From positions 310,001 through 374,000 of the forward strand of contig JAUVZD010000001.1 in the NCBI GenBank assembly GCA_030602715.1: a stretch of 64,000 bases of DNA, in the 5' to 3' direction. The notes beneath the pieces are model-generated. The model had not been told where the DNA came from. It made no database searches and was given only the letters and a program-made list of their open reading frames with translations. This DNA is from Candidatus Coatesiibacteriota bacterium (GTDB lineage Bacteria; RBG-13-66-14; B26-G2; JAUVZD01). Below are positions 1-64,000 of the stretch, piece after piece (position 1 is the first letter of the stretch; each line of letters starts with the position of its first letter). The position numbers and the translations under genes were made by a program.

Positions 1-12
1 GCGATTATCCAT
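1..12 (-). CDS. 5' end of an unidentified gene running off the left edge
   Basis: The first four codons (MDNR) of a minus-strand gene are visible. A perfect AGGAGG ribosome binding site (complement of 19-24) sits six bases before the ATG at 10-12. It lies 86 bases downstream of the anti-sigma factor stop codon, on the same strand, so it may belong to the sigma/anti-sigma unit. Nothing can be said about its product from this window. Confidence 0.6.
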
Positions 13-98
13 AGCCAACCTCCTGGAATTCCCGTTGTAAATCTACACAAATCAGGTACAATCTATGGGAAGAATAAAAGCTGGAATTTAATTTTTGC

Positions 99-1178
99 CT
101 ACTCTCCCAAAATGGCAAATACTTTGGTTCTCTCCTCATGGCTCAGGCTGCCTATCACCACATATATTGACGAACCATTCCTTCTGTTGGTGAACTCCTC
201 CAGGAGCACGTTCTCCAGATAGACCGCATCCTCAGGGGAGATTGATGAGGAGAAGGTAACATAGGTCCCTTCACCGCTGATCTCTGTGCCGGAAGTGACC
301 ACATAGGGTAAACCGCTACGCACCACCATCTCATCAACCACCAAAGGCAACATCGTGCCCGATATCATCCTCGCAGTAACCGGCATAACCGGGTCCTTTA
401 CCGCATAAAAATCGGTGATATCCCCATCGGATACCCGGAAGAACCCACCGGAAGAGGAGACGCTGTCCATCAGGTCCCTATCAAATGTTATCACGGGGGA
501 GACATCCGTCTCCGGGACAGCCATCTCTGTGAAGGGAACCTCCTCCCGGGAATAACGCCCAAAAGTATACTCTAGCTCGTCAGAGACAACCCCTTCTGCG
601 GGAGCGTGGTAAATATCAGCACCGCTCAATGCCCCAAGGGTTGTAGATACCGCCTCCTTCTCAGCGGTTAAAGTATGCGGCGGCTTAACGTGCACAAGGG
701 TGGGAACCGGCGCCTCTTCCTCGGTAACCAGGCCGGGAGCCTCCTCCGTCTTGGGCTTTAACCCTTCAAAATCCCTCGTCTCCAGGGATGAAATATCAAG
801 ACCCTCAGGCTCCTGCGTGTAAGAAAGAACATAGGGAAGAATGTAGAAGCCGGCAAGTCCCACCAGGATAATACCGGCTATTGTTGCCGCTGCAAGGAGC
901 GTCCTGGGCTTCAAGAGGGGCTTCATTGACAGCACCCTGCCGGCACCCCTCCCCTCAGCTTTAGCCCTCTCTCTCACCCGGATGGCTAGAGTGGACATAA
1001 ACAGCACCCCGGCGGAAGCGACTTCCATATCGCCCACCATAGAGAGAAGCTCTCTACCCTGCCTCAAGTAATCACGGCAGAGGGGACATTCCCTCAGATG
1101 CTCCTGGACCGAAAGGGGAAGCTCCTCCTCACTGGTGAGGGTCTCGTCTATAAGATACTGTATTTTTTCACACTTCAT
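99..1178 (-). CDS. Zinc-finger anti-sigma factor, membrane-anchored
   Basis: Probable membrane anti-sigma factor that holds the adjacent ECF sigma factor inactive. Near the N terminus is an HxxxCxxC zinc motif (H-L-R-E-C-P-L-C, about residues 26-33), the hallmark of zf-HC2 anti-sigma domains. One hydrophobic segment follows at about residues 92-115. The rest, roughly 240 residues, would be extracytoplasmic and rich in Glu, Val and Thr; I recognise no sensor domain there. I chose the ATG at 1178 because GGTGAG lies just upstream; TTG at 1190 and GTG at 1187 are alternatives. The sigma stop codon is only a few bases upstream, so the two are translationally coupled. The signal sensed is unknown. 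Confidence 0.8.
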   Translation of the reverse strand: MKCEKIQYLIDETLTSEEELPLSVQEHLRECPLCRDYLRQGRELLSMVGDMEVASAGVLFMSTLAIRVRERAKAEGRGAGRVLSMKPLLKPRTLLAAATIAGIILVGLAGFYILPYVLSYTQEPEGLDISSLETRDFEGLKPKTEEAPGLVTEEEAPVPTLVHVKPPHTLTAEKEAVSTTLGALSGADIYHAPAEGVVSDELEYTFGRYSREEVPFTEMAVPETDVSPVITFDRDLMDSVSSSGGFFRVSDGDITDFYAVKDPVMPVTARMISGTMLPLVVDEMVVRSGLPYVVTSGTEISGEGTYVTFSSSISPEDAVYLENVLLEEFTNRRNGSSIYVVIGSLSHEERTKVFAILGE

Positions 1179-1183
1179 ATCAC

Positions 1184-1768
1184 TCACCAATCTGTTTCAC
1201 CCAAAGCGGCGACCGAGTCGCCCAGAATCTTGCGCAGTTTGCCCAAGGCAAATGCTCCACTGGCCTTCACCGAGCCTTCACTTATCCCCAGAGTTGAAGC
1301 GACCTCGGCGACGGAGAGCCCGTTAAGATGGCGCATTTGAAACACCTCTCGTTGCCTGCTGGGCAGGGAATCTATCGCCCGGCACAGTCGCTCATACACC
1401 TGCCTCGCCACCGCCCTCCTGAAAGGATTATCTATACTCTGGTGGAAATTGATGACCACTTCCAGGGAGACCTCCTGTTCCCGACGAATCACCTTACGCA
1501 ATCGATTCTTGGCGGTGTTGACCGCGATGCGTAGAAGCCAGGTCTTGAAACTGGATAATCCCTTGAAGGTATGGGCTTTGCGGTAAAGTTTGAAGAAGAC
1601 ATCCTCGGTAACTTCCTCGGCGGCTTCACGATTGCGCAGGATGGATATCACTGTGGCAAAGACCGCCTCCCTGTACTTTGCTACCAGTGCCTCAAAGGCG
1701 GTCTCATCACCACCTAAGAACTCCACAAGAAGTCTGTCATCGCCGACCCCGGGCGTGCGCCCCGCCAT
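1184..1768 (-). CDS. ECF-type RNA polymerase sigma-70 family factor
   Basis: Alternative sigma factor of 194 residues, the usual ECF size. Region 2 is visible at about residues 25-95, including the core-binding and -10 recognition helix (FKTWLLRIAVNTAKNRL). Region 4 follows at about residues 130-185 with the helix-turn-helix core LSVAEVASTLGISEGSVKA. The end of region 4 reads KASGAFALGKLRKIL, an acceptable variant of the usual end. A GAGAGG ribosome binding site precedes the ATG. It is followed directly by its probable anti-sigma factor. It is the last recognised regulator of a minus-strand gene block, and its target promoters cannot be told from the window. Confidence 0.9.
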   Translation of the reverse strand: MAGRTPGVGDDRLLVEFLGGDETAFEALVAKYREAVFATVISILRNREAAEEVTEDVFFKLYRKAHTFKGLSSFKTWLLRIAVNTAKNRLRKVIRREQEVSLEVVINFHQSIDNPFRRAVARQVYERLCRAIDSLPSRQREVFQMRHLNGLSVAEVASTLGISEGSVKASGAFALGKLRKILGDSVAALGETDW

Positions 1769-1864
1769 GAGGCCATCCTCTCGTTTAATTAGACCAAACT
1801 GCTATAGTCGGGGTTTAATCCCCCTACCCAAAAGAACCGCCTTGCTCTATCCCTGCCTTGACCG

Positions 1865-2206
1865 CTATCCCTGGTCCCCTTCTTCCCTTTCTTTGGACAT
1901 TTTTACCTTCTCAATCTCTTCTTCGGTATCTTTTATCTCCTTCTCCAGAGCCTTCACCTCGTCAAGCAGGCGAGACACCTCCGGGTCGGCTAAAACCCCC
2001 TTCTTTTTCCTGCTGACCAGGTCATATATCCGCCCACCCAACTCAAAGAAGTTATCGTGAATCTTGCGATGAACTCCAATTATGCGGATGCGCAATCTGG
2101 CAATCTGGGTCAGTTCTCCGGTCTTCTCCAGAAGGGTGGAGATGCCCTCCCGGGTAGCTGTATAACCCTCATCCAGCGTCTTGCTAATCCTCTCCCACAG
2201 CGTCAT
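1865..2206 (-). CDS. Small coiled-coil protein, function unknown
   Basis: 113-residue soluble protein that I do not recognise. The N-terminal half contains an amphipathic stretch (tandem ARLRIRIIGVHRKIHDNFFELG). The C-terminal half is strongly charged with heptad-like Leu/Ile spacing (LLDEVKALEKEIKDTEEEIEKV), so a coiled coil is likely. It has no signal peptide or membrane segment. A good AAGGAG ribosome binding site precedes the ATG. It sits between a Roadblock-like protein and an ECF sigma factor on the same strand with short gaps, so co-transcription is likely. A structural or adaptor role is only inference. Confidence 0.7.
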   Translation of the reverse strand: MTLWERISKTLDEGYTATREGISTLLEKTGELTQIARLRIRIIGVHRKIHDNFFELGGRIYDLVSRKKKGVLADPEVSRLLDEVKALEKEIKDTEEEIEKVKMSKEREEGDQG

Positions 2207-2284
2207 CTGTCCCCTCCTTGTGTTAAAAAACCAAGTATCCTCATCAAAGCATCAATCCAGAACTGGTGGTATCCTCCGTGTCAC

Positions 2285-2659
2285 CTACTTGCTCTCATCC
2301 AGGAGAGTTTTAATCTCCCGCACCGCCCGGTTTATGGTACTGCGACATCTCATATGCGGGTCAGCCAGAACCACCAATGTAAGCACGGTATCGTTCAGGG
2401 GGATATAACGGCAGACTAGAGAATAACCCTCCTCAAGACGGATCACCGTCTCCAGGGCTTCCAGGTCAAAAAGCTTCTTACTCACAGTGCGAATATTCTT
2501 TAAACTGGGGGAAAGGACCACAGCGGTGGGCAGAGGTCCAGCCCCGATGCGGTGGGCTACCTCAAATCCCTCAAAATCTATCAACTCGGCAAGCCCCATT
2601 CCCTGCTGCACCAGATTGAGCATAACCCCGTCAAGTTTAGCGATTATACTGGTCTTCAT
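2285..2659 (-). CDS. Roadblock/LC7-like domain protein
   Basis: 124-residue single-domain protein. The pattern fits the Roadblock/LC7 fold: an N-terminal helix (IIAKLDGVMLNLVQQ), a strand region (FEVAHRIGAGPLPTAVVL), a central helix, then strands containing GYSLVCRYIPLNDTVLTLVVLA and a final long helix (RCRSTINRAVREIKTLLDE). In bacteria such proteins regulate small Ras-like GTPases (MglB with MglA) in polarity and surface behaviour. No MglA-like GTPase is in the window. It lies downstream of thiL and upstream of the coiled-coil gene. The assignment rests on overall pattern rather than a catalytic motif. Confidence 0.5.
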   Translation of the reverse strand: MKTSIIAKLDGVMLNLVQQGMGLAELIDFEGFEVAHRIGAGPLPTAVVLSPSLKNIRTVSKKLFDLEALETVIRLEEGYSLVCRYIPLNDTVLTLVVLADPHMRCRSTINRAVREIKTLLDESK

Positions 2660-2762
2660 AGCCAGAAAGGTCCCCCTGAAAGATACCCACGCCCTCCATC
2701 TTATTCATCTCCCGACCCGAGGCGAAATCCTCAGCCCTCAGGGAGGCACGGGAAAACTTTTT

Positions 2763-3827
2763 TTACTGAAGGATTGAGTAGATATCGTCCTCGCTTTTCT
2801 TAAAATGCATATAACCCGTATCTTCCAAAGGGCGCCGACTTCCAGCATGTATCAGGGAAAGCCCCCTATCCTCCTCCACAACCCTGCCGATTACGGAAAA
2901 ATGCAGGTCGGCGGGGAGGCGTATGTCCTCTATCTTGGCATCAGGCTTCAAGGTAACCAGAAGCTCAAAGTCCTCGCCGGCACCAAGGGCTACCCGCAGG
3001 GGCTCAACACCCAGAAAATCGGCGGCGGTTTTTGCACCCTCACACAAAGGTAACGACTCCTGCTCAATCTCCACACCGACACCGCTCGCCCTGCACAGAT
3101 GATAGAGTTGAGTGGAGAGGCTGTCGCTGGTATCCGCCATTGAGGTCACCAGTCCGGTCTGTGCCAGTCGGCGGGCTTCTTCCAACCTCGGTTTGGGGTG
3201 CAGATGACGCTCCACAGACGATTCAAAGGAGAGCCCACCCTGCACTCCCTCCAACCTCCCCCGCAGATAAGCCAGCCCACTCCAGGAAGCCCCCAGACCG
3301 CCGGTGAGGGCGATAATGTCGCCGGGGTTAGCCCCCTTGCGCCGACAGAGTTGCTTGCTCTCCACCCGACCGCGGATGAAGGCGGTGAGAACCATTGTGC
3401 CTTCGGTGGCAACAGTGTCCCCGCCCACCAGGCTGATGTTCAGTTCCCCACAAGCCTCACCTATCCCCCCGGCAATTCCGGCAATTACCTCCCTTTCTGT
3501 ATTTTTAGGAACCGCCCAGGAGACCAGCGCATAATCGGGTGTGCCAGCCATAGCGGCAATATCGCTGGCGCAGGCGTATATCAGCTTTATTCCCACATCC
3601 CCGGGGGAGAATATGTCCCAACTGAAGTGAATCCCTTCAACCAGAGTATCGTCGGTGGCAAGTTCCACCATACCATCGGCATCCGGCGGTCCTGCCCAGG
3701 CATCATCCCCGGGCCAGAGGGGACCCGAAGCGTTATCGGGATAGATTCTTTCGGCTATCTGCCGAATTATCCCCAGCTCATTCAGCGATTCGGCTGAGGA
3801 TGAGCGCTCTTTTTTCCCCTTTTCCAT
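2763..3827 (-). CDS. thiL: Thiamine-monophosphate kinase
   Basis: Phosphorylates thiamine monophosphate to thiamine pyrophosphate using ATP, the last step of cofactor synthesis. The N terminus carries the ThiL glycine-aspartate loop (GDDAWAG), followed by ATDDTLVEGIHF, the ACASDIAAMAG metal/substrate segment and LVGGDTVATEG, all in the expected order for the AIR-synthase-related fold. The length of 354 residues is normal. I chose the ATG at 3827 over a TTG two codons upstream. It lies 3' of galT and the cation exchanger on the same strand. No other thiamine gene is nearby, so it appears to be an orphan pathway gene in a mixed operon. Confidence 0.93.
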   Translation of the reverse strand: MEKGKKERSSSAESLNELGIIRQIAERIYPDNASGPLWPGDDAWAGPPDADGMVELATDDTLVEGIHFSWDIFSPGDVGIKLIYACASDIAAMAGTPDYALVSWAVPKNTEREVIAGIAGGIGEACGELNISLVGGDTVATEGTMVLTAFIRGRVESKQLCRRKGANPGDIIALTGGLGASWSGLAYLRGRLEGVQGGLSFESSVERHLHPKPRLEEARRLAQTGLVTSMADTSDSLSTQLYHLCRASGVGVEIEQESLPLCEGAKTAADFLGVEPLRVALGAGEDFELLVTLKPDAKIEDIRLPADLHFSVIGRVVEEDRGLSLIHAGSRRPLEDTGYMHFKKSEDDIYSILQ

Positions 3828-3885
3828 AGGCAATTATATTTCAAGCCTGCAGTTTTTACAAGCGCTTAATTGCATAAGAGCTGAC

Positions 3886-4965
3886 CTACAGGAAAAAGAA
3901 GGCTACCGCTAAAACCAGATACAGCCCCAGCAGTTGGAGTCCCTCAAGCCAGTTGGAACGACCGTCGTTGGACATAAGCACCGTGCTTACCACGGCAAAA
4001 GCGATGGCTACCAGCTCCAGAGGTTCAAAGACCAAATCCATGGGACTGCCCAGAGCGAGACTGATGAGCACTAAAAATGGCGCCACCAAGAGGGCAATCT
4101 GCTGTGCGGAGGAGGAGCAGATGGCAAAGGACAGGTCCATATTGTTCTTATAGGCGAAAAGGACCGCGCTGGAGTGTTCTGCGGCGTTGGCGATGATAGC
4201 CACTATCACCACCCCCATAAATATCTCCCCCCAACCAAGGGCTACGATGGTCGGCTCTATTGCCCCCACCAACACCTCGGCGGCGAAAAACAGCCCCACA
4301 CCGCTGAATATCAAGGTGAGCACAGAGCGAGGCAGACTCCAGCCGAAAGGAGATTCGTGCTTGGGGGTCATCCTCTCCTCCACCCCAATCTTTTTGAGGA
4401 GGAAGTGATGGCGATGGGTGCGGAAGATAAACAGGAGGCTTGCCAGATATATGATGATAAGCACGATGGAGATGACTATGCTCATCTCCATCAGGTCAAC
4501 TTTGAGGTGGGCTGAGGAGACGGTCATGAAGAAAATGGAGGGGATGACCAGCGCCGCCACCGCCAGAGCCATCATATTACTGTTCATGGATGCCATCTTA
4601 ATACTGAAATGCTGGACTTTATGGGAGATTCCCCCCACCAGGGCGGACAATCCCCAAACCAGAAGCAGGTTGCCTATGATGGAGCCGGTGATGGATGCTT
4701 TTACCACCACGGAAAGCCCCGCCTTCAGCCCCACTATCCCCACGATGATCTCCGCTCCGTTGCCCATGGTGGCGTTCAGGAGACCGCCGGAGACCGGACC
4801 GATTCGGCTGGAGAGCTCCTCGGTTGACCAGCCAAGCATTATCGCCAGAAGGACAATCCCCACCGCGGAGACGACAAACTCCACAAGCGGATTGATGGAT
4901 GCAAACATCAAGACCGCTGAAAACAGGGTAAAGACTACGCATATGATTATGACCACCCGTACCAT
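3886..4965 (-). CDS. CaCA-family cation/H+ (Ca2+) antiporter
   Basis: Inner-membrane exchanger of about 359 residues with some ten hydrophobic segments. Both halves carry the family's cation-binding repeats: MGNGAEIIVGIVGLKAG in the first half and IANAAEHSSAVLFAYKNNMDLSF in the second, each with the key acidic residue (GAE, AEH). These resemble Ca2+/H+ antiporters of the CAX/ChaA branch. The start is set at the ATG at 4965, where the MVRVVIII hydrophobic segment begins. A reading frame extends further upstream but runs into galT. Only four bases separate the galT stop from this ATG, so translation is coupled. The transported ion is inferred from the family. Confidence 0.85.
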   Translation of the reverse strand: MVRVVIIICVVFTLFSAVLMFASINPLVEFVVSAVGIVLLAIMLGWSTEELSSRIGPVSGGLLNATMGNGAEIIVGIVGLKAGLSVVVKASITGSIIGNLLLVWGLSALVGGISHKVQHFSIKMASMNSNMMALAVAALVIPSIFFMTVSSAHLKVDLMEMSIVISIVLIIIYLASLLFIFRTHRHHFLLKKIGVEERMTPKHESPFGWSLPRSVLTLIFSGVGLFFAAEVLVGAIEPTIVALGWGEIFMGVVIVAIIANAAEHSSAVLFAYKNNMDLSFAICSSSAQQIALLVAPFLVLISLALGSPMDLVFEPLELVAIAFAVVSTVLMSNDGRSNWLEGLQLLGLYLVLAVAFFFL

Positions 4966-4969
4966 AGTC

Positions 4970-5992
4970 TCACTCACCCATAAGAAACTCCCGCACCCTC
5001 TCCGGAGGGGTGGGGTTGATGTAAAAGCCGGTGCCCCACTCAAAGCCCGCCACCCGGGTAAGGCGGGGGAATATCTCAAAATGCCAGTGGTAGTCCACCT
5101 CTATGGTAGTCCAATAGCCGGAGCGGGGGGTGCGCAAGGGGGCGGTGTGCAGGAGCATGTTGTAGTCCGGATTTTCCAGATTTTCCCGCAACTTTATCAA
5201 TATCATTTTGAGAATCTTAGAGAGGGAGGTCAACTCCTGCGGGCTAATTTTATGGTAATCGGATTGATGCTTCTTGGGAATAACCCACATCTCAAAGGGG
5301 AAGCGAGAGGCGAAGGGGGCGATGACCGCAAAATGCTCATCATCCATCACCAGACGCTCCCCGGCTTTCATCTCCTGCTTCAGGTAGTCGCAGAAGATAC
5401 AGCGCTCCTTCTCCTGATAATACTTCTTGGAGCTTTGGAGCTCCTCCTTCACCGTGATGGGGGTAACCGGGGTGGCTATCAGCTGGGAGTGGGCATGGGG
5501 CAGGCTGGCTCCGGCCCGAATCCCCTGATTCTTGAATACCATTGCGTAGCGCAGGCGGTCATCTCTGTCCAGTTCTATAATCCGCTCCCTGAAAGCCCCC
5601 AGAACAAGCTCAATATGCTCCTCCGGTAGGTCCGATAACCTCTGGTCATGACGGGGGGTCTCCACGATCACCTCGTGCGCTCCCACTCCCTCAGCCATGT
5701 CGCACATCCCTATCCCCCGCCGGGCGACATCCCCTTCAATGCGCAGGACGGGATACTTGTTGGGAATTACTCGCACCAGCCAGCCGGGCCCGTTCGCCTT
5801 TCCCCCACCGGGACGGACCGCATATATCTCCGGCGGGGTCATATGCTCGTTTCCCTCGCAGAAGGGACAGCCCTCGCTCTTTGTATCCGACGGCGTTTCA
5901 GCGCTACTTTTGAAATGGTGCGGTCTAGCATCCCTTTCGGTGGCAATTATCACCCAACGGGAAACTATGGGGTCCTTTCGCAACTCGGACAT
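4970..5992 (-). CDS. galT: Galactose-1-phosphate uridylyltransferase
   Basis: HIT-superfamily nucleotidyltransferase that exchanges UMP between UDP-glucose and galactose-1-phosphate (Leloir pathway). Visible features are the N-terminal RWVIIATERDARPH segment, zinc ligands in CPFCEGNE (about residues 42-49), VRVIPNKYPVL, a second Cys pair (CIFCDYL), and the nucleophile motif as GASLPHAHSQLIATP. The catalytic motif reads HAHSQ instead of the textbook HPHGQ; the nucleophilic His is kept. Length 340 is normal. The ADP-glucose phosphorylase/GalT-like branch is an alternative. No galK or galE is adjacent, although a sugar epimerase lies at 17.8 kb. Confidence 0.9.
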   Translation of the reverse strand: MSELRKDPIVSRWVIIATERDARPHHFKSSAETPSDTKSEGCPFCEGNEHMTPPEIYAVRPGGGKANGPGWLVRVIPNKYPVLRIEGDVARRGIGMCDMAEGVGAHEVIVETPRHDQRLSDLPEEHIELVLGAFRERIIELDRDDRLRYAMVFKNQGIRAGASLPHAHSQLIATPVTPITVKEELQSSKKYYQEKERCIFCDYLKQEMKAGERLVMDDEHFAVIAPFASRFPFEMWVIPKKHQSDYHKISPQELTSLSKILKMILIKLRENLENPDYNMLLHTAPLRTPRSGYWTTIEVDYHWHFEIFPRLTRVAGFEWGTGFYINPTPPERVREFLMGE

Positions 5993-6021
5993 CGTTCCTC
6001 CTGCACTCTATCAGTAAAGGT

Positions 6022-6576
6022 TCATATCTTGAGGGAGATGTATTCTGCGGGAATATACTGGCAGAGATAATCCCTCTCGCTTCTGAAAAACTTCACCCCA
6101 GCCTGGTGAGCTCTCTTTGCGGAGACTGCGATAATTACCGGGCTGGGGGAGACCTTTCCTCCCTGATACCAGGCTTCGTCAACGGTCTCAGCCAGGAAGA
6201 TGAAGCGCCTTCCCAGGGGCTTCAGCCCATATTTGGTGACCGAGGAGACCATAAGCTGAGGCAGACCGTGATAGAGGATTTCAGGGGGGATGACCTCCTC
6301 CGGTTCGGGGCGAATCATATATCGGTGACCGCTCACCGCCTTGACCCGCTCCTGCCACCGCTCAAAATGTGACCCGTCGCCGATAACTTCCTCAATCTGC
6401 CGGGGGGTAGCCCAGTTGGAGACCGTCCTTACCACCAGCTTCAACTGCTCCAAGCTCACAAAGCCCCATTCATCTACCTTAATCCCAAACTGCTCGGGGT
6501 CCTCCCGAAGAATCCTCAACAGTAAATCTCGCAGTTCCTCCCTCTGCTTGCGGGATGCAAAGAGACTTTCACCCAT
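6022..6576 (-). CDS. kptA: RNA 2'-phosphotransferase, Tpt1/KptA family (divergent)
   Basis: Tpt1/KptA enzymes move a 2'-phosphate from RNA (or other ends) to NAD+. The N-terminal winged-helix part is present (LLRILREDPEQFGIKVDEWGFVSLEQL), as is the SGHRYMIRP segment that corresponds to the family's GHS motif. The C-terminal half has PPEILYHG, YGLKPLGRRFIFLAE, VIIAVSAKRAHQAGVKFFRSE and QYIPAEYI, all collinear with KptA. The usual LLRH becomes LLRI and GHS becomes GHR, so the active site is unusual. Length 184 is typical. It is the most upstream gene of the minus-strand block and diverges from murA. The family is fairly sure; catalytic competence is not. Confidence 0.8.
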   Translation of the reverse strand: MGESLFASRKQREELRDLLLRILREDPEQFGIKVDEWGFVSLEQLKLVVRTVSNWATPRQIEEVIGDGSHFERWQERVKAVSGHRYMIRPEPEEVIPPEILYHGLPQLMVSSVTKYGLKPLGRRFIFLAETVDEAWYQGGKVSPSPVIIAVSAKRAHQAGVKFFRSERDYLCQYIPAEYISLKI

Positions 6577-6646
6577 ATTTGAATTCTATTAAAGGGCGCA
6601 GGTCATGTCAACTATATTATATTTTCCGCAAAGATGCCCACAGTTG

Positions 6647-6676
6647 TTGACTTAACCGACCCCGCTGTGCTATCAT
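6647..6676 (+). promoter_or_regulatory. Predicted sigma70 promoter of murA
   Basis: TTGACT at 6647-6652 and TATCAT at 6671-6676 are separated by 18 bases. Each hexamer matches five of six consensus positions. It is placed 31 bases upstream of the murA start, in the spacer divergent from kptA. Confidence 0.6.
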
Positions 6677-6706
6677 TTTCCACCAACCCGAAAAAAGGAG
6701 CAGAGT

Positions 6707-7975
6707 TTGGAGAAGATAATAATCGTGGGCGGAAGTGTCCTGAGGGGCAAGGTTAGACCCTCGGGCTCTAAAAATTCCGCCCTGCCGATAATGGCCGCCT
6801 CCCTGCTCAGCACTGAACCCATCATCCTGCACCATGTCCCACGCCTGGTGGATATTGAGACCATGGCTCAGGTTATGGACGTGTTAGGGGCGAAGGTGGA
6901 GTGGACAGGCGACCACGACCTGCGCATAGACCCCGTAGGGCTCTCCTCCTATGAAGCGCCCTACGACCTGGTGCGGCGCATGCGAGCCTCCATCTATGTG
7001 TTGGGTCCGCTCGTCGCCCGCCTGAAAAAAGCCAAGGTGAGCCTGCCCGGCGGATGTTCCTTCGGTCCCCGACCGGTGGACCTTCATCTCAAGGGCATAG
7101 AGGCTCTGGGAGGAAAGGTCAGTTTGGAGCATGGTTATATTATGGTGAATGCGGATGAACTGGTGGGTGCAAAGATGAATCTTGCCGGCGCCTCCGGACC
7201 CAGTCGTGGGGCAAGCTCCAATGTAATGATGGCCGCCTCACTTGCCGAAGGAGTTACGGTTATAAACGGCGCCGCCCAGGAGCCGGAGCTTGTCCAACTG
7301 CAGGAATTCATCAATTCCATGGGCGGAAAGGTGAGCGGTGCGGGTAGCGACAAGCTCACCGTAGAGGGGGTATCCCAGTTAAAAGGCAGCGAATTTGAGA
7401 TAATGGACGACTACATAGAGGCGGGCACCTATCTGGTGGCTGGGGCTATGGCCGGGGAAATGGTGGCTGTGGAGGGCGATTTTTCCGCCAACCTCAAGCC
7501 GGTCCTTGCCTCCCTGGAGGAGACCGGCGCCCGTTTGGAGGTCGGTGAGGGGAAAGTGACCGTCCACGGCAACCCCCGACCGACCGCTGTCAACATAACC
7601 ACCGCCCCCTATCCCGGTTTCCCCACCGATATGCAGGCACAGATGATGGCTTACCTCTGTCGTGGGCGGGGAAGCTCGGTCATACGGGACACCATCTACC
7701 CCGACCGCTTCAACCACGCCCAGGAGCTTCTTCGTCTGGGTGCGGACATCGTGAGGGAGGACGGAAGTGCCATCATAAACGGCGTGGAGGAGCTGTCCGG
7801 AGCCTACCTCATGGCTAGCGACCTGCGCGCCTCGGCCGCCCTGATCCTCGCCGGTCTGGTAGCCAGAGGGGAGACGCATGTGCGCCGAATCTATCACATT
7901 GACCGGGGCTATGAGCGCATTGAGGAGAAATTGGGACAGTTGGGGGCTGAAATCCGGCGGGTGGAGGAGGAGTGA
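6707..7975 (+). CDS. murA: UDP-N-acetylglucosamine 1-carboxyvinyltransferase
   Basis: Transfers enolpyruvate from PEP to UDP-GlcNAc, the first committed step of peptidoglycan synthesis; the target of fosfomycin. The N terminus shows GKVRPSGSKNSALPIMAASLL. The catalytic loop reads LPGGCSFGPRPVDLH (about residues 114-128) with the nucleophilic Cys present, so the enzyme should be fosfomycin-sensitive rather than the Asp variant. Later conserved segments include ASGPSRGASSNVMMAA and YPGFPTDMQAQMMA. Length 422 is standard. It begins with TTG at 6707, six bases after an AAAAAAGGAG ribosome binding site. It is monocistronic: its own promoter lies upstream and a hairpin terminator downstream. Confidence 0.95.
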   Translation: MEKIIIVGGSVLRGKVRPSGSKNSALPIMAASLLSTEPIILHHVPRLVDIETMAQVMDVLGAKVEWTGDHDLRIDPVGLSSYEAPYDLVRRMRASIYVLGPLVARLKKAKVSLPGGCSFGPRPVDLHLKGIEALGGKVSLEHGYIMVNADELVGAKMNLAGASGPSRGASSNVMMAASLAEGVTVINGAAQEPELVQLQEFINSMGGKVSGAGSDKLTVEGVSQLKGSEFEIMDDYIEAGTYLVAGAMAGEMVAVEGDFSANLKPVLASLEETGARLEVGEGKVTVHGNPRPTAVNITTAPYPGFPTDMQAQMMAYLCRGRGSSVIRDTIYPDRFNHAQELLRLGADIVREDGSAIINGVEELSGAYLMASDLRASAALILAGLVARGETHVRRIYHIDRGYERIEEKLGQLGAEIRRVEEE

Positions 7976-7997
7976 GGTTGTGCTATAACTAGAAAGT

Positions 7998-8030
7998 AAA
8001 AAACCGGCGCAGTGTGCCGGTTCTTGTTTT
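7998..8030. terminator. Intrinsic terminator between convergent murA and LEA2 gene
   Basis: The inverted repeat AAAAACCGGC (7999-8008 region) pairs with GCCGGTTCTT around a short loop. It is followed by TGTTTTT on the plus strand and by an A/T run on the other side, so it can serve both converging genes. Confidence 0.65.
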
Positions 8031-8049
8031 TAACCTTGGTCTGCAATTA

Positions 8050-8526
8050 TCATATCCGCTTCGTCAACTCCAAAGGATAATCAATAGTCCCAATCCAGGT
8101 CTTTACATGGACCGTGCCCTTCAATGTCAAATCCACCCCTCCGGAAAGGATCGTCGCCAGCAGGGCTCTGCCCACCTCCTTGCTGTTTATGGTCAGGCTC
8201 AAATTGAGCCCACCCTCCTGCTCCGGCTCAATCTCCAACTTCTCAGTATGAACGCCGGTGGATACCAATATATCCTCCTGAACATATATCTGATATTCAA
8301 AGCTGTCAACCACCACTTTGATGTCGTTGGGGTTGGTCACCGATAACTTCACCCTGAGCTGGATACCCTCCAGGGAGATGCTCTCCACTACCACATCATC
8401 CAGCCTGAACTTACAGTCCTTTATCGCCTTGCGCTGGGTTATGGTCTTGCAGGAGACCTGAGCGAGGACCAGGACGATGAGGATTAGATAGATAACCGGC
8501 GAACATCTCACTTCTTCTGGCAACAT
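8050..8526 (-). CDS. LEA type 2 (WHy-like) domain lipoprotein
   Basis: 158-residue exported protein. A hydrophobic leader (VIYLILIVLVLAQVSC) ends in Cys with a permissive lipobox. The mature part matches the bacterial LEA type 2 pattern: DVVVESISLEGIQLRVKLSVTNPN, then KVVVDSFEYQIYVQ, and a late LKGTVHVKTWIGTIDYPLE strand region. LEA2 domains are immunoglobulin-like beta sandwiches, found in envelope lipoproteins with stress or binding roles that are poorly defined. The ribosome binding site AGGAG is unusually close to the ATG, so a start a few codons downstream (GTG) is possible. It is convergent with murA. Confidence 0.75.
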   Translation of the reverse strand: MLPEEVRCSPVIYLILIVLVLAQVSCKTITQRKAIKDCKFRLDDVVVESISLEGIQLRVKLSVTNPNDIKVVVDSFEYQIYVQEDILVSTGVHTEKLEIEPEQEGGLNLSLTINSKEVGRALLATILSGGVDLTLKGTVHVKTWIGTIDYPLELTKRI

Positions 8527-8564
8527 CTCCTAAAACCATCCCTCCATTTACCCAAGCGCTTATG

Positions 8565-8589
8565 AAAAAGGCTCCTGGCAAAAAGAGCC
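8565..8589 (-). terminator. Likely terminator after the sufS-small protein unit
   Basis: Read on the minus strand, GGCTC and GAGCC flank a ten-base loop and are followed by TTTTTC. It lies 37 bases past the stop of the 108-residue gene. The stem is short (five pairs), so confidence is moderate. Confidence 0.5.
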
Positions 8590-8625
8590 CCCTCTCGCCC
8601 TCTCAAAACCTGAAAACGACCTCTC

Positions 8626-8952
8626 TCACTTCTCCAGACCGGGGGGGTTGTATATCTTCTCCACAAACTCCATAACCCGCCCGAATTCGTCGGGGTCTAT
8701 CCTCTCCAGGACGATACGCCCGTCGCAGAAGAGGGTCACCTCCACCTCGCCTATTTTGAAAAGACAGGTCTCGCTGTCCATGCCATTCAGGTCGTAGCCA
8801 CAGCTCCGATAACAGGAGGAGAACCTATCCAGGTCCAACTTCAGATTCTTGAATGGCGCCACCTCAAAGTCCCCGATGTTTTTGGCACTGCAGAGTCTGG
8901 TAATCTCCAGGACAATGGGTCCATTAGTAATGGTATCTATCTCCTCACGCAT
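8626..8952 (-). CDS. Small conserved-looking protein, function unknown
   Basis: 108-residue soluble protein without a signal peptide; I do not recognise the family. It has four Cys residues in the central part (SSCYRSCGYDLNG, ETCLF), a beta-type stretch (KIGEVEVTLFCDGRIVLERI) and a C-terminal helix. The strand pattern around CDGRIVLERI recalls TBP-like or ferredoxin-like alpha/beta domains, but this is weak. Its start overlaps the end of the cysteine desulfurase gene by eight bases, so the two are translationally coupled. A link to Fe-S or sulfur transfer is a guess from that coupling and the Cys residues. Confidence 0.6.
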   Translation of the reverse strand: MREEIDTITNGPIVLEITRLCSAKNIGDFEVAPFKNLKLDLDRFSSCYRSCGYDLNGMDSETCLFKIGEVEVTLFCDGRIVLERIDPDEFGRVMEFVEKIYNPPGLEK

Positions 8953-10153
8953 CTCCCACCAGCTCCAATATCCTCTCGGTAACTTCCATAAATTTATCTA
9001 TCTCCTCAACCGTGTTGTAGAATGCCATTGACGCCCGCACGGTTCCCCGCTCTACCCCCAGCACCTCCTGGTGCAGGGGGATGGCGCAGTGGTGACCACT
9101 GCGCAGGACGATATTGCCAAACTGGTCGTATAGAGAAGCGACCCTGTGTACCCCCAGGTCCGCAATATGGAAGGCGAAGATTCCCAGCCGCTTGTCGGTC
9201 CCCTCTGCCCCGAAGACCCGCAGTCGGTCATAGGAACGGATTTTGTGGTCAAACTCCCCGGTCAAGTGCTTACATCGCTTCTCTATGTTATCAAATCCAA
9301 CCTCGCCTATGAAATCAACCGCCCGGGCAAAACCCGCAACCGCCGCTATCGGCTGGGTCCCGGCTTCAAAGCCCGTCGGCGTCTCCGCAACCCGGAATCC
9401 ATCCAGCATAACATCGGTGACCATCCCCCCACCGACCAACAGGGGCTGGGGCTGGGGCGCATCCTTGCTGATATACAACGCTCCTATCCCGGTGGGTCCA
9501 TACATTTTGTGCGCCGATATGGCCAGATAGTCAACCCCCAACTCCTTCACATTGATGGGAAAGTGAGGCGCCGCCTGAGCGGCATCCACCATGGTCAGTG
9601 TCCCCCGCTCCTTCGCCATCCGCACTACCTCCGCCACCGGTAGCCTCACGCCCAGCACATTGGAGACATAGACCATTGAGACCAATCGGGGCTTACTCTC
9701 CAGCGCTTTGTTATAGGGCTCAAGGTCACCTAGATCATTGAGGTCGGGAATGACATACTCCAGTTTAAGACCGTTTCTTTTGGCGGTCACCTGCCAGGGG
9801 AGTAAGTTGGAATGGTGTTCCGCCAGGGTGGTCACCACCCGGTCGCCCTTCTTCCAGGGCAGTCCGCAAGCGATGATGTTTATGGCTTCGGTGGTGTTGC
9901 GCACAAAGACTATCTCCCGGGGTTCCGCCCCCAAAAAGTCGGCCACCTTCTCCCGACCCTCCTCAAAGACCCCGGTTGTCCTCTTGGTGTGGCGGGAGAG
10001 TCCCCGCCCCACATTGGCGCGGTAATAGAGGTCGCTCTCCATCATCGCCTCGGCAACCTGCCGGGGCATCAAGGAGGTGGCGGCGTTATCAAAATAGATT
10101 ATGCCGCCCTCGGCTAGAATGGGAAACTGGTGGCGAATTGACTCAATGTCCAT
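8945..10153 (-). CDS. sufS: Cysteine desulfurase, SufS/CsdB type
   Basis: PLP enzyme that removes sulfur (or selenium) from cysteine (selenocysteine) to form a protein persulfide for Fe-S cluster assembly or selenium delivery. It shows YFDNAATSLMP at the N terminus, LAEHHSNLLPWQ, DAAQAAPHFPIN, the PLP-lysine motif SAHKMYGPTGIGALY (about residues 220-235) and the catalytic Cys in LRSGHHCAIPLHQ near the C terminus. This is the class II arrangement. The start at 10153 fits the family's MDIESIR-type N terminus; a TTG 45 bases upstream is the alternative. No sufBCD or iscU is nearby. The selenocysteine locus at 26-30 kb makes a role in selenium supply conceivable. Confidence 0.92.
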   Translation of the reverse strand: MDIESIRHQFPILAEGGIIYFDNAATSLMPRQVAEAMMESDLYYRANVGRGLSRHTKRTTGVFEEGREKVADFLGAEPREIVFVRNTTEAINIIACGLPWKKGDRVVTTLAEHHSNLLPWQVTAKRNGLKLEYVIPDLNDLGDLEPYNKALESKPRLVSMVYVSNVLGVRLPVAEVVRMAKERGTLTMVDAAQAAPHFPINVKELGVDYLAISAHKMYGPTGIGALYISKDAPQPQPLLVGGGMVTDVMLDGFRVAETPTGFEAGTQPIAAVAGFARAVDFIGEVGFDNIEKRCKHLTGEFDHKIRSYDRLRVFGAEGTDKRLGIFAFHIADLGVHRVASLYDQFGNIVLRSGHHCAIPLHQEVLGVERGTVRASMAFYNTVEEIDKFMEVTERILELVGDA

Positions 10154-10654
10154 TGTCAACTCTACCTCTGGGGGGGATTTTGATTCTGGGTTGGTCAAGG
10201 GTTATTCCGCCAGTCGTTTGTTGGATTATGCAAAAACGGGGTAAAGGTGTTTCTACGATTTTACCCTAATCGGGAAAAATGTCAAGGAAAGAGGTTCAAA
10301 AAAATACCCCAAAAATATGTTGCTGGAGTTACAATTATTCTGCCGATATCAGTATTGCCCCGGATCAACCAGATTCATACAACTTCCTGATATAGTTCTC
10401 CTTTCATCATCTAGATTTTTGCTCACTTTCAAAAGTCAAGCCAACTTTTGAGTAAAAAAACCGAGTGCCTTGGCACCCATTTTGAGACACTCATGGCGTC
10501 AACAAAGCGGTTATCTGCCCACTTCCCGATACTACCAGCATCGGTGGCATTTTCCATAAGATACTTTTCCGTCTTTTTCTTGCTTTTATCATCGCATTAT
10601 GATATATTTCTTGAGGAGAAGTTAACACTAACCATCCCACGGGGGGTGATTTGA
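10154..10654. other. Long intergenic spacer between divergent genes
   Basis: AT-richer spacer of about 500 bases with no convincing gene. It should hold the promoter of the minus-strand sufS unit and that of the secreted protein to the right. A short GTGCC/GGCAC palindrome lies near 10465-10476. An open frame over 10448-10654 on the plus strand has no ribosome binding site or protein-like composition. Confidence 0.5.
10580..10608 (+). promoter_or_regulatory. Possible promoter of the secreted 537-residue protein
   Basis: TTGCTT (10580-10585) and TATATT (10603-10608) with a 17-base spacer. The -10 matches five of six positions; the -35 is weak. It lies 46 bases before the GTG start. Confidence 0.4.
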
Positions 10655-12268
10655 GTGAGTAGATATTTGGTGATGGCAACCGTTCTACTAATGACATCTG
10701 TCCCCGCTGCCATTCATTCGGGGCTCACCCAGCAGGGCAGTTCGCTCATATCGGGTGGGGTCCCCAGCCTCATTGGCTCCACCGACACGCATTTCCTGCC
10801 CACTCCCGGCTCCGAGACCCAGCTCATAGAAGCCACCAACTGTTACCTGAACGCCACCTATTACGGCACCTTTGGTGAAACCTGGAACACAGACCAGGGT
10901 TTCTACTACAACACCACGGAGATGTTTAACCCGGACCATTACAGCAACCCCTTTGCTTTCACCGAGAGTCCAGCAGGTCCTTACGGCAACTATAAGGACA
11001 TCACCGCCGGGATGAGCCAGGACCTGGCCATCTCCCCATCATACAGTTCCGCCACCCTCTCCTTCTACGCCCATTGGGACATTGAGGTTGATTTTGACGG
11101 CATGGAACTGGAGGTCTCACCCAACGGTGGATTCAACTGGTATAACCTGCAGGCAACCTACACCGTCCTGGGTTGTAACCCCCCTTCCATCGGTCAGCCG
11201 AACCCCTCCCACTATTACTTTGAGGGTAATGAAGGAGAATATGGTGATTTCGTGCTGGTAACCGCAAACCTCAACCCCTACATCGGCGTTAGCCAACTGC
11301 GCATCCGCTTCCATTTCCGCACCGATGGATACAATGAGTATCCCTACGACGGCTTCTTCTTAGACAACTTCAAAATTGTGGGTGACACCACTACCCTCTT
11401 CTTCCTGGACTTTGACAATGGTTTTCAAGCTGTCTGGGAATATCAATCCCCCTGGGGAAAGACCCAATCCATCAGCCGTATCTGCAATGGGTTGGACTTC
11501 GGTCAGGTGCTGGCAGGAATAAGCAATGAATATGTGGCTTATGGAGGTTATATTGGAAGTTACGACGACTGGTATCCGCTGGGCCCCTGGACCACAGACC
11601 CCTACTATTGCAAGTTTGAAAACACTCAGGAACCCCCCTACGGACCCCACCTGGAGGTGCACGAATTCATCTATGGAATAGACATGAGTTACGACGACTA
11701 CATCATCATTGACTCCTACTATCACAATGTCGGGGTGGAATACATCAACGACATTTATCTGGGTCCCCAGATGGACATGCGGGTGGCACATACCGGGAAC
11801 GAGGAAATATGGGGTCCCTGGTATGACATAGCCCGCTACGACAGCTACCAGCATCTCGCATATCTCTACGACTACGAAGAGGAAGATAATATCTGCTTCG
11901 GATTGGCGCTCTTCACCGATAACCCCTACTCGGTGAACTTCTTTGAGCCCTCCACCTACGCAGTGTTCACCGACCCCAATCTACTCTTCCCACAACTCTC
12001 CAATGGACAGAAGGACTGGGAATCGGGACCCAGCCCGCCCCCGGGCAACAACTGGGCGGTCACCATGGGAGTGGGACCCATAGACCTATCCCCCAACGAT
12101 GTCTATCGTGTCTGCTTTGCGATTATCGGTGGGGATTCGGTGGACGACCTGAAGAACAACACCACCCGTGCCTACAATAGTTATACCCAGCTTCCCGATA
12201 TGTCCGGCTTCATAGTTTTAATACAGCCATGTAGTCTTGGGCGTCTGAAGGCTATGTTCGCCGAATAA
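10655..12268 (+). CDS. Large secreted beta-sandwich protein
   Basis: 537 residues with an N-terminal signal peptide (hydrophobic LVMATVLLMTSVPAAI, cleavage near residue 22). The mature protein is rich in Tyr, Asp, Asn and Pro and poor in Lys, typical of exported proteins in candidate phyla. Residues about 110-220 look like the jelly-roll domain seen beside immune-inhibitor-A (M6) peptidases: SATLSFYAHWDIEVDFDGM, then LRIRFHFRTDGYNEYPYDG and FFLDNFKI. A second region (about 260-520) repeats similar strand patterns. There is no peptidase motif (no HExxH) and no recognisable C-terminal sorting domain. The start is GTG with GGGGGTGA upstream. Function is unknown; a surface or matrix component is inferred. 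Confidence 0.75.
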   Translation: MSRYLVMATVLLMTSVPAAIHSGLTQQGSSLISGGVPSLIGSTDTHFLPTPGSETQLIEATNCYLNATYYGTFGETWNTDQGFYYNTTEMFNPDHYSNPFAFTESPAGPYGNYKDITAGMSQDLAISPSYSSATLSFYAHWDIEVDFDGMELEVSPNGGFNWYNLQATYTVLGCNPPSIGQPNPSHYYFEGNEGEYGDFVLVTANLNPYIGVSQLRIRFHFRTDGYNEYPYDGFFLDNFKIVGDTTTLFFLDFDNGFQAVWEYQSPWGKTQSISRICNGLDFGQVLAGISNEYVAYGGYIGSYDDWYPLGPWTTDPYYCKFENTQEPPYGPHLEVHEFIYGIDMSYDDYIIIDSYYHNVGVEYINDIYLGPQMDMRVAHTGNEEIWGPWYDIARYDSYQHLAYLYDYEEEDNICFGLALFTDNPYSVNFFEPSTYAVFTDPNLLFPQLSNGQKDWESGPSPPPGNNWAVTMGVGPIDLSPNDVYRVCFAIIGGDSVDDLKNNTTRAYNSYTQLPDMSGFIVLIQPCSLGRLKAMFAE

Positions 12269-12296
12269 CAGCTCCGCCTTCAGAGCCCGACAGCTT

Positions 12297-12326
12297 AGCA
12301 AAGACCCTTGCCAAAGGGTCTTTGCT
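12297..12326 (+). terminator. Strong hairpin after the secreted-protein gene
   Basis: A perfect 13-base inverted repeat (12297-12309 with 12314-12326) around the loop GCCA. It is followed by only a weak T-rich tail (ATATTATCATTTC). It sits 28 bases past the stop codon and ends 46 bases before cysS, so it may act as a terminator or as an mRNA 3'-end/processing element. Confidence 0.65.
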
Positions 12327-12372
12327 ATATTATCATTTCGCCATCGGCAAAAATTTGGAACGGAGCAGAAAG

Positions 12373-13779
12373 ATGATACGCTTTTACAACACCATGAGCA
12401 GAAGGATTGAGGAGTTCAAGCCCCTGGTAGCCGGTCAGGTGGGTATGTATAACTGCGGACCGACGGTCTATGGCTACACCCACATAGGCAATCTGCGCAC
12501 TTTTATGTTTGAGGACCTACTGCGCCGAACCCTCAAGCACTTCGGATATAAGGTGACCCAGGTGATGAACATAACCGACATTGACGACAAGACCATAAAG
12601 GGGGCAAACGAAAAGGGCATCTCCTTGAGCGAATATACCGAGCCTTACACCCAAGCCTTCTTTGAGGACATCGGCACCCTGAACATTGAACCGGCAGAGA
12701 TCTACCCCCGAGCCACCGAACATATCCCGGATATGGTCAAGCTGGTTGAACGGCTTGCGAAAGCGGGGCTGACCTACGACGCCGAGGACGGCATCTACTT
12801 CCCCATCGCCAAGTTTCCCGCTTATGGACGCCTCTCCGGTTTTGACATCAGCCAGGTCAAGGTGGGAGCGCGCATCTCTCAGGATGAATACGACAAGGAG
12901 GACGCCCGGGACTTCGCCCTGTGGAAGAAGGAGTCACCGAACGAGCCGGCATGGGACGCCCCCTTCGGGCGGGGCCGTCCCGGCTGGCACATTGAGTGCT
13001 CGGCGATGTCAATGAAATATCTCGGAGAAACCTTTGACATCCATACCGGCGGGGTGGACAACATCTTCCCCCACCACGAAAACGAGATCGCCCAGAGCGA
13101 GGGAGCCAGCGGCGAAACCTTCGTCCACTACTGGCTGCACAGCGAACATCTCATCGTGGAAGGGCAGAGGATGGCTAAGTCCCTGGGCAATTTCTACATC
13201 CTGCGCCAGCTCCTGGACAAGGGACATCACCCCATGGCAATCCGCTACCTGTTACTCTCCACCCACTACCGCAAACGGCTCAACTTCACCTTTGAGGGCT
13301 TGGAGGGAGCCAAAACCTCCGTTCGCCGAATGCAGGACCTGAAGCTCAGACTGGGTGATGTTGCGCAGGCTGGTGTGAAGAAAGATATGGCGGGACCGCT
13401 CCCGGCGGTGTTGCAGGCACAAACAGAGAAATTCAATTCCGCTCTAGCCGATGACCTCTCCATCTCCCCCGCTCTAGCCGCCGTCTTTGAGGTCGTCCGG
13501 GTGGCAAACATCAGCCTGGAGGAGGCTTCTCTCTCCTCCACCGAGGCGCAAGAGGCTCTGGAGTTTTTCTCCCGGGTGGATAAAGTGCTGGGCGTATTGG
13601 GCAACGAGGGTGATGAGGGGGAGGTTCCAGAAGAGGTGCTGGAGCTCTCAAAGAGGAGAGAGCTGGCTCGCCAGGAGAAGAACTTCACCCTGGCTGACGA
13701 ACTCCGCTCCAAGATAGAGGCTTTAGGGTATGAGGTGAAGGACACACCCCGGGGAAGCAGACTGAAGCGGAAAACATAA
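12373..13779 (+). CDS. cysS: Cysteinyl-tRNA synthetase
   Basis: Class I synthetase that charges tRNA-Cys. The HIGH-type signature is YGYTHIGNLRTF (about residues 32-43) and the KMSKS-type signature is RMAKSLGNF (about 265-273). Zinc ligands are YNCGPTVY near the N terminus, ECSAMS and the HHENEIAQSE motif. Length 468 is normal. I chose the ATG at 12373 with GGAG seven bases upstream; an earlier in-frame ATG lies inside the preceding hairpin and is rejected. It appears monocistronic, bounded by hairpins on both sides. Confidence 0.95.
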   Translation: MIRFYNTMSRRIEEFKPLVAGQVGMYNCGPTVYGYTHIGNLRTFMFEDLLRRTLKHFGYKVTQVMNITDIDDKTIKGANEKGISLSEYTEPYTQAFFEDIGTLNIEPAEIYPRATEHIPDMVKLVERLAKAGLTYDAEDGIYFPIAKFPAYGRLSGFDISQVKVGARISQDEYDKEDARDFALWKKESPNEPAWDAPFGRGRPGWHIECSAMSMKYLGETFDIHTGGVDNIFPHHENEIAQSEGASGETFVHYWLHSEHLIVEGQRMAKSLGNFYILRQLLDKGHHPMAIRYLLLSTHYRKRLNFTFEGLEGAKTSVRRMQDLKLRLGDVAQAGVKKDMAGPLPAVLQAQTEKFNSALADDLSISPALAAVFEVVRVANISLEEASLSSTEAQEALEFFSRVDKVLGVLGNEGDEGEVPEEVLELSKRRELARQEKNFTLADELRSKIEALGYEVKDTPRGSRLKRKT

Positions 13780-13783
13780 CTGA

Positions 13784-13806
13784 GGACGGAAATTTGCTCC
13801 CCGTCC
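13784..13806 (+). terminator. Terminator of cysS
   Basis: GGACGG (13784-13789) pairs with CCGTCC (13801-13806), followed by CTTTTC. It begins five bases after the cysS stop codon. Confidence 0.6.
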
Positions 13807-13926
13807 CTTTTCATCAATTGCGTCTATTGCACTCCCGCACCGCCCTCGTTCAATCACAAAATCTCTACATAAGCTGAATCCTCGTTCTGTGGGGGGAAAT
13901 TATGCTTGGAAAATCCAGCCCCCCCC

Positions 13927-14619
13927 CTACCTATTGAATATCTCCTGCACAAAGTATATCAAGAAGCGCGCAGTGTCCATAACCACATTTATCTTGCTCT
14001 GCTCCTCACCGGTATATACCGTTTCTATCGGAGTGTTGCCGATGCGGTAACCGAGGCGGGAGGCTTTGAAGAGTAGTTCTGCCTCCAGCTCAAAGCCTCG
14101 CTTGGTGAAGGTCATCCCGTTCACCACCCGGGTGGCTATCCCCCGATAGCCGTTCTGGCTGTCCGGGATATACTGCCCGGCGATCAGAGAGATGACCAGG
14201 GAGGTGCTCAGGTTGCTGAAGCGCCTTTCCAGGGGCATCCCGCTCAGGTCAGCCATGCGGTTTCCCAGCACCACATCGTAGCCACGCTCCAGCTGGGCGA
14301 CGAACTGGGGGATATGCTTGGGCGGGTGCTGACCGTCGCCATCCAGGGTGATAATATATTCCACCCCGCACTCCTGCGCCCAGCGGAAACCCCGTTCCAG
14401 CGCCGCTCCCTTGCCCATATTTCTCGACTGGGAGAGGACCACCGCCCCCGCTTGTCGTGCTTTCCGGGCGGTCCCATCCACAGAGCCGTCGTCTACCACA
14501 ACCACATAGTCCACCAGCGGAAGGCACTGCGCAACCACATCCGCCACCTTCCGCTCCTCGTTGTAGGCGGGAATAAGAGCCATCACAACGGGTCTGGAAA
14601 CGCTTTCTTGCAGGAGCAT
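13927..14619 (-). CDS. Glycosyltransferase family 2 (dolichol-phosphate-sugar synthase-like)
   Basis: GT-A fold transferase. Motifs in order: MALIPAYNEERKVADVV, the nucleotide-sugar binding VVVVDDGSVDGTA, NMGKGAALERGF and the metal-binding YIITLDGDGQHPP. These match the DPM1-like branch that loads a sugar onto a polyprenyl-phosphate carrier; there is no C-terminal membrane anchor. A reading frame continues 36 bases upstream to a TTG, but a promoter-like TTGACA-17-TAAAAT (14627-14655) overlaps those codons. I therefore place the start at the ATG at 14619, which would make the message nearly leaderless. It diverges from the capsule export genes and probably serves the same pathway. Confidence 0.85.
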   Translation of the reverse strand: MLLQESVSRPVVMALIPAYNEERKVADVVAQCLPLVDYVVVVDDGSVDGTARKARQAGAVVLSQSRNMGKGAALERGFRWAQECGVEYIITLDGDGQHPPKHIPQFVAQLERGYDVVLGNRMADLSGMPLERRFSNLSTSLVISLIAGQYIPDSQNGYRGIATRVVNGMTFTKRGFELEAELLFKASRLGYRIGNTPIETVYTGEEQSKINVVMDTARFLIYFVQEIFNR

Positions 14620-14626
14620 GGTCCTA

Positions 14627-14655
14627 ATTTTAGCCTCCATTTTTCGCAATGTCAA
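14627..14655 (-). promoter_or_regulatory. Predicted promoter of the GT2 gene
   Basis: On the minus strand TTGACA (14650-14655, perfect) and TAAAAT (14627-14632, five of six) are 17 bases apart. The expected transcription start falls at or next to the ATG at 14619, implying a leaderless or near-leaderless transcript. Confidence 0.5.
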
Positions 14656-14685
14656 GGACTGTAACCTTTAGCAACCAGTAATAAC

Positions 14686-14714
14686 TTGATTTTTTCACCG
14701 CACTGTGGTAAGAT
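14686..14714 (+). promoter_or_regulatory. Predicted promoter of the Wza-Wzc operon
   Basis: TTGATT (14686-14691) and TAAGAT (14709-14714) with a 17-base spacer, each four of six to consensus. The promoter is back-to-back with that of the GT2 gene, with 30 bases between the two -35 boxes. Confidence 0.5.
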
Positions 14715-14755
14715 ATTGAGTTGAAAAATAGATTTCAGTTGGAGGTTTCTGAGGA

Positions 14756-15406
14756 GTGTTCAACCGATTCATCTTGGCAATTGTTCTGACGGGTGTTTTT
14801 TTTGTAACTCCCGCCCAGGCCAGGTATGTCATCGGTGTGGATGATATACTTTATATACAGCTCTATGGTGACCCCTCCATGACCGGTCACTGGGAGGTGC
14901 GGGAGGACGGCAACATCAAATATCCCCTGCTGGGTGAGGTAAAATCCGCCGGCTACACCCTAAGCGAATTCAACGACTCGCTCACCGAAAAACTAAAAAA
15001 ATACTATCAGGACCCCCAGGTAACCGTAACCGTTGGCACCTACGGTAGCTGTAAGGTCTTCGTCCTCGGTCAGGTTGCCCGACCGGGTGTATATTACTAC
15101 AAGCGGGAGGCTTCGGTCCTTGAGATTTTACTCCTCGCCGGAGGAGCGCTGGATTCCGGCAAGAAGAGTTCGGTGGTGGTGATCCGCCAGTTGGAATCCA
15201 CCCCACAAATTATGCGGGTCAATATTGATAAGGTGATAGACGAGGGGCTGGTCGCGCTAAACATACCGGTTAGACCACATGATATCGTCTTTGTGCCCAA
15301 GACATTCATAACCAACTTAAATGATTTCCTGAACAAGATATATCCCTCCTTACGCACTTTTATGACCATAAACAGCATCTATCGCATGGAATGGACCCGT
15401 CCGTAA
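14756..15406 (+). CDS. Polysaccharide export protein, Wza family
   Basis: Exported component of the capsule/exopolysaccharide secretion channel. It has a signal peptide (ILAIVLTGVFFVTPAQA, cleavage near residue 22) without a lipobox. Next come the poly-export domain (YVIGVDDILYIQLYGDPSMTG ... DGNIKYPLLGEVKSAGYTL) and one SLBB domain (VFVLGQVARPGVYYY ... LEILLLAGGAL). At 216 residues it is shorter than E. coli Wza and has one SLBB copy, common in compact systems. The start is GTG at 14756 with GGAGG ten bases upstream. The Wzc-like kinase gene follows 15 bases downstream, so the two are an operon. Confidence 0.88.
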   Translation: MFNRFILAIVLTGVFFVTPAQARYVIGVDDILYIQLYGDPSMTGHWEVREDGNIKYPLLGEVKSAGYTLSEFNDSLTEKLKKYYQDPQVTVTVGTYGSCKVFVLGQVARPGVYYYKREASVLEILLLAGGALDSGKKSSVVVIRQLESTPQIMRVNIDKVIDEGLVALNIPVRPHDIVFVPKTFITNLNDFLNKIYPSLRTFMTINSIYRMEWTRP

Positions 15407-15421
15407 CACCTTCATTCTACC

Positions 15422-17785
15422 ATGAATAAAATTCTTGACAAGCATACCACCTTTCAGGATTATATCCAGATCTTCGTTAAGCGGCGCTGGTTGCTACTGG
15501 CTATCTTTCTGGGGGTTACCGCCATCGGGGCTTTCCTCAGCCTGCGAATGACCTCCATCTACAGCGCCACCACCACCATCCGGGTGGAGAAGAAACCCAG
15601 CATAATCTCAGCGTTAATGTATTATTACATGTGGGACCCCAATTTCTTTGACACCGAAGTCGCCTTCATCAAAAGCCGAAGCCTCTCAATGCGGGTGGTC
15701 AACCACCTGAAATCAGCATACCAGACCGACCCACCCGTATGGAAGAAGAGCTACCTTGCCGATTTCACCCTGGAATTGTCCGTCCTCCCCGGGCAGTATA
15801 CTTTACTAGTGGAGGATGAGGAGGGAAACTTCGTTGTCAAGGATTCCAGCGGTGCCACTATAGGAAGTGGAAAAAACTACGAGGAGTTTTCCCGTATGGG
15901 AATCTCCTTCACCCTGAAACACCCCGAACCCCGCAAGGGTCTTTCCTGCAAGATAAATATAGACAACTTCGCCGCAAAGGTTGACGGCCTGCGAGCCAGT
16001 ATTACCGCAAAACCGATGAGGAATGTGAATATTATTGAGGTGCAGGTGTTGGGCAACAACCCCATTAAAGTGGCTAATCTAGCCAATGTCGTCGCAGAAC
16101 AATACATCATTGAAAGCCAGCAAGCCAAGACCCAGCAGGTTACCGCCACCCGTCTGTTCATTGAGGAACAAATGAACATAATAAACACCCAGCTGGTGGA
16201 GCTGGAGGATGCCATCAGGGACTATAAGGAGAAGGAGGGGGTGGTTGACATATCGCAAAAGGCAAATTTCCTCATCCAGGAAATCGGCGACTATGAAAGA
16301 CTGAAGGCGTCAAGCGAGATAGACCTGTTTATCGCCGAATCTGAACTAAACCGCATTCATTCCGCTTTGAGTAGTGATGGCGGTTCTCTAGAATCTTATA
16401 TGGATGTATATTCCTCCCCCTATCTTTTGCAAAGCAGTAGGTATATCAACTTCTACGCTAATATGCAGGCTCTATACGAGGAGCGGAAGAGACTGCTTGA
16501 ATTCTACACCGAAGAACATCCCCAGGTCAAGGAGTTGGACGCTCAGATAAAATCTATTGAAGACGCCTTCATGGACAGCATTCAGGACACACTCATATAC
16601 GGCGACCTGGGCACCAAGAAGGTGGAGCTCACTAATTACATCACTATGCTCAACAAGAAGATTGCCATACTGGATGAAGAGCTCTCCTATATGCCGGAGA
16701 AACAACTTATGCTCCTGCGCCTGGAGCGGGAAGCCAACGCCCAAGCGGAGATTTACAACATGCTCCTCTCCAAATATCAGGAGGCAAAGATAAGCGAAGC
16801 GATGAAGGAGACCGAAATCCAAATTATGGACCCAGCCACCCCTGCGATGCGCCCCATAAGACCCAATCACTTCACAAATATCGGCTTGGCTGCCGCTCTG
16901 GGCTTGATACTCGCTATCATCACTATCTTAATACTGGAGATTCTGGACAACACCCTCAACACCGCCGAAGAGGTGAAGCGCTTCACCGGTTTACCTCTTG
17001 TGGGTCTGATTCCCAAAGCCCGACAGGGACCCATCCCCAAGATAACCGCCATAAGACGCAGAGACCTCTTGGGACGACGAAGACCCATCTCCATAGATCG
17101 GGACAAATATTTGATGGTTCATCTTGAGCCGAAATCGCCGGAAGCTGAGGCATACCGTTCTCTGCGCACCAACCTGGCAGCGGTCAAAGTTGACGGCATC
17201 CTCCAGAGTATCCTGATCACCAGCTCGGTCCTCTCCGAAGGAAAGACCTCCATAGCTACCAATCTAGCGACAATCTTTGCCATGGCTGGGCGAAAGACCG
17301 TATTGGTGGATACCGACCTGCGCCGTTCCATCATCCATCACATATTCAGGCAAAAACGTTCCCCGGGACTGACCGAGGTCTGTGTGGAAAAGAAACCTTT
17401 GTCCAAAGTGCTGCGCAAGACCGATATCCCCAATCTCCACATCCTCACCAGCGGATTCCGCCCCCCCAATCCGGCGGAGATACTTGACTCCAAGACAATG
17501 GATGACCTTATCACCAACCTGCGAAAAAGCTACGAGACGATCATCTTTGACTCCCCACCAATCCTGGCGGTGACCGACCCAATAATCCTGGCAAAGAAAG
17601 TGGACGCTACATTTATCGTCATCCTCTCCCAATCCACCACATATCATTCCATAAAAATGGCTCACCAGTTCCTCACCAATGCCGGGGTGGAGCCAAACGG
17701 CACCATCCTGAACGGCATAGACTTCGCCAGAAGCTACGGTCCCTACGGTTACAAATACTACCACTACTACTCCGAGGAAGATTAG
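15422..17785 (+). CDS. Wzc-like chain-length regulator and BY tyrosine kinase
   Basis: Inner-membrane polysaccharide co-polymerase fused to a bacterial tyrosine kinase (787 residues). An N-terminal Wzz domain with its first membrane helix (WLLLAIFLGVTAIGAFLSL) is followed by a long periplasmic coiled-coil region (about 230-470). The second helix (IGLAAALGLILAIITILIL) lies near 482-500. The kinase domain has Walker A SEGKTSIATNLA (about 602-613), Walker A' VLVDTDLRR (about 626) and Walker B TIIFDSPP (about 706). The C terminus is a Tyr cluster (SYGPYGYKYYHYYSEED), the usual autophosphorylation tail. The fused form is typical of diderms. It works with the Wza-like protein encoded just upstream. 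Confidence 0.93.
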   Translation: MNKILDKHTTFQDYIQIFVKRRWLLLAIFLGVTAIGAFLSLRMTSIYSATTTIRVEKKPSIISALMYYYMWDPNFFDTEVAFIKSRSLSMRVVNHLKSAYQTDPPVWKKSYLADFTLELSVLPGQYTLLVEDEEGNFVVKDSSGATIGSGKNYEEFSRMGISFTLKHPEPRKGLSCKINIDNFAAKVDGLRASITAKPMRNVNIIEVQVLGNNPIKVANLANVVAEQYIIESQQAKTQQVTATRLFIEEQMNIINTQLVELEDAIRDYKEKEGVVDISQKANFLIQEIGDYERLKASSEIDLFIAESELNRIHSALSSDGGSLESYMDVYSSPYLLQSSRYINFYANMQALYEERKRLLEFYTEEHPQVKELDAQIKSIEDAFMDSIQDTLIYGDLGTKKVELTNYITMLNKKIAILDEELSYMPEKQLMLLRLEREANAQAEIYNMLLSKYQEAKISEAMKETEIQIMDPATPAMRPIRPNHFTNIGLAAALGLILAIITILILEILDNTLNTAEEVKRFTGLPLVGLIPKARQGPIPKITAIRRRDLLGRRRPISIDRDKYLMVHLEPKSPEAEAYRSLRTNLAAVKVDGILQSILITSSVLSEGKTSIATNLATIFAMAGRKTVLVDTDLRRSIIHHIFRQKRSPGLTEVCVEKKPLSKVLRKTDIPNLHILTSGFRPPNPAEILDSKTMDDLITNLRKSYETIIFDSPPILAVTDPIILAKKVDATFIVILSQSTTYHSIKMAHQFLTNAGVEPNGTILNGIDFARSYGPYGYKYYHYYSEED

Positions 17786-17790
17786 TAGAA

Positions 17791-18759
17791 GTGAGCCCAG
17801 AAAAACCCCCCCCATTCCCCTTCCAGAACTGTCTGGTGACCGGCGGTGCCGGTTTCATCGGCTCCCATGTCGTTGAACGGTTGCTTGCGCTGGGCTGTGC
17901 GGTGCGGGTGATAGACGACCTCTCCACCGGGCGGAAGGAGAACCTCGCCCATCTCAAGGGATATGAGTTCATCCAGGGCAGGATTCAAGACAGGGCAACA
18001 ATGCGTGAGTGTCTTGCCGACATCCAGGTGGTCTTCCATCTAGCCGCACGCACCTCCGTTCCCCGCTCCTTTGAGGACCCCCAGAAGACCCATCTGGTGA
18101 ACTCAGGCGCAAGCCTGCTCATCGCAAAACTTTCTGCGGAGATGGGTGTAAAGGTGCTGGTCTATTCCTCCTCATCATCCATATACGGGGACAAACAAAA
18201 CCCAGTGAAATCCGAGCGCATGCGACCGGAACCGAAATCGCCTTACGCCATCTCCAAGCTGGCCGGCGAGCGATACTGCCTCCTTTACGGTGGCGTCTCC
18301 CCCCTGAAAGCGGTCTCCCTGCGCTACTTCAATGTATTCGGTCCCCGCCAGGACCCCTCCTCACCTTACTCTGCGGTGATTCCTCGCTTCATAGAGGCAC
18401 AGCTTAAGGCAGAACCCCCGGTCATTTTCGGCGACGGCACCCAGACCCGGGACTTCACCTTCGTGGATAATGTCGTCTCCGCCAATCTGCTTGCTGCTTC
18501 CGCTTCCCCTACAAAACCACAGGCTTTTAACATAGGCACCGGGGAAAGAACCTCAATCAACCAACTGCTGGGCATCATCCAGTCCCACATTAAATCTCCT
18601 CCACCAATGAAGCCAGAATACCAACCCCCTCGCAAAGGCGATGTCCTCCACTCCCAGGCGAACATCCGCAAGGCAGAACACCTGTTAGGCTACAATCCCC
18701 GAGTCTCCTTGAAGGAAGGCTTGGTGCGAACCATCCGATGGTTTCAGACGCACAGATAG
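17791..18759 (+). CDS. NAD-dependent sugar epimerase (UDP-GlcNAc/UDP-Glc 4-epimerase-like)
   Basis: Extended short-chain dehydrogenase acting on a nucleotide sugar. It has the Rossmann motif LVTGGAGFIGSH (about residues 15-26), DDLSTG, FHLAARTSVPRSFEDP, the catalytic Ser region SSSSSIYGD and YAISK with catalytic Tyr and Lys, then RYFNVFGPRQDPSS. Overall it is closest to WbpP/Gne-type UDP-N-acetylglucosamine 4-epimerases, but UDP-glucose 4-epimerase (GalE) is possible. It would also complement galT at 5 kb. The start is GTG, five bases after the Wzc stop, and the next gene begins immediately after its stop, so it is in the capsule operon. Confidence 0.88.
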   Translation: MSPEKPPPFPFQNCLVTGGAGFIGSHVVERLLALGCAVRVIDDLSTGRKENLAHLKGYEFIQGRIQDRATMRECLADIQVVFHLAARTSVPRSFEDPQKTHLVNSGASLLIAKLSAEMGVKVLVYSSSSSIYGDKQNPVKSERMRPEPKSPYAISKLAGERYCLLYGGVSPLKAVSLRYFNVFGPRQDPSSPYSAVIPRFIEAQLKAEPPVIFGDGTQTRDFTFVDNVVSANLLAASASPTKPQAFNIGTGERTSINQLLGIIQSHIKSPPPMKPEYQPPRKGDVLHSQANIRKAEHLLGYNPRVSLKEGLVRTIRWFQTHR

Positions 18760-19821
18760 ATGAACCTGCCGGCAAAAAAATACCAGGAGCATAACACCTC
18801 GCCCTCGCCTATAAAATTAGGGCAGATAATCTTAAGCTCAGCCCTAAAAAGAACCCCGGCGACGAATATCCCCTGCAACTGGACCGCCGAGCGTCTTGGT
18901 GAGGAGAGGGTGCTATATCTTGCCCTCCGGGCGGATAAAGACGGACACCTCTCCCTGGATACAGCGATCATCTCCAGGCGCAGTGAGTGCGAAAACGAAG
19001 CCCTGACCGGACTGATGCAGTCTGAGGTGGCAGTCAGGCGCCTGACGAAGCTCCTTTCCGGCAGAGTGGAGTTTATCCTTTTTAAGGGGCTGGCGCTGGC
19101 AGATTCGGTCTATCCTGCACCCCACCTCCGTCCCTGTGCAGATGCGGACATACTCGCCCATCCCCAAAAGGCGACCGTCCTGGACCGTATTCTACTGGAC
19201 GCGGGATACAGAAAATTGCTAAGCTCACTCAGGGGAGGGACTCTTTTCAAGAGTTCCTATCTTGACCCGGATGACTATTATGTAGAGGTCCACTTCCACA
19301 TCTCCCCGCCCGACCGGCGCAAGCCACAAAGTGCTCTGGCGTTTGAAGAGAGCAGATATGAGGGGGGAATCAGGGTATTTTCGGCGGAGATGCATCTTGT
19401 TGCCCTCACCCTCCACGCCGAGAGCCACCATTTTTCCCTGCCCCTGCTCAACTATCTTGATGTGGCTCTCATGGCTATATTCAAACCCTGGGAGCCTGAA
19501 AAGCTATACCAACTGGTATCCCGCCACCAATGCCTGCGAAGTCTTGCCGTCCTCCTTAGCCGGGCGGAGGAACTGATACCTGAGGATGTGTGGGATGATG
19601 AGCTGCGGAGGCTCTTCGCCATACCCGGCAGACTGAATACCAACCTCATCCGCAGGGTCAGTTCCCGAATATCCACCACCAGGTTCCATCCCCTATTCCC
19701 CATCCTGCGTGGTGCGGTGCTGTTTCTATCCCTCCCTTCGTTCCCCTCATTTTTCAGGTCGCTGGTTACCCGCCTCAGAGGGCAGGATAAGATTCCGACC
19801 AATCCTATAATTAAAGATTGA
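18760..19821 (+). CDS. Nucleotidyltransferase-fold protein (PF14907-like)
   Basis: 353-residue soluble protein. The segment VEFILFKGLALADSVYP, followed by LRPCADADIL, matches the uncharacterised nucleotidyltransferase family found in capsule and lipopolysaccharide loci (pattern KG..LA..YP...R...D.D.L). DADIL would carry the metal-binding Asp pair. Next come YYVEVHFHISPP (a later acidic/His position) and LVALTLHAESHHFSLPLLNYLDVALM. The family is often next to polysaccharide genes and in some cases to PqqD/HPr-kinase-like genes; its substrate is unknown. The ATG directly abuts the epimerase stop codon. It is the last gene of the capsule operon. Confidence 0.75.
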   Translation: MNLPAKKYQEHNTSPSPIKLGQIILSSALKRTPATNIPCNWTAERLGEERVLYLALRADKDGHLSLDTAIISRRSECENEALTGLMQSEVAVRRLTKLLSGRVEFILFKGLALADSVYPAPHLRPCADADILAHPQKATVLDRILLDAGYRKLLSSLRGGTLFKSSYLDPDDYYVEVHFHISPPDRRKPQSALAFEESRYEGGIRVFSAEMHLVALTLHAESHHFSLPLLNYLDVALMAIFKPWEPEKLYQLVSRHQCLRSLAVLLSRAEELIPEDVWDDELRRLFAIPGRLNTNLIRRVSSRISTTRFHPLFPILRGAVLFLSLPSFPSFFRSLVTRLRGQDKIPTNPIIKD

Positions 19822-19824
19822 GCC

Positions 19825-19853
19825 TTGACTTACCATACTTTTTATGGTAAGTT
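19825..19853 (+). promoter_or_regulatory. Promoter of rplU with embedded 10-base palindrome
   Basis: TTGACT (19825-19830) and TAAGTT (19848-19853) lie 17 bases apart. Between and overlapping them is a perfect inverted repeat: ACTTACCATA (19828-19837) and TATGGTAAGT (19843-19852) around CTTTT. It could be an operator overlapping the promoter, or a hairpin ending the upstream unit, although no T run follows. Confidence 0.5.
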
Positions 19854-19892
19854 TAACAGCTAATCTTGATTGCCACTTGTGGAGGAGTGAAT

Positions 19893-20213
19893 ATGCAGGC
19901 ACTGGTCAAGCTAAGCGGGTCACAATATCTGGTAAACGAGGGCGACAAACTGACCGTCAACCTACTTGACTTCCCCGAGGGCGATAAGTTCGCCATCAAA
20001 GAGGTACTTTTGGTCGTAGATGGGAAAAAAACTCACATCGGCTCCCCACTGGTCAAAGGAGCCAAGGTGGAATGCGAGGTTATGCGCCACTATCTGGGCA
20101 AAAAAGTGGTGGCTTTCAAGCACAAAAGGCGCAAAGACTACAGTCGCACCAGAGGGCATCGTCAGAGGTTGAGCGATATTCGGGTCAAATCCATCACTAT
20201 TGGCAGTCAATAG
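19893..20213 (+). CDS. rplU: 50S ribosomal protein L21
   Basis: Large-subunit ribosomal protein that binds 23S rRNA. It shows the family's N terminus MQALVKLSGSQYLVNEGDKL, then the KVECEVMRHYLGKKVVAFKHKRRKDY core and the terminal RGHRQRLSDIRVKSI. Length 106 is standard. I use the ATG at 19893, eight bases after GGAGG, rather than an upstream in-frame ATG. It heads the common rplU-rpmA-obg order. Confidence 0.95.
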   Translation: MQALVKLSGSQYLVNEGDKLTVNLLDFPEGDKFAIKEVLLVVDGKKTHIGSPLVKGAKVECEVMRHYLGKKVVAFKHKRRKDYSRTRGHRQRLSDIRVKSITIGSQ

Positions 20214-20247
20214 CTTGACATGGTAATTTTTTATGGAGGAATAGATA

Positions 20248-20502
20248 ATGGCTCACAAAAAATCCGGCGGCTCAAGCAGAAACGGTAGAGACAGTGCCGG
20301 CCGGCGTTTGGGAATAAAATCTTCCGGCGGTCAGCTGGTGAGCGGGGGTAGTATCATCGTGCGCCAGCGAGGAACTCGCTTCAAGCCGGGAAACAACTGC
20401 GGATTGGGCAGTGACGATACCGTATTCGCCAAGGTGACCGGTCGGGTGATCTTCTCCAGCCTGAAGGGCGGGCGTAAGCTGGTCTCCGTCATCCCCGTCT
20501 GA
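20248..20502 (+). CDS. rpmA: 50S ribosomal protein L27
   Basis: 84-residue ribosomal protein at the peptidyl-transferase region. It begins [20 protein letters not shown], with the classic [13 protein letters not shown] and [24 protein letters not shown] segments. The N terminus is the short mature form without the cleavable extension found in Firmicutes, consistent with a diderm. GGAGGAAT precedes the ATG. Confidence 0.97.
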
Positions 20503-20512
20503 TTGCAAAATC

Positions 20513-21541
20513 ATGTTCGTAGATGAGGTAACCATCACCCTCAAAGCCGGAGACGGAGGACGGGGGACGGTCAGCTTCCGGCGGGAGAAATTCATCCCCC
20601 GGGGTGGTCCCGACGGCGGCGACGGCGGCCATGGTGGGAGTATCTACCTCGCTGTGGACGCTAATCTGAGCACCTTGAGCCACCTGCGAGGACAGCACCA
20701 TTTCCACGCCCAGGACGGCAAGCCCGGCGGGCGAAATAAACGTCGGGGCAAATCGGGTCAGGATGCGACTATTCTCGTGCCTGCAGGGACCCGGGTAAGG
20801 CGCAGCGTTGACGGACCCATCTTCTGCGAGCTGAATCAGGTCGGCGAGCGGGTGCTGGCGGCGAAGGGTGGAAGTGGAGGCAGGGGAAACTCTCGCTTCG
20901 CCACTTCAACCAATAGAGCACCCCGCACCTACGAGGATGGAGAAGAGGGAGAGAAGTTCACCTTCTTTCTAGAACTTCGCCTGTTGGCTCAGGTGGCATT
21001 GATCGGTCCGCCCAATGCCGGAAAATCTACCATTCTCAGAGCCATAACCAACGCCACCCCCAAGGTCAGCGGTTATCCCTTCACCACTCTCACCCCCAAT
21101 CTGGGGGTGGTGGATGTTGATGAACTTAATAGCTTCGTCATCTCCGACCTGCCCGGCATAATAAACGGCGCCCACCTGGGGGTGGGGCTGGGCGACCGCT
21201 TTCTGCGCCACATAGAACGTTCGGCGGTCCTCTGTGCGGTCATTGATGTAGGCGGGGAGGTCCCCTCCGACCCGGCGGAGGATCTGGAGACCATTATAAA
21301 AGAGCTTCACTTGCGCAACGCCCGCCTGGCGGAGCGGTTGGCTCTGGTGATTGCCAACAAGATGGACCTGCCCAACGCAGCACAACAGTTGGAGATGCTG
21401 AAGCGGAAATGTCACCTGCCGATAGTAGCGGTAAGTGCGCTCAAGCGCCGGGAGCTTAATCGGCTGGTGGGGGAGCTCTTCTCCCTGGTTTTAGAGCGAA
21501 AACAACCGACCGAGGTGTCCATAGGTGATTCAGGGCTTTAA
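20513..21541 (+). CDS. obg: GTPase Obg/CgtA
   Basis: Essential ribosome-associated GTPase in 50S assembly and stress response. The N-terminal glycine-rich Obg fold (VDEVTITLKAGDGGRGTVSFRRE..., GGPDGGDGGHGGSIYL) spans about residues 1-158. The G domain has G1 GPPNAGKST, the switch region FTTLTPNLGVV, G3 DLPG and G4 NKMD. At 342 residues it lacks the optional C-terminal OCT domain. Its 3' end overlaps the next gene by 17 bases, so the small protein downstream is translationally coupled. Confidence 0.96.
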   Translation: MFVDEVTITLKAGDGGRGTVSFRREKFIPRGGPDGGDGGHGGSIYLAVDANLSTLSHLRGQHHFHAQDGKPGGRNKRRGKSGQDATILVPAGTRVRRSVDGPIFCELNQVGERVLAAKGGSGGRGNSRFATSTNRAPRTYEDGEEGEKFTFFLELRLLAQVALIGPPNAGKSTILRAITNATPKVSGYPFTTLTPNLGVVDVDELNSFVISDLPGIINGAHLGVGLGDRFLRHIERSAVLCAVIDVGGEVPSDPAEDLETIIKELHLRNARLAERLALVIANKMDLPNAAQQLEMLKRKCHLPIVAVSALKRRELNRLVGELFSLVLERKQPTEVSIGDSGL

Positions 21542-21851
21542 CACCGAAATCACTCTGAAAGACAGCACCTACCACATCCAGACCGAACTGGTGGGCTCAC
21601 GTATCGTAAGCCTCATCTTCCTGAACGGTGCGGTCATCGCCGACAAACAGACCAAGATAGAGGAGCCCTATCATACCGAATCCCTCTCAAAAGAGGAACT
21701 GAAGGTTCTAAGGAAATCCATGCGGGAACAGCACATGAACATGATTGAACAGCTCAAGGGAGGAGAGGAACTGCCCAGAGATGCGAAACGACCGATTGAT
21801 GAGGATAAGGACCTTATCAGCAAATTTCTGGATGAGTGGGCGCAGGAATAG
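21525..21851 (+). CDS. Small protein coupled to obg, function unknown
   Basis: 108-residue soluble protein starting at GTG 21525 inside the end of obg. The first half is beta-like (NTEITLKDSTYHIQTELVGS, then RIVSLIFLNGAVIADKQT); the second half is charged and helical (LSKEELKVLRKSMREQHMNMIEQL). The pattern recalls small proteins of delta-proteobacterial and candidate-phylum genomes that carry a 'tEl.....ritt.if..G.ii..k...' strand pair, sometimes annotated near gliding or polarity genes. I cannot name a family with certainty. The 17-base overlap with obg suggests co-expression. Confidence 0.65.
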   Translation: MIQGFNTEITLKDSTYHIQTELVGSRIVSLIFLNGAVIADKQTKIEEPYHTESLSKEELKVLRKSMREQHMNMIEQLKGGEELPRDAKRPIDEDKDLISKFLDEWAQE

Positions 21852-21937
21852 AACAGTTTACAGCTGCATCCGTGGGGAACGAGAACCACACTAAAAGCAA
21901 AGCCCTGTGAACGATTTCGTCAAGCTACTTAATGTTT

Positions 21938-21967
21938 AAGCCCGCCCAAAGTGGTCGGCGCTTTTTT
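21938..21967 (+). terminator. Likely terminator after the obg operon
   Basis: An imperfect GC-rich hairpin (AAGCCCGCC against GGTCGGCGCTT) is followed by TTTTTT at 21962-21967. It lies about 90 bases after the last stop codon and just before the outer-membrane protein gene. Confidence 0.5.
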
Positions 21968-21987
21968 AAACCAAGATAGATAGCTAT

Positions 21988-23331
21988 ATGCCCCTCCGCA
22001 CAATCGTCATCACAGTTTTTTTCCTCTTTTTCATATCCACAGCCCGGGGAGATGAACCGAACCCACCCCCAACACAGGCTGAGGGTGAGGAGACCCTCAC
22101 CACCTATCCCCAACCCCCTGACGATTACGCCGGCTCCATCACCGTCAAAGAGATACGGGTGCGGGGGAACACCTACAGCGACACCTCCACCATAATCAAT
22201 TACATGACCATAGATGTGGGCGAGGTATTCGCAGACCAGGGTGGGCTGGAATCGGCTGTGGACAAGAGCCTGCGACGGCTGATGGACACTCAGTTGTTCT
22301 CCCTGATTCAAGTATATGACCTTCCCCGCAGCGACCCCTCGCAGGCGGTCATCTATGTCCTCATCCGGGAGGGCGAGCACTGGTCAATCGGTGGGGACTT
22401 CTGGTATGGCACCCTGGGACGAAAGAATCTGTTCGGAACCGGCAAGGAGGTGGGCATCACCCTGGGGTTCAACCGTCTCGGCGCATACTATCACGACCCC
22501 TATCTGTTCAACACCCCCCTCACCTACAGTCTCTCCCTCCATCACTACCGGGGAAGCAGATACAGCCTGGAGCCCGACGACGGCGAGAATGTGGTGGAGG
22601 GCGCATCCTTCTCCCTCAACCGCACCATTGCCAGATTTGATTTCGGACTCCATCTCTCCGATGACCTCACCCTCGTCGCCAGGTTCAGTGCCGAACATTA
22701 CTACCCCTATAATCAGAGCGAGGGCTTTGACTTCGCCCCTTTCTCCGCCGACACGGTGCACAACAACAACACCCTGGGCGCCTCCCTAACCCTGGACCTG
22801 CGGGACACCAACTGGAACCCCAATTCGGGTGCTCTCCTCCTTGCCAACTACGAGCGGGGCTTTCCCCGCTTGGGCGGAGACTTCTCCTACGAAAAATACG
22901 GCCTGGACGCCCGCTTCTACCTCCCCATCCCGGTAAGCAGACACACAATCATCGCCTCCCGTCTCTATATACAGAGAGCGGAAGGGGAGACGCCCTACTT
23001 CCTCCTTCCCAACATCGGCGGGCTGGGCGGCTTGCGAGCCCCCAACTACGGTCATTACACCGCTCCCACCGCACTGCTTGCCTCCCTGGAGCTACGACAA
23101 CGCCTATTCTCCCTGCCCCTCTTCGGGGTCTGGTTTGAAGGGGCTTTTTTTGTGGATGTGGGGCGAGCCTTTGAGGAGGGAGAAAAGTTTGAGGTCTCCG
23201 AACTGTTGTGGGCGGTGGGACCCAGCCTGCGCCTGCACATGTTCGCATTCGGCAGGCACAGTGCCCGTCTGGATGTGGGCTTCGGCAGGGAAGGCTACGA
23301 GCTATATCTGACCTGGGACCATGCTTTTTGA
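21988..23331 (+). CDS. Short Omp85/BamA-like outer-membrane barrel
   Basis: 447 residues with a signal peptide (TIVITVFFLFFISTARG). One POTRA-like domain follows (ITVKEIRVRGNTYSDTSTIINYMTIDVGEV ... LFSLIQVYDLPRSDPSQAVIYVLIREGE, about residues 47-130). The rest alternates hydrophobic and polar residues in amphipathic strands and ends with Phe, as outer-membrane barrels do. NIGGLGGLRAPNYG occupies the place of the VRGF/Y-like L6 motif. With a single POTRA it is smaller than BamA (five) or TamA (three), so a specialised Omp85 translocase is more likely than the housekeeping insertase. The gene for the next exported protein starts three bases downstream. Confidence 0.8.
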   Translation: MPLRTIVITVFFLFFISTARGDEPNPPPTQAEGEETLTTYPQPPDDYAGSITVKEIRVRGNTYSDTSTIINYMTIDVGEVFADQGGLESAVDKSLRRLMDTQLFSLIQVYDLPRSDPSQAVIYVLIREGEHWSIGGDFWYGTLGRKNLFGTGKEVGITLGFNRLGAYYHDPYLFNTPLTYSLSLHHYRGSRYSLEPDDGENVVEGASFSLNRTIARFDFGLHLSDDLTLVARFSAEHYYPYNQSEGFDFAPFSADTVHNNNTLGASLTLDLRDTNWNPNSGALLLANYERGFPRLGGDFSYEKYGLDARFYLPIPVSRHTIIASRLYIQRAEGETPYFLLPNIGGLGGLRAPNYGHYTAPTALLASLELRQRLFSLPLFGVWFEGAFFVDVGRAFEEGEKFEVSELLWAVGPSLRLHMFAFGRHSARLDVGFGREGYELYLTWDHAF

Positions 23332-23334
23332 GCT

Positions 23335-24075
23335 ATGAGAATAGACCGCAGACATATACTGCTCCCCTGGATTTTAGTTACCATGTTGGTAATCTTTTTG
23401 CCGACTCCGTCCGGGCTGTATGCCGACGAAGAACCACAAGGCGACGACGACAGCCCCGCTTCAGTGGAGGATGATTCAAGGAATCAGTTCTACCAGCAGG
23501 AAGCCTCCGTAAAGACCAGGCATCCTGAACACCTGCTGGAGGGTATCTTGCTTATGGAGCAAGGAAAAACCGAGGGGAACTGTGAACTGTTGAAAAAGGC
23601 GGAGGAGCTGTTCAAGTCGGCGCTTGAGGAGGACCCGGAGGACGCTTACGCAATGGCATATCTGGGCAACAGCGAGGTGCTTAGAGGGATGTTGGGCGGA
23701 TTTCTGTCCACCAAGATTCTGACCATATCCAGAGGATTCAAGCATCTGGATGAGGCAAATAAACTCTGGCCGATGAACCCCCGGATAATGCTCATGACCG
23801 CATGGCGGGGTCTGGAGGCGGACATACTCTACGGTCGCCTGTGGCAATCGGCTGACTACTTCTCTATTTTGGCGGAGGGCTTTGAGGGGGGAAGCGACGC
23901 CGGTTGGGTGAGCGCGGACATCGCTCAACAGGCATATCTGGGGCTGGGCGAGTGTCTATTGCTGTTGGGCGACCTCTACGGGGCACGCTCCTGCTTTATT
24001 ATCGCCCTGACCATAAATCCCGCCACCGAGTGGGGCGGGCGGGCTGAGGAGCTATTGGAGGATACGGAGGGGTAG
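23335..24075 (+). CDS. Exported TPR-like protein
   Basis: 246 residues with a signal peptide (ILLPWILVTMLVIFLPTPSGLYA), then an acidic linker (EEPQGDDDSPASVEDD). The mature part is helical, with TPR-like repeats: LLEGILLMEQGKTEGNCELLKKAEELFKSALEEDPEDAYAM (positions about 67-107), and QAYLGLGECLLLLGDLYGARSCFIIALTINP near the C terminus, which has the classic TPR A/B helix pattern. It begins three bases after the Omp85-like gene and so probably acts with it as a periplasmic partner. This pairing is inferred from gene order. Confidence 0.75.
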   Translation: MRIDRRHILLPWILVTMLVIFLPTPSGLYADEEPQGDDDSPASVEDDSRNQFYQQEASVKTRHPEHLLEGILLMEQGKTEGNCELLKKAEELFKSALEEDPEDAYAMAYLGNSEVLRGMLGGFLSTKILTISRGFKHLDEANKLWPMNPRIMLMTAWRGLEADILYGRLWQSADYFSILAEGFEGGSDAGWVSADIAQQAYLGLGECLLLLGDLYGARSCFIIALTINPATEWGGRAEELLEDTEG

Positions 24076-24447
24076 AGGGGGGGGATTTATATTTAGGGAA
24101 CTATGCCTTTGCCAAAACCATGGCTCGGTTTCACGGCTTTGGGTTTCTCTGTAAGCACGGCCTTTAACGCCTTTTCCAAAGGTAATAGATAAAGCGAGAG
24201 GGGCGGCGTGGACGCCGTCCGGTCGTGGTGCTTACAAGCGGGCCAGGGCGTCGTCGTATAACGGGATAACGTCGCCAGCGTTTTGGAAGGAGGGGTTTCG
24301 TTTTGGCGGAACGTCGACGCACGCGTTGTATGCGGTTATGAACTAGAGGCCGCAACAGCGTTCGTGGGGGTGAGTATCGAGATTAGGTAATCCAACGTCA
24401 AAAACAACGGCCGAAGTGAAGATCCCGGTGGGCGAACGCTAACGCCG
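24076..24447. other. Atypical non-coding stretch with inverted repeats
   Basis: About 370 bases whose base composition is unlike the neighbours (many CG dinucleotides, TAACG words). I see two 8-base inverted repeats bounding elements of similar size: GTAAGCAC at 24151-24158 with GTGCTTAC at 24228-24235, and AGCGTTCG at 24357-24364 with CGAACGCT at 24433-24440. A CGGCGT/ACGCCG palindrome lies inside the first (24205-24218). No convincing gene is present; a 29-codon frame at 24103-24192 has an AGGG upstream but no family resemblance. It forms the left part of the 24.1-25.3 kb island. Confidence 0.5.
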
Positions 24448-25017
24448 TTATTCGTCATCGAGAAAGGAGTTTGATTCTAATACACCTAAATAATACTCAA
24501 GATTACTACTTATTTTATCAAAAACCATAGGTAGAAAAGGTATAATTTCGTTAAACGAAGGTTCGTCATTCGCAGGGCCGCCGTGATAGTGCCTCAGGTA
24601 CCGGACTATATCTTCCCTTTCCTTTTCGGAAAGCCCCGTCATCGGATCCGACTCACGGTAATCGTGAAAGGTCGAAAGATGTATAAACGCGCACCCGAAT
24701 TTATAAACGTATTCAGTCCACCCGTTAAGTTGGTTTCCGAGGTCTACCATATCCCTATCCGTTATAAAACCTTTTGCGTTCAGCTTGCGCCATCGCTCGT
24801 TTCTTAAAGAAAGGGTGATTAGTTCGTTTCGGTATTTTAAATCGCGTATAGAAAGAAGGTATATAACACGTATAAATGAGTCGAGTTCTTGTCTTAGGAC
24901 TGATACTACGTTCGTTATATTACTAGATTGGTATAGTTTGTTTATCGCGTTCTTGTTATCCGTAGAACGCGTCCGAATAGCGCGGCAGAAACGTTCGAGT
25001 TCGGTTTGCTTATTCAT
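24448..25017 (-). CDS. Orphan 189-residue protein with foreign codon use
   Basis: I do not recognise this protein. It is soluble and largely helical with charged surfaces: MNKQTELERFCRAI, then VVSVLRQELDSFIRVIYLL, WTEYVYKFGCAFIHLSTFHDY and a C-terminal LPMVFDKISSNLEYYLG. Helical bundles with an R..........H-type pattern recall HEPN or abortive-infection-like proteins, but no diagnostic motif is clear. AT content and codon choice (CGT, TTA, GTT) differ strongly from neighbouring genes, so it was probably acquired laterally. GGAAAGGAAG precedes the ATG. On its coding strand an attC-like element ends about 45 bases upstream of the start, the arrangement expected for a gene cassette. Confidence 0.65.
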   Translation of the reverse strand: MNKQTELERFCRAIRTRSTDNKNAINKLYQSSNITNVVSVLRQELDSFIRVIYLLSIRDLKYRNELITLSLRNERWRKLNAKGFITDRDMVDLGNQLNGWTEYVYKFGCAFIHLSTFHDYRESDPMTGLSEKEREDIVRYLRHYHGGPANDEPSFNEIIPFLPMVFDKISSNLEYYLGVLESNSFLDDE

Positions 25018-25062
25018 TCGTCGGTTACTTCCTTTCCTTCACAGAAATGAAAACGGTCTTTC

Positions 25063-25148
25063 GGCTAACGGGATGCGGATAAAAGAATTTGCCAAAGGCA
25101 ATTCGGGCAAAAGTGCGTAACACCGTGGCCTTTTATCCACTGTTAGGC
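25063..25148 (-). repeat. attC-like imperfect inverted repeat
   Basis: An 86-base element with nested complementary arms. On the minus strand it starts GCCTAAC (25142-25148), has GGATAAAA (25131-25138), an inner hairpin TTGCC/GGCAA around AAA or its complement (25089-25101), TTTTATCC (25077-25084), and ends GTTAGCC (25063-25069). The outer ends resemble the RYYYAAC ... GTTRRRY core sites of integron attC, with one deviation in the right core. The arms are spaced by 3 and 7 unpaired bases, as attC sites with asymmetric bulges are. No integrase is in the window. Confidence 0.45.
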
Positions 25149-25254
25149 GTAGTCGCTTAATATCATCATTGTGCAAATAATTCCGTCTCCACAATTTTCA
25201 TATAATTGTTCACATAAAACATGTCAGGCTCGTGTCTGAGCGCCCGGACTCTAA

Positions 25255-25365
25255 TTACAAATTTCGGGTCGCATCGTGGAACCATCCGTCACGTTCAAGT
25301 GCTCTGATTAAGTCGTCACAGGTTTTATTCCTTAACTGGTCCCACACGTTCTTGGGAAATTTCAT
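25255..25365 (-). pseudogene. hicA: Truncated HicA toxin remnant
   Basis: A 36-codon frame starting with the ATG at 25365, which overlaps the hicB stop as ATGA. It encodes the recognisable first helix-strand part of a HicA/YcfA toxin: MKFPKNVWDQLRNKTCDDLI, then RALERDGWFHDATRNL, followed by TAA. The KT..DLI.AL..DGW pattern is diagnostic. A full HicA of this branch would continue with strands containing the catalytic His (typically a GSH- or YRH-type motif) and a C-terminal helix. None of these is found in any frame downstream. The break coincides with the start of atypical DNA leading into the attC-like element. The toxin is therefore probably dead; I infer the cause was recombination or insertion. 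Confidence 0.7.
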
Positions 25366-25640
25366 GAGACCAGTATTTCCTTGGTATATGCCACATCAAA
25401 AGTGAACTTATCTTTGAGTTCTTTATCATCCTCCACTATATATGGGATCGGTATCGGTTCTCTATGTTTAATCATAGATTTAATATAGGCAACAGCCGCC
25501 TGGGCTGCATTGTCAGCGGCTTCCTCCGGGGAGTCTCCATAAGAATGCAAACCTTTAAAAGCGGGAATAAAAGCGTAGTAGCCTACGGTATCCTCGCTGA
25601 CGAGAACCGTTATCGCGAACTTTATTATCGTCGTTTCCAT
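25362..25640 (-). CDS. hicB: HicB-family antitoxin
   Basis: 92-residue antitoxin with the partial RNase-H-like HicB fold. It starts METTIIKFAITVLVSEDTVG and contains YYAFIPAFKGLHSYGDSPEEAADNAAQAAVAYI (about residues 21-53), the standard 'y.a.iP.l.G..t.GdT.eEA..n...a' signature. The rest (IPIPYIVEDDKELKDKFTFDV) lacks a C-terminal DNA-binding HTH/RHH that many HicB proteins carry. The ATG at 25640 is six bases after AGGAGG; frames extending further upstream are ignored. It overlaps the remnant hicA by four bases in hicB-hicA order. A palindrome at its -10 suggests autoregulation. Confidence 0.85.
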   Translation of the reverse strand: METTIIKFAITVLVSEDTVGYYAFIPAFKGLHSYGDSPEEAADNAAQAAVAYIKSMIKHREPIPIPYIVEDDKELKDKFTFDVAYTKEILVS

Positions 25641-25678
25641 AGTTCGCCTCCTTTTCATACACGCCGTTTGTAAAAAAT

Positions 25679-25707
25679 GTTATAACATATAACCTAATTT
25701 ATGACAA
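25679..25707 (-). promoter_or_regulatory. hicB promoter with overlapping palindromic operator
   Basis: On the minus strand TTGTCA (25702-25707) and TATAAC (25679-25684) are 17 bases apart, each five of six to consensus. The -10 is the right half of a perfect palindrome, GTTATA and TATAAC around three bases (25679-25693). This is a typical placement for toxin-antitoxin autoregulation. Confidence 0.6.
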
Positions 25708-25740
25708 GCAACTATCTTTTCTACGAGATTCTTTTCCACC

Positions 25741-26919
25741 TCAATCCCCCCCCACCCCCTGCACCATCTCCCTCTCCTCACCGGGTAGTAATGAGAAGAC
25801 ATCCAGGGCGAAGCCCTCCTTCAGGATGCGCCCCAGTATCGCCGGTTCAAGCCGGCGGAAAGCCTGCCCCAGCTCCTGGGGGGTTTTTGTCTTGTGAGTT
25901 ATCAACACCGCGAAGCTTTCCAGCTCCAGCAGGGGCAGAGCGCCCCCACCCACCTTAGCCTTTGTGGGGATTACCGATAAAGTATAGTCATCGCCCAGTT
26001 TTTCGGCCAGCTTCTTCGCCAGCCGACCGGCGATGCGCTTCAGGTCCTGCGGTCTCCTGCTCGCAGACCGCACCATCGGCAGTTCCTCCCCCCGTCCTTC
26101 CTCTATCGCCGACAGCAATCCCCAGAGGGCTAGATAGGTCAGCTTTCCCACCCTGAGTGCACGCAGAAGATGATTCTTTCTGAGTCTGGCGATAAGCTCG
26201 GCTCTGCCCACTATTATTCCCGCCTGCGGTCCGCCGAGCAGCTTATCTCCGCTTGCCATCACCAGGTCGGCGCCGGCAGAGATCGCCTCGGCGAGGGTGG
26301 TCTCCACCCCAAGCGACTGCTCCGGAACTATCGCCCCGCTCCCCAGATCAAAGAGCAGTGGCAGGGTATGCTCCTGCGCCAGGGCTGAAAGTTCCCCCAG
26401 ACCGGGGCGCTCGTCCCAGCCCTGCACATAAAAATTGGAGCGGTGGCAGGTGAGTATCGCCGCCGTCCTCTCCCCCACCGCCCGCCGATAATCATCAACT
26501 GTGGTGTGGTTGATGCTTCCCACCGCGGTAAGCCCCGCCCCGCCGGCGGACATCACCTCCGGCAGTCGAAAGGAGCCGCCTATCTCAATGAGCTCCCCCC
26601 TGCCGACTATCACCTCCCGCCCGCTGGCCAGGGTGGACAGGACCAACAGTAAACCGGCGGCGTTATTGTTTACCACCATCCCCGCCTCGGCGCCGGTCAG
26701 CCGGCAGAGCAAACCCTCCACCTGCCGGTCGCGGTGACCCCGCTTTCCGCTCTCAAGCTCAAGCTCCAGGTCAAAATATCCCCCCGCATAATCCTCTATT
26801 GCGGAGATGGAAGCCTGCGCCAGGGGCGCCCTACCCAGATTGGTGTGGATGAAGACCCCGCTGGCGTTTATCACCCGCCGGGGGCGGACATCGGCTCTCT
26901 TCTTATCTTCCTCACCCAT
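25741..26919 (-). CDS. selA: L-seryl-tRNA(Sec) selenium transferase
   Basis: PLP enzyme that converts Ser-tRNA(Sec) to Sec-tRNA(Sec) using selenophosphate. It opens with RVINASGVFIHTNLGRAPLA, the SelA signature, followed by EAGMVVNNNAAGLLLVLSTLA, an HRSNFYVQGW segment, DLGSGAIVP and the PLP-lysine motif SGDKLLGGPQAGII (about residues 222-235). At 392 residues it is shorter than E. coli SelA (about 460) because the N-terminal tRNA-binding extension is reduced, as in many non-proteobacteria. It lies directly downstream of the tRNA-Sec gene and its hairpin. selD is not in the window. Confidence 0.94.
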   Translation of the reverse strand: MGEEDKKRADVRPRRVINASGVFIHTNLGRAPLAQASISAIEDYAGGYFDLELELESGKRGHRDRQVEGLLCRLTGAEAGMVVNNNAAGLLLVLSTLASGREVIVGRGELIEIGGSFRLPEVMSAGGAGLTAVGSINHTTVDDYRRAVGERTAAILTCHRSNFYVQGWDERPGLGELSALAQEHTLPLLFDLGSGAIVPEQSLGVETTLAEAISAGADLVMASGDKLLGGPQAGIIVGRAELIARLRKNHLLRALRVGKLTYLALWGLLSAIEEGRGEELPMVRSASRRPQDLKRIAGRLAKKLAEKLGDDYTLSVIPTKAKVGGGALPLLELESFAVLITHKTKTPQELGQAFRRLEPAILGRILKEGFALDVFSLLPGEEREMVQGVGGD

Positions 26920-26940
26920 AAAATCATCCCGCTTGAAAGA

Positions 26941-26959
26941 AGCCCCCGAGATGGGGGCT
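26941..26959 (-). terminator. Hairpin 3' of tRNA-Sec
   Basis: A perfect seven-pair stem, AGCCCCC (26941-26947) with GGGGGCT (26953-26959), followed on the minus strand by TCTTTC. It starts five bases past the encoded CCA and could terminate the tRNA transcript or set its level relative to selA. Confidence 0.55.
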
Positions 26960-26963
26960 AGGT

Positions 26964-27061
26964 TGGGGGGAGCGGGTGGGAATCGAACCCACCAAGGACC
27001 TTTTTAGGGCCCTCTGCTGGATTTGAAGTCCAGAAGGTGCACCAGTCACCTATCCACTCCC
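26964..27061 (-). tRNA. selC: tRNA-Sec (anticodon UCA)
   Basis: 98 bases including an encoded CCA. On the minus strand the eight-pair acceptor stem is GGGAGTGG with CCGCTCCC (one G-U), and the D stem is AGGTG/CACCT. The anticodon stem-loop is CTGGA-CTTCAAA-TCCAG, giving anticodon TCA. The long variable arm is AGGGCC/GGTCCT with an A-rich loop, and the T arm is GTGGG-TTCGATT-CCCAC. The 8+5 acceptor/T architecture and UCA anticodon are specific to bacterial tRNA-Sec. The discriminator base appears to be C, where G is usual. It lies between the DJ-1 lipoprotein gene and selA. Confidence 0.95.
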
Positions 27062-27072
27062 GAAAATTGAGG

Positions 27073-27798
27073 TTATTTCATCTCCTCTTTTTTTGCCTTT
27101 TGTTCGGCTAGAATCTTCTGATTCTTGAGCAGTCCGGCTACCCTCTGGGCGAAGTCCTGAGCGGCTAGGGGACCGTTGGCGGTGATGATGTTGCCGGAGA
27201 TTTTTACTTTATACGGTAATCCGGTCTTTTCACTAATTGCATAAATAGCTCCCTGCTTTTTAATCATCTCCACCGCTTCGTGGTATTTGGCGGTCTCAAA
27301 GACGGTAACCTCCACCCCGTCCAGGACGCCGGCATTTGCCAGAACCACCGGGGCAAGACAGATGGCTCCCAGAACCTTCCCCTGCTCGGCGGTCTTTTGA
27401 GCCACAGCATGGGCGTCTCCATCATTATAGAGCGATTCCACCCCCGGACCGCCGATAAATATCGCCCCGTCAAATTCGTCCATATTGACCTCGCTGAGTG
27501 CCAGGTCCGCCTCCACCTCCAGTCCGTCCAGACCGGCGCAGGTGCCTTTGGTCTTGGCAGCTACTGTAATCGTCGCTCCCAAAGATTCAAACAACTGGCG
27601 GGGAATAGCATATTCATCGTCCTTGAAGTCCTGCTGAGCGATTACCATGACGATATTTACATCGTCCAGATCTTTCTTCAGCAGGTCCTCGGCGGTTATC
27701 TCCTTCTCCTCTTCCTCGTTATCACCGTCCTTCTTGGCACAACCCAAGAGTGGAATCACCAGGAGTAGGGCTAAGGAAATTGCCAAAACCTTACGCAT
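27073..27798 (-). CDS. DJ-1/PfpI-family lipoprotein
   Basis: 241 residues. The N-terminal lipoprotein signal (LAISLALLLVIPLLGCAKK, lipobox LLGC) is followed by an acidic linker and a DJ-1/PfpI domain (about residues 48-228). The nucleophile elbow GAICLAP (Cys near residue 145) and the partner segments FDGAIFIGGPG and NIITANGPLAAQDFA are in the expected places. DJ-1 superfamily members include glyoxalases, deglycases, chaperones and peptidases. An exported, lipid-anchored form is uncommon. It lies between the CxxC microprotein and selC inside the selenocysteine locus, with 12 bases to the tRNA. A role in thiol/selenol chemistry of the envelope is inference. Confidence 0.85.
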   Translation of the reverse strand: MRKVLAISLALLLVIPLLGCAKKDGDNEEEEKEITAEDLLKKDLDDVNIVMVIAQQDFKDDEYAIPRQLFESLGATITVAAKTKGTCAGLDGLEVEADLALSEVNMDEFDGAIFIGGPGVESLYNDGDAHAVAQKTAEQGKVLGAICLAPVVLANAGVLDGVEVTVFETAKYHEAVEMIKKQGAIYAISEKTGLPYKVKISGNIITANGPLAAQDFAQRVAGLLKNQKILAEQKAKKEEMK

Positions 27799-27837
27799 AG
27801 CTCAATCCTCCTGAAATTATTAAAAGAGCTGAATTCT

Positions 27838-27987
27838 TCAATTCAAACCCATGCAGGAGAGGCACATCTTGGAGGCGTTGTTCTGGGTCTCCTGCATATC
27901 CCCCCGCAAGACGCTCTCCCGCATAAGTAGTCCGAAGCAGATGACAAGAACCACGGTAATGGCTATCCTGATTATTCTGGCAGGCAT
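27838..27987 (-). CDS. 49-residue membrane microprotein with C-terminal CxxC
   Basis: A small gene with a very strong ribosome binding site (GGGGGAGGAG just before the ATG at 27987). The N-terminal helix (IIRIAITVVLVICFGLLM, residues 5-22) would span the membrane. The remainder reads RESVLRGDMQETQNNASK and ends MCLSCMGLN. This layout, with one helix, a polar spacer and a C-terminal C-x-x-C-[IM]-G-[IL] tail, resembles what I recall as CD1871A family CXXC motif-containing proteins, small redox peptides whose homologues can carry selenocysteine and occur near selenium genes. Here both positions are Cys. It sits 39 bases upstream of the DJ-1 lipoprotein gene and 65 bases after selB, all on one strand. 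Confidence 0.7.
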   Translation of the reverse strand: MPARIIRIAITVVLVICFGLLMRESVLRGDMQETQNNASKMCLSCMGLN

Positions 27988-28052
27988 ACTCCTCCCCCCC
28001 TCTTCACATAGTTAATATTATCAATTTCAGCCATTTTTTCAAGAGAAAACCG

Positions 28053-29981
28053 TTATGAGGAAGGGAAATGGGTCCCCTTCTCCCGCCGGGTGACCCCGGT
28101 ATCGCTGAAATAGTCCAGGATGGAGGTGGCTTGGCGGCGGGAGATGGAGAGAAAATCCTTGAAGTCCGCCGCCCGGATGGAACCGTGCTCCTTTAAATAA
28201 GCGGTCAGCTTCTCTTTCACCTCGGCGAGCGATTTTGCGGTGATATACAAATTTCCGAATAAGGGTATCAGCTCCCCCACCCGACAGAGATAGTCCACCA
28301 TCTCCTCGGCGAGCGACAGGTCCTTCTCCGGGACAGTCTCTTCTATCTCACTCTTGGACAGAATCCCCACCCCCGCCCTCTCCTCCACCTCGGCGAAAGA
28401 TTTCGCCAGAGACTGGCGCACCCGCCTCTGTGCGGCGGTCCAGGCTGGACCCTCACCCTTAATTTTCGCCTTCCCGGCGCTTACAACGATGCGCCCCTCC
28501 GCCTCAAGCATGGAGAAGAGCATCTCCCCCGCATCTTTATCAACGCCCAACCTCTGGCGCAGGGTTCCCAAAGATACCCCGACGGAGAGAGAATCTTTTG
28601 CCATATATTCCTTTATCTGCCCCTCAATCTCCCCCTTCAGAACCTCTAGATTATCCCGGGAGATATACTTATCCTCTCCACATACCACCACCTTCCCCCC
28701 CTCCACCAGGACCTCCAACGCCTGCCGCACCTTCTCCTCCCTCTCCTGTGCCAGGCGAGCCAGGCGGGTCAAACCTCTGACCCCGCCTTCCTCATAGGCA
28801 TCGCTCAACACCAGCGCCAGGAATTTCCCCAGCTCCGCCCCCCGCAAAGTGCTCATCCGCTCCAGGACATGCTCCTTATATCTGCGGTGGCGTAGTGCAT
28901 AGGGGAAGACCACCCGACCCCGGCCGATTACCCGGAGGGTGGAGAAATTGCAGATTACAAATGGCTCATTACGCACCACCACCACCGGTTTCTCCAGAGT
29001 TATCTGGGCGAAGCTCCCCCCTCCGGGAGGAATTTCATCGGCATCAAGCAGGCTGACTCTGCCGAAGGAGAGCGAGGTGCCGATGAGGAAGCGCACCCTT
29101 TGGTGATGACGCAGGGGTTTGGTCGCCGATTTGGAGACCTCAAGCCACAGGTCCAGACGGCTGGTGGGGCGCAGGAAGTCGGGGACGGTGAGCGTATCTC
29201 CCCGCTCCACCGAATCCACCTCCACCCCGGCCAAGTTAAACGCCGCTCTCTGCCCGGGGAATACCTCCTCCACCTTGGTCCCGTGTACCTGCAGTGAGCG
29301 CACCCGCACCTTCCTTCCCCGGGGAAGGAGCAACAACTCCTCTCCCAGCCGATAGCGCCCACAAGCCACCGTGCCGGCGACTATGGTGCCGAAGCCGGGC
29401 AGGGTGAAGACCCGGTCTATGGGGGTGCGGAAGACTGCCTCCTCATCCCTCACTACACCGGTTCCGGAGGCGATTAGAGCTATCATCCTCTCCCGCAACT
29501 CATCCAGACCCTGACCGGTCTCAACCGAGGTGACCACCATCTCGGAATCCTCCAAGGGCGTTCCCCGAAGCAGGTCGGAGAGATCGTCAGCCACCAGGAT
29601 AGTCATCTCCTCATCAACCAGGTCCGCCTTGGTCAACACCACTATACCCCGGTCTATGCCCATGGCCAGGGCTACCTCCAGATGCTCCCGGGTCTGGGGC
29701 ATTATCCCCTCGCTTAAGTCCACGATGAGCAGGAGGAAGTCTATGCCGGAGACCCCGGCGATGGTGGTGCGCAGGAAGTCCTCGTGCCCGGGGACATCTA
29801 TTATCGCCACCTCCTCACCGCCCAGCTCCATGAAGCAGAAGCCAAGGTCCATGGTCATGCCCCTCTGCTTCTCCTCGGGGCGGGCGTCGGGGTCTCTGCC
29901 GGTCAGGGCTGTGACCAGGGCGCTCTTGCCGTGGTCAATGTGTCCGGCGGTGCCGAAGGTAAATCTCTGCACGGTAGTCAA
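28053..29981 (-). CDS. selB: Selenocysteine-specific elongation factor
   Basis: EF-Tu-like GTPase that carries Sec-tRNA(Sec) to UGA codons marked by a SECIS hairpin. The N-terminal G domain has GTAGHIDHGKSALV (residues 10-24), DVPGHEDFL (62-70) and the NKxD-type TKAD, followed by two beta-barrel domains. The C-terminal third contains winged-helix modules (for example VGVSLGTLRQRLGVD, and a final IRAADFKDFLSISRRQATSILDYFSDTGVTRR) that bind SECIS RNA. Length 642 is normal. It begins the selB-microprotein-DJ-1-selC-selA series with its own predicted promoter. Confidence 0.95.
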   Translation of the reverse strand: MTTVQRFTFGTAGHIDHGKSALVTALTGRDPDARPEEKQRGMTMDLGFCFMELGGEEVAIIDVPGHEDFLRTTIAGVSGIDFLLLIVDLSEGIMPQTREHLEVALAMGIDRGIVVLTKADLVDEEMTILVADDLSDLLRGTPLEDSEMVVTSVETGQGLDELRERMIALIASGTGVVRDEEAVFRTPIDRVFTLPGFGTIVAGTVACGRYRLGEELLLLPRGRKVRVRSLQVHGTKVEEVFPGQRAAFNLAGVEVDSVERGDTLTVPDFLRPTSRLDLWLEVSKSATKPLRHHQRVRFLIGTSLSFGRVSLLDADEIPPGGGSFAQITLEKPVVVVRNEPFVICNFSTLRVIGRGRVVFPYALRHRRYKEHVLERMSTLRGAELGKFLALVLSDAYEEGGVRGLTRLARLAQEREEKVRQALEVLVEGGKVVVCGEDKYISRDNLEVLKGEIEGQIKEYMAKDSLSVGVSLGTLRQRLGVDKDAGEMLFSMLEAEGRIVVSAGKAKIKGEGPAWTAAQRRVRQSLAKSFAEVEERAGVGILSKSEIEETVPEKDLSLAEEMVDYLCRVGELIPLFGNLYITAKSLAEVKEKLTAYLKEHGSIRAADFKDFLSISRRQATSILDYFSDTGVTRREKGTHFPSS

Positions 29982-30000
29982 AACAACATCACCGTCTGCG

Positions 30001-30029
30001 ATTCTAATAGATTGCGCGTCTCAAATCAA
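30001..30029 (-). promoter_or_regulatory. Predicted selB promoter
   Basis: On the minus strand TTGATT (30024-30029) and TAGAAT (30001-30006) with a 17-base spacer. The -10 is five of six. It lies 20 bases upstream of the selB ATG. Confidence 0.5.
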
Positions 30030-30064
30030 GGAATGATTAAGGCTTGACAGTCGCCTACAAAACA

Positions 30065-30087
30065 CGGCAGGCTTTTTGAGCCTGCCG
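30065..30087 (-). terminator. Terminator after the dnaJ-M3 operon
   Basis: A perfect nine-pair stem, CGGCAGGCT (30065-30073) with AGCCTGCCG (30079-30087), followed on the minus strand by TGTTTTG. It separates the peptidase gene from selB. Confidence 0.65.
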
Positions 30088-30121
30088 GTTGATTACAACG
30101 CAGTATTTTTTTCGGCTTCCC

Positions 30122-31618
30122 CTATGCCAGATTACCCTTAAACATCTCCATAAGGGATTCCACATCCAGCCCGTCATAGCCCAGTTCTACAGCCATCTCG
30201 TCAGCCGATTCTTTCTGACCCCGGCTCCACAGTCCCTCCATCAGAAACTCTCCCGCCTTGGGGTTGCTAAACCAATCCCGGTCATATTTCTCCCGCAGAT
30301 AATTCTCCAGCTGAGCCCAAAAGAGCCAGGCTCGCAGGTAACGAGCGGCATAAAAATCCGCATCCACATCTACAAGATAGGATTTCGGCGAATATTTGCA
30401 GAGACAGGCTTTGCTCAATAGCCTGGCATAAAGGTCGGCTCGCTCTTCACCCACCGGGCTGCCGTCGTGAAGCTGTAGCTCGTAGGAGAGCTTGGCGCTG
30501 TAACGGCGCACCATATACAGCAGATTGGTGAAGGCAAAACGAATATATTTGGAGCAGTCCTCCTGGCCCAGGTAACGGCTCAGCCACAGGGGATTCTGAG
30601 AGAGGTGTTCTATGAGGAAGGCAAAGCTCTCGGTCACCGAGTTGTCTCCCAGATAGCGATACTCCATAGGCAGACTTCCGTTGGAGTATCCAAAGTGCAG
30701 GGAGTGACCCAGCTCGTGCAGAAATGATTTATAGTCCTCCACACCCCCCTGGGGCATAATGGTGAGAACCACCCGGTTGGGAATCTCAATAGGACAGCAG
30801 AAAGCCCGGGGGCGCTTTCTGTCCCTCTGCTCCAGGTCAAAGTGGATATTGCCCTCCGCTCTCATATCTATGCCCATATCTCCCGCCCAGCGTTCTACAG
30901 CCGGAAGCATCCGCCCCTTCTGGAAGAGGTGGTCGTAAGCGGTGGCTCGGAACAGGAACAGCGAATCGTGTCTCTCAAGCTCCTCTAAGGGGATGCCCAA
31001 CACCTTGTCCACCTGGTATTTCATATTTTCCCGGAAGAGTCCCTCGGTCCCCTTCAAGAAATCGGCGGTAACCTGCTCCAACTGAGCGAGGTCCAGCCTG
31101 CCCAGGTCCTCACAGTAGCCGACATAGCTCCCATAGCCCAGCTCCCCCGCTATCCGATGACCAAACCGCCAATAATCCAGATATAAGCCGTTGTTCTTGG
31201 CGACTATCCCAAGAATCAGGTCCTCCAGCTCCCGCCTTTTTTCCCGCTCAGCGATATTGCGCACAAGCACCTGGGACATACGAAAGGAGTGGGTCTTGCC
31301 GTCAAACTCCAATGTCTGGTTGGCTTCGGTGTTGTCAATTTTGTCTTTCAGCTTACGGCTGGCGAAACCCTCCAGAAACTGACCACAAAACTCCAACAGG
31401 TAGCCCAATCTCCGCTTCTCCTCCCCGTCAGTAACCGACGATGCATACTCCCGTAGGGCGAAAAAACTCTCCATCTCAGCCAACTGCGAATACTTTGCAA
31501 AGATGGAATCGGTGTCTATGGTCTCGGAGATGCCCGCACCGGCAAGATACTCCTCCTCCAGGAGCTCCATTAGAAATTTCTCCGCCTGCTTGCAAATCTC
31601 ATCAATCTTTGCCTTCAT
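30122..31618 (-). CDS. M3-like zinc metallopeptidase (oligoendopeptidase F type)
   Basis: About 498 residues, predominantly helical. The zinc motif is HELGHSLHF (HExxH, near residue 300) preceded by VEDYKSFL. A downstream Glu ligand is supplied by VTESFAFLIEHL, in the usual M3 spacing. No signal peptide is present, so it is probably a cytoplasmic peptide-degrading enzyme. M32 carboxypeptidases share HExxH but differ in flanks; M3/oligoendopeptidase is favoured. I chose the ATG at 31618 with AGAGGAAAGGGAAG upstream, over a TTG 27 bases earlier. It is the last gene of the dnaJ operon. Confidence 0.82.
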   Translation of the reverse strand: MKAKIDEICKQAEKFLMELLEEEYLAGAGISETIDTDSIFAKYSQLAEMESFFALREYASSVTDGEEKRRLGYLLEFCGQFLEGFASRKLKDKIDNTEANQTLEFDGKTHSFRMSQVLVRNIAEREKRRELEDLILGIVAKNNGLYLDYWRFGHRIAGELGYGSYVGYCEDLGRLDLAQLEQVTADFLKGTEGLFRENMKYQVDKVLGIPLEELERHDSLFLFRATAYDHLFQKGRMLPAVERWAGDMGIDMRAEGNIHFDLEQRDRKRPRAFCCPIEIPNRVVLTIMPQGGVEDYKSFLHELGHSLHFGYSNGSLPMEYRYLGDNSVTESFAFLIEHLSQNPLWLSRYLGQEDCSKYIRFAFTNLLYMVRRYSAKLSYELQLHDGSPVGEERADLYARLLSKACLCKYSPKSYLVDVDADFYAARYLRAWLFWAQLENYLREKYDRDWFSNPKAGEFLMEGLWSRGQKESADEMAVELGYDGLDVESLMEMFKGNLA

Positions 31619-31657
31619 CTTCCCTTTCCTCTTTTGACAATCCAAACGACAACCGCC

Positions 31658-33253
31658 TCAATCAAAACCCTTTCCTTGCCAATCTATATGCTTCCAGGGC
31701 AGGTAGCTCCCCTCTTGGGGGATGACATCATCAAACTCCGCCGGCACCCGAAGCCAGGAGCCCTGGGCTACCACGCTTTCCAGATACTTGCCCGCTCTGC
31801 GGTCTCCCAGAGAGAGCAGTGTGGCGGCACGGGCTAAACGAATGCTGTCGGGGCGAAAATCATAGATATGGTTTTTCCTCAATGCGGATTCAATCCGATT
31901 CGCTTCCCGCTTCAATGTGGCCACCTGGTGGGTGGTGCGCAGAGCAAAGGGAGTGTGGGCTTTGGGCACAAATGGAGCCAAACTAATTGCCATGTCAAAC
32001 TTGGCTTTGCGGTCAATTTCAAAGACCAGGTCAAGCATCGCTTGAGCCTCTTCTGCAAGGTCCGGGGAGATGCCCAACATGAAATAGAACTTCACCGCGC
32101 TCACCCCGAGCTGATTGCAGAGCTGGACGAACTCCATTATCTGCTGGTTTGTCAACCCCTTACCTATCTCTTTGCGGGTGAGGTCGCTTCCCACCTCGGG
32201 AGCGATGGTGAAGGTCTTCTGTCCTGACTGGTGAAGCATCTCCAGGCTCTCCCCATCCATAATGTCCGCCCTGAATGAGGAGATGCCCACAGAAAAGCCC
32301 CGCTTCTTCATCTCCTTTAACAACTCTTTCAGGTGCGGGTAGTCGCCGACCGAGGTAGCCACCAGCCCGAAGCGTCCGCCCTTATCTCCCACTCCATCCA
32401 CCATAGCCAAAATATTCTCCAGACTGCGACTGCGGAAGGGAAGATACCCACACCCCGCCAGACAGAAACTACAACCACGATTGCAGCCCCTGCACAGCTC
32501 CAAGAGGACCATATTAGAAAGCTCTATGTGGGGAGTGAGCGTCTGGGTGTGATAGGGATACTTTTCCAGGTCCTTGATGTAGATTCGCTCCACAGAATCG
32601 CTGACTTCACCAATCAGAGGATGGAAGGAGGCTAGTTGCTCGCCTCGGAAGATGGACTGGTAAAGTGAGGGGACATAGACGCCGTCAAATTTCTCCAGCT
32701 CCAACAGTATATGCTTTCGCGACTGTCCCAGGCGCTGGAATTTGATGACCATATCCACCACCGAGCTGAAGACCGCCTCAGCCTCACCGATATATATCGC
32801 ATCCGCGAAATCAGCCAGCGGTTCTGGATTGGCAGACGGAGCAATCCCCCCCACAATGACCAAGGGCATGTTCTCACCCCGTTCCTCGGTATGCAGGGGG
32901 ACCCCTCCACCCTTCAACATCTCCAGAAAGTTACGATAGTCCAGCTCATAAGGGACGGTAGCCACCACCATCTTGAAATCCTTTAAGGGAATACCTTTCT
33001 CCAGGCTCCGTCCCAGCGGGCGCAATTTAGGCTCGTAGAAGAACCTTTCCAGGTAAACATCCTCATTGGAACGGAGTATAAGCTCCAGGATGTGGAAGCC
33101 CAGATTGGACATACCCGCCGAATAGGTATTGGGGAAGAGAAGGGCTATCTGGTAGCGACCCCCTCCTCTCGGCTCATAGAGATAAATTTCATCCTCAAGG
33201 ATGCGAGCCAGTCTTTCCCTGTCCTTGCGAGCAAACATAGGGAGGTTTGACAA
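31658..33253 (-). CDS. Radical SAM protein with B12-binding-like N domain (TIGR03960 type)
   Basis: 531 residues. The N-terminal part (IALLFPNTYSAGMSNLGFHILELIL..., VIVGGIAPSANPEPLADFADAIYIGEAE) has the form of a cobalamin-binding-like domain. The radical SAM core carries the 4Fe-4S motif CNRGCSFC (about residues 256-263), then LVATSVGDYPHLKELL and FTIAPEVGSDLTRKEIGKGLTNQ. This is the layout of the TIGR03960 family, which often occurs next to a TIGR03936-type partner and rng/rplU genes. No partner domain is adjacent here. The reaction is unknown. It is flanked by a TPR lipoprotein gene (26 bases) and the M3 peptidase gene on the same strand. Confidence 0.85.
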   Translation of the reverse strand: MSNLPMFARKDRERLARILEDEIYLYEPRGGGRYQIALLFPNTYSAGMSNLGFHILELILRSNEDVYLERFFYEPKLRPLGRSLEKGIPLKDFKMVVATVPYELDYRNFLEMLKGGGVPLHTEERGENMPLVIVGGIAPSANPEPLADFADAIYIGEAEAVFSSVVDMVIKFQRLGQSRKHILLELEKFDGVYVPSLYQSIFRGEQLASFHPLIGEVSDSVERIYIKDLEKYPYHTQTLTPHIELSNMVLLELCRGCNRGCSFCLAGCGYLPFRSRSLENILAMVDGVGDKGGRFGLVATSVGDYPHLKELLKEMKKRGFSVGISSFRADIMDGESLEMLHQSGQKTFTIAPEVGSDLTRKEIGKGLTNQQIMEFVQLCNQLGVSAVKFYFMLGISPDLAEEAQAMLDLVFEIDRKAKFDMAISLAPFVPKAHTPFALRTTHQVATLKREANRIESALRKNHIYDFRPDSIRLARAATLLSLGDRRAGKYLESVVAQGSWLRVPAEFDDVIPQEGSYLPWKHIDWQGKGFD

Positions 33254-33279
33254 CTATTGCCTTATCCTCCAGGGTCCCT

Positions 33280-34281
33280 TTACGGAACGGTCATTGAATA
33301 ACTGTAGAGTTGAGTATACTGGAGAATATAATCGGGATTGTCCAGGTCATGGATGAGCGCCTTCCCCAGCGCCTCCTTGGCCTTCTCATACTCCTTCTTC
33401 TCTCCGTAGCAGTAGGAGATTTCGGCAAGTATCCGACCCTTCAAGCTGGGTTCGTTGAAGTCCTTGCCCAGTCCCTCCTCAAATAACTCTATGGCTTTAT
33501 CGTAATCCCCCTGAGTTTCATAGATGACGCCGTAAGTTAGATAGCTCTCACCCCGGTTGGGGTTCTCCTTGATGATGTCATCCATGGTAGCGACAGCCAG
33601 CTCAACCTCTCCGCCACCCAGATAAAACTGGGCCAGCACCTCACCGCACAACGCCTTGCGCTCGGCGTCGGGGGCAAGCTCCACCGCCTCCATTATCTCC
33701 TCCAGCGCTTTCTCCATCTCATTCCTGGCGGCGTATATGTGAGCCATTCCCTTATGCCCTGAATAATTACTCTCATCCAGTTTCAGACATAGTTGGAACT
33801 GGGATTCCGCCAACTCCATCAAGCCTTCCACCTGAATGTAATAAATCTCCTTCTGCCAACTGGGTATGGAGGGGTCCTCAAGGGCCATCAGGTTCTCCAT
33901 AGCCACCCGCATATAGACCCAACCCACCGCATAGTTGCCCTCCACATGCTCCGGGTCCAGGGCTAACAGTTTCTCCAACGCCTCCGTAGCCCCGACCAGG
34001 TCGTCCTGTGCCACCTTATGTTTAGCCTCATTGAAGTAATGCTCGGTGAGACAATCGCCGTGCTTCTTTTCCGCTTCCTTTGCCGGTTCTGAGTCCGGGT
34101 AAAGAATTGTGATGCTCTCATATATCTCAGCCGCCTTACCTTCCAGACCCGCCTCTTTGTAAGCCTGCGCTTCTGCAAGCAGGGTGTTTATCCGGGCTTC
34201 TTCCCCCATCTGCCCACATCCAGCAAAAAAAGCCACAAGCGGGGTCAGAACCAAAAAAGTTACAAACGAAATCTTTCTCAT
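33280..34281 (-). CDS. TPR-repeat lipoprotein
   Basis: 333 residues with a lipoprotein signal (ISFVTFLVLTPLVAFFAGCG, lipobox FAGC). The mature protein consists of tandem TPR helices, for example LLAEAQAYKEAGLEGKAAEIYESITILYPDS (about 34-64), DLVGATEALEKLLALDPEH, ALEEIMEAVELAPDA and GDYDKAIELFEEGLGKD. Such proteins scaffold envelope complexes or assist outer-membrane assembly. The start overlaps the dnaJ stop by one base (TAATG), so it is translated with dnaJ. Its partner is unknown. Confidence 0.85.
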   Translation of the reverse strand: MRKISFVTFLVLTPLVAFFAGCGQMGEEARINTLLAEAQAYKEAGLEGKAAEIYESITILYPDSEPAKEAEKKHGDCLTEHYFNEAKHKVAQDDLVGATEALEKLLALDPEHVEGNYAVGWVYMRVAMENLMALEDPSIPSWQKEIYYIQVEGLMELAESQFQLCLKLDESNYSGHKGMAHIYAARNEMEKALEEIMEAVELAPDAERKALCGEVLAQFYLGGGEVELAVATMDDIIKENPNRGESYLTYGVIYETQGDYDKAIELFEEGLGKDFNEPSLKGRILAEISYCYGEKKEYEKAKEALGKALIHDLDNPDYILQYTQLYSYSMTVP

Positions 34282-35381
34282 TATTCTTTCTCCTTTTCAA
34301 GGTCTCTCAGCCTTTTATAAAGCCCTTTTTCTTCTTTTTTCACCTTTTTGGGGGTCACCACATTTACATGAACCAACAGGTCTCCCCTTCCCTTTCTCCT
34401 CATGTGGGGAAACCCCTCGCCCTTTATCCGCATGACCTCTTGGTTCTGCACTCCAGCGGGCAGGTCCAACTTTGCCTCGCCGTTGAGCGTGGGAACGCTC
34501 AATCTATCCCCCAGGACCGCCTGGGGGAAACTGACCTCCAGGTCATAGTGCAGGTCAGTTCCTACGAGCCGGAAGAGGTCGTGTTCCTGCAGATGAATGA
34601 ACACATACAGGTCTCCGGCCGGTCCACCCAGCTTGCCCACCTCTCCCTCGCCGGAAAGCCTTAAGCGCGAACCGTCGTCCACTCCCGGGGGAATGTCCAT
34701 CTTCAGGGTCCTCCTGGAGAGCAATCGCCCCTCGCCGTTACAATGGGGACAGGGGTCTTTAAGAACATAACCCGCACCAGCGCAATTCCGGCATTCGCTG
34801 GCGATGGAAAGAAACCCACGACTGCGGGCGACCATTCCACTACCTCCACAGTTGGGGCAGGGAACATAACCACCCTCCGGGTCCCCTCCCTTGGAGCCGG
34901 TGGTCCCACACTCCTGGCAGGGGATATTGCAGTGCACCTCAATCTCCACCTCCTTGCCCTCGCCAGCCTCCTCCAGGGTCAAGGTCAGGTCGTAACGCAG
35001 GTCCGCTCCTCTGGTCATCTGTGGTCCCCGGGGGCGGCGAGTGCGCCCTGTGCCGAAACCACCGAAACCGAATATGCCGTTGAGCAGGTCAGCGAAGGGA
35101 AAGTTCTCAAAGAGGTCATCAATAGTTACATGGGCGAAGCCCCGATAGCCACTGCTCTCCAGTCCTGCATGTCCGTACGCATCATATAGCTGACGCCTCT
35201 GGGGTTCGCTGAGCACCTCATAGGCTTCAGTGCAAGCCTTGAAGGTTTCCTCGGCGTTGGGGTCCCCCTTGGCTACATCCGGATGGCACTCCTTAGCCCG
35301 CCGGCGGTAGGCGGCTTTTATCTCCTCAAGCGAGGCGCTCTGAGATACCCCCAGAACTTGATAGTAATCACGTTTAGCCAT
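34281..35381 (-). CDS. dnaJ: Chaperone protein DnaJ
   Basis: Hsp40 co-chaperone that stimulates DnaK. It has an N-terminal J domain (DYYQVLGVSQSASLEEIKAAYRR, HPD in ECHPDVAKG), then a G/F region. The zinc domain has four CxxC-type repeats (CQECGTTGSKGG, CPNCGGSGMV, CRNCAGAG, CPHCNGEG), followed by a beta C-terminal substrate domain. Length 366 is normal for type I. No dnaK or grpE is adjacent. It heads an operon with the TPR lipoprotein, radical SAM and M3 peptidase genes. Confidence 0.95.
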   Translation of the reverse strand: MAKRDYYQVLGVSQSASLEEIKAAYRRRAKECHPDVAKGDPNAEETFKACTEAYEVLSEPQRRQLYDAYGHAGLESSGYRGFAHVTIDDLFENFPFADLLNGIFGFGGFGTGRTRRPRGPQMTRGADLRYDLTLTLEEAGEGKEVEIEVHCNIPCQECGTTGSKGGDPEGGYVPCPNCGGSGMVARSRGFLSIASECRNCAGAGYVLKDPCPHCNGEGRLLSRRTLKMDIPPGVDDGSRLRLSGEGEVGKLGGPAGDLYVFIHLQEHDLFRLVGTDLHYDLEVSFPQAVLGDRLSVPTLNGEAKLDLPAGVQNQEVMRIKGEGFPHMRRKGRGDLLVHVNVVTPKKVKKEEKGLYKRLRDLEKEKE

Positions 35382-35443
35382 TCTTCAAGTACCCCTCTCC
35401 GGCAAAGATAACCCATATCTGCCCACATTAAAGCCAAGATGAA

Positions 35444-35472
35444 ATATTATGATATGCACCCACAAAAATCAA
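35444..35472 (-). promoter_or_regulatory. Possible dnaJ promoter
   Basis: On the minus strand TTGATT (35467-35472) and TAATAT (35444-35449) with a 17-base spacer, about 60 bases upstream of dnaJ. Both boxes are four of six. Confidence 0.4.
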
Positions 35473-35504
35473 ACTATTTTCCCCGCGATGTTCTATATTA
35501 AAAA

Positions 35505-35529
35505 ATCAGGGGAGCAATGCTCCCCTGAT
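35505..35529 (-). terminator. Terminator of htrA
   Basis: A perfect eleven-pair inverted repeat (ATCAGGGGAGC and GCTCCCCTGAT) followed on the minus strand by TTTTTTAATATA. It begins 20 bases after the htrA stop codon. Confidence 0.8.
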
Positions 35530-35549
35530 ACCGTCCGTCGGATTAAGGG

Positions 35550-37013
35550 CTACTGCGGAGTCACCACCACATAACGTGAATAATCTCCACTCTTGACCAA
35601 CATGAGGATGCCTTCCCCCTCGGCTACCGAACTCAACGCCTCCCGGAAATCATCCATAGTGGTTACCGTCCTGCGAGCCACCTCAATTATCAGGTCTCCA
35701 CGCATTATACCGGCGCTATCGGCAGGACTGCCCAGAGCGACCTCAATTACCAAAAGACCCATCTCACCGCTGTAACCGAATTGGTCTGCCAGGTCCGGAG
35801 TCAGCTCCTGCAGTCGCATACCCAGCGTCTGCTCAGTCGGCAAGGTCTCCATCTTGTGCATGGGTATGTCCTCCGGCAGTTCACCCAGCTTCACTTTTAT
35901 GTATTTTGTCTTCCCGTCACGGATGACCTCCAGGTTAGCCTCGAGACCCACCTCGGAAGACGCCACCATATTGCGCAGTTCGTTGACCCCCTTGACCTTC
36001 TCGCCGTTGAAGCCGACGATTATATCCCCCCGCTCAATCCCGGCTTTCTGCGCCGGACTGTCGTCCATCACCTCGGCAACCAAAGCGCCGTCGCGGGTCT
36101 CCAACCCGAACTGCTCCTGCAGGTCCTTATCCACCGGCTGGATATAGACCCCCAGCCAACCCCGGGTAACCTTACCGCTCTCCAGAAGTTGCTGCATAAT
36201 GTCCTTGCAGATATTGATGGGGATGGAGAAGCCCACACCGGCATACTGACCGGTGGCGGAGGCGATAGCGGTGTTGATGCCGATGACCTCGCCCTTAAGG
36301 TTTATCAACGGGCCACCGCTGTTGCCGGGGTTGATGGCCGCATCGGTCTGGAAGAAATCCTCGTATTCCGCCAGTCCCACATTGGAGCGTCCCTTGGCAG
36401 AGATTATCCCCTGGGTGACCGTATGCGACTGGTGGAAGGGATGACCGATGGCTAACACTATCTGTCCCACCTGGACATCATCGGAATCGCCCAGGACGGC
36501 AACCGGTAAGTCACCGCCCTTTATCTGGATCAAGGCGATATCCGTCTTGGGGTCGGCGCCCACCACATCAGCCATGAACTCCCGACCGTCCATCAACCGA
36601 ACGGTAATCTCATCGGTATCGGCAATTACATGGTTATTGGTCAGAATCAAGCCGTCTGAGGAGACGATAACCCCGCTTCCCTCTCCCTGCATCTTGTATT
36701 CTCTGGGAAAGCGGTCAAAGAAATCCTCAAAAGGTCCAAAGAAATTGAAGGAGTCGGGCGGAAAACCGCCGTAATTCTGATAATTAGCGGTAGTTGTGGT
36801 GGTAATGTTGACCACCGCCGGGCTGACCACCTCAGCCACATACATATAGGCGGCGGACAATTGGTCCAGAGTCCTTAACGCCTCCTCATCCAGCTCCTGG
36901 CTGACTGCTTTTGGGGATAGGTCCAGCGAAGCGGAGATTACCAAACCGATTATCACACAGGCAATCCCCACAATAGCCAGAAGGCTCCATTCCCTTGCGC
37001 TCATACCCGCCAT
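35550..37013 (-). CDS. htrA: DegP/HtrA-family serine protease
   Basis: 487-residue envelope protease/chaperone. An N-terminal hydrophobic segment (WSLLAIVGIACVIIGLVISA) acts as signal or anchor. The trypsin-like domain has the catalytic His in LTNNHVIAD, Asp in DPKTDIALIQI and Ser in AINPGNSGGPLINL. Two PDZ domains follow (about residues 285-375, and 395-480 with DLADQFGYSGEMGLLVIEVALGSPADSAGI). This DegP/DegQ architecture is common in diderms. GGAGGATA precedes the ATG by nine bases. It is monocistronic, between a perfect consensus promoter and a strong terminator. Confidence 0.94.
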   Translation of the reverse strand: MAGMSAREWSLLAIVGIACVIIGLVISASLDLSPKAVSQELDEEALRTLDQLSAAYMYVAEVVSPAVVNITTTTTANYQNYGGFPPDSFNFFGPFEDFFDRFPREYKMQGEGSGVIVSSDGLILTNNHVIADTDEITVRLMDGREFMADVVGADPKTDIALIQIKGGDLPVAVLGDSDDVQVGQIVLAIGHPFHQSHTVTQGIISAKGRSNVGLAEYEDFFQTDAAINPGNSGGPLINLKGEVIGINTAIASATGQYAGVGFSIPINICKDIMQQLLESGKVTRGWLGVYIQPVDKDLQEQFGLETRDGALVAEVMDDSPAQKAGIERGDIIVGFNGEKVKGVNELRNMVASSEVGLEANLEVIRDGKTKYIKVKLGELPEDIPMHKMETLPTEQTLGMRLQELTPDLADQFGYSGEMGLLVIEVALGSPADSAGIMRGDLIIEVARRTVTTMDDFREALSSVAEGEGILMLVKSGDYSRYVVVTPQ

Positions 37014-37051
37014 AAAGAATATCCTCCTTATCTTCTTTCGGTCTGTTTACA

Positions 37052-37080
37052 ATTATACACCAATAAACCCCTGATGTCAA
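37052..37080 (-). promoter_or_regulatory. Perfect consensus sigma70 promoter of htrA
   Basis: On the minus strand TTGACA (37075-37080) and TATAAT (37052-37057) are separated by exactly 17 bases. It lies about 38 bases upstream of the htrA ATG. Confidence 0.8.
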
Positions 37081-37235
37081 AACCATTCAGCTTACGCATA
37101 AAAAAAATAATTTTACCGTCCCACGATTACATCACAGGACCCTTGCTAAAAGAGACATCCATTTCCAGACCTTCGTTTAAAATATATACGCACAAAAACC
37201 GCCAAATGTTCCCAGAAAAGGAAGATTTTTTCACT

Positions 37236-37264
37236 TTGACATAAAGCTCTCTGCAGACTATAAT
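37236..37264 (+). promoter_or_regulatory. Perfect consensus sigma70 promoter of the HDAC-family gene
   Basis: TTGACA (37236-37241) and TATAAT (37259-37264) with a 17-base spacer. It is followed 17 bases later by the AAGGAGGG ribosome binding site of the downstream gene. Confidence 0.8.
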
Positions 37265-37293
37265 AAAACCTTACAAAAGTAAGGAGGGAAAAA

Positions 37294-38196
37294 GTGCACT
37301 TCGTATATTCCCAGGACTACTACGCCGACCTACACGGTCATGTCTTTCGCACCGACCGCTACCACCTGCTCTACGATAAGCTGGTAAAAGAGGGTTTAGC
37401 CGGCGTTGACAACACCCTCCCCCCCCGCCCGGCGACCAGCGAGGAGCTCGCCCTGGTGCATACCAGCGAATATCTAAACGACATCCTCAATATCCGTTAC
37501 ACCCCAGCCACCATCAGCGGTGAGCTTCCCCTGTCTCAGGAGATAGTTGACGCCTTCATTCTCGGCGCGGGAGGAAGCATAGTCGCCGCCGAGAAGGCAA
37601 GGGAAGGCGGGGCGGTGATGAACATCGGCGGAGGTCTGCACCACGCCTTCCCGGACCACGCCGAGGGCTTCTGCCTGTTCAACGATATTGCCATAGCCAT
37701 TCAAGCCCTGCGCCGGAGTGGATTTGAGGATAAAATCGTGGTGGTGGACTGCGACCTCCACCAGGGCAACGGCACCGCCTTCATCTTCCAACAAGACCCC
37801 TCGGTCTTCACCTTCTCCATCCACCAGGAAAACAACTACCCCCTCAAGCAGAAAAGCGACCTGGACCTGGGTCTGGACGACGGCACCGGCGACGATGAAT
37901 ACCTGGCCCTGCTTGAAAAACATCTCCCCCCCATTATGAAAAAAGAGCGCCCCGGCCTGGTCTTCTACATCGCCGGGGGGGACCCTTATATTTATGACAT
38001 GCTGGGGGGGCTCTCTCTCACTATAGAAGGGTTATTTAGGCGAGACCGCTCAGTCCTCTCTGAAAGTAAAAAGGCTGGTTGCGGGGCGGTAATACTGCTC
38101 GCCGGGGGCTACGCCCAGAGACTTGAGGACACCATTCAAATTCACTTCCAGACGGCAAAAGCGGCTGATGAGGTTTACCGCTCCGGGGAGGCTTAG
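37294..38196 (+). CDS. Histone deacetylase-family deacylase
   Basis: Zinc-dependent deacylase of the class I/II HDAC, AcuC and acetylpolyamine-amidohydrolase superfamily (300 residues). The active site is intact: the His pair in GGGLHHAFPDHAEGFCLFND (about residues 109-128), the zinc ligands in VVVDCDLHQGNGTA, and the later Asp in YIAGGDPYIYD. A C-terminal GGY supplies the transition-state Tyr. Length fits the compact bacterial branch. The substrate may be acetylpolyamines or acetyl-lysine proteins and cannot be told. The start is GTG at 37294 with AAGGAGGG six bases upstream. It diverges from htrA and ends overlapping the converging SHOCT-like gene by four bases. Confidence 0.9.
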   Translation: MHFVYSQDYYADLHGHVFRTDRYHLLYDKLVKEGLAGVDNTLPPRPATSEELALVHTSEYLNDILNIRYTPATISGELPLSQEIVDAFILGAGGSIVAAEKAREGGAVMNIGGGLHHAFPDHAEGFCLFNDIAIAIQALRRSGFEDKIVVVDCDLHQGNGTAFIFQQDPSVFTFSIHQENNYPLKQKSDLDLGLDDGTGDDEYLALLEKHLPPIMKKERPGLVFYIAGGDPYIYDMLGGLSLTIEGLFRRDRSVLSESKKAGCGAVILLAGGYAQRLEDTIQIHFQTAKAADEVYRSGEA

Positions 38197-38573
38197 GTGG
38201 CTCTGATTATCACCCTGGTCTTCTTCTCGTTGTCAAAGAGCTCCACCAGCTCGCCTATCTCCGCGCTGTCCAAAATCTCCACCAGCTGGTCATAGCTTAT
38301 CTGCTTCTCGTTAATGCTCAGGTCGGAGTGTTCCTTGGGTATGAAGCGCAAGCCCCATTTGATCAGCTTGAATGGTAGACGAACGTTGACCTTGGGCTCC
38401 TCCATATCACCCTCAAAGACCTGTATGTGCAGACGGGTCTTGGGTCTTGGTTCACCTTCAGGCAGGTCCTCCTCCTTACTGCTTTCCAGAGCCGAGAGCA
38501 GTCTTTCCGCCTCCTCCAAGCTTACCTTTCCCTCTTTTAACATCTCCAGAATCTTTTTTCTCTCCTCTTTCAT
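38193..38573 (-). CDS. SHOCT-like domain protein
   Basis: 126 residues. The N terminus (MKEERKKILEMLKEGKVSLE, EAERLLSALE) is the short SHOCT/YvlB-type helical pair found in many bacterial envelope-stress-related proteins. The rest (TRLHIQVFEGDMEEPKVNVRLPF, LIKWGLRFIP, and a C-terminal LVELFDNEKKTRVIIRA) matches the small DUF2089-partner proteins that pair an oligomerisation helix with a beta domain. Its ATG lies inside the 3' end of the DUF2089 gene, with a 98-base overlap in another frame and a ribosome binding site (AAAGGAGAGAAGG) within that gene. The two proteins are likely produced and act together. Confidence 0.75.
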   Translation of the reverse strand: MKEERKKILEMLKEGKVSLEEAERLLSALESSKEEDLPEGEPRPKTRLHIQVFEGDMEEPKVNVRLPFKLIKWGLRFIPKEHSDLSINEKQISYDQLVEILDSAEIGELVELFDNEKKTRVIIRAT

Positions 38574-39009
38574 CCTTCTCTCCTTTCTTTTTATCTATCT
38601 TCTTAACCTTCTTACCGCTAACGCTCTTCTTCCCACGGCTCACCTGGCCCTTCCCTTCAAGAAGACCCAAAGCCTTCTCCACGCTTATCTCCCCCCGGTC
38701 CAGGCGGTCCAGAATATCCTTCGCCATCGGTCGGGGCTTGAAGTCTGCGGACAGTCCCAGCCGGTCCAGCAAGGCGTCCAGCCGTAAGCGAACAGTTGGA
38801 TATGAGATGGCAAGTGACTTCTCCACCTGCTTTATGTTTCCCCTGCCGGCAAGGAAGGCGAACAGCAGGCTCAGCTCCCCCTCATCCAGGTCGCAGAAAC
38901 GGCAGGGGGGGAACTGCCCGCTGACCTCCGCCCCGCAGGAGATACACTGCAGACCGGTGACAGCCATCCGGTCGCCACAGTTGGGACATTTCCAGCTAAT
39001 TCGTGCCAT
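38476..39009 (-). CDS. DUF2089-family zinc-ribbon/HTH regulator
   Basis: 177 residues. An N-terminal zinc ribbon (WKCPNCGDRMAVTGLQCISC) is followed by FPPCRFCDLDEGELSLLFAFLAGRGNIKQVEKSLAISYPTVR in order, the DUF2089 core with a helix-turn-helix-like GNIK.VEK.L.ISYPTVR.RL segment (about residues 55-85). DUF2089 proteins are probable transcription regulators. After about residue 130 the sequence turns into a Lys/Gly-rich low-complexity tail. That tail is the out-of-frame reading of the SHOCT-like gene, so it may come from a recent frameshift or stop loss; stops in both other frames lie near the expected end. It has its own promoter and an AT-rich upstream region. Confidence 0.8.
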   Translation of the reverse strand: MARISWKCPNCGDRMAVTGLQCISCGAEVSGQFPPCRFCDLDEGELSLLFAFLAGRGNIKQVEKSLAISYPTVRLRLDALLDRLGLSADFKPRPMAKDILDRLDRGEISVEKALGLLEGKGQVSRGKKSVSGKKVKKIDKKKGEKDERGEKKDSGDVKRGKGKLGGGGKTALGSGKQ

Positions 39010-39030
39010 TTATGCCTCCTTTCCCTTGAT

Positions 39031-39059
39031 AATTTAACATAAAACCTTGAAGATGTCAA
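39031..39059 (-). promoter_or_regulatory. Promoter of the DUF2089-SHOCT unit
   Basis: On the minus strand TTGACA (39054-39059, perfect) and TAAATT (39031-39036) with a 17-base spacer. Immediately upstream (39060-39110) is a run of A/T tracts that could serve as an UP element. Confidence 0.6.
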
Positions 39060-39120
39060 GCATAATATTACGATTTTTAATGTTAATATTTAATATTTAA
39101 AGGTCTTGGTTGAATATATT

Positions 39121-39144
39121 AAAAAAAATGCGCCAAAAAGCGCA
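39121..39144 (-). terminator. Terminator of the mgsA-FemAB unit
   Basis: On the minus strand TGCGC and GCGCA flank a six-base loop and are followed by eight T residues (39121-39128 complement). It lies 25 bases after the FemAB stop codon. Confidence 0.75.
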
Positions 39145-39169
39145 CCTTTCATCACTTCACATTGAACGA

Positions 39170-40228
39170 TTAATCCTCCAGCGGGTCTCTGAAACTCCCC
39201 CGAGCTCTGAAATTGCGAATACCATTATACACTCCAAGCATCGTCTTCCACAGCCCGTAAGACCACTCCCTCAGCACCAAATCGTAGGCTCCCGAACGGT
39301 GCACTATTCGCCCACCAAAACCCTTCTTGAAGTTATACACCCCCCACAGGTGGCTCTTGGGGCTGGGATTTTGCGGCACCCCCCAGAAATCATATACCTG
39401 CGCTCCATCTTCTTTCGCCCACAGGATTGCTCGCCACTGTAGAAGCTGGCTGGACTTATGGCGGGAGTGACGCGGTGAGCTGGCACCCAAAACATAATAA
39501 GCGTAGCTACCGAAGCGGAGGATGAAGGCGCATGCGGTCACCTCACCCTCATAATAGCTGTTCAGTATCATCCCCGGACCGTCTTTTACAAACAGCTCAT
39601 ACATGTGGCGATAGTAGGGCTCGGCGTGGATGAGGAATCCCTTTCGTTTGCTGGTCTCCAGCAGAAGTTCAATGAAGACCCGATAACCCTCTTCCCCTCT
39701 CTGCTGGCGCACCTCAACACCACGCCTGCCGGCAAGACCCACATTGTAGCGGGTCTTGCGCTCCAGGTGGGCGGAAAGTCCCTCCTGGCTTTCGGTCAGG
39801 TCCAACTGCAGGGTGGTCTTGGGCTGGACACGGCTCCCCTCTCTAAAACCCAGCCCCCTCAGATATTCCGCCTCAACTCCCTCCACCGGCTCCACCTTCC
39901 ACACCACCCCCCGTGGAAATTCATCTCGCAGATACTCGCTTACCGCCTCGGTGATATCCTCCCCTATCAGAGAACAGTGGGGGGAGTAAAGGATGGAGCG
40001 GGGAAGGAGAGGCATCTTCCGCTCCAGGACGGTCAGCGCCAGCTCGTCCCCATCCCTCTCCACCAGCAGACGATGGGCTTGCCAGCCGAAGCCGGCTTTA
40101 AGCTCTCCCCACTCCCAGGATTGGAGAACGGAGTGGGGATGTTTTTCCACCACCAGCCGATTAAATTTGTCTCGGCTGGAGGAAGTCAACCTTGATATCC
40201 TCAAGGGGGACATAAACGCTTGGCTCAC
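39170..40228 (-). CDS. FemAB/GNAT-fold aminoacyltransferase-like protein
   Basis: 352 residues with two GNAT-like halves, as in FemX/FemA peptidoglycan-bridge transferases: HPHSVLQSWEWGELKAGFGW near the N terminus, then LQLDLTESQEGLSAHLERKTRYNVGLAGRRGVEV and a C-terminal VYDFWGVPQNPSPKSHLWGVYNFKKGFGG. The FW/G..NP....GvY.FK.gFG ending is diagnostic of the family. In diderms lacking interpeptide bridges such proteins may modify other substrates, so the acceptor is unknown. The start is GTG overlapping the mgsA stop (GTGA); an ATG 15 bases later is an alternative. Confidence 0.85.
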   Translation of the reverse strand: MSQAFMSPLRISRLTSSSRDKFNRLVVEKHPHSVLQSWEWGELKAGFGWQAHRLLVERDGDELALTVLERKMPLLPRSILYSPHCSLIGEDITEAVSEYLRDEFPRGVVWKVEPVEGVEAEYLRGLGFREGSRVQPKTTLQLDLTESQEGLSAHLERKTRYNVGLAGRRGVEVRQQRGEEGYRVFIELLLETSKRKGFLIHAEPYYRHMYELFVKDGPGMILNSYYEGEVTACAFILRFGSYAYYVLGASSPRHSRHKSSQLLQWRAILWAKEDGAQVYDFWGVPQNPSPKSHLWGVYNFKKGFGGRIVHRSGAYDLVLREWSYGLWKTMLGVYNGIRNFRARGSFRDPLED

Positions 40229-40602
40229 TCCACAGCAAATGCGGTGATAATCAAGTCCGCAGCGGCCAGGTTGGTTGCCAGGGGAACATTGTGCACGTCG
40301 CAGACACGCATAAGCATATTGATATCCGGGTCGTGGGGGTGCTTGCCCAGTGGGTCACGTAGGAAGATTACCGCATCCACACTTCCCTGGGCGACCCTGG
40401 CGGCGATCTGGGCATCTCCGCCCTGGGGTCCGGAGAGCATCTCCTCCACCTCCATGCCGGTCTTCTCCTTTATCAGCTTAGCGGTGTTGCCGGTGCCCAC
40501 CAGACGACACCTGGATAGCTTCCCCCGGTTGAAGTTAGCCCACATCACTATGTCGGTCTTCTTGCGATCGTGGGCAACCAGGGCGATAATCTTCTTCTCC
40601 AT
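40225..40602 (-). CDS. mgsA: Methylglyoxal synthase
   Basis: Converts dihydroxyacetone phosphate to methylglyoxal and phosphate, a glycolytic bypass under phosphate limitation. It has IIALVAHDRKKTDIVMWA at the N terminus, LVGTGNTAKLI, the catalytic Asp in SGPQGGDAQIA and His in CDVHNVPLATNLAAADLII. Length 125 is somewhat short for the family (about 150) but all key residues are present. Its stop overlaps the FemAB start by four bases. The DJ-1-like lipoprotein at 27 kb belongs to a superfamily that includes methylglyoxal-detoxifying enzymes, though no direct link is shown. Confidence 0.94.
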   Translation of the reverse strand: MEKKIIALVAHDRKKTDIVMWANFNRGKLSRCRLVGTGNTAKLIKEKTGMEVEEMLSGPQGGDAQIAARVAQGSVDAVIFLRDPLGKHPHDPDINMLMRVCDVHNVPLATNLAAADLIITAFAVE

Positions 40603-40634
40603 TTTTATACCCCCATAAAATCCTTCGGTTAACT

Positions 40635-40663
40635 ACCATAACACACGGGTCTTCCATTCTCAA
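40635..40663 (-). promoter_or_regulatory. Predicted mgsA promoter
   Basis: On the minus strand TTGAGA (40658-40663) and TATGGT (40635-40640) with a 17-base spacer, 33 bases upstream of the mgsA start. Confidence 0.45.
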
Positions 40664-40681
40664 GGAGATAATATTTTTCAC

Positions 40682-40710
40682 TGGACAAGTCGGTCTGATA
40701 ATGTTATACT
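40682..40710 (+). promoter_or_regulatory. Predicted promoter of the HEAT-like gene
   Basis: TGGACA (40682-40687) and TATACT (40705-40710) with a 17-base spacer, each five of six. The expected transcript has a leader of about 165 bases before the ATG at 40883, including a CGGGG/CCCCG hairpin at 40755-40771. Confidence 0.5.
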
Positions 40711-40882
40711 TGAAAGGCATCAACACCGATATGATGTTCGGTCCTCCCGATGAACGGGGCAAAAAACCCCGCCTTCCTCCAGAACCAGCCGATAAAATAT
40801 AAGTAATAGCCTCTCGGCATTCTTTTTGAACGAAGGCTGTAATTTCCTCCCCACAACCGAAACATTGAGGTGTTTACTTTTT

Positions 40883-41593
40883 ATGACTGTAACCGTAGAA
40901 GAACTCCTGAACAAGCTGGACACTTTTTTCAGGGAGCCGGGTAAGATAAAGGTAGAAGGAGCAAGCCCCTGGATAGAGGCTACCGACCAGCTGTGGGATG
41001 AGCTCTCCACCGACCCCGAGAGCATGTGCAAGGCAATATTTCGCTGGGGCATCATCCTTTACAAGACCAAACTGGTCCCTGAAATCTCCCCCCTTCTTCC
41101 CAAAATCACCTCGGCACTCAAACATGAGGACGGCATGGTGCGCATGACTGCCGGCTCCTCAATCGGCTGGATGATACGTGCCAACGCCTCCTTCTTTGAC
41201 CCCCAAATAGTGGACCAAATCGTTGAGCTGATGAACGACAGCGAGGACAATGTCCGTGCCGGCGCCGTCTTCGCCATGCAGAACATCCTGCAGGGCGATC
41301 CTCCTCTGGCGGATAAGGCGGTTCCAGCGATAACCCACCAACTGGAGTTTGGCGGCGGCAGAACCCGCCGGGAGATTCCCGATTTCCTCAAGGTGATGGG
41401 GCGTCTGCGCCCCGAATCGGTCTCCCACCTGGTCCCGAAACTTGAGGAGATCGCCTCAACCGACTTTGACGAGAAGATGCGCCTCAGTTGCAGGAAAGCA
41501 GCGGAGCTAATTAAGAAGGGAATGCGCAAACTGGAGATAAAGCGGTTGCAGTATAAGGAGAGGGAAAAGGAATTCCCCCCGCAGGAGTTTTAA
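40883..41593 (+). CDS. HEAT-repeat-like helical protein
   Basis: 236-residue soluble, all-helical protein. Repeating units such as LVPEISPLLPKITSALKHEDGMVRMTAGSSIGWMI (about 68-102) and IVDQIVELMNDSEDNVRAGAVFAMQNIL have the HEAT pattern (helix, D-x-x-V-R, helix). No catalytic motif is present. HEAT proteins act as scaffolds or bind modified amino acids or nucleic acids. I start at the ATG at 40883 (MTVTVEELLNK); an earlier ATG lacks a ribosome binding site. It is monocistronic, with a long leader and a terminator. The function is not known. Confidence 0.75.
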   Translation: MTVTVEELLNKLDTFFREPGKIKVEGASPWIEATDQLWDELSTDPESMCKAIFRWGIILYKTKLVPEISPLLPKITSALKHEDGMVRMTAGSSIGWMIRANASFFDPQIVDQIVELMNDSEDNVRAGAVFAMQNILQGDPPLADKAVPAITHQLEFGGGRTRREIPDFLKVMGRLRPESVSHLVPKLEEIASTDFDEKMRLSCRKAAELIKKGMRKLEIKRLQYKEREKEFPPQEF

Positions 41594-41619
41594 CCGTAAG
41601 ATCGCCGGTTCTGCATAAG

Positions 41620-41656
41620 AAAAAAAATCCTCAGCCTTGAGGCTGCGGGGTTTTTT
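41620..41656. terminator. Terminator after the HEAT-like gene
   Basis: A hairpin, CCTCAGCC (41629-41636) with GGCTGCGG, has one mismatch. It is flanked by eight A residues upstream and TTTTTT (41651-41656) downstream, so it can serve both the plus-strand HEAT gene and the converging minus-strand SH3 gene. Confidence 0.7.
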
Positions 41657-41677
41657 CTCCTCTACTGATAACCCTCC

Positions 41678-42034
41678 CTAATCCCCCCAGTCAAAATAAT
41701 ACTCAATGGCAATATAAGCTCCAAAGACCCAACCGTAATTTATGTCAGCCTCATCAGCCACAAAATACCAATAGTCGGTAAATCCTGCAATGGTGTCCTG
41801 TGGCCCTTTTTCAATGATTATAAATTTATTACCTTCAAAAAACACATCCAATATCTCCGCATCAATGCTGGGCTCGGCGCGGATATTGACCTTTGCGGTG
41901 GTGTGACCGACCGCTATAGGGTCTTGGTAAATATAATATTCAAAATCGTCCCATCCCTGGCAAAGACCCATATCCGCCCAGGAAAGAAACAATAATGCTA
42001 TGAGACAGGCTGGTAAAATCCTTACCATCAACAT
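41678..42034 (-). CDS. Exported SH3b-domain protein
   Basis: 118 residues with a signal peptide (ILPACLIALLFLSWADMGLCQG). The mature part is a single bacterial SH3-like domain: AKVNIRAEPSIDAEILDVFFEGNKFIIIEKGP, then YWYFVADEADINYGWVFGAYI. The 'vNiRaePS.daeil......G..f.iie' and '.GWVfg.yi' motifs are typical. SH3b domains bind peptidoglycan or other envelope ligands. AGGAG precedes the ATG by ten bases. It lies just downstream of tdh on the same strand but separated by about 56 bases. Confidence 0.8.
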   Translation of the reverse strand: MLMVRILPACLIALLFLSWADMGLCQGWDDFEYYIYQDPIAVGHTTAKVNIRAEPSIDAEILDVFFEGNKFIIIEKGPQDTIAGFTDYWYFVADEADINYGWVFGAYIAIEYYFDWGD

Positions 42035-42090
42035 CTAAATCAACTCCTTTTACAAAGTTTGCTTACCGTTTCATCTATAGTCACTACCCC

Positions 42091-43179
42091 CTATCCCCAG
42101 GGTAAAAACACCACTTTACCGCACTGGCGGGGCCAGTCATTCATCAGCCGAAAGCCCTCCTCAAACTCCGCTAACGGCATTTTGTGGGTGAGTATGGGGG
42201 CTATGTCCAACTTGCCGGAGGTGAGCAGGTTTTTCATCAGATACCAGGTATCAAACATAATTCTCCCGTTTATGCCCCGAATGTCCACCCCCTTGAAGAC
42301 GATGCCGTCGTTGTAGTTCATCTCTATCTTCAGTTTCTTGGTGATACCAAAGGCGGAGATGCGCCCCCCTTTGCGCACCAGATTAAGGGCCATATTGACC
42401 GTCTCCTCAGCGCCGACCATCTCCAGCACCACATCCACGCCGTAGCGTCCCTCGTAGAACTTTTCCAGGTCCTGACGCACCCGCTCCTCCACCCCTTCGT
42501 CGCCCACCTCAGCCTGGTTGATGGTGCGGTCGGCGCCGAATTGCCTGGCAATTTCCAGCCGATACTTCTGTTGACCGACGGTGGCAACATACGCCGCCCC
42601 AGCCACCTTGCAGACTGCGGTGGCGAGTAGCCCGGTAGGACCGTCGCCCAGGATGAGCACCGTCTTGCCGGTAACCGGCTCCACCAGAGCGCAATATACC
42701 GCATTTCCCAGAGGCTCCTGCAGACAGGCTATCTCCGGGGGGATAGTGCGCTCGTTTACCCAGCAGACCACCTCCGGCACCAGAGCATACTGGGCGAAAC
42801 AACCCTCGGTATCCAGGCTGAGTATCTTCAAATTTCCGCATATGTGGAACTGACGGTTCAGGCAAGCGGGGCAGTTGAAGCAGGGGATGTGGGTCTCTGC
42901 GGAGACGAAATCACCGACCTTGATGCGGGATACGCAATCGCCGACTTGCAGCACTTCACCGGCGAATTCGTGACCCAGGGTGCGGGGAAGCTCATCATCC
43001 TTAATGCGACTGCGAGCCCACTCATTCCAGTTGTAGAGGGAGAGGTCGGTGCCGCAGATGGAGGTAGCCTCCACCTTAACCAGCACCTGGTTGCCGGCTG
43101 GTTCGGGGACGGGAATCTGGCAGAGCTCGGCGCCGGCTTCTCCCCTGGTCTTGCGCAGGGCGGTCATGGTTTCAGCCAT
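42091..43179 (-). CDS. tdh: Zinc-dependent L-threonine 3-dehydrogenase
   Basis: Medium-chain dehydrogenase oxidising threonine to 2-amino-3-ketobutyrate with NAD+. It has the catalytic zinc site around SICGTDLSLYNWNEWA and GHEFAGEV, a structural zinc cluster (CFNCPACLNRQFHIC) and the Rossmann loop LILGDGPTGLLATAV. The GINGRIMFDTWYLMKNLL segment is the Tdh-specific signature that separates it from other alcohol dehydrogenases. Length 362 is slightly longer than usual (about 341). No kbl (2-amino-3-ketobutyrate ligase) is adjacent, so the pathway partner must be elsewhere. GGGAGCAGACT precedes the ATG. Confidence 0.88.
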   Translation of the reverse strand: MAETMTALRKTRGEAGAELCQIPVPEPAGNQVLVKVEATSICGTDLSLYNWNEWARSRIKDDELPRTLGHEFAGEVLQVGDCVSRIKVGDFVSAETHIPCFNCPACLNRQFHICGNLKILSLDTEGCFAQYALVPEVVCWVNERTIPPEIACLQEPLGNAVYCALVEPVTGKTVLILGDGPTGLLATAVCKVAGAAYVATVGQQKYRLEIARQFGADRTINQAEVGDEGVEERVRQDLEKFYEGRYGVDVVLEMVGAEETVNMALNLVRKGGRISAFGITKKLKIEMNYNDGIVFKGVDIRGINGRIMFDTWYLMKNLLTSGKLDIAPILTHKMPLAEFEEGFRLMNDWPRQCGKVVFLPWG

Positions 43180-43340
43180 AGTCTGCTCCCGGAAAATTAA
43201 GGTTCAAATAATTCCACCAATAAAAATCTTATCATATCCTTATCTGCAAAAACAACCTATTTCCCGCTCCGTCAGCACAACATAAAACCCCATCAAAACA
43301 GATTGCATAAAGCCCCATATAATGTTAGCATAAATCCAGT

Positions 43341-44396
43341 ATGTCTCCCCATGACATCATCTCCCCCAAGCGAGGGGTGGAAGACGAGCTTTTCATCCCT
43401 CTGCGTCCCAAGAGGCTCTCCGAGTTCATCGGTCAGAAACGGGTAATCGCCAATCTGGGCATCTCCATCCAGGCTGCTGGAGGGCGCAAGGAACCCCTGG
43501 ACCACATCCTCCTGCACGGTCCACCCGGGCTGGGCAAGACCACCCTGGCTCACTGCCTGGCAAACGAGACGGGGGTGAATATCACCGTAACAACGGGACC
43601 GATTCTTGAGCGACCGGCGGACCTGATAGGGCTTTTGACCAACCTCAAGCACCGGGACATACTGTTCATTGATGAGATTCACCGCCTGCCCCGGGTGGTG
43701 GAGGAGTTCCTCTATCCGGCAATAGAGGATTTTGCGCTAAATGTGCTCATAGAGAGAGGTCCCCACGCAAAAAGCATTCGCCTCTCCATAAAGCCCTTCA
43801 CCCTGGTAGGAGCCACCACCAGAGCGGGAATGTTGACCGCACCGCTCAGGGAGCGCTTCGGCATCTTCCACCATCTGGACTTCTATCCCCCACAGGAGCT
43901 TGCCGAGATTATCAAGCGCTCGGCAAAGATACTGCAAGTAGAGCTGGATGACGGCGGCGCCCGGGCAATCTCCCTGCGCAGTCGGGGCACTCCCCGCATC
44001 GCCAACCGTCTGCTCAAACGGGTGCGTGACTATGTCCAGGTCAAAGGCGAGAAGAGCATCACCACAGAATCCGCCAACCAGGCAATGGAGATGATCGGCA
44101 TAGACCATCTGGGCTTGGATGAGCTGGACCGTAGATTGATGTCGGTGATAATTGAGAATTACAACGGGGGTCCGGTGGGGATAGGTGCACTGTCAGCCAC
44201 CCTGCAAGAGGAGGAAGACACCCTGATAGATATGGTGGAGCCATATCTTTTAAAAATCGGTTTTCTGGGTAGAACCAGCAGGGGTCGGGTGGCGCTGGAG
44301 AAGGTCTATCACCACCTGGGCTACTCCCCCCCCAAAGACCTGAAGAAGCAGATAGGGTTATTTGACGGTGAGGATAGCGATAATAACAATACATAA
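43341..44396 (+). CDS. ruvB: Holliday junction branch-migration helicase RuvB
   Basis: AAA+ motor of the RuvAB complex. It opens with LRPKRLSEFIGQKRVIANL, then Walker A LLHGPPGLGKTTLAH (about 54-68), Walker B DILFIDEIHRL, sensor 1 LVGATTRAGM and the C-terminal winged-helix PYLLKIGFLGRTSRGRVA. Length 351 is standard. ruvA and ruvC are not adjacent. A perfect TATAAT (43318-43323) lies 18 bases before the ATG with only a weak -35, which suggests a short leader; no clear ribosome binding site is seen. Confidence 0.95.
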   Translation: MSPHDIISPKRGVEDELFIPLRPKRLSEFIGQKRVIANLGISIQAAGGRKEPLDHILLHGPPGLGKTTLAHCLANETGVNITVTTGPILERPADLIGLLTNLKHRDILFIDEIHRLPRVVEEFLYPAIEDFALNVLIERGPHAKSIRLSIKPFTLVGATTRAGMLTAPLRERFGIFHHLDFYPPQELAEIIKRSAKILQVELDDGGARAISLRSRGTPRIANRLLKRVRDYVQVKGEKSITTESANQAMEMIGIDHLGLDELDRRLMSVIIENYNGGPVGIGALSATLQEEEDTLIDMVEPYLLKIGFLGRTSRGRVALEKVYHHLGYSPPKDLKKQIGLFDGEDSDNNNT

Positions 44397-44423
44397 TGTT
44401 AAATAGTTTAGGAGTTTTTTCAC

Positions 44424-44452
44424 TTGTTTATATCCACCGACTATCGTATAAT
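44424..44452 (+). promoter_or_regulatory. Predicted promoter of buk-ptb
   Basis: TTGTTT (44424-44429) and a perfect TATAAT (44447-44452) with a 17-base spacer, about 35 bases upstream of buk. Confidence 0.55.
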
Positions 44453-44487
44453 TCTGCAAATTTCCTCTCTCCTACCAACTCAACGCC

Positions 44488-45609
44488 ATGCATGAGGACG
44501 ACTTTTACATCCTGACCATCAATCCCGGCTCCATGTCCACCAAGGTGGGCTATTATCATAATGAGGAATGCCTCCTGGAAGAGGAGGTTATGCACAAGCC
44601 CGAGGAGCTCTCCGCCCTCGCCGACCTGGATGAGGAGTACAGCTACCGCCAGAAGCTGATATTGAAAATCCTCGCCGAACGGGGCATGGACCTATCCAGG
44701 CTGGATGCGGTGGTCGGCAGGGGAGGATTTATGAAGCCGGTGAAGGGGGGCACCTACCTGGTAGATGAACAGATGCTCGCCGACATAAGGAAATCCCCCT
44801 ACAGGCACCCTTGCAATCTGGGAGCGCCTCTAGCCTGGCAGATATCCAAGGAGCTCTCCATCCCGGCTTACATCGTGGACCCGGTGGTGGTGGATGAGAT
44901 ATGCGACCTTGCCCGGATCTCCGGCACCCCGGATATCGTCCGCCAGAGCTTCTTCCACGCCCTAAACATCCGCGCGGTAGCCCACATCGCCGCCGAGAAG
45001 CTGATACAGAAATATTCCGACCTCAATATGATCGTCTGCCATCTGGGAGGAGGCATCTCCATCACCGCCCACGAAAAGGGCAGGGTCATTGATGTCAACA
45101 ACGCCCTACTCGGCATGGGTCCTTTCACCCCACGCAGAGTGGGCGCACTTCCCACCTACGACCTGATTCGCTATGTCCTCTCCAGTGGTTTGGATGAGGA
45201 TGCTCTCTTCAATAAGTTCATCAAAGAGAGCGGGCTTTACGCCTATCTGGGCACCGACAGCGGTTTGGAGATAAAAAAGATGATAGAGAAGGGAGACAAG
45301 AAAGCCCGCTTCATCTTTGAGGCTATGGCTTACCAGATTGCCAAGGAGATCGGGGCCATGGCTACCACCCTGCGCGGGCGGGTGCACCTCATAGTATTCT
45401 CCGGCGGTCTCTCCCGCTCCGACATCTTGATGTACTGGGTTGGCGAAAGGGTCTCCTGGATAGCCCCCTGTATCTTCATCCCCGGCCAGAAGGAGCTGGA
45501 CGCCATGGCTGCCGGAGCCCTGAAGGTGCTTATCGGCTACGAAAAGGCGAAGAGATACACTCCCCGGGAGGAATGGAGCGTTGAGTTGGCGGTCAAGCGG
45601 ATGAAGTAG
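44488..45609 (+). CDS. buk: Butyrate kinase
   Basis: ASKHA-fold acyl kinase converting butyryl-phosphate and ADP to butyrate and ATP. It shows ILTINPGSMSTKVGYY at the N terminus (NPGS.STK is the acetate/butyrate kinase phosphate loop), VVGRGGFMKPVKGGTYLV, the HLGGGISITAHEKGRVIDV nucleotide loop and DAMAAGALKVLIG near the end. Length 373 fits butyrate or branched-chain fatty-acid kinase rather than acetate kinase (about 400 with different motifs). It is paired with phosphate butyryltransferase 43 bases downstream. The order buk-ptb is reversed relative to the clostridial ptb-buk. Confidence 0.92.
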   Translation: MHEDDFYILTINPGSMSTKVGYYHNEECLLEEEVMHKPEELSALADLDEEYSYRQKLILKILAERGMDLSRLDAVVGRGGFMKPVKGGTYLVDEQMLADIRKSPYRHPCNLGAPLAWQISKELSIPAYIVDPVVVDEICDLARISGTPDIVRQSFFHALNIRAVAHIAAEKLIQKYSDLNMIVCHLGGGISITAHEKGRVIDVNNALLGMGPFTPRRVGALPTYDLIRYVLSSGLDEDALFNKFIKESGLYAYLGTDSGLEIKKMIEKGDKKARFIFEAMAYQIAKEIGAMATTLRGRVHLIVFSGGLSRSDILMYWVGERVSWIAPCIFIPGQKELDAMAAGALKVLIGYEKAKRYTPREEWSVELAVKRMK

Positions 45610-45652
45610 GTCGTCACCTAGGGAAACCTGCAAGATGGAGGTCTGCCGGCGT

Positions 45653-46549
45653 ATGATTACCAGTTTCGCCCAGTTGGGAAAGTTTGCCAAGGAAAAGGAA
45701 TCGGTCAACTTAGCCCTGGTGGCGCCATATGACGGCGAGTCGCTTTCGGCTGTCATGCACGCCAAGCAGGAGGAGATCGCTGAGCCGATACTGGTCGGTG
45801 AGAAGGAGCGTATCCGGAAAACAGCCAAAAGCGAGGGTTTAGACATATCTGGCGCCGAATTGATTGACTGCCCGCCGGGTGAGGAGGCGGTAACCGCCTG
45901 CCGAATTGCCGGCGACGGTTCCGCCGGGGCGCTGATGAAGGGCAAGGTCTCCACCGGGAGCATTCTGCGAGCCCTGCTGGACAAGCGCTTCAATCTGCGG
46001 GGAAGCGACCTCCTCTCCCACATAATCCTTCTGGAGAACCCCAACTACCCCAAGCTTTTTCTCATCAGCGACGCAGCGATGGTAGTAGCCCCCACCCTGA
46101 GCGATAAAGTTTCCATCATCAAGAATGCGGTTTCCGCCATGCATCGCTTGGGGGTGGAGAAGCCCAAGGTGGCTATGGTCGCCGCCATTGAAAGGGTCAA
46201 TTATGAGCACATGCCGGCGACGGTGGATGCGGCCATAATCGCCCAGATGGGGCGGAGAGGACAACTGGGCAACTGCGAGGTGGACGGTCCTTTCGGATTT
46301 GACAACGCCATATCGGCGGAATCCGCCAGGATAAAGGGAGTGGTCTCCCCGGTGGCTGGCGATGCGGATATTTTCATCCTGCCGGACATTGAAGCCGGCA
46401 ATATTCTTTACAAAGCGCTCATGTTCCTCTCCCCGACCAAATCGGCGGGAATCGTGGTGGGGGCAAAGGTGCCGGTGGTGCTCCTCTCCCGGGCGGACAA
46501 CGAGGAGTGCAAGTTCTACTCCATAGCTATGGCAAGCGTCTGCTCTTAG
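45653..46549 (+). CDS. ptb: Phosphate butyryltransferase
   Basis: Transfers the acyl group of butyryl-CoA to phosphate, giving butyryl-phosphate for Buk; together they conserve energy as ATP. Conserved stretches are ISDAAMVVAPTLSDKVSIIKNAV, GVEKPKVAMVAAIERVNYEHMPATVDAA and GPFGFDNAISAESARIKGV. Length 298 is typical for Ptb and shorter than Pta. I start at the second ATG (45653, MITSFAQLGK), which has GGAGG ten bases upstream and matches family N termini; an ATG 18 bases earlier is less likely. Branched-chain acyl-CoAs are alternative substrates. Confidence 0.9.
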   Translation: MITSFAQLGKFAKEKESVNLALVAPYDGESLSAVMHAKQEEIAEPILVGEKERIRKTAKSEGLDISGAELIDCPPGEEAVTACRIAGDGSAGALMKGKVSTGSILRALLDKRFNLRGSDLLSHIILLENPNYPKLFLISDAAMVVAPTLSDKVSIIKNAVSAMHRLGVEKPKVAMVAAIERVNYEHMPATVDAAIIAQMGRRGQLGNCEVDGPFGFDNAISAESARIKGVVSPVAGDADIFILPDIEAGNILYKALMFLSPTKSAGIVVGAKVPVVLLSRADNEECKFYSIAMASVCS

Positions 46550-46609
46550 TTGGAAGAATTCTCCTCCCTAAAAATCGCCCTCCATCCCGGTCCACTCGTG
46601 ATAAAAAAT

Positions 46610-47938
46610 ATGCATAAAAGGATACCTCCCAAAATCCTCATAATATCGTCCCTAATCCTCCTTCCGCTCATCTCCTGCGAAGAGGAGCCCACGCAATCCC
46701 CGCCCCCGCAGGAAGAGGTCCCTCCCAAACCCGACCTCCGTCAAAAGCCCCCCTGCCTCAACCCCTACGGCGGCTTCCCGGATTATTACATCGGCAAGGT
46801 AGCCTCCCCCAAGATAAATGTCTATAATCAGCCGGTCACCTACGGAACGGTGCTGGGAACCATGCTTTTGGGGGAAAAGATGCGGGTGCTTTCCGTGGAC
46901 GTCAGCCAGAGCCCGAACTACTGGCTGAAAATTCAGGCTGGAAAGCTGGTGGGCTGGGTGGAGGAGACCGGGGTGGTGGTCTCCATCCCCAAGGAGAGCT
47001 TCGCCTTCAGCCGAAAACTTGCCGTGGATTTGGACGGGGACGGAAGCGGGGAGACCTTCTATGTCTACACCGACGACTTCTTTGACCCCACCCACCAGAC
47101 TGAACTATCGCCAAATGTCCCCGAAAGCGCCCACATCTACGCCCGGGTGGATGAGGGGGAACCCATCATGCTGGCGACGGTGGACACCCACCAAGGCACC
47201 TACCGCCTTTATGACCTGTGGCGGGAGGATATTGACGGTGACGGCTGGCAAGAGGCGGTGCTCATCTGGGGCTTCAACCCCACCCACTACGGACAATACC
47301 GCCACGAGACCATCCTGCTCTCCGCCTTCACCCTGATGGATAATGCCCCTCATCCCATCCTCTCCCTCCCCCTGCGCCATCAGCGGATGTTCACCGCAGG
47401 CGGTTACGGCTACGACATCTTGAGCGAATATCGCTTTATCACCGTTCATGATAAGACCGTCTGCAGGGTGGAGGTGCACATCCGCAAGGTGAGCTATTTC
47501 TTCTCCGACACCTCGGCGCCCAAGGAGACCTACGACCGCCATTTTCCTCTGTTCACCTTCAAGGACCTGATAATCCTTGAGGAGAGCTTCACCCGCACCA
47601 TTGATTTTTGGTGGGTGGACGAAGCCGGCGCCTACCTGCCCGGGCTCCCTTTCAACAACCTATTGAATTACGCCTATCCCCAAACCGAACTCTCGGCAAG
47701 TATCTTCTTTGAGGGGTTTCTGCAAAAGAGCGAGGAGAGAGAAGTATCAGGGACGGTGGTCGTCTCCTCGCTTCCTTTAATTGGAGGAAAGTCACTCGCT
47801 TTGGAGGAGGACACTAAACTCATGGTCCACCACACATTACACATAGAGAACGATAAGTGGCACATAATCTCCCCCGCCGAAGGACTCTATAAAGACAACC
47901 TCATCTGGGCTCGCCTGCCCTCCCAGCACACCCCATAA
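46610..47938 (+). CDS. Lipoprotein with SH3-like domain and EF-hand-like repeats
   Basis: About 442 residues with a lipoprotein signal (KILIISSLILLPLISCEEE, lipobox LISC) and a Pro-rich linker. An SH3-like region follows: SPKINVYNQPVTYGTVLGTMLLGEKMRVLSVDVSQSPNYWLKI, then GWVEETGVVV. After this are two calcium-loop-like repeats, DLDGDGSGETFYVYTDD and DIDGDGWQEAVLIWGF (VCBS/FG-GAP-like). The C-terminal half is beta-rich and unassigned. The start is placed at the ATG at 46610 next to the signal peptide. It follows ptb on the same strand after 60 bases. Function is unknown; a surface ligand-binding role is inferred. Confidence 0.75.
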   Translation: MHKRIPPKILIISSLILLPLISCEEEPTQSPPPQEEVPPKPDLRQKPPCLNPYGGFPDYYIGKVASPKINVYNQPVTYGTVLGTMLLGEKMRVLSVDVSQSPNYWLKIQAGKLVGWVEETGVVVSIPKESFAFSRKLAVDLDGDGSGETFYVYTDDFFDPTHQTELSPNVPESAHIYARVDEGEPIMLATVDTHQGTYRLYDLWREDIDGDGWQEAVLIWGFNPTHYGQYRHETILLSAFTLMDNAPHPILSLPLRHQRMFTAGGYGYDILSEYRFITVHDKTVCRVEVHIRKVSYFFSDTSAPKETYDRHFPLFTFKDLIILEESFTRTIDFWWVDEAGAYLPGLPFNNLLNYAYPQTELSASIFFEGFLQKSEEREVSGTVVVSSLPLIGGKSLALEEDTKLMVHHTLHIENDKWHIISPAEGLYKDNLIWARLPSQHTP

Positions 47939-48012
47939 GGGCATTTACTACCTCAATAGACCGCTGATAAAACTTCACCCCCGGTCGTCTGGGGCCTTTC
48001 TAATTTTATGTC

Positions 48013-48041
48013 TGGACATAGAAACCTTTTTGTTGTATTTT
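48013..48041 (+). promoter_or_regulatory. Possible valS promoter
   Basis: TGGACA (48013-48018) and TATTTT (48036-48041) with a 17-base spacer, about 85 bases before valS. The leader contains a seven-pair hairpin (next entry). Confidence 0.4.
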
Positions 48042-48069
48042 TACCAGTAAATAAGGACACCGCAAAGGC

Positions 48070-48098
48070 AGGCGAGAAAGGGCGCAGGCTCGCCTTTT
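48070..48098 (+). promoter_or_regulatory. Hairpin with T run in the valS leader
   Basis: AGGCGAG (48070-48076) pairs with CTCGCCT (48089-48095), followed by TTT. It lies only 28 bases upstream of the valS ATG. It could be a weak upstream terminator or an attenuator. I see no T-box specifier or antiterminator sequence. Confidence 0.4.
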
Positions 48099-48125
48099 AG
48101 ATAAACCTCAAGTAAAAGGGAAGAT

Positions 48126-50780
48126 ATGCCCAAGGCTCAGATGGACAAGAAATACAATCCCGGAAGGGTGGAGAAGCGCTGGTATAAGGCCTGGCTGGAG
48201 GCGGACTTATTCATCGCCGACAACCACAGCGAGAAGGAGCCTTTCACCATCCTCATCCCCCTGCCCAACATCACCGGCTCCCTGCACATCGGTCATGCCC
48301 TCAACAACACCCTGCAGGACCTCATCACCCGCAAGTGGCGCATGGACGGAAGGGAAGCCCTGTGGATTCCGGGCATAGACCACGCTGGCATCTCCACCCA
48401 GATAAAGGTGGAACAGTATCTGGCAAAGAAGGGCATCTTCAAGGAGAAGATAGGGCGGGAGCGCTTTGAGAAGGAATGCTGGAAGTGGAAGGAGAAATAT
48501 GGGGGAATCATCCTGGAACAGTTGAAACGGCTCGGTGCCTCCTGCGATTGGTCCCGTCTGGCTTTCACCCTGGATGAAGCCCGCAGCACGGCGGTCAACG
48601 AGGCTTTTTTGCATTATTATAAAGAGGGGCTTATCTATAGGGGACACTACATCGTCAATTGGTGCCCCCGCTGTGAGACCGCAATATCCGATCTGGAGGT
48701 GGAACACAAGGAGCAGAAGGGCAAGCTGTGGTATATCCGCTATCCCCTCCTTGATGAGGAAGGGGCGCCCACCGAGGAATACCTGGTTGTCGCCACCACC
48801 CGTCCGGAGACCATGCTGGGTGATACCGCGGTAGCGGTGAACCCCAAAGACAAACGATATCGGGACCAGGTGGGACGAAAGGTCCTCCTCCCTCTTGCCG
48901 AGCGCACCATCCCGGTCATCGCCGATGAGGGGGTGGACCCCAAATTCGGCACCGGGGCGGTCAAGGTCACCCCGGCTCACGACCCCAACGACTACGAGAT
49001 ATCCCAACGGCACGACCTGGAAGCTTTGCTGGTCATAGACACCCGGGGTAATATGAACCGGCAGGCGGGTGAGAAATACGCCGACACCACCCGGGAGGAG
49101 TGCCGGGAGATGGTCCTGGCGGACCTGAAGAAACAGGGTCTCCTGGAGAAGGAGGAGGACTACCAACACACCGTGGGCACCTGCTATCGTTGTTACACCA
49201 CAATTGAGCCCTACCTGTCCGAACAGTGGTTCCTGAAGATGAAACCGCTTTCGGGGATGATAATTGAGGCCATCAAAGACGGAATGGTGAGCTACATCCC
49301 CGAACGCTGGGAGCGCATCTCACTTGAGTGGCTGAAGAACATTCGTGACTGGTGCATCTCCCGCCAGCTGTGGTGGGGTCACCGCATCCCCATCTGGTAT
49401 TGCGATGACTGTGAAGAGGTCATCCCCAGCGTGGAGGCGCCGAAGAGCTGTCCCGCCTGTGGCTCAAAGGAACTCCACCAGGATGAGGATGTGCTGGACA
49501 CCTGGTTTTCGTCCGCCCTGTGGCCCCTCTCCACCCTGGGCTGGCCGGATGTGGGAGACGATTTCAAGAAGTTCTATCCCACCGATGTCCTGGTTACAGC
49601 GGTTGACATAATCTTCCTGTGGGTGGCACGAATGATACTCTCTGGGTTGAAGTTCGTGGGGAAGATTCCCTACAGCCAGGTCTATTTCAACACCACCATC
49701 CAGACTGAGGAGGGTCGGCGCATGTCCAAGAGCCTGGGCACCGGCGTGGACCCCATGAACTTCATTGAGACCATCGGGGCGGATGCGGTGCGCTTCACTA
49801 TGGCCAGCATTGCCACCCACAGCCAGTCCATCCGTTTCAGCGGGTCTCGCTTTGACATCGGCAGAAACTTCACCAATAAAATCTGGAACGCGGCCCGCTT
49901 CCTTATCCCCAATCTGGATGCCGAGGTGCAGAGGAGAAAACCCAGGAAGCTGGCCAGCGAGGACGCCTGGATACTATCCCGACTGAACGACATTATAAAA
50001 ACCACCAACGAGAATTTCAAACAGTTCCGCTTCAACGACATGGCTTACTCCCTCTATGAGTTTTTCTGGCACCAATACTGCGACTGGTATCTGGAATTTA
50101 TCAAAGGACGGCTCTACAAGCCGAAAAGCAAACAGGACGCATACTCCGCCAAATACTGCGCCTCCAAGGTGCTGGATGTGTGGCTTAGGCTCATCCACCC
50201 CATTATGCCCTTCATCACCGAGGAGATCTGGCAGAACCTGCCCCACACCGAAGGCTTCATCATGGTCGCCGAATGGCCCCATGCGGAGGAGATTCCCGAC
50301 TACCGCGAGCAGGTGGAGGAGATGGAGACGGTCACCGATGTCATCCGGGGAATACGCAACATCCGCTCGGATATGAACATACCGCCATCCGCCGAAATTT
50401 CGGTGCTTTTGGACCCGGAGAAAGATGCCATCCCTCGCCTGGAAAAGAACCTGCACCACATCAAGAATCTTGCCCGTGCAAAGGAGGTGCAGATAGACCC
50501 CCAGGCAGAGGCTCCCCCCCACTCAGCCACCAGCGTGCTTTCCGAGGTCACCGTCTATGTCCCCCTGGAGGATTTGATAGATGTGGAAGTGGAGCGCAAA
50601 CGCATGGAAAAGTCCATCAAGAAGCTCTCCACAGAGATTGTCCGCATAGAGAAGATGCTGGCAAACGAGAACTTCCTCACCAAGGCTCCTAAGTCGGTGG
50701 TGGATGAGAACATAGCCCGCCTGAAGGAGATGGAGGAGCGCAAGAACAAGATGGAGGAGAACCTCAGGCGACTTGTCTGA
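48126..50780 (+). CDS. valS: Valyl-tRNA synthetase
   Basis: Class I synthetase with an editing domain (884 residues, normal). The HIGH motif is GSLHIGHALN (about 51-60) and the KMSKS motif is RRMSKSLGTG (about 530-539). The editing domain contains VATTRPETMLGDTAV and GTGAVKVTPAHDPNDY. A zinc-like CDDC ... CPACGS cluster lies near 425-445. The C-terminal arm is a Lys/Glu coiled coil (VERKRMEKSIKKLSTEIVRIEK ... ARLKEMEERKNKMEE), typical of ValS. It is preceded by a hairpin leader and followed by a strong terminator. Confidence 0.96.
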   Translation: MPKAQMDKKYNPGRVEKRWYKAWLEADLFIADNHSEKEPFTILIPLPNITGSLHIGHALNNTLQDLITRKWRMDGREALWIPGIDHAGISTQIKVEQYLAKKGIFKEKIGRERFEKECWKWKEKYGGIILEQLKRLGASCDWSRLAFTLDEARSTAVNEAFLHYYKEGLIYRGHYIVNWCPRCETAISDLEVEHKEQKGKLWYIRYPLLDEEGAPTEEYLVVATTRPETMLGDTAVAVNPKDKRYRDQVGRKVLLPLAERTIPVIADEGVDPKFGTGAVKVTPAHDPNDYEISQRHDLEALLVIDTRGNMNRQAGEKYADTTREECREMVLADLKKQGLLEKEEDYQHTVGTCYRCYTTIEPYLSEQWFLKMKPLSGMIIEAIKDGMVSYIPERWERISLEWLKNIRDWCISRQLWWGHRIPIWYCDDCEEVIPSVEAPKSCPACGSKELHQDEDVLDTWFSSALWPLSTLGWPDVGDDFKKFYPTDVLVTAVDIIFLWVARMILSGLKFVGKIPYSQVYFNTTIQTEEGRRMSKSLGTGVDPMNFIETIGADAVRFTMASIATHSQSIRFSGSRFDIGRNFTNKIWNAARFLIPNLDAEVQRRKPRKLASEDAWILSRLNDIIKTTNENFKQFRFNDMAYSLYEFFWHQYCDWYLEFIKGRLYKPKSKQDAYSAKYCASKVLDVWLRLIHPIMPFITEEIWQNLPHTEGFIMVAEWPHAEEIPDYREQVEEMETVTDVIRGIRNIRSDMNIPPSAEISVLLDPEKDAIPRLEKNLHHIKNLARAKEVQIDPQAEAPPHSATSVLSEVTVYVPLEDLIDVEVERKRMEKSIKKLSTEIVRIEKMLANENFLTKAPKSVVDENIARLKEMEERKNKMEENLRRLV

Positions 50781-50794
50781 ACTTTTCCGACTAA

Positions 50795-50829
50795 AGCCCC
50801 CTGTCCACTTCTGGCGGGGGGATTTTTTT
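50795..50829 (+). terminator. Terminator of valS
   Basis: A C-rich/G-rich hairpin (GCCCCC against GGGGGG, with an inner TCCA/TGG pairing) followed by seven T residues at 50823-50829. Confidence 0.75.
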
Positions 50830-50917
50830 GTTGGGTTCAGATTTGGACAGATGACTACCGTTTTTTTCTCGCCACGCCCGCTTTTTTGTTAATATAGTGC
50901 ACCGGTAGGAAAACGCC

Positions 50918-53314
50918 ATGACCACCAAGACCGCCAAAGAAAATGTCTTTCAGCTGGCCACCGAGCTCTCCCCCGCCGGCGACCAGACCCAGGCAATTGA
51001 GAAGCTGGTTGCCGGTCTGGAGGACGGCTACAACCGCCAGACACTTCTGGGGGTCACCGGCTCCGGCAAGACCTTCACTATGGCAAATGTAATCGCCCGC
51101 TGGGGCAGACCCACGTTGATAATCTCCCACAACAAGACCCTCGCCGCCCAGCTCTTCGGGGAGATGCGCTCCCTCTTTCCCCACAACGCGGTGGAGTATT
51201 TCGTCTCCTACTACGACTACTACCAGCCGGAGGCTTACCTGCCCACCACAGACACCTACATAGAGAAGGACGCCAGTATAAACCAGGAGTTGGACCGCCT
51301 CCGCCTCAGGGCGACCAGCTCCCTTCTCCAACGGCGAGATGTCATTATCATCGCCTCGGTCTCCTGCATCTACGGCTTGGGCTCACCGCAGGAATACGGG
51401 GAGATGATTATCATCCTCTCCCCGCCCGACACAATTGAGCAACGGGCGCTTATGCACAAGCTGGTCTCCATTCAGTATGAGCGCAACGACACCGACTTCC
51501 ATCACGGCACCTTTCGGGTGCGGGGCGATGTGGTGGACATCTTCCCCGCCTACGAGGAGACCGCCTATCGCCTGGAGTTTTTCGGCGACACCCTGGAAAA
51601 ACTCTCTCTGCTGGACCCCCTGACCGGGGAGGCGGGAGAGGAGCAGACCCGCCTGGTCATCTATCCAGCCAAGCATTTCGTCACCAGCGAAGCAAAGCTT
51701 TCTGCTGCCCTAGCCTCCATAGAAGAAGAGCTTGAGGAGCGGTTGGCCTTTCTGCGCAAGGAGAACAAGCTGCTGGAGGCTCAGCGATTGGAGCAACGCA
51801 CCCGCTTTGATATGGAGATGCTCACCGAGATAGGCTACTGCTCGGGCATAGAGAACTACTCCCGCCATCTGGACGGCAGGAAGCCCGGCGAGAGACCCAA
51901 TGTGCTTCTGGATTACTTCCCCGCCGACTTTCTCACCATCATTGACGAGAGCCATGTAACCATCCCCCAACTGCACGGCATGTTTGAGGGCGACCGCAGT
52001 CGTAAGCTCACCCTGGTGGAGCACGGCTTCCGTCTTCCCTCGGCGCTGGACAACCGCCCCCTCTACTTTGATGAGTTCACCGGGCTGGTGGACGACCTCC
52101 TCTTCACCTCGGCTACGCCCTCAAAATACGAATTTGACGAAAGCCAGCAGGTGGTGCAGCAGATCATCCGCCCCACCGGGCTGGTTGACCCCAAAATTGA
52201 TGTGCGACCCGCTGAGGGGCAGATAGACGACCTGATGGGCGAACTTGCCGACTGCGTGAAGGGGGAAGAGCGGGCTCTGGTCACCACCCTGACCAAGCGC
52301 ATGGCTGAGGACCTGGCGGAATACCTGCACCAGGCAGGCTTCAAGGTGCGCTATCTCCATTCGGAGATAAATACCATTGAGCGGGTGGAGATTTTGCGGG
52401 ATCTGCGCCTGGGCAACTTTGACATCCTGGTGGGCATAAACCTGCTCCGTGAGGGGCTGGATCTGCCAGAGGTCTCCCTGGTGGCAATCCTGGATGCGGA
52501 CAAGGAGGGCTTCCTGCGTGACCAACGGAGCATCATCCAGACCGCCGGGCGGGCGGCTAGAAATGTGCGTGGTAAGGTCCTACTCTATGCTGCTCATTTC
52601 ACCAAGTCAATGAAACGGGCAATCGCCGAGAGCGAGCGGAGACGAGATATTCAATTGGAATACAACCGCAAACACCACATCACCCCCAAGAGCATAATCA
52701 AATCCATAGACCAGGTGATGGCTACCACCCGGGTGGCGGACGCCGGGCAGGAGATCGCCTCAGGGCTGGATGAGTTTGATTGGCCCCGGGATGTGGAGAG
52801 CGAGGTCTTGATAGCGGAGCTGAAGAGGAGCCTTAGAGGATTCTCCGAGGAGATGCGCTACGAGGAAGCCCTGCGCCTGCGGGACGAGATTCGCCGACTG
52901 AAGCCCACCGCCCCCCTGCTGGACACCGCCGGCGAGAAGGCTGTCTCTCCCGATGATAAGGAAAAGAACATCTTCGCCCTGAAGGAGAGGATGCGCCGAG
53001 CCGCCGAGGAGACGGACTTTGAGGAGGCTATCCGCCTGCGGGAGAGGGTTTCCAAGATGGCTGGGGAGGCGCGAAGTAAGGCCAGACGGGAGGCGCCGGT
53101 CAAGGGAGTCTCCTACCGCCGAGGGGGGAAGAAGGAGATAGAGGAGATACTGGCATTGGAAAAGGAACTCTCTCGGGCAAAACGCTCCGGCGGTGAAAAA
53201 CTTGCCCAGGTGTTAGCCGATCTGGAGAAACGGATGTGGCAGTCGGCGCATGAGCAAAAATTTGAACTTTCTGCAAAGATACGAGATGTGATTAAGCGCT
53301 TGAAGGAAGAATAA
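50918..53314 (+). CDS. uvrB: Excinuclease ABC subunit UvrB with extended C terminus
   Basis: Damage-verification helicase of nucleotide excision repair. It has Walker A LLGVTGSGKTFTMA (about 42-55), the beta-hairpin YYDYYQPEAY, Walker B IIDESH, and motif VI QTAGRAARN. At 798 residues it is about 120 longer than usual. The extension holds three UVR-like motifs instead of one: LKRSLRGFSEEMRYEEALRLRDEIRRL (about 632-658), LKERMRRAAEETDFEEAIRLRERV (about 687-710) and LEKRMWQSAHEQKFELSAKIRDVI (about 770-793). UVR motifs bind UvrC or UvrA-type partners and McsA/ClpC proteins. It heads the uvrB-GNAT-miaB-mutS-mutL series. Confidence 0.95.
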   Translation: MTTKTAKENVFQLATELSPAGDQTQAIEKLVAGLEDGYNRQTLLGVTGSGKTFTMANVIARWGRPTLIISHNKTLAAQLFGEMRSLFPHNAVEYFVSYYDYYQPEAYLPTTDTYIEKDASINQELDRLRLRATSSLLQRRDVIIIASVSCIYGLGSPQEYGEMIIILSPPDTIEQRALMHKLVSIQYERNDTDFHHGTFRVRGDVVDIFPAYEETAYRLEFFGDTLEKLSLLDPLTGEAGEEQTRLVIYPAKHFVTSEAKLSAALASIEEELEERLAFLRKENKLLEAQRLEQRTRFDMEMLTEIGYCSGIENYSRHLDGRKPGERPNVLLDYFPADFLTIIDESHVTIPQLHGMFEGDRSRKLTLVEHGFRLPSALDNRPLYFDEFTGLVDDLLFTSATPSKYEFDESQQVVQQIIRPTGLVDPKIDVRPAEGQIDDLMGELADCVKGEERALVTTLTKRMAEDLAEYLHQAGFKVRYLHSEINTIERVEILRDLRLGNFDILVGINLLREGLDLPEVSLVAILDADKEGFLRDQRSIIQTAGRAARNVRGKVLLYAAHFTKSMKRAIAESERRRDIQLEYNRKHHITPKSIIKSIDQVMATTRVADAGQEIASGLDEFDWPRDVESEVLIAELKRSLRGFSEEMRYEEALRLRDEIRRLKPTAPLLDTAGEKAVSPDDKEKNIFALKERMRRAAEETDFEEAIRLRERVSKMAGEARSKARREAPVKGVSYRRGGKKEIEEILALEKELSRAKRSGGEKLAQVLADLEKRMWQSAHEQKFELSAKIRDVIKRLKEE

Positions 53315-53338
53315 CGGTCATCATCATTTAGGAAGACG

Positions 53339-54127
53339 ATGGAATTTCACAGATTAGAAGATTATGAGAAAATGCGGCCCCTCCTGGATGCCGACTACTG
53401 GAACACCCTGCGCTACCGACACATGCTATTTCACAGCCCCCACGAGGAGCACGTATTCTGGGTGGACGATATGGATAAGCCCTCCATCATCTTCTCCTGC
53501 TGGAAGGAAGAAACCAGTTCCATTGACGGCATCTACTGCGCCGACCCGGCAATCTATCCCCGCATATTGGAGACGGAACCCATCGCCTCAGCCAAATTCA
53601 TCTCCGCCCTGCCGGAGGTCGCCTGCGCATATCTTCGTAAAAAATCACGCATAAAAAAGGAATACCCCAGCTATCGCTACGCCTTAAAAGACCGCTCCAG
53701 GTTCAAAGGAAAGGCAAGCTCAGAAGTGGACTACCTCAAGCCCCAGCACGCCAAGCTGGTCGCCGATTCCTGGCCCTACGGCGGGGATTGGTCGTCTGAC
53801 TACATCCGGGCGATGATAGAGAATTTTCCCACCTCAGCTTATTATCGGGAGGAGATACCGGTCGCCTTCTGCGCTCTGCACGGCGACGGCTCTATGGGAT
53901 TTCTCTATGTGGAGCCGAAACTGCGGGGAAAGGGGCTGGGCAGACTGGTCTCCGATACCTTCATCCACCGACTGCTGGAGGAGAACTTCCCCATCTACTG
54001 CCACATCATCAGAGATAATGTCGCCTCCATCAAGCTGACCGAGCGGTTGGGGCTTGAGCAAATCTGCGAGCTTAGCTGGATGGATTTGGTCACTGAGGAA
54101 AAAGAGGGGGAGGAAGAGGGGGAATGA
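53339..54127 (+). CDS. GNAT-family N-acetyltransferase
   Basis: 262 residues. The C-terminal half is a GNAT domain of FR47-like type with the acetyl-CoA motif MGFLYVEPKLRGKGLGRLV (about 185-203, R/Q-x-x-G-x-G/A), then IYCHIIRDNVASIKLTERLGLEQI. The N-terminal half (about 1-120) is unassigned and may be a degenerate second GNAT repeat. The acetyl acceptor is unknown. It lies 24 bases after uvrB and six bases before miaB, in the repair/tRNA-modification operon. Confidence 0.82.
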   Translation: MEFHRLEDYEKMRPLLDADYWNTLRYRHMLFHSPHEEHVFWVDDMDKPSIIFSCWKEETSSIDGIYCADPAIYPRILETEPIASAKFISALPEVACAYLRKKSRIKKEYPSYRYALKDRSRFKGKASSEVDYLKPQHAKLVADSWPYGGDWSSDYIRAMIENFPTSAYYREEIPVAFCALHGDGSMGFLYVEPKLRGKGLGRLVSDTFIHRLLEENFPIYCHIIRDNVASIKLTERLGLEQICELSWMDLVTEEKEGEEEGE

Positions 54128-54133
54128 GTTTAT

Positions 54134-55477
54134 ATGGATAATACCCTAAGCGCCCACATCATCACCTACGGCTGTCAGATGAACAAACGGGACGGCGAGA
54201 TTTTATCTGATCTGCTCGCCGGTGCCGGCTTCTACCTCTCCCCTACGCCCCAGGGCTGTGATGTAATAGTGGTGCTCACCTGCGCGGTCAGGGAGCACGC
54301 CGTAGTCCGTGCCCTGGGCAGAATCAAGGACCTGAGCCGTCACCGGAGGGACAACCCCAATCTACTCATAGCCGTCGGCGGTTGCGTCGCCCAAACCGAA
54401 GCTGAACGCATCCAGGAGGAGGCGCCCTTTGTGGGGCTAATCTTCGGCACCTCCCAGCTCCACCATCTACCCCAACTTATTGAGAAAGCCCTAGCCTCAA
54501 CGCAGACGGTGCTGTCTCTGGATACGGAAACAAGCCCCGACTATCTCTTCGCACCGACCATAGGCAACAGAAAGAATACGGTTAGCGCCTTCATCGCCGT
54601 GATGCGGGGCTGTAACAACAAGTGCAGTTACTGCATCGTCCCCTCGGCACGAGGACCGGAACGCTACCGTCCGGCAGAGGAGATTATTGAGGAAGCCAAG
54701 ATTCTAGCCGATGCCGGCTATCAGCAGATTACCCTCATCGGACAGAATGTAAACGCCTGGCGGGAGGACGCGATGGACTTCGCCGAACTCCTCCGCCGGG
54801 TAGCCCAGAAGAGCGGTATCCCCCACCTGCGCTTCGTAACCTCCCATCCCAAAAATTTGAGCGACGGAGTAATTAAAGCAATGGCTGAGGAGGAGAACAT
54901 CTGCCCCGCCCTCCACCTTCCCCTCCAGTCCGGCTCAACCAGGGTGCTTTCCGCTATGGGGCGGGGTTACACCGCCGAGGAGTATCTGCGCCTGGTGCGC
55001 AGATTGCAGAAGGCGCTGCCGGGGATAGCCCTGACCACCGACCTGCTGGTGGGCTTCCCCGGAGAGACGGAGGATGATTTTTCCCGCACCCTGAGGATGG
55101 TTGAGGAGGCGCCCTTTGATTCCGCCTTCACCTTCAAATACTCCCCCCGCAAGCACACATCGGCAAGCGAGCTGAGCGAGACCCTCACCGAGGAGGAGAA
55201 AGTCGCCCGCCTGCAATCCCTCATCACCAGGGTGCAGGAGGTGGGTCGCATCCAGAACCGCAAGCGACTGGGAAAAAGCTTCACCGCCCTCATTGAAGGT
55301 CCCGCCAAACGGGGGGGCTCTTTGGGGAGGCTGGCAAGCGGACATCCAATCATAGTCCCCGAGGAACTTGCAGTCGGCAGTTGGGTGGAGGTGGAGGTCA
55401 ACGATATCAGTGCCTGGACCCTTCGGGGAAGGGTCCCCTCCTCAGCCCCTGCGAAAAAAGCGACATCAAAGATATAA
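54134..55477 (+). CDS. miaB: tRNA-2-methylthio-N6-dimethylallyladenosine synthase MiaB
   Basis: Radical SAM methylthiotransferase that adds ms2 to i6A37 of tRNAs reading UNN codons. An N-terminal MTTase domain has ITYGCQMNKRDGE, a Cys in VLTCAVREHA and VGGCVAQ, giving the three Cys ligands of the auxiliary cluster. The radical SAM motif is CNNKCSYCIVPSARG, and a C-terminal TRAM domain is present. The QMN in YGCQMN marks MiaB rather than MtaB or RimO. Length 447 is standard. Its substrate i6A is made by MiaA, encoded at 60.6 kb in the same gene series. Confidence 0.94.
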   Translation: MDNTLSAHIITYGCQMNKRDGEILSDLLAGAGFYLSPTPQGCDVIVVLTCAVREHAVVRALGRIKDLSRHRRDNPNLLIAVGGCVAQTEAERIQEEAPFVGLIFGTSQLHHLPQLIEKALASTQTVLSLDTETSPDYLFAPTIGNRKNTVSAFIAVMRGCNNKCSYCIVPSARGPERYRPAEEIIEEAKILADAGYQQITLIGQNVNAWREDAMDFAELLRRVAQKSGIPHLRFVTSHPKNLSDGVIKAMAEEENICPALHLPLQSGSTRVLSAMGRGYTAEEYLRLVRRLQKALPGIALTTDLLVGFPGETEDDFSRTLRMVEEAPFDSAFTFKYSPRKHTSASELSETLTEEEKVARLQSLITRVQEVGRIQNRKRLGKSFTALIEGPAKRGGSLGRLASGHPIIVPEELAVGSWVEVEVNDISAWTLRGRVPSSAPAKKATSKI

Positions 55478-55492
55478 TATGAAAGGATTCTA

Positions 55493-58120
55493 ATGGGAAA
55501 AAATGAGGATAAGCACACACCGGTAATGGTTCAATACTGGCGCATCAAGAAGCGCTATGCGGAGGAGATTCTGCTCTTCCGCATGGGCGACTTCTACGAG
55601 TGCTTTGAGGAGGACGCCCGCATCGCCTCCCGGGTGCTGGGCATAGCCCTCACCTCCCGTCAGAAGCAGAGTGACCACCCCATCCCCATGGCCGGTGTGC
55701 CGCACCATGCGGTGGAAGAATACATCCATAAACTGATTTCCGCCGGCTATAAAGTGGCAATCTGCGAGCAGATGGAGGAGCCCCAGCCGGGCAAGAAGCT
55801 GGTGGAGCGTGAGGTGGTGCGGGTCATCACCCCGGGAACGGTGATTGAGGAGGGGGCGCTCTCCTCGGCAAAAGCCAACCACCTGGTCTCCCTGGCATAC
55901 GACGGGGAGAGAGCCGCCCTGGCTTGTGCCGAAACCTCCACCGGCGAGCTCTCCCTGACCTATTTTGAAGGAACCCAGGAGTGGGAGGGGATAAGGAATG
56001 AGCTGGGAAGGCTTGAGCCTGCGGAGATATTGCTCTGCGAGGGGGAGAGCCGCCTCCCCCCCTACATTGAAGACCGAACGCTGGTAAGTAACCTGCCGGA
56101 GGAGGACTACTACCCCTCCCGCGCCTACCGCCGGGTGCTGGACGGTCTGGGGGTTACCAATCTTGAGGGCTACGGTCTGGAGGAGAACCAGTCAGCGATA
56201 TGTGCCCTGGGGGCTCTATTCGCCTATCTTGAACGCACCTACATGAAGCAGGCTCTACACCTCAGGTCACTTCGCATCTACTCGGTAAGCGAGCAGATGG
56301 TCCTGGACAGCCAGACCCGTCTCCATCTGGAGCTTACCGATGCCAGCATCCACAACATCAAAGGGGGAACCCTGCTCAAGGTGTTGGATTACACCATGAC
56401 CGCTATGGGCAAGCGGAAGTTGCGGGAGTGGATACTGGCTCCGCTTCTGGACCCATCCAAAATAGATGAGCGCCTGGATGTTGTGCAGGTATTCTACAAG
56501 GACACCCTCCTGCGGGAGAGCGTTCAGGGCTTGCTTACCATGATAAGCGACCTGGAGCGGCTGGGGGGGCGCATCGCCCTGGGAACGGCAAAGGGGCGAG
56601 ACCTGGCTAACTTGCGGGATTCCCTGGAGGTAATACCCAACCTGCGCAAACGCATAGAGGATAGAAAAGCTAAACTTTTCGCCGGAGCGGTTGATGAGCT
56701 TTCCGGCGTGGAGAAGGTGGCGGAGATAATCGGCGCCTGTCTGGTAGATGAGCCACCGCCCACCCTCACCGAAGGAGGCTTGGTCAAAGCCGGCTTCAAT
56801 GCCGAGCTTGACGAGATCAAAGAGAATGTGAAGGGCGCTATGGAATGGATAGCCACCCTGCAAGGTAAGGAGCGGGAGCGCACCAAGATTCCATCGTTAA
56901 AGGTGGGATATAACAGGGTCTTCGGCTACTATATTGAGGTCACCAAGACGCATCTGGCAAAAGTCCCCGACGATTACATACGCAAGCAGACCACCGTCGG
57001 CGGGGAGCGCTTCATCACCCCCGAACTCAAAGAGAAGGAGGCTCAGGTTCTCTCCGCCGAGGAGCGCACCAACCGCCTGGAATATGAACTATTCTGCCAA
57101 CTGCGGGAACGGGTAGCCGAACACCTGCCACAGATAAAGCGGGCGGCGGAGGCTATCGCCACCCTGGACTGCCTTGCATCTCTTGCCAAATCGGCGGTGG
57201 CTGGTCGCTATCGCCGCCCGAAAGTTGACCAGGGTTCCTCCATCCTGATAGTTGACGGTCGCCACCCGGTAGTGGAGCGCTTCTATCTGGAGGAGGACTT
57301 CGTCCCCAACGACGTCCAGCTGGAGCCGAAAGAGCTCTCCATGATGATCCTGACCGGTCCCAACATGGCTGGGAAATCCACCTACCTGCGACAGGTAGCC
57401 CTCATCTGCCTGATGGCGCAGATGGGCGGTTTCGTCCCCGCCAAGAAAGCGGAAATCGGGGTGGTGGACCGCATCTTCACCCGCATCGGCGCCTCCGACG
57501 AGCTATCCGCCGGACGAAGCACCTTCCTGGTGGAGATGAACGAGACCGCCCAGATCCTTTCCCGGGCTTCGGAGCGGAGCCTGGTGCTCCTTGACGAGAT
57601 CGGCAGGGGCACCTCCACCTACGACGGCGTCTCCCTGGCTTGGGCTATAGCCGAGTTCATCCACAACCACATACAGGCAAAGACCCTCTTCGCCACCCAC
57701 TATCACGAACTGGCATATCTGGCAAAGGTCCTGCCCCAGGCGCGCAACTACACCATTACGGTGCGGGAAAAGGACGACGATATCATCTTCTTGCGCAAGG
57801 TGATGCCCGGGGTAACCGACCGCAGTTACGGCATCTCCGTAGCCCGCCTGGCCGGCATTCCCGATGAGGTGCTCAGTCGGGCAAAAAAGGTACTCTCCCT
57901 GCTTGAGGGAATCTCCGAGGGCTTCTCCACCCCTCTGGCAAAGCTGTTCCCCGATGACCAACAGCTCACCATCTTCCAAACCCCCAAAGAGAGCGGTCCC
58001 CCTCCACCTCATCCCCTGCTCGCCGAGCTGGCAAAGATAGACACCGACCAGCTCAGCCCCCTGCAAGCCCTCACTTTACTGGCTGAGATGGTCGCCAAAG
58101 CCCAAAGGGAGGACTCTTGA
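55493..58120 (+). CDS. mutS: DNA mismatch repair protein MutS
   Basis: Mismatch-recognition ATPase (875 residues). The N-terminal mismatch-binding domain has the Phe-x-Glu motif in RMGDFYECFEEDA. Walker A is GPNMAGKSTYLRQ (about 622-634), followed by the signature STFLVEMNETAQIL and Walker B LVLLDEIGRGTSTYDG, then FATHYHEL. A short C-terminal helical tail follows. Its stop codon overlaps the mutL start (TTGA). The operon order mutS-mutL is classic. Confidence 0.96.
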   Translation: MGKNEDKHTPVMVQYWRIKKRYAEEILLFRMGDFYECFEEDARIASRVLGIALTSRQKQSDHPIPMAGVPHHAVEEYIHKLISAGYKVAICEQMEEPQPGKKLVEREVVRVITPGTVIEEGALSSAKANHLVSLAYDGERAALACAETSTGELSLTYFEGTQEWEGIRNELGRLEPAEILLCEGESRLPPYIEDRTLVSNLPEEDYYPSRAYRRVLDGLGVTNLEGYGLEENQSAICALGALFAYLERTYMKQALHLRSLRIYSVSEQMVLDSQTRLHLELTDASIHNIKGGTLLKVLDYTMTAMGKRKLREWILAPLLDPSKIDERLDVVQVFYKDTLLRESVQGLLTMISDLERLGGRIALGTAKGRDLANLRDSLEVIPNLRKRIEDRKAKLFAGAVDELSGVEKVAEIIGACLVDEPPPTLTEGGLVKAGFNAELDEIKENVKGAMEWIATLQGKERERTKIPSLKVGYNRVFGYYIEVTKTHLAKVPDDYIRKQTTVGGERFITPELKEKEAQVLSAEERTNRLEYELFCQLRERVAEHLPQIKRAAEAIATLDCLASLAKSAVAGRYRRPKVDQGSSILIVDGRHPVVERFYLEEDFVPNDVQLEPKELSMMILTGPNMAGKSTYLRQVALICLMAQMGGFVPAKKAEIGVVDRIFTRIGASDELSAGRSTFLVEMNETAQILSRASERSLVLLDEIGRGTSTYDGVSLAWAIAEFIHNHIQAKTLFATHYHELAYLAKVLPQARNYTITVREKDDDIIFLRKVMPGVTDRSYGISVARLAGIPDEVLSRAKKVLSLLEGISEGFSTPLAKLFPDDQQLTIFQTPKESGPPPPHPLLAELAKIDTDQLSPLQALTLLAEMVAKAQREDS

Positions 58121-59841
58121 GCATACAACCCCTGCCCAAGGAGATTGCCGAACGCATCGCTGCCGGTGAGGTAATAGAGCGTCCCGCCGATGTGGTTAAG
58201 GAGCTTTTAGAAAACTCACTGGACGCCGGCGCCACCTCCATCGTCCTGGAGTTTACCGACGGCTGGCAGAGGATGGAGGGGCGAATAGTGGTAAGCGACG
58301 ACGGCGAGGGCATTGTGCCCTCGGATCTGCCCCGCTTATTCCACCGCCACTCCACCAGCAAGATACGGACCCTGGAGGATTTGCAACGGCTGAACACCTT
58401 GGGCTTTCGCGGCGAGGCGCTGGCAAGTATGGGCGTGGTGGCAGAGGTGAGTATAACCAGCAAGGTGAGCAAAGAACCCTTAGGTCGGCGCATCTCCTGC
58501 ATCGGGGGTAGGATAGGTGATATTGAGGAGTGCGGGTGTGCGGACGGCACCCGGGTGAGCGTCTCCCGGCTCTTCTACAACACCCCGGCCAGGGCAAAAT
58601 TCCTGAGAAGCGAACTGTCTGAATTTCGCTACGCCAGCAGAATTCTGAGCAGGCTGGCTTTCTTTCACCTGCCGGTCGGTTTCATCCTCCGCCATAAGGG
58701 AAAGGACCTGCTATCCACCCCGCAAAGGGACAGCGACCTGCTGGGGCGGGCGGCTGATATATGGGGGGGTCAGCTTGCCGAGCAGTTGCAAAAGGTAAAC
58801 CACAGCAAGGGACCTGTGGAGATAAGCGGGCTTGCCGCCCTGCCCAGTGTCTTTCGCTCCAATACCAACACCATTTTTCTTGCGGTAAACTACCGCCCCA
58901 TTCAGGACCGCAGTCTGGTCTTCACCATCTCCAGGTTGTATAAAGGCATTCTCCCCAGCGGGCGCTTCCCCATAGCGGGGATAAATATCATCGTCCCCCC
59001 CGATTTCATAGATGTCAATGTCCACCCTCGCAAAGAGGAGGTCCGCTTCCAGAAACCGGCTCTGGTGAAGGAGGCGATTAGCGAAGCGCTTCTCCCCTTA
59101 ATCGCCGGCTCCGTCACCGGCGTCGGCTTTAGCCCCCAACAATCGCCCTTAGACCTTTCCACCATCTCCCCCAGGATGAGTGCGGTGGGGACGGAACTGA
59201 AGCCCTTCACCCACCTGAGCCATAAATTAGCTGATGAGGCATTCACCACCGAAAATGCCCAGCGAGATTGGCACATAGTCGGGCAATTGGAGAGAACCTA
59301 CATCCTGGTAAGCTACGGCGGGGGTTTGGTAATCATTGACCAGCACGCCGCCCACGAACGCCTCCTCTACAACTCCCTCAGGGCAAAGAGAGCCGGCAAG
59401 ACTGCACACACCCAGCCCCTGCTCATCCCACGCCCGGTGCACATGAGCGCGGAAGAGGCACGCACCCTGGAGAAGTTCCAGAATTCGCTAACGGAGATAG
59501 GCCTGGAGGTGGAGCGATTCGGTGGGGGGGTGTGGCTCATCCGCACTCTGCCGGCAGGTATCCCTCCCCAGGACGAGGAGGGACTTCTGCGGGACATTCT
59601 GGAGGGTCTAATGGAGTTGGGGCGGAGCAGTCGTCTGGAGGAAGCGGAGGAGGATATACTCATCCGCACCGCCTGTCATGGTGCGGTGCGAGCGGGCGAG
59701 GATATGAACCCGGCGGAGATGGAGGCGCTGGTGGAGAGGATAATGTCCCTTCCGCTGGGTGAGAGGCGCTGTCCTCACGGGCGACCTCTGGTGGTGGAGA
59801 TAACCGCCGAGGAACTATCCAAACTCTTCGGGCGCAGTTAA
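58117..59841 (+). CDS. mutL: DNA mismatch repair protein MutL
   Basis: GHKL ATPase matchmaker (574 residues). The N-terminal domain shows IAAGEVIERPADVVKELLENSLDAGAT, DDGEGI and GFRGEALAS. The C-terminal domain carries the latent endonuclease motif as DQHAAHERLLYNSL plus ACHGAVRAGE and CPHGRP metal-site residues, so this MutL should nick DNA, as in organisms without MutH. The start is TTG at 58117, overlapping the mutS stop. miaA would be expected next but is separated by an inserted foreign gene. Confidence 0.95.
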   Translation: MSIQPLPKEIAERIAAGEVIERPADVVKELLENSLDAGATSIVLEFTDGWQRMEGRIVVSDDGEGIVPSDLPRLFHRHSTSKIRTLEDLQRLNTLGFRGEALASMGVVAEVSITSKVSKEPLGRRISCIGGRIGDIEECGCADGTRVSVSRLFYNTPARAKFLRSELSEFRYASRILSRLAFFHLPVGFILRHKGKDLLSTPQRDSDLLGRAADIWGGQLAEQLQKVNHSKGPVEISGLAALPSVFRSNTNTIFLAVNYRPIQDRSLVFTISRLYKGILPSGRFPIAGINIIVPPDFIDVNVHPRKEEVRFQKPALVKEAISEALLPLIAGSVTGVGFSPQQSPLDLSTISPRMSAVGTELKPFTHLSHKLADEAFTTENAQRDWHIVGQLERTYILVSYGGGLVIIDQHAAHERLLYNSLRAKRAGKTAHTQPLLIPRPVHMSAEEARTLEKFQNSLTEIGLEVERFGGGVWLIRTLPAGIPPQDEEGLLRDILEGLMELGRSSRLEEAEEDILIRTACHGAVRAGEDMNPAEMEALVERIMSLPLGERRCPHGRPLVVEITAEELSKLFGRS

Positions 59842-59889
59842 AGTATTCCCCCCGCACGTGGGGTGTGAATTAAAAAAAGGAGAAAAGAA

Positions 59890-60588
59890 ATGAAAAAGGC
59901 TAATGAAAAGGAAATTGACGGAGAGGAAATCTTAAAGATGCTTGAAAAAGCTTGGAACGATTTTATTGGCTATTACGACAAATGGGCGCCCAAATATTAC
60001 AGCGCCTTAACATCACCAAAGGATTTAAGTGAGAAAAAAGCGAAGAAAAAGCAGAAGGATGAGCATTGGATATGTTGGACTGAAGATGATTTGATGTTAC
60101 ACCTTGGAAGATTCTTTTATAAGCAATTATATAAGCAATTAGGCAGAAATTCGGGCATTGAAGTGCACTTGAACAAAATTTTAAGTTATTCAAGTTTTAA
60201 AGGATATACGTTTCAGAGTAAAATAAGAGAACTCAATAACAGCCTTAACCGAAAAAGAGGAGTAAAACTAGATTTGATAATTACCTATGAAACCAGCAAA
60301 GGTCCGTTTTTATTATGTGCTGAAGCAAAATTCTTCCACTACTCACAAGAATCTTTTAGAAGAACTGTACAACGAGTGATACAAGAGGATATAGACAGGT
60401 TAGTAGCTCTTAAAGAGCTAGGAATTGCTGAGAACGTTGTTTTTCTACTATTTGATGATTATTATTATCTAAAAGAAAATGTAAAACATAAAGCAATTAA
60501 AAAAATTCTAGAAAAAGCCCGGAAACAAGGCATTACTGTATTTTATCACAATTCAAAAGCAAAAATAGTGAGGACGCCACATACATAA
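59890..60588 (+). CDS. AT-rich PD-(D/E)XK nuclease-like gene inserted in the mutL-miaA spacer
   Basis: 232-residue Lys-rich protein of no family I can name. About residues 125-150 form the likely nuclease core: VKLDLIITYETSKGPFLL followed by CAEAKFFHYS, giving D-x(n)-E-A-K, the PD-(D/E)XK arrangement. A downstream helix with QEDIDRL and a strand ENVVFLLFDDYYYL complete a plausible alpha-beta-beta-beta core. The gene is far more AT-rich than mutL and miaA and uses AAA, ATA and TTA codons, so it was acquired recently. A good AAAAAAAGGAG ribosome binding site precedes the ATG. No methyltransferase or partner is adjacent. It could be a restriction-like or defence nuclease. Confidence 0.7.
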   Translation: MKKANEKEIDGEEILKMLEKAWNDFIGYYDKWAPKYYSALTSPKDLSEKKAKKKQKDEHWICWTEDDLMLHLGRFFYKQLYKQLGRNSGIEVHLNKILSYSSFKGYTFQSKIRELNNSLNRKRGVKLDLIITYETSKGPFLLCAEAKFFHYSQESFRRTVQRVIQEDIDRLVALKELGIAENVVFLLFDDYYYLKENVKHKAIKKILEKARKQGITVFYHNSKAKIVRTPHT

Positions 60589-60623
60589 TGCTCACATAGC
60601 CCTTGAATAATTCGCAGTTAACT

Positions 60624-61586
60624 ATGAATGAAAATCGCACTCCCCTTCTAGCAATTGTGGGTCCCACCGCAAGCGGAAAGAGCAAGCTAGCGGTAACCCT
60701 GGCTGGTAAGCTCACCGCCGAGGGTATTACCGACGGTGCGGAGGTCATCTGCTGTGACTCCCGCCAACTGTATAAGGGTGCACCCATCGGCACCGCCACA
60801 CCCAGGCCCGAAGAACGAGCGGGAATACCCCACCATCTTTATAATTTCCTAGACCCCGGTAAGGAGCTCTCCGCCGGAGAGTATTCCCGCCTGGGGAGGG
60901 AGAAGGTCACCGAGGTCCGGGGGAGAGGGAATCTGCCGATTCTGGTCGGCGGAAGCGGCTTCTACTTTCAAGCACTGGTGGACGGTCTCTTTGAAGCTCC
61001 CGAGGTTGACCAAGCCATTCGTAAAAGGCTCGTCTCCTACTGCAAGCGACGGGGAGTGGTCCGTCTGTGGCGCATACTCTCCCGCCTGGACGGGGAGAGC
61101 GGCTCCCGCATCAAACCAAGAGACCGACAGCGGGTCATCCGGGCTATGGAGGTACGCCTGCAGACCGGAAAACCCCTCTCCCAGCTTCAGCAAAATATAC
61201 CCCCACCACCCAACTATGACCTGCTTGCCCTGGGCATCGCACCGCCCCGGGAGATTCTCTATCGGCTTATAGAGGAGCGGGTGGATAAGATGATAGCCGC
61301 CGGTCTGGTGGAGGAGGTTGAGGGGCTTCTCTCGCAGGGATTTAGCAAAGAAAGCCCGGTCTTCAAAGCCATCGGCTACGGGGAGATTGCCACCCATCTG
61401 GAGGGAGAGACTGGTCTGGATGAGGCTGTCAAGCAGATCAAGACCCACAGCAGGCAGTATGCCAAACGCCAGCTCACCTGGTTTAGGAGGGATAAGCGCA
61501 TCAGGTGGATTGAATGGAGCGGGGAACAAGCTCCGCAGGAGCGGGCGTTGCAGTTGGTGCAGGAGTGGCTGAGAGGCGAGCGGTGA
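60624..61586 (+). CDS. miaA: tRNA dimethylallyltransferase MiaA
   Basis: Adds the dimethylallyl group to A37 of tRNAs reading UNN codons, producing the substrate of MiaB. P-loop IVGPTASGKSKLAV, the DSRQLYKGAPIGTATP substrate loop, GGSGFYFQALVDGLF, and RDRQRVIRAMEV are visible; the C terminus has QYAKRQLTWFRRD. Length about 320 is normal. The ATG at 60624 is chosen over a TTG 21 bases upstream; neither has a clear ribosome binding site, probably because the inserted AT-rich gene replaced the native upstream region. Confidence 0.94.
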   Translation: MNENRTPLLAIVGPTASGKSKLAVTLAGKLTAEGITDGAEVICCDSRQLYKGAPIGTATPRPEERAGIPHHLYNFLDPGKELSAGEYSRLGREKVTEVRGRGNLPILVGGSGFYFQALVDGLFEAPEVDQAIRKRLVSYCKRRGVVRLWRILSRLDGESGSRIKPRDRQRVIRAMEVRLQTGKPLSQLQQNIPPPPNYDLLALGIAPPREILYRLIEERVDKMIAAGLVEEVEGLLSQGFSKESPVFKAIGYGEIATHLEGETGLDEAVKQIKTHSRQYAKRQLTWFRRDKRIRWIEWSGEQAPQERALQLVQEWLRGER

Positions 61587-61629
61587 GCGGGGGAGGGGAT
61601 TTAGCCCGAAGGGAAATCCACTCTCCCGC
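61587..61629. terminator. Hairpin between convergent miaA and exported-protein gene
   Basis: A long imperfect stem, GCGGGGGAGGGGATTT (61587-61602) against AAATCCACTCTCCCGC (61614-61629), with two mismatches. It begins at the miaA stop codon and is followed by a short CTTT. Confidence 0.45.
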
Positions 61630-61634
61630 CTTTG

Positions 61635-62159
61635 CTAATCCAGGGAATATCCTTGAACATAAAAATAGAGCAGATTGCGGAAATCCTCGGCAAGCATATT
61701 GTCATAGCCCACCACTTCGCCCTGCAGACGGATGGCGCCCTGGGGGCTGACCAGGCGATAATCGTCCCCGGAATCGTGGGTCAGGAAGAGGAAGTATTCC
61801 ACGCCGACATCCAGATGAGGCACATCAGTTACTTCCACCGAGTATTTATAGTCGGGGATGTATCCACCTGGATAAATAATATCTATATAACTGTCCACAC
61901 GCACATTAATAAGGCTCAGCAACTCCTCCTCCACCTCCACCTCAGCCCGGGTCATCACCTGATGTTCCTCCATCACAAAGGGGGTGACCGCAAGCACCTT
62001 GCCCAGCACTATCACCTCAGCCATAGCCACCAGGTCGGAAAGCTCCAGTGGTATCTGCATGGCGGTCGCCGGGGACGCAACCAAGCCCAGCACCAGAACG
62101 GCGACGCCGACCTTTAAACATATCTTCCCTGCAAAGGGCATATTCAATCCTTTCTCCAT
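61635..62159 (-). CDS. Exported protein of unknown function
   Basis: 174 residues with a signal peptide (VGVAVLVLGLVASPATA, cleavage near residue 34). The mature part is beta-rich: MAEVIVLGKVLAVTPFVMEE, then TRAEVEVEEELLSLINVRVDSYIDI, VEYFLFLTHDSGDDYRLVSP and GAIRLQGEVVGYDN. The 'ad.iv.GkV......' opening and '...yflFL......y.lv....G.f.l.gd.v' pattern resemble small secreted domains found in archaea and candidate phyla that lack a name. The ATG at 62159 overlaps the rdgB stop by one base; a later ATG at 62138 has GAAAGG upstream and gives a cleaner signal peptide. It is coupled to rph-rdgB. Confidence 0.7.
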   Translation of the reverse strand: MEKGLNMPFAGKICLKVGVAVLVLGLVASPATAMQIPLELSDLVAMAEVIVLGKVLAVTPFVMEEHQVMTRAEVEVEEELLSLINVRVDSYIDIIYPGGYIPDYKYSVEVTDVPHLDVGVEYFLFLTHDSGDDYRLVSPQGAIRLQGEVVGYDNMLAEDFRNLLYFYVQGYSLD

Positions 62160-62785
62160 CAAATCTCTCCTTTTTCGGCAAGCTCCCTCAGCTTCTTGGC
62201 GGCGGAGCTGAAGGCTTTGAACCGATGACTTATGGCGTTCTTCTCCTGCGGTGAAATCTCCGCCAGGGTCTTTCCCGTCTGGGGGAGAAGGAACATAGGG
62301 TCGTAACCGAAACCGCTCTCCCCCCTGCTCTCCGTGGCGATAACTCCCTCAAGTGAGCCCTCAACGGTAAAGAGAACCTCATCCGGAACTGCAGCCACAA
62401 CAGCGGTGCGGAAGCGAGCCCCTCGCATTCCCTCCGCCACGCCCTCCATCTCCGCGAGCAGTTTTCTACAGTTATCCGCATAGCTCGCCTCAGGACCCGC
62501 ATAACGGGAGGAATAGACCCCTGGAGCCCCATCCAGAGCCTCCACCTCCAGGGCGGTATCATCCGCCAGGGTCAACCTCCCCAGCACCTTCGCTACCGAA
62601 AGCGCCTTGATCTGTGCATTCTCCTCAATTGTCGCCCCGGTCTCAGCCACCTCCTCCCAGGCGGGAAGCTCCTCGGGGCTCAACAGACGAATATCGCCGC
62701 CGGGCTCAAGTATTGCCCTTATCTCCCCCACCTTATCCATGTTGTGGGTAGCCAAAGCCACCTCAATAATCCCCTCGGGGGTCAT
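62159..62785 (-). CDS. rdgB: XTP/dITP diphosphatase (RdgB/HAM1)
   Basis: House-cleaning pyrophosphatase that removes non-canonical purine nucleoside triphosphates (dITP, XTP). The conserved order is VALATHNMDKVGEI at the N terminus, ATIEENAQIKAL, LADDTALEVEAL, PGVYSSRYAG and the C-terminal ESRGESGFGYDPMFLLP...TLAEISPQEKNAISHRFKA in broken order. Length 208 is normal. Its start overlaps the rph stop by four bases (ATGA), a very common bacterial pair. Confidence 0.95.
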   Translation of the reverse strand: MTPEGIIEVALATHNMDKVGEIRAILEPGGDIRLLSPEELPAWEEVAETGATIEENAQIKALSVAKVLGRLTLADDTALEVEALDGAPGVYSSRYAGPEASYADNCRKLLAEMEGVAEGMRGARFRTAVVAAVPDEVLFTVEGSLEGVIATESRGESGFGYDPMFLLPQTGKTLAEISPQEKNAISHRFKAFSSAAKKLRELAEKGEI

Positions 62786-63510
62786 TTAATCTCCAGACCT
62801 ATCGCTTTCATCTGAACGCTGCTGATCTGCTTAATGCCTGAGAGGGCAAGTTCAATAACTTCATCTACCAGCTGTTTGCTAAAAGGGGCTGTCTCTCCGC
62901 TTCCCTGAAATTCCACCAGCTCCCCTTTGGATGTTGCCACCACATTGAAGTCCGCCGATGCGCTACTGTCCTCCTCATAGTCCACATCCAACAACAATAT
63001 CCCCTCAACCAACGCACAGCTCACCGCACCCACATACTCCTTCAGGGGCCATTCATTCAGCCATCCCTCGTCTCGCTTTCCGCTCAGGGCGAGGTTGAGG
63101 GCTACAAGTGCGCCGTTAACCGCTGCGGTTCGGGTGCCTCCGTCGGCCTGGATGACATCGCAGTCCACCCACACGGTATTTTCGCCCAGCTTCTTCAGGT
63201 CGGTAACCGCCCTCAGTGACCGCCCCACCAGCCGTCCTATCTCCGAACTACGCCCGCTGACAAAAGCCCTTATGCGGTCCCTTATCTTCCTGCCACCACC
63301 GGCAGTGGGGAGCATATCGTATTCGGCTGTTATCCAGCCCCGCCCCTGACCCCTAAGCCAGTTGGGAACTCCCATCTCCACCACCGCGGTGCACACCACC
63401 CAGGTATCGCCCATACGCACCAGGGCACTCCCGTCGGGGTGCATCAGATAGTTAGGGACAATCTCCAGAGGGCGCAATTCATCTTCCGCCCTTCCATCCT
63501 TGCGCTCCAT
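62782..63510 (-). CDS. rph: Ribonuclease PH
   Basis: Phosphate-dependent 3'-5' exoribonuclease that trims tRNA 3' ends. The core motifs are present: DELRPLEIVPNYLMHPDGSALVRMGDTWVVCTAVVE in pieces, TAEYDMLPTAGGGRKIRDR, GRSSEIGRLVGRSLRAV, WVDCDVIQADGGTRTAAVNGA and CALVEGILLLDVDYEEDSSASADFN. A final helical part has LSGIKQI. TAEYDMLP is followed by TAGGG where most have RAT; otherwise it is typical at 242 residues. It lies between murI and rdgB in one unit. Confidence 0.95.
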   Translation of the reverse strand: MERKDGRAEDELRPLEIVPNYLMHPDGSALVRMGDTWVVCTAVVEMGVPNWLRGQGRGWITAEYDMLPTAGGGRKIRDRIRAFVSGRSSEIGRLVGRSLRAVTDLKKLGENTVWVDCDVIQADGGTRTAAVNGALVALNLALSGKRDEGWLNEWPLKEYVGAVSCALVEGILLLDVDYEEDSSASADFNVVATSKGELVEFQGSGETAPFSKQLVDEVIELALSGIKQISSVQMKAIGLEIK

Positions 63511-63569
63511 ACTCCTCCAATCATGTATGATGATATGCCATTAAATCTTCCTCATCTTTTCTCGCAGGC

Positions 63570-64000
63570 TCACAGCTCCAGCCCCTCAATCTCCGCCAGC
63601 TGGACATCAATGTGCTCCTGGTCCAGGAAGGTGCAGGCAACTTTATTAAAATCGTGGGGAATATCGGTGACGAAGAAGAGCCGACCGGAGGACTCCTTGC
63701 GTTTCGGGGAGAGCTCTCCCTGCTCCTTCAATATTTGCTCCACTTCAACCGCCGCCTGATAGGCGGAATCTATCAGCTTCACTCCACTCCCCATGACCTC
63801 ACGGATGACCGGCTTTAGCAGGGGATAATGGGTGCAGCCCAGAACCAGGGTATCTATCCCCCTGTCCAGCAGGGGGTCCAGATAGCGTTTGGCTATCAGG
63901 TAAGCCACCTCATCTGCATACCAGCCCTCCTCCACCAGGGGGACGAAGAGGGGGCAGGCACGCTCAAAGACGGTGGCGGAATCATCCAGCCGGTGAATGG
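63570..64000 (-). CDS. murI: Glutamate racemase, C-terminal part (runs off the right edge)
   Basis: Interconverts L- and D-glutamate for peptidoglycan. Only the C-terminal 143 or so residues lie in the window; the frame continues past 64000 on the minus strand. Visible are ACPLFVPLVEEGWYADE, the second catalytic Cys motif TLVLGCTHYPLLKP and the VKLIDSAYQAAVEVEQIL helix. The last 40 residues (RLFFVTDIPHDFNKVACTFLDQ) form the usual C-terminal strand-helix. rph starts about 60 bases downstream, so they are probably co-transcribed. Confidence 0.92.
   Translation of the reverse strand, partial: IHRLDDSATVFERACPLFVPLVEEGWYADEVAYLIAKRYLDPLLDRGIDTLVLGCTHYPLLKPVIREVMGSGVKLIDSAYQAAVEVEQILKEQGELSPKRKESSGRLFFVTDIPHDFNKVACTFLDQEHIDVQLAEIEGLEL

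Follow-up and report, generated by a model that had tools for sequence, protein, structure and literature searches.

A 49-codon open reading frame, MPARIIRIAITVVLVICFGLLMRESVLRGDMQETQNNASKMCLSCMGLN, lies within a selenocysteine locus of the window, the 64,000-nucleotide stretch of DNA from a Candidatus Coatesiibacteriota bacterium that was analyzed here. All genes of the locus are on the minus strand, in the order selB, microprotein, DJ-1/PfpI lipoprotein, selC and selA (Table 1). Is such a short frame a gene, and does its product work with the selenocysteine genes around it or with another partner? The frame starts at the ATG at 27987 and ends at the TGA stop at 27840-27838. Its predicted product has a single membrane helix, some 19 residues long with a mean hydropathy of 2.39, and the C-terminal tail CLSCMGLN, in agreement with the first-pass annotation of this DNA. 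The ribosome binding site, described there as near perfect, does contain a full GGAGG match, but its spacer to the ATG is just 3 nt.

Table 1. Features of the selenocysteine locus in the window.
Feature	Position	Strand	Basis
selB, Sec-specific elongation factor, 65 nt upstream of microprotein	28053..29981	minus	TIGR00475 320.9 bits, cut-off 242
Possible sigma-70-like promoter with extended TG, 5' of microprotein	28015..28042	minus	consensus match only
Shine-Dalgarno match GGAGGAG of microprotein	27989..27995	minus	sequence
CxxC membrane microprotein, cysteine form	27838..27987	minus	49 aa; leave-one-out profile match
Microprotein CxxC codons	Cys42 at 27864-27862; Cys45 at 27855-27853	minus	
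DJ-1/PfpI-family lipoprotein, 39 nt downstream of microprotein	27073..27798	minus	PF01965 2.3e-29; lipobox LLGC
selC, tRNA-Sec	26968..27061	minus	RF01852 71.3 bits; ARAGORN tca anticodon
selA, Sec synthase	25741..26919	minus	ORF; named from sequence and place; layout shared with G001

The region is rich in frames of comparable size, 130 ORFs of at least 40 aa overlapping positions 20000-36000 of the window. The microprotein ORF was therefore tested by homology, as its size alone is not significant. We built a profile from 22 relatives, leaving the window microprotein out, and searched it against the 1439 ORFs of the window. The microprotein ranked first, with 41.1 bits and an E value of 9.7e-12, the next best ORF having an E value of 1.3. 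It still scored 35.2 bits when the three nearest 'CMG' relatives were also removed from the profile. The opposite-strand ORF at 27851-28015 (plus) had no comparable support in this search of the window ORFs. By homology, then, the ORF is a genuine gene, and its position between selB and a DJ-1 lipoprotein gene, as first proposed, was borne out by the matches of its neighbors to TIGR00475 and PF01965.

Direct searches of NCBIfam and Pfam with the microprotein gave nothing above noise, and NF040920 (CD1871A_fam; curated cut-off 32 bits), the family named in the first-pass annotation, was not matched even at an E value of 10. A whole-genome search detected relatives in other lineages, including L003, L005 and L002, which scored 47.1, 29.6 and 18.7 bits, respectively, to NF040920; none were found in viral contigs. 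Other candidates, L004 ('1 TGA') and L006-L010, were discarded as chance other-frame matches or larger unrelated ORFs. In the alignment that includes the window microprotein, 19 of 23 members matched NF040920, with a best E value of 2.5e-18. Homologues with the CxxC tail were thus found, and both tail cysteines and the following glycine are invariant across the aligned set. The window microprotein has the one helix and C-terminal CxxC that make up the small-protein criterion of CD1871A_fam, and it shares the size of that family and its CxxC-[IM]-G tail. It differs in ending with CMGLN instead of CIGIG and in the absence of an NF040920 score. As the relatives match NF040920 but the window copy does not, the microprotein is, judged by its sequence, a diverged relative of CD1871A_fam and no formal member by curated score. 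A link to the C termini of NiFeSe hydrogenases, which share CxxC/UxxC, was set aside; the layout differs, and no hydrogenase match was obtained.

It had also been suggested that relatives of the microprotein may use selenocysteine, and this holds. We searched 290 genomes with read-through for microproteins with an internal TGA. The first-Cys codon was TGA in 17 genomes, the read-through translation aligning the TGA precisely with the leading Cys of the CxxC motif. The carriers comprised 6/6 genomes in the phylum of G147, 9/10 in the phylum of G121, G117 and G001, the last having the TGA form at the same locus as the cysteine form of the window. A DNA pattern covering only the TGA through the stop codon was also run against 84,980 named genomes. 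This yielded 49 matches, against about 6 expected, as estimated from the information content of the pattern. The family helix was present upstream of 41 of them, with profile scores of 33 to 62 bits; the other 8, which either lack the family upstream or are cut short, were rejected as chance or truncated matches. The 41 loci include Ca. Coatesbacteria, Zixiibacteriota, Eisenbacteria, Deferrisomatales and many records titled Deltaproteobacteria, and they overlap in part with the 17 genomes, so that the two counts are not additive. Neither TAA nor TAG was ever seen at the first-Cys codon in the 17 genomes or the 41 loci, and in both sets the reading frame after the TGA is conserved as LSCIGVG followed by a stop. 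One assembly, that of L081, contains a second UGA tail with a hairpin and a polyferredoxin (353 bits) at L116, 3194-3220 (minus). This second tail has only 15 open codons upstream and may reflect a frameshift or a duplicate created by misassembly.

The tRNA-Sec family search also matches other tRNAs and was counted only at 58 bits or more. Selenocysteine machinery was found in 17/17 TGA genomes: selC at or above this score in 16, and selB only, over its cut-off, in G290. Genomes with the cysteine form had selC in 14/27 cases, in contrast to the 17/17 TGA genomes having selC or selB (Fisher p 4.7e-4). The 13 cysteine-form genomes without recognizable tRNA-Sec indicate that the family works without selenocysteine.

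We aligned 40 distinct sequences from the TGA onward, which required no gaps, and found a SECIS-like hairpin with a six-pair stem and a GGGU-type loop. The hairpin starts in the G-[IV]-G codons and ends 3' of the stop, in noncoding DNA. Pairing was observed in 96.3% of cells, compared with 38 to 65% when the partner strand was slid. In 13 cells both sides were altered, a level of compensation reached in 0/500 shuffles, and one pair occurs as GC, GU, AU, CG and UA. At the same positions in 26 cysteine-form genomes, 55% of cells were paired, which is the level of the slid controls. A distinct hairpin of 12 pairs is present at the UGA microprotein of G001 (z -2.87). UGA at the Cys codon, the SECIS-like hairpin and the presence of the machinery together point to the UGA relatives being selenocysteine forms of the family. 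For the window microprotein, no hairpin beyond chance was found (z -0.14), and the codon for Cys42, which aligns with the TGA/Sec of relatives, is TGC. By its sequence, it is itself a cysteine form without SECIS, not a selenoprotein. In G082 (L038, near position 1600, reverse strand), TGC occupies the Sec position with the SECIS-type hairpin fully intact, pointing to a switch from Sec to Cys in the recent past. As read from the aligned codons, Sec and Cys are exchanged within the family at the position of Cys42.

Conservation of the microprotein beside selB and selC, on which the first-pass annotation had built its functional proposal, did not hold up. Comparison of gene order revealed the same layout in G001, the only other genome of the window's order among the genomes compared, which has a UGA microprotein, two DJ-1 lipoprotein genes, selC and selA. 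Linkage to selC was seen elsewhere only in a Ca. Coatesbacteria genome, separately, where selC is directly upstream, but most loci are not near selC. On gene order, what the family has conserved is not adjacency to selB/selC.

The constant neighbor was of another kind. Next to the first three relatives found, we identified a membrane protein resembling NapH, in which Fer4_5 and 4Fe-4S ferredoxin domains are combined. A profile search located this polyferredoxin directly downstream on the same strand at 34/39 Sec loci with room to see it and at 22/26 Cys loci. In the window genome, the microprotein is not adjacent to the polyferredoxin gene, the two being on contigs C3 and C4, respectively (G000:C4:256894-257769, 311 bits). 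In a check designed for unlinked or contig-end microproteins, the polyferredoxin was present elsewhere in the genome in 10/10 cases; it was found in 0/33 genomes without the microprotein. By these profile searches, the NapH-like polyferredoxin, and not selB/selC, is the near-constant partner of the microprotein. A tree of the polyferredoxins groups the window genome with G001 as its sister (98/91), a result to be read with caution as both are long branches. On this tree, no fewer than 7 changes are required to explain the Sec/Cys state of the partner microprotein.

The partner shares with NapH/MauN-type ferredoxins (TIGR02163, PF12801) a four-helix scaffold, inward CxxxCP motifs and a C-terminal 2[4Fe-4S] domain. 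Its scores of 60 to 78 bits are far below the NapH cut-off of 213 bits, and it differs from these proteins by an additional predicted-outward CxPxLNCYxCPx5C motif, the lack of an FMN-domain match and its microprotein companion. Its invariant cysteines belong to the two inward motifs, to the ferredoxin domain and to loops placed outside by hydropathy and charge. Those predicted to face outward are C37, C43, C46, C53 and C142, in the motifs CxPxLNCYxCPx5C and KLCPxG. The AlphaFold2 model of the protein was poor (mean pLDDT 55).

The polyferredoxin gene of the window genome is grouped with genes for an UshA-like 5'-nucleotidase and a SelA-like protein, with glyA lying farther along, and the same order is found in G001. 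The UshA-like copy of the window genome is without an in-frame UGA. The SelA-like protein (L019:5958-7157, minus, on G000:C4) reaches 56 bits to TIGR00474, whose cut-off is 268; its G001 counterpart, L139:1861-3114, is named from sequence and place only. The window genome thus has a second, diverged SelA close to the serine hydroxymethyltransferase gene glyA.

In other lineages, extracytoplasmic thiol and sulfur proteins make up most of the neighbors of the microprotein. Upstream of it in G147-type loci are genes for a DUF1573/OS_HP2-like protein, a rhodanese, MauE and an UshA-like protein with an in-frame PCG-UGA, and the surroundings in G121 include ResA/TlpA-like proteins. The UshA-like protein (NF041198) is a known selenoprotein whose gene, in G147-type loci, immediately precedes that of the UGA microprotein; the protein is an unrelated metallophosphatase, however, and in the window genome and G001 its gene follows that of the polyferredoxin. 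Loci L056 (2620-6930), L082, L104 and L109 contain DUF1573/OS_HP2, LYCAU-type rhodanese, MauE, the UshA-like protein with PCG-UGA, the UGA microprotein and the polyferredoxin. These four loci bring together relatives of selenoprotein families.

The microprotein is probably part of a device moving reducing power across the cell membrane. We put at roughly two in three the probability that it is an extracytoplasmic thiol/selenol relay subunit of a polyferredoxin Fe-S conduit, as the Cys form of a Cys/Sec family; the envelope redox role first proposed for it is the best reading. A role in carrying electrons across the membrane is attributed to NapH-like proteins (PMC8238504). Ferredoxin-level electrons would enter the cytoplasmic [4Fe-4S] domain of the polyferredoxin and cross the membrane via its cysteine motifs to the outward Cys-rich site. 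That site would reduce a disulfide or selenylsulfide of the microprotein tail, which may then pass electrons on to extracytoplasmic thiol proteins. Candidate acceptors are the rhodanese, MauE, UshA-like and ResA/TlpA-like neighbors in other lineages and the DJ-1 lipoprotein or the UshA-like protein in the window genome. We infer the direction of electron flow, the acceptors and the thiol-relay chemistry, as well as the N-in/C-out topology, the latter from an N-terminal positive charge in 22/23 members. The proposed job, providing reducing power to extracytoplasmic thiols, is that of the DsbD/CcdA conduits, to which no sequence relation was seen; here Fe-S clusters and a separate Cys/Sec peptide would replace membrane-embedded Cys pairs.

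Two readings would dispose of the family altogether. Given the leave-one-out match, the intact CxxC-G tail with a ribosome binding site in place, the syntenic homologue in G001 and the matching polyferredoxin encoded in the window genome, it is hardly conceivable that the window ORF arose by chance or is a decayed gene, even though it is not called by NF040920 and its relatives are too distant for dN/dS to be assessed. The TGA forms might instead be ordinary genes ending at the TGA, with an incidental CIGIG downstream, as the support for selenocysteine is at the sequence level. This is very improbable in view of the frame conserved past the TGA in both sets, the covarying hairpin, the sole use of TGA and its occurrence solely in Sec-coding genomes.

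More weight must be given to readings that accept the gene and change its function. The CxxC/UxxC tail might be a ligand, cap or assembly helper of an outward Fe-S cluster of the polyferredoxin, without dithiol/disulfide cycling. The near-obligatory partnership would fit this, and the five invariant predicted-outward cysteines suffice for a cluster able to accept an outside ligand, so that the outward site could take up the microprotein rather than reduce it. The relay reading is also weakened by the window microprotein being diverged and unlinked from its polyferredoxin. We nevertheless consider the cluster-ligand role unlikely, because Sec is found at one of the two tail positions only and is exchanged repeatedly with Cys. 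Sec at a single position with repeated Cys exchange is the usual redox-catalytic signature in known selenoproteins. UxxC has been noted as a redox motif (PMC13188914). Alternatively, the microprotein could serve selenium or selenocysteine metabolism, through uptake or reduction for SelD/SelA, which would explain its selB/selC/selA neighborhood. The shared locus in G001, selC directly upstream in Ca. Coatesbacteria and the SelA-like protein after the polyferredoxin-UshA genes in both members of the order (the G001 copy by sequence and place) are in keeping with this. It is quite improbable all the same, as nearly half of the cysteine-form genomes (13/27) have no recognizable tRNA-Sec and as selC is distant from most microprotein loci.

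Returning to the thiol/selenol relay, such a system, if true, would be an Fe-S counterpart of DsbD/CcdA, passing electrons from ferredoxin to extracellular thiols. Its constant polyferredoxin partner points to a route by which anaerobes might deliver reducing power outside the cell, unnamed in current annotation. A 2026 catalogue lists 119 prokaryotic selenoprotein families and subfamilies, GenBank-annotated ones included; CD1871A/NF040920 or a comparable small membrane CxxC protein is absent from it (PMC13188914 Table 1). Neither name was found in the literature searched, and an earlier mention is possible in the two new-selenoprotein papers of Haft, so that we call the Sec form uncatalogued, not certainly unknown. 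The chances are about even that this is an uncatalogued selenoprotein family of some 45 residues with its SECIS across the real stop, forming the dedicated redox tail of a widespread Fe-S conduit in which sulfur and selenium have been swapped repeatedly. Because UGA is taken for a stop, genes for selenoproteins go unnoticed, and one of 45 residues with UGA eight codons from its end is an extreme case. Dozens of sequenced genomes have the UGA microprotein, and ordinary gene calling would stop at the UGA or omit the gene. Repeated Sec/Cys exchange in a small part of a defined pair would make the question 'why selenium?' directly testable.

The DJ-1 lipoprotein of the window has a nucleophile-elbow cysteine, Cys147, and an extra cysteine, Cys87. 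One of the two G001 DJ-1/PfpI lipoproteins is without the nucleophile-elbow Cys. The extra Cys is conserved in the DJ-1/PfpI lipoproteins encoded between the microprotein and selC, both in G001 (L054:1288-2674) and in the window.
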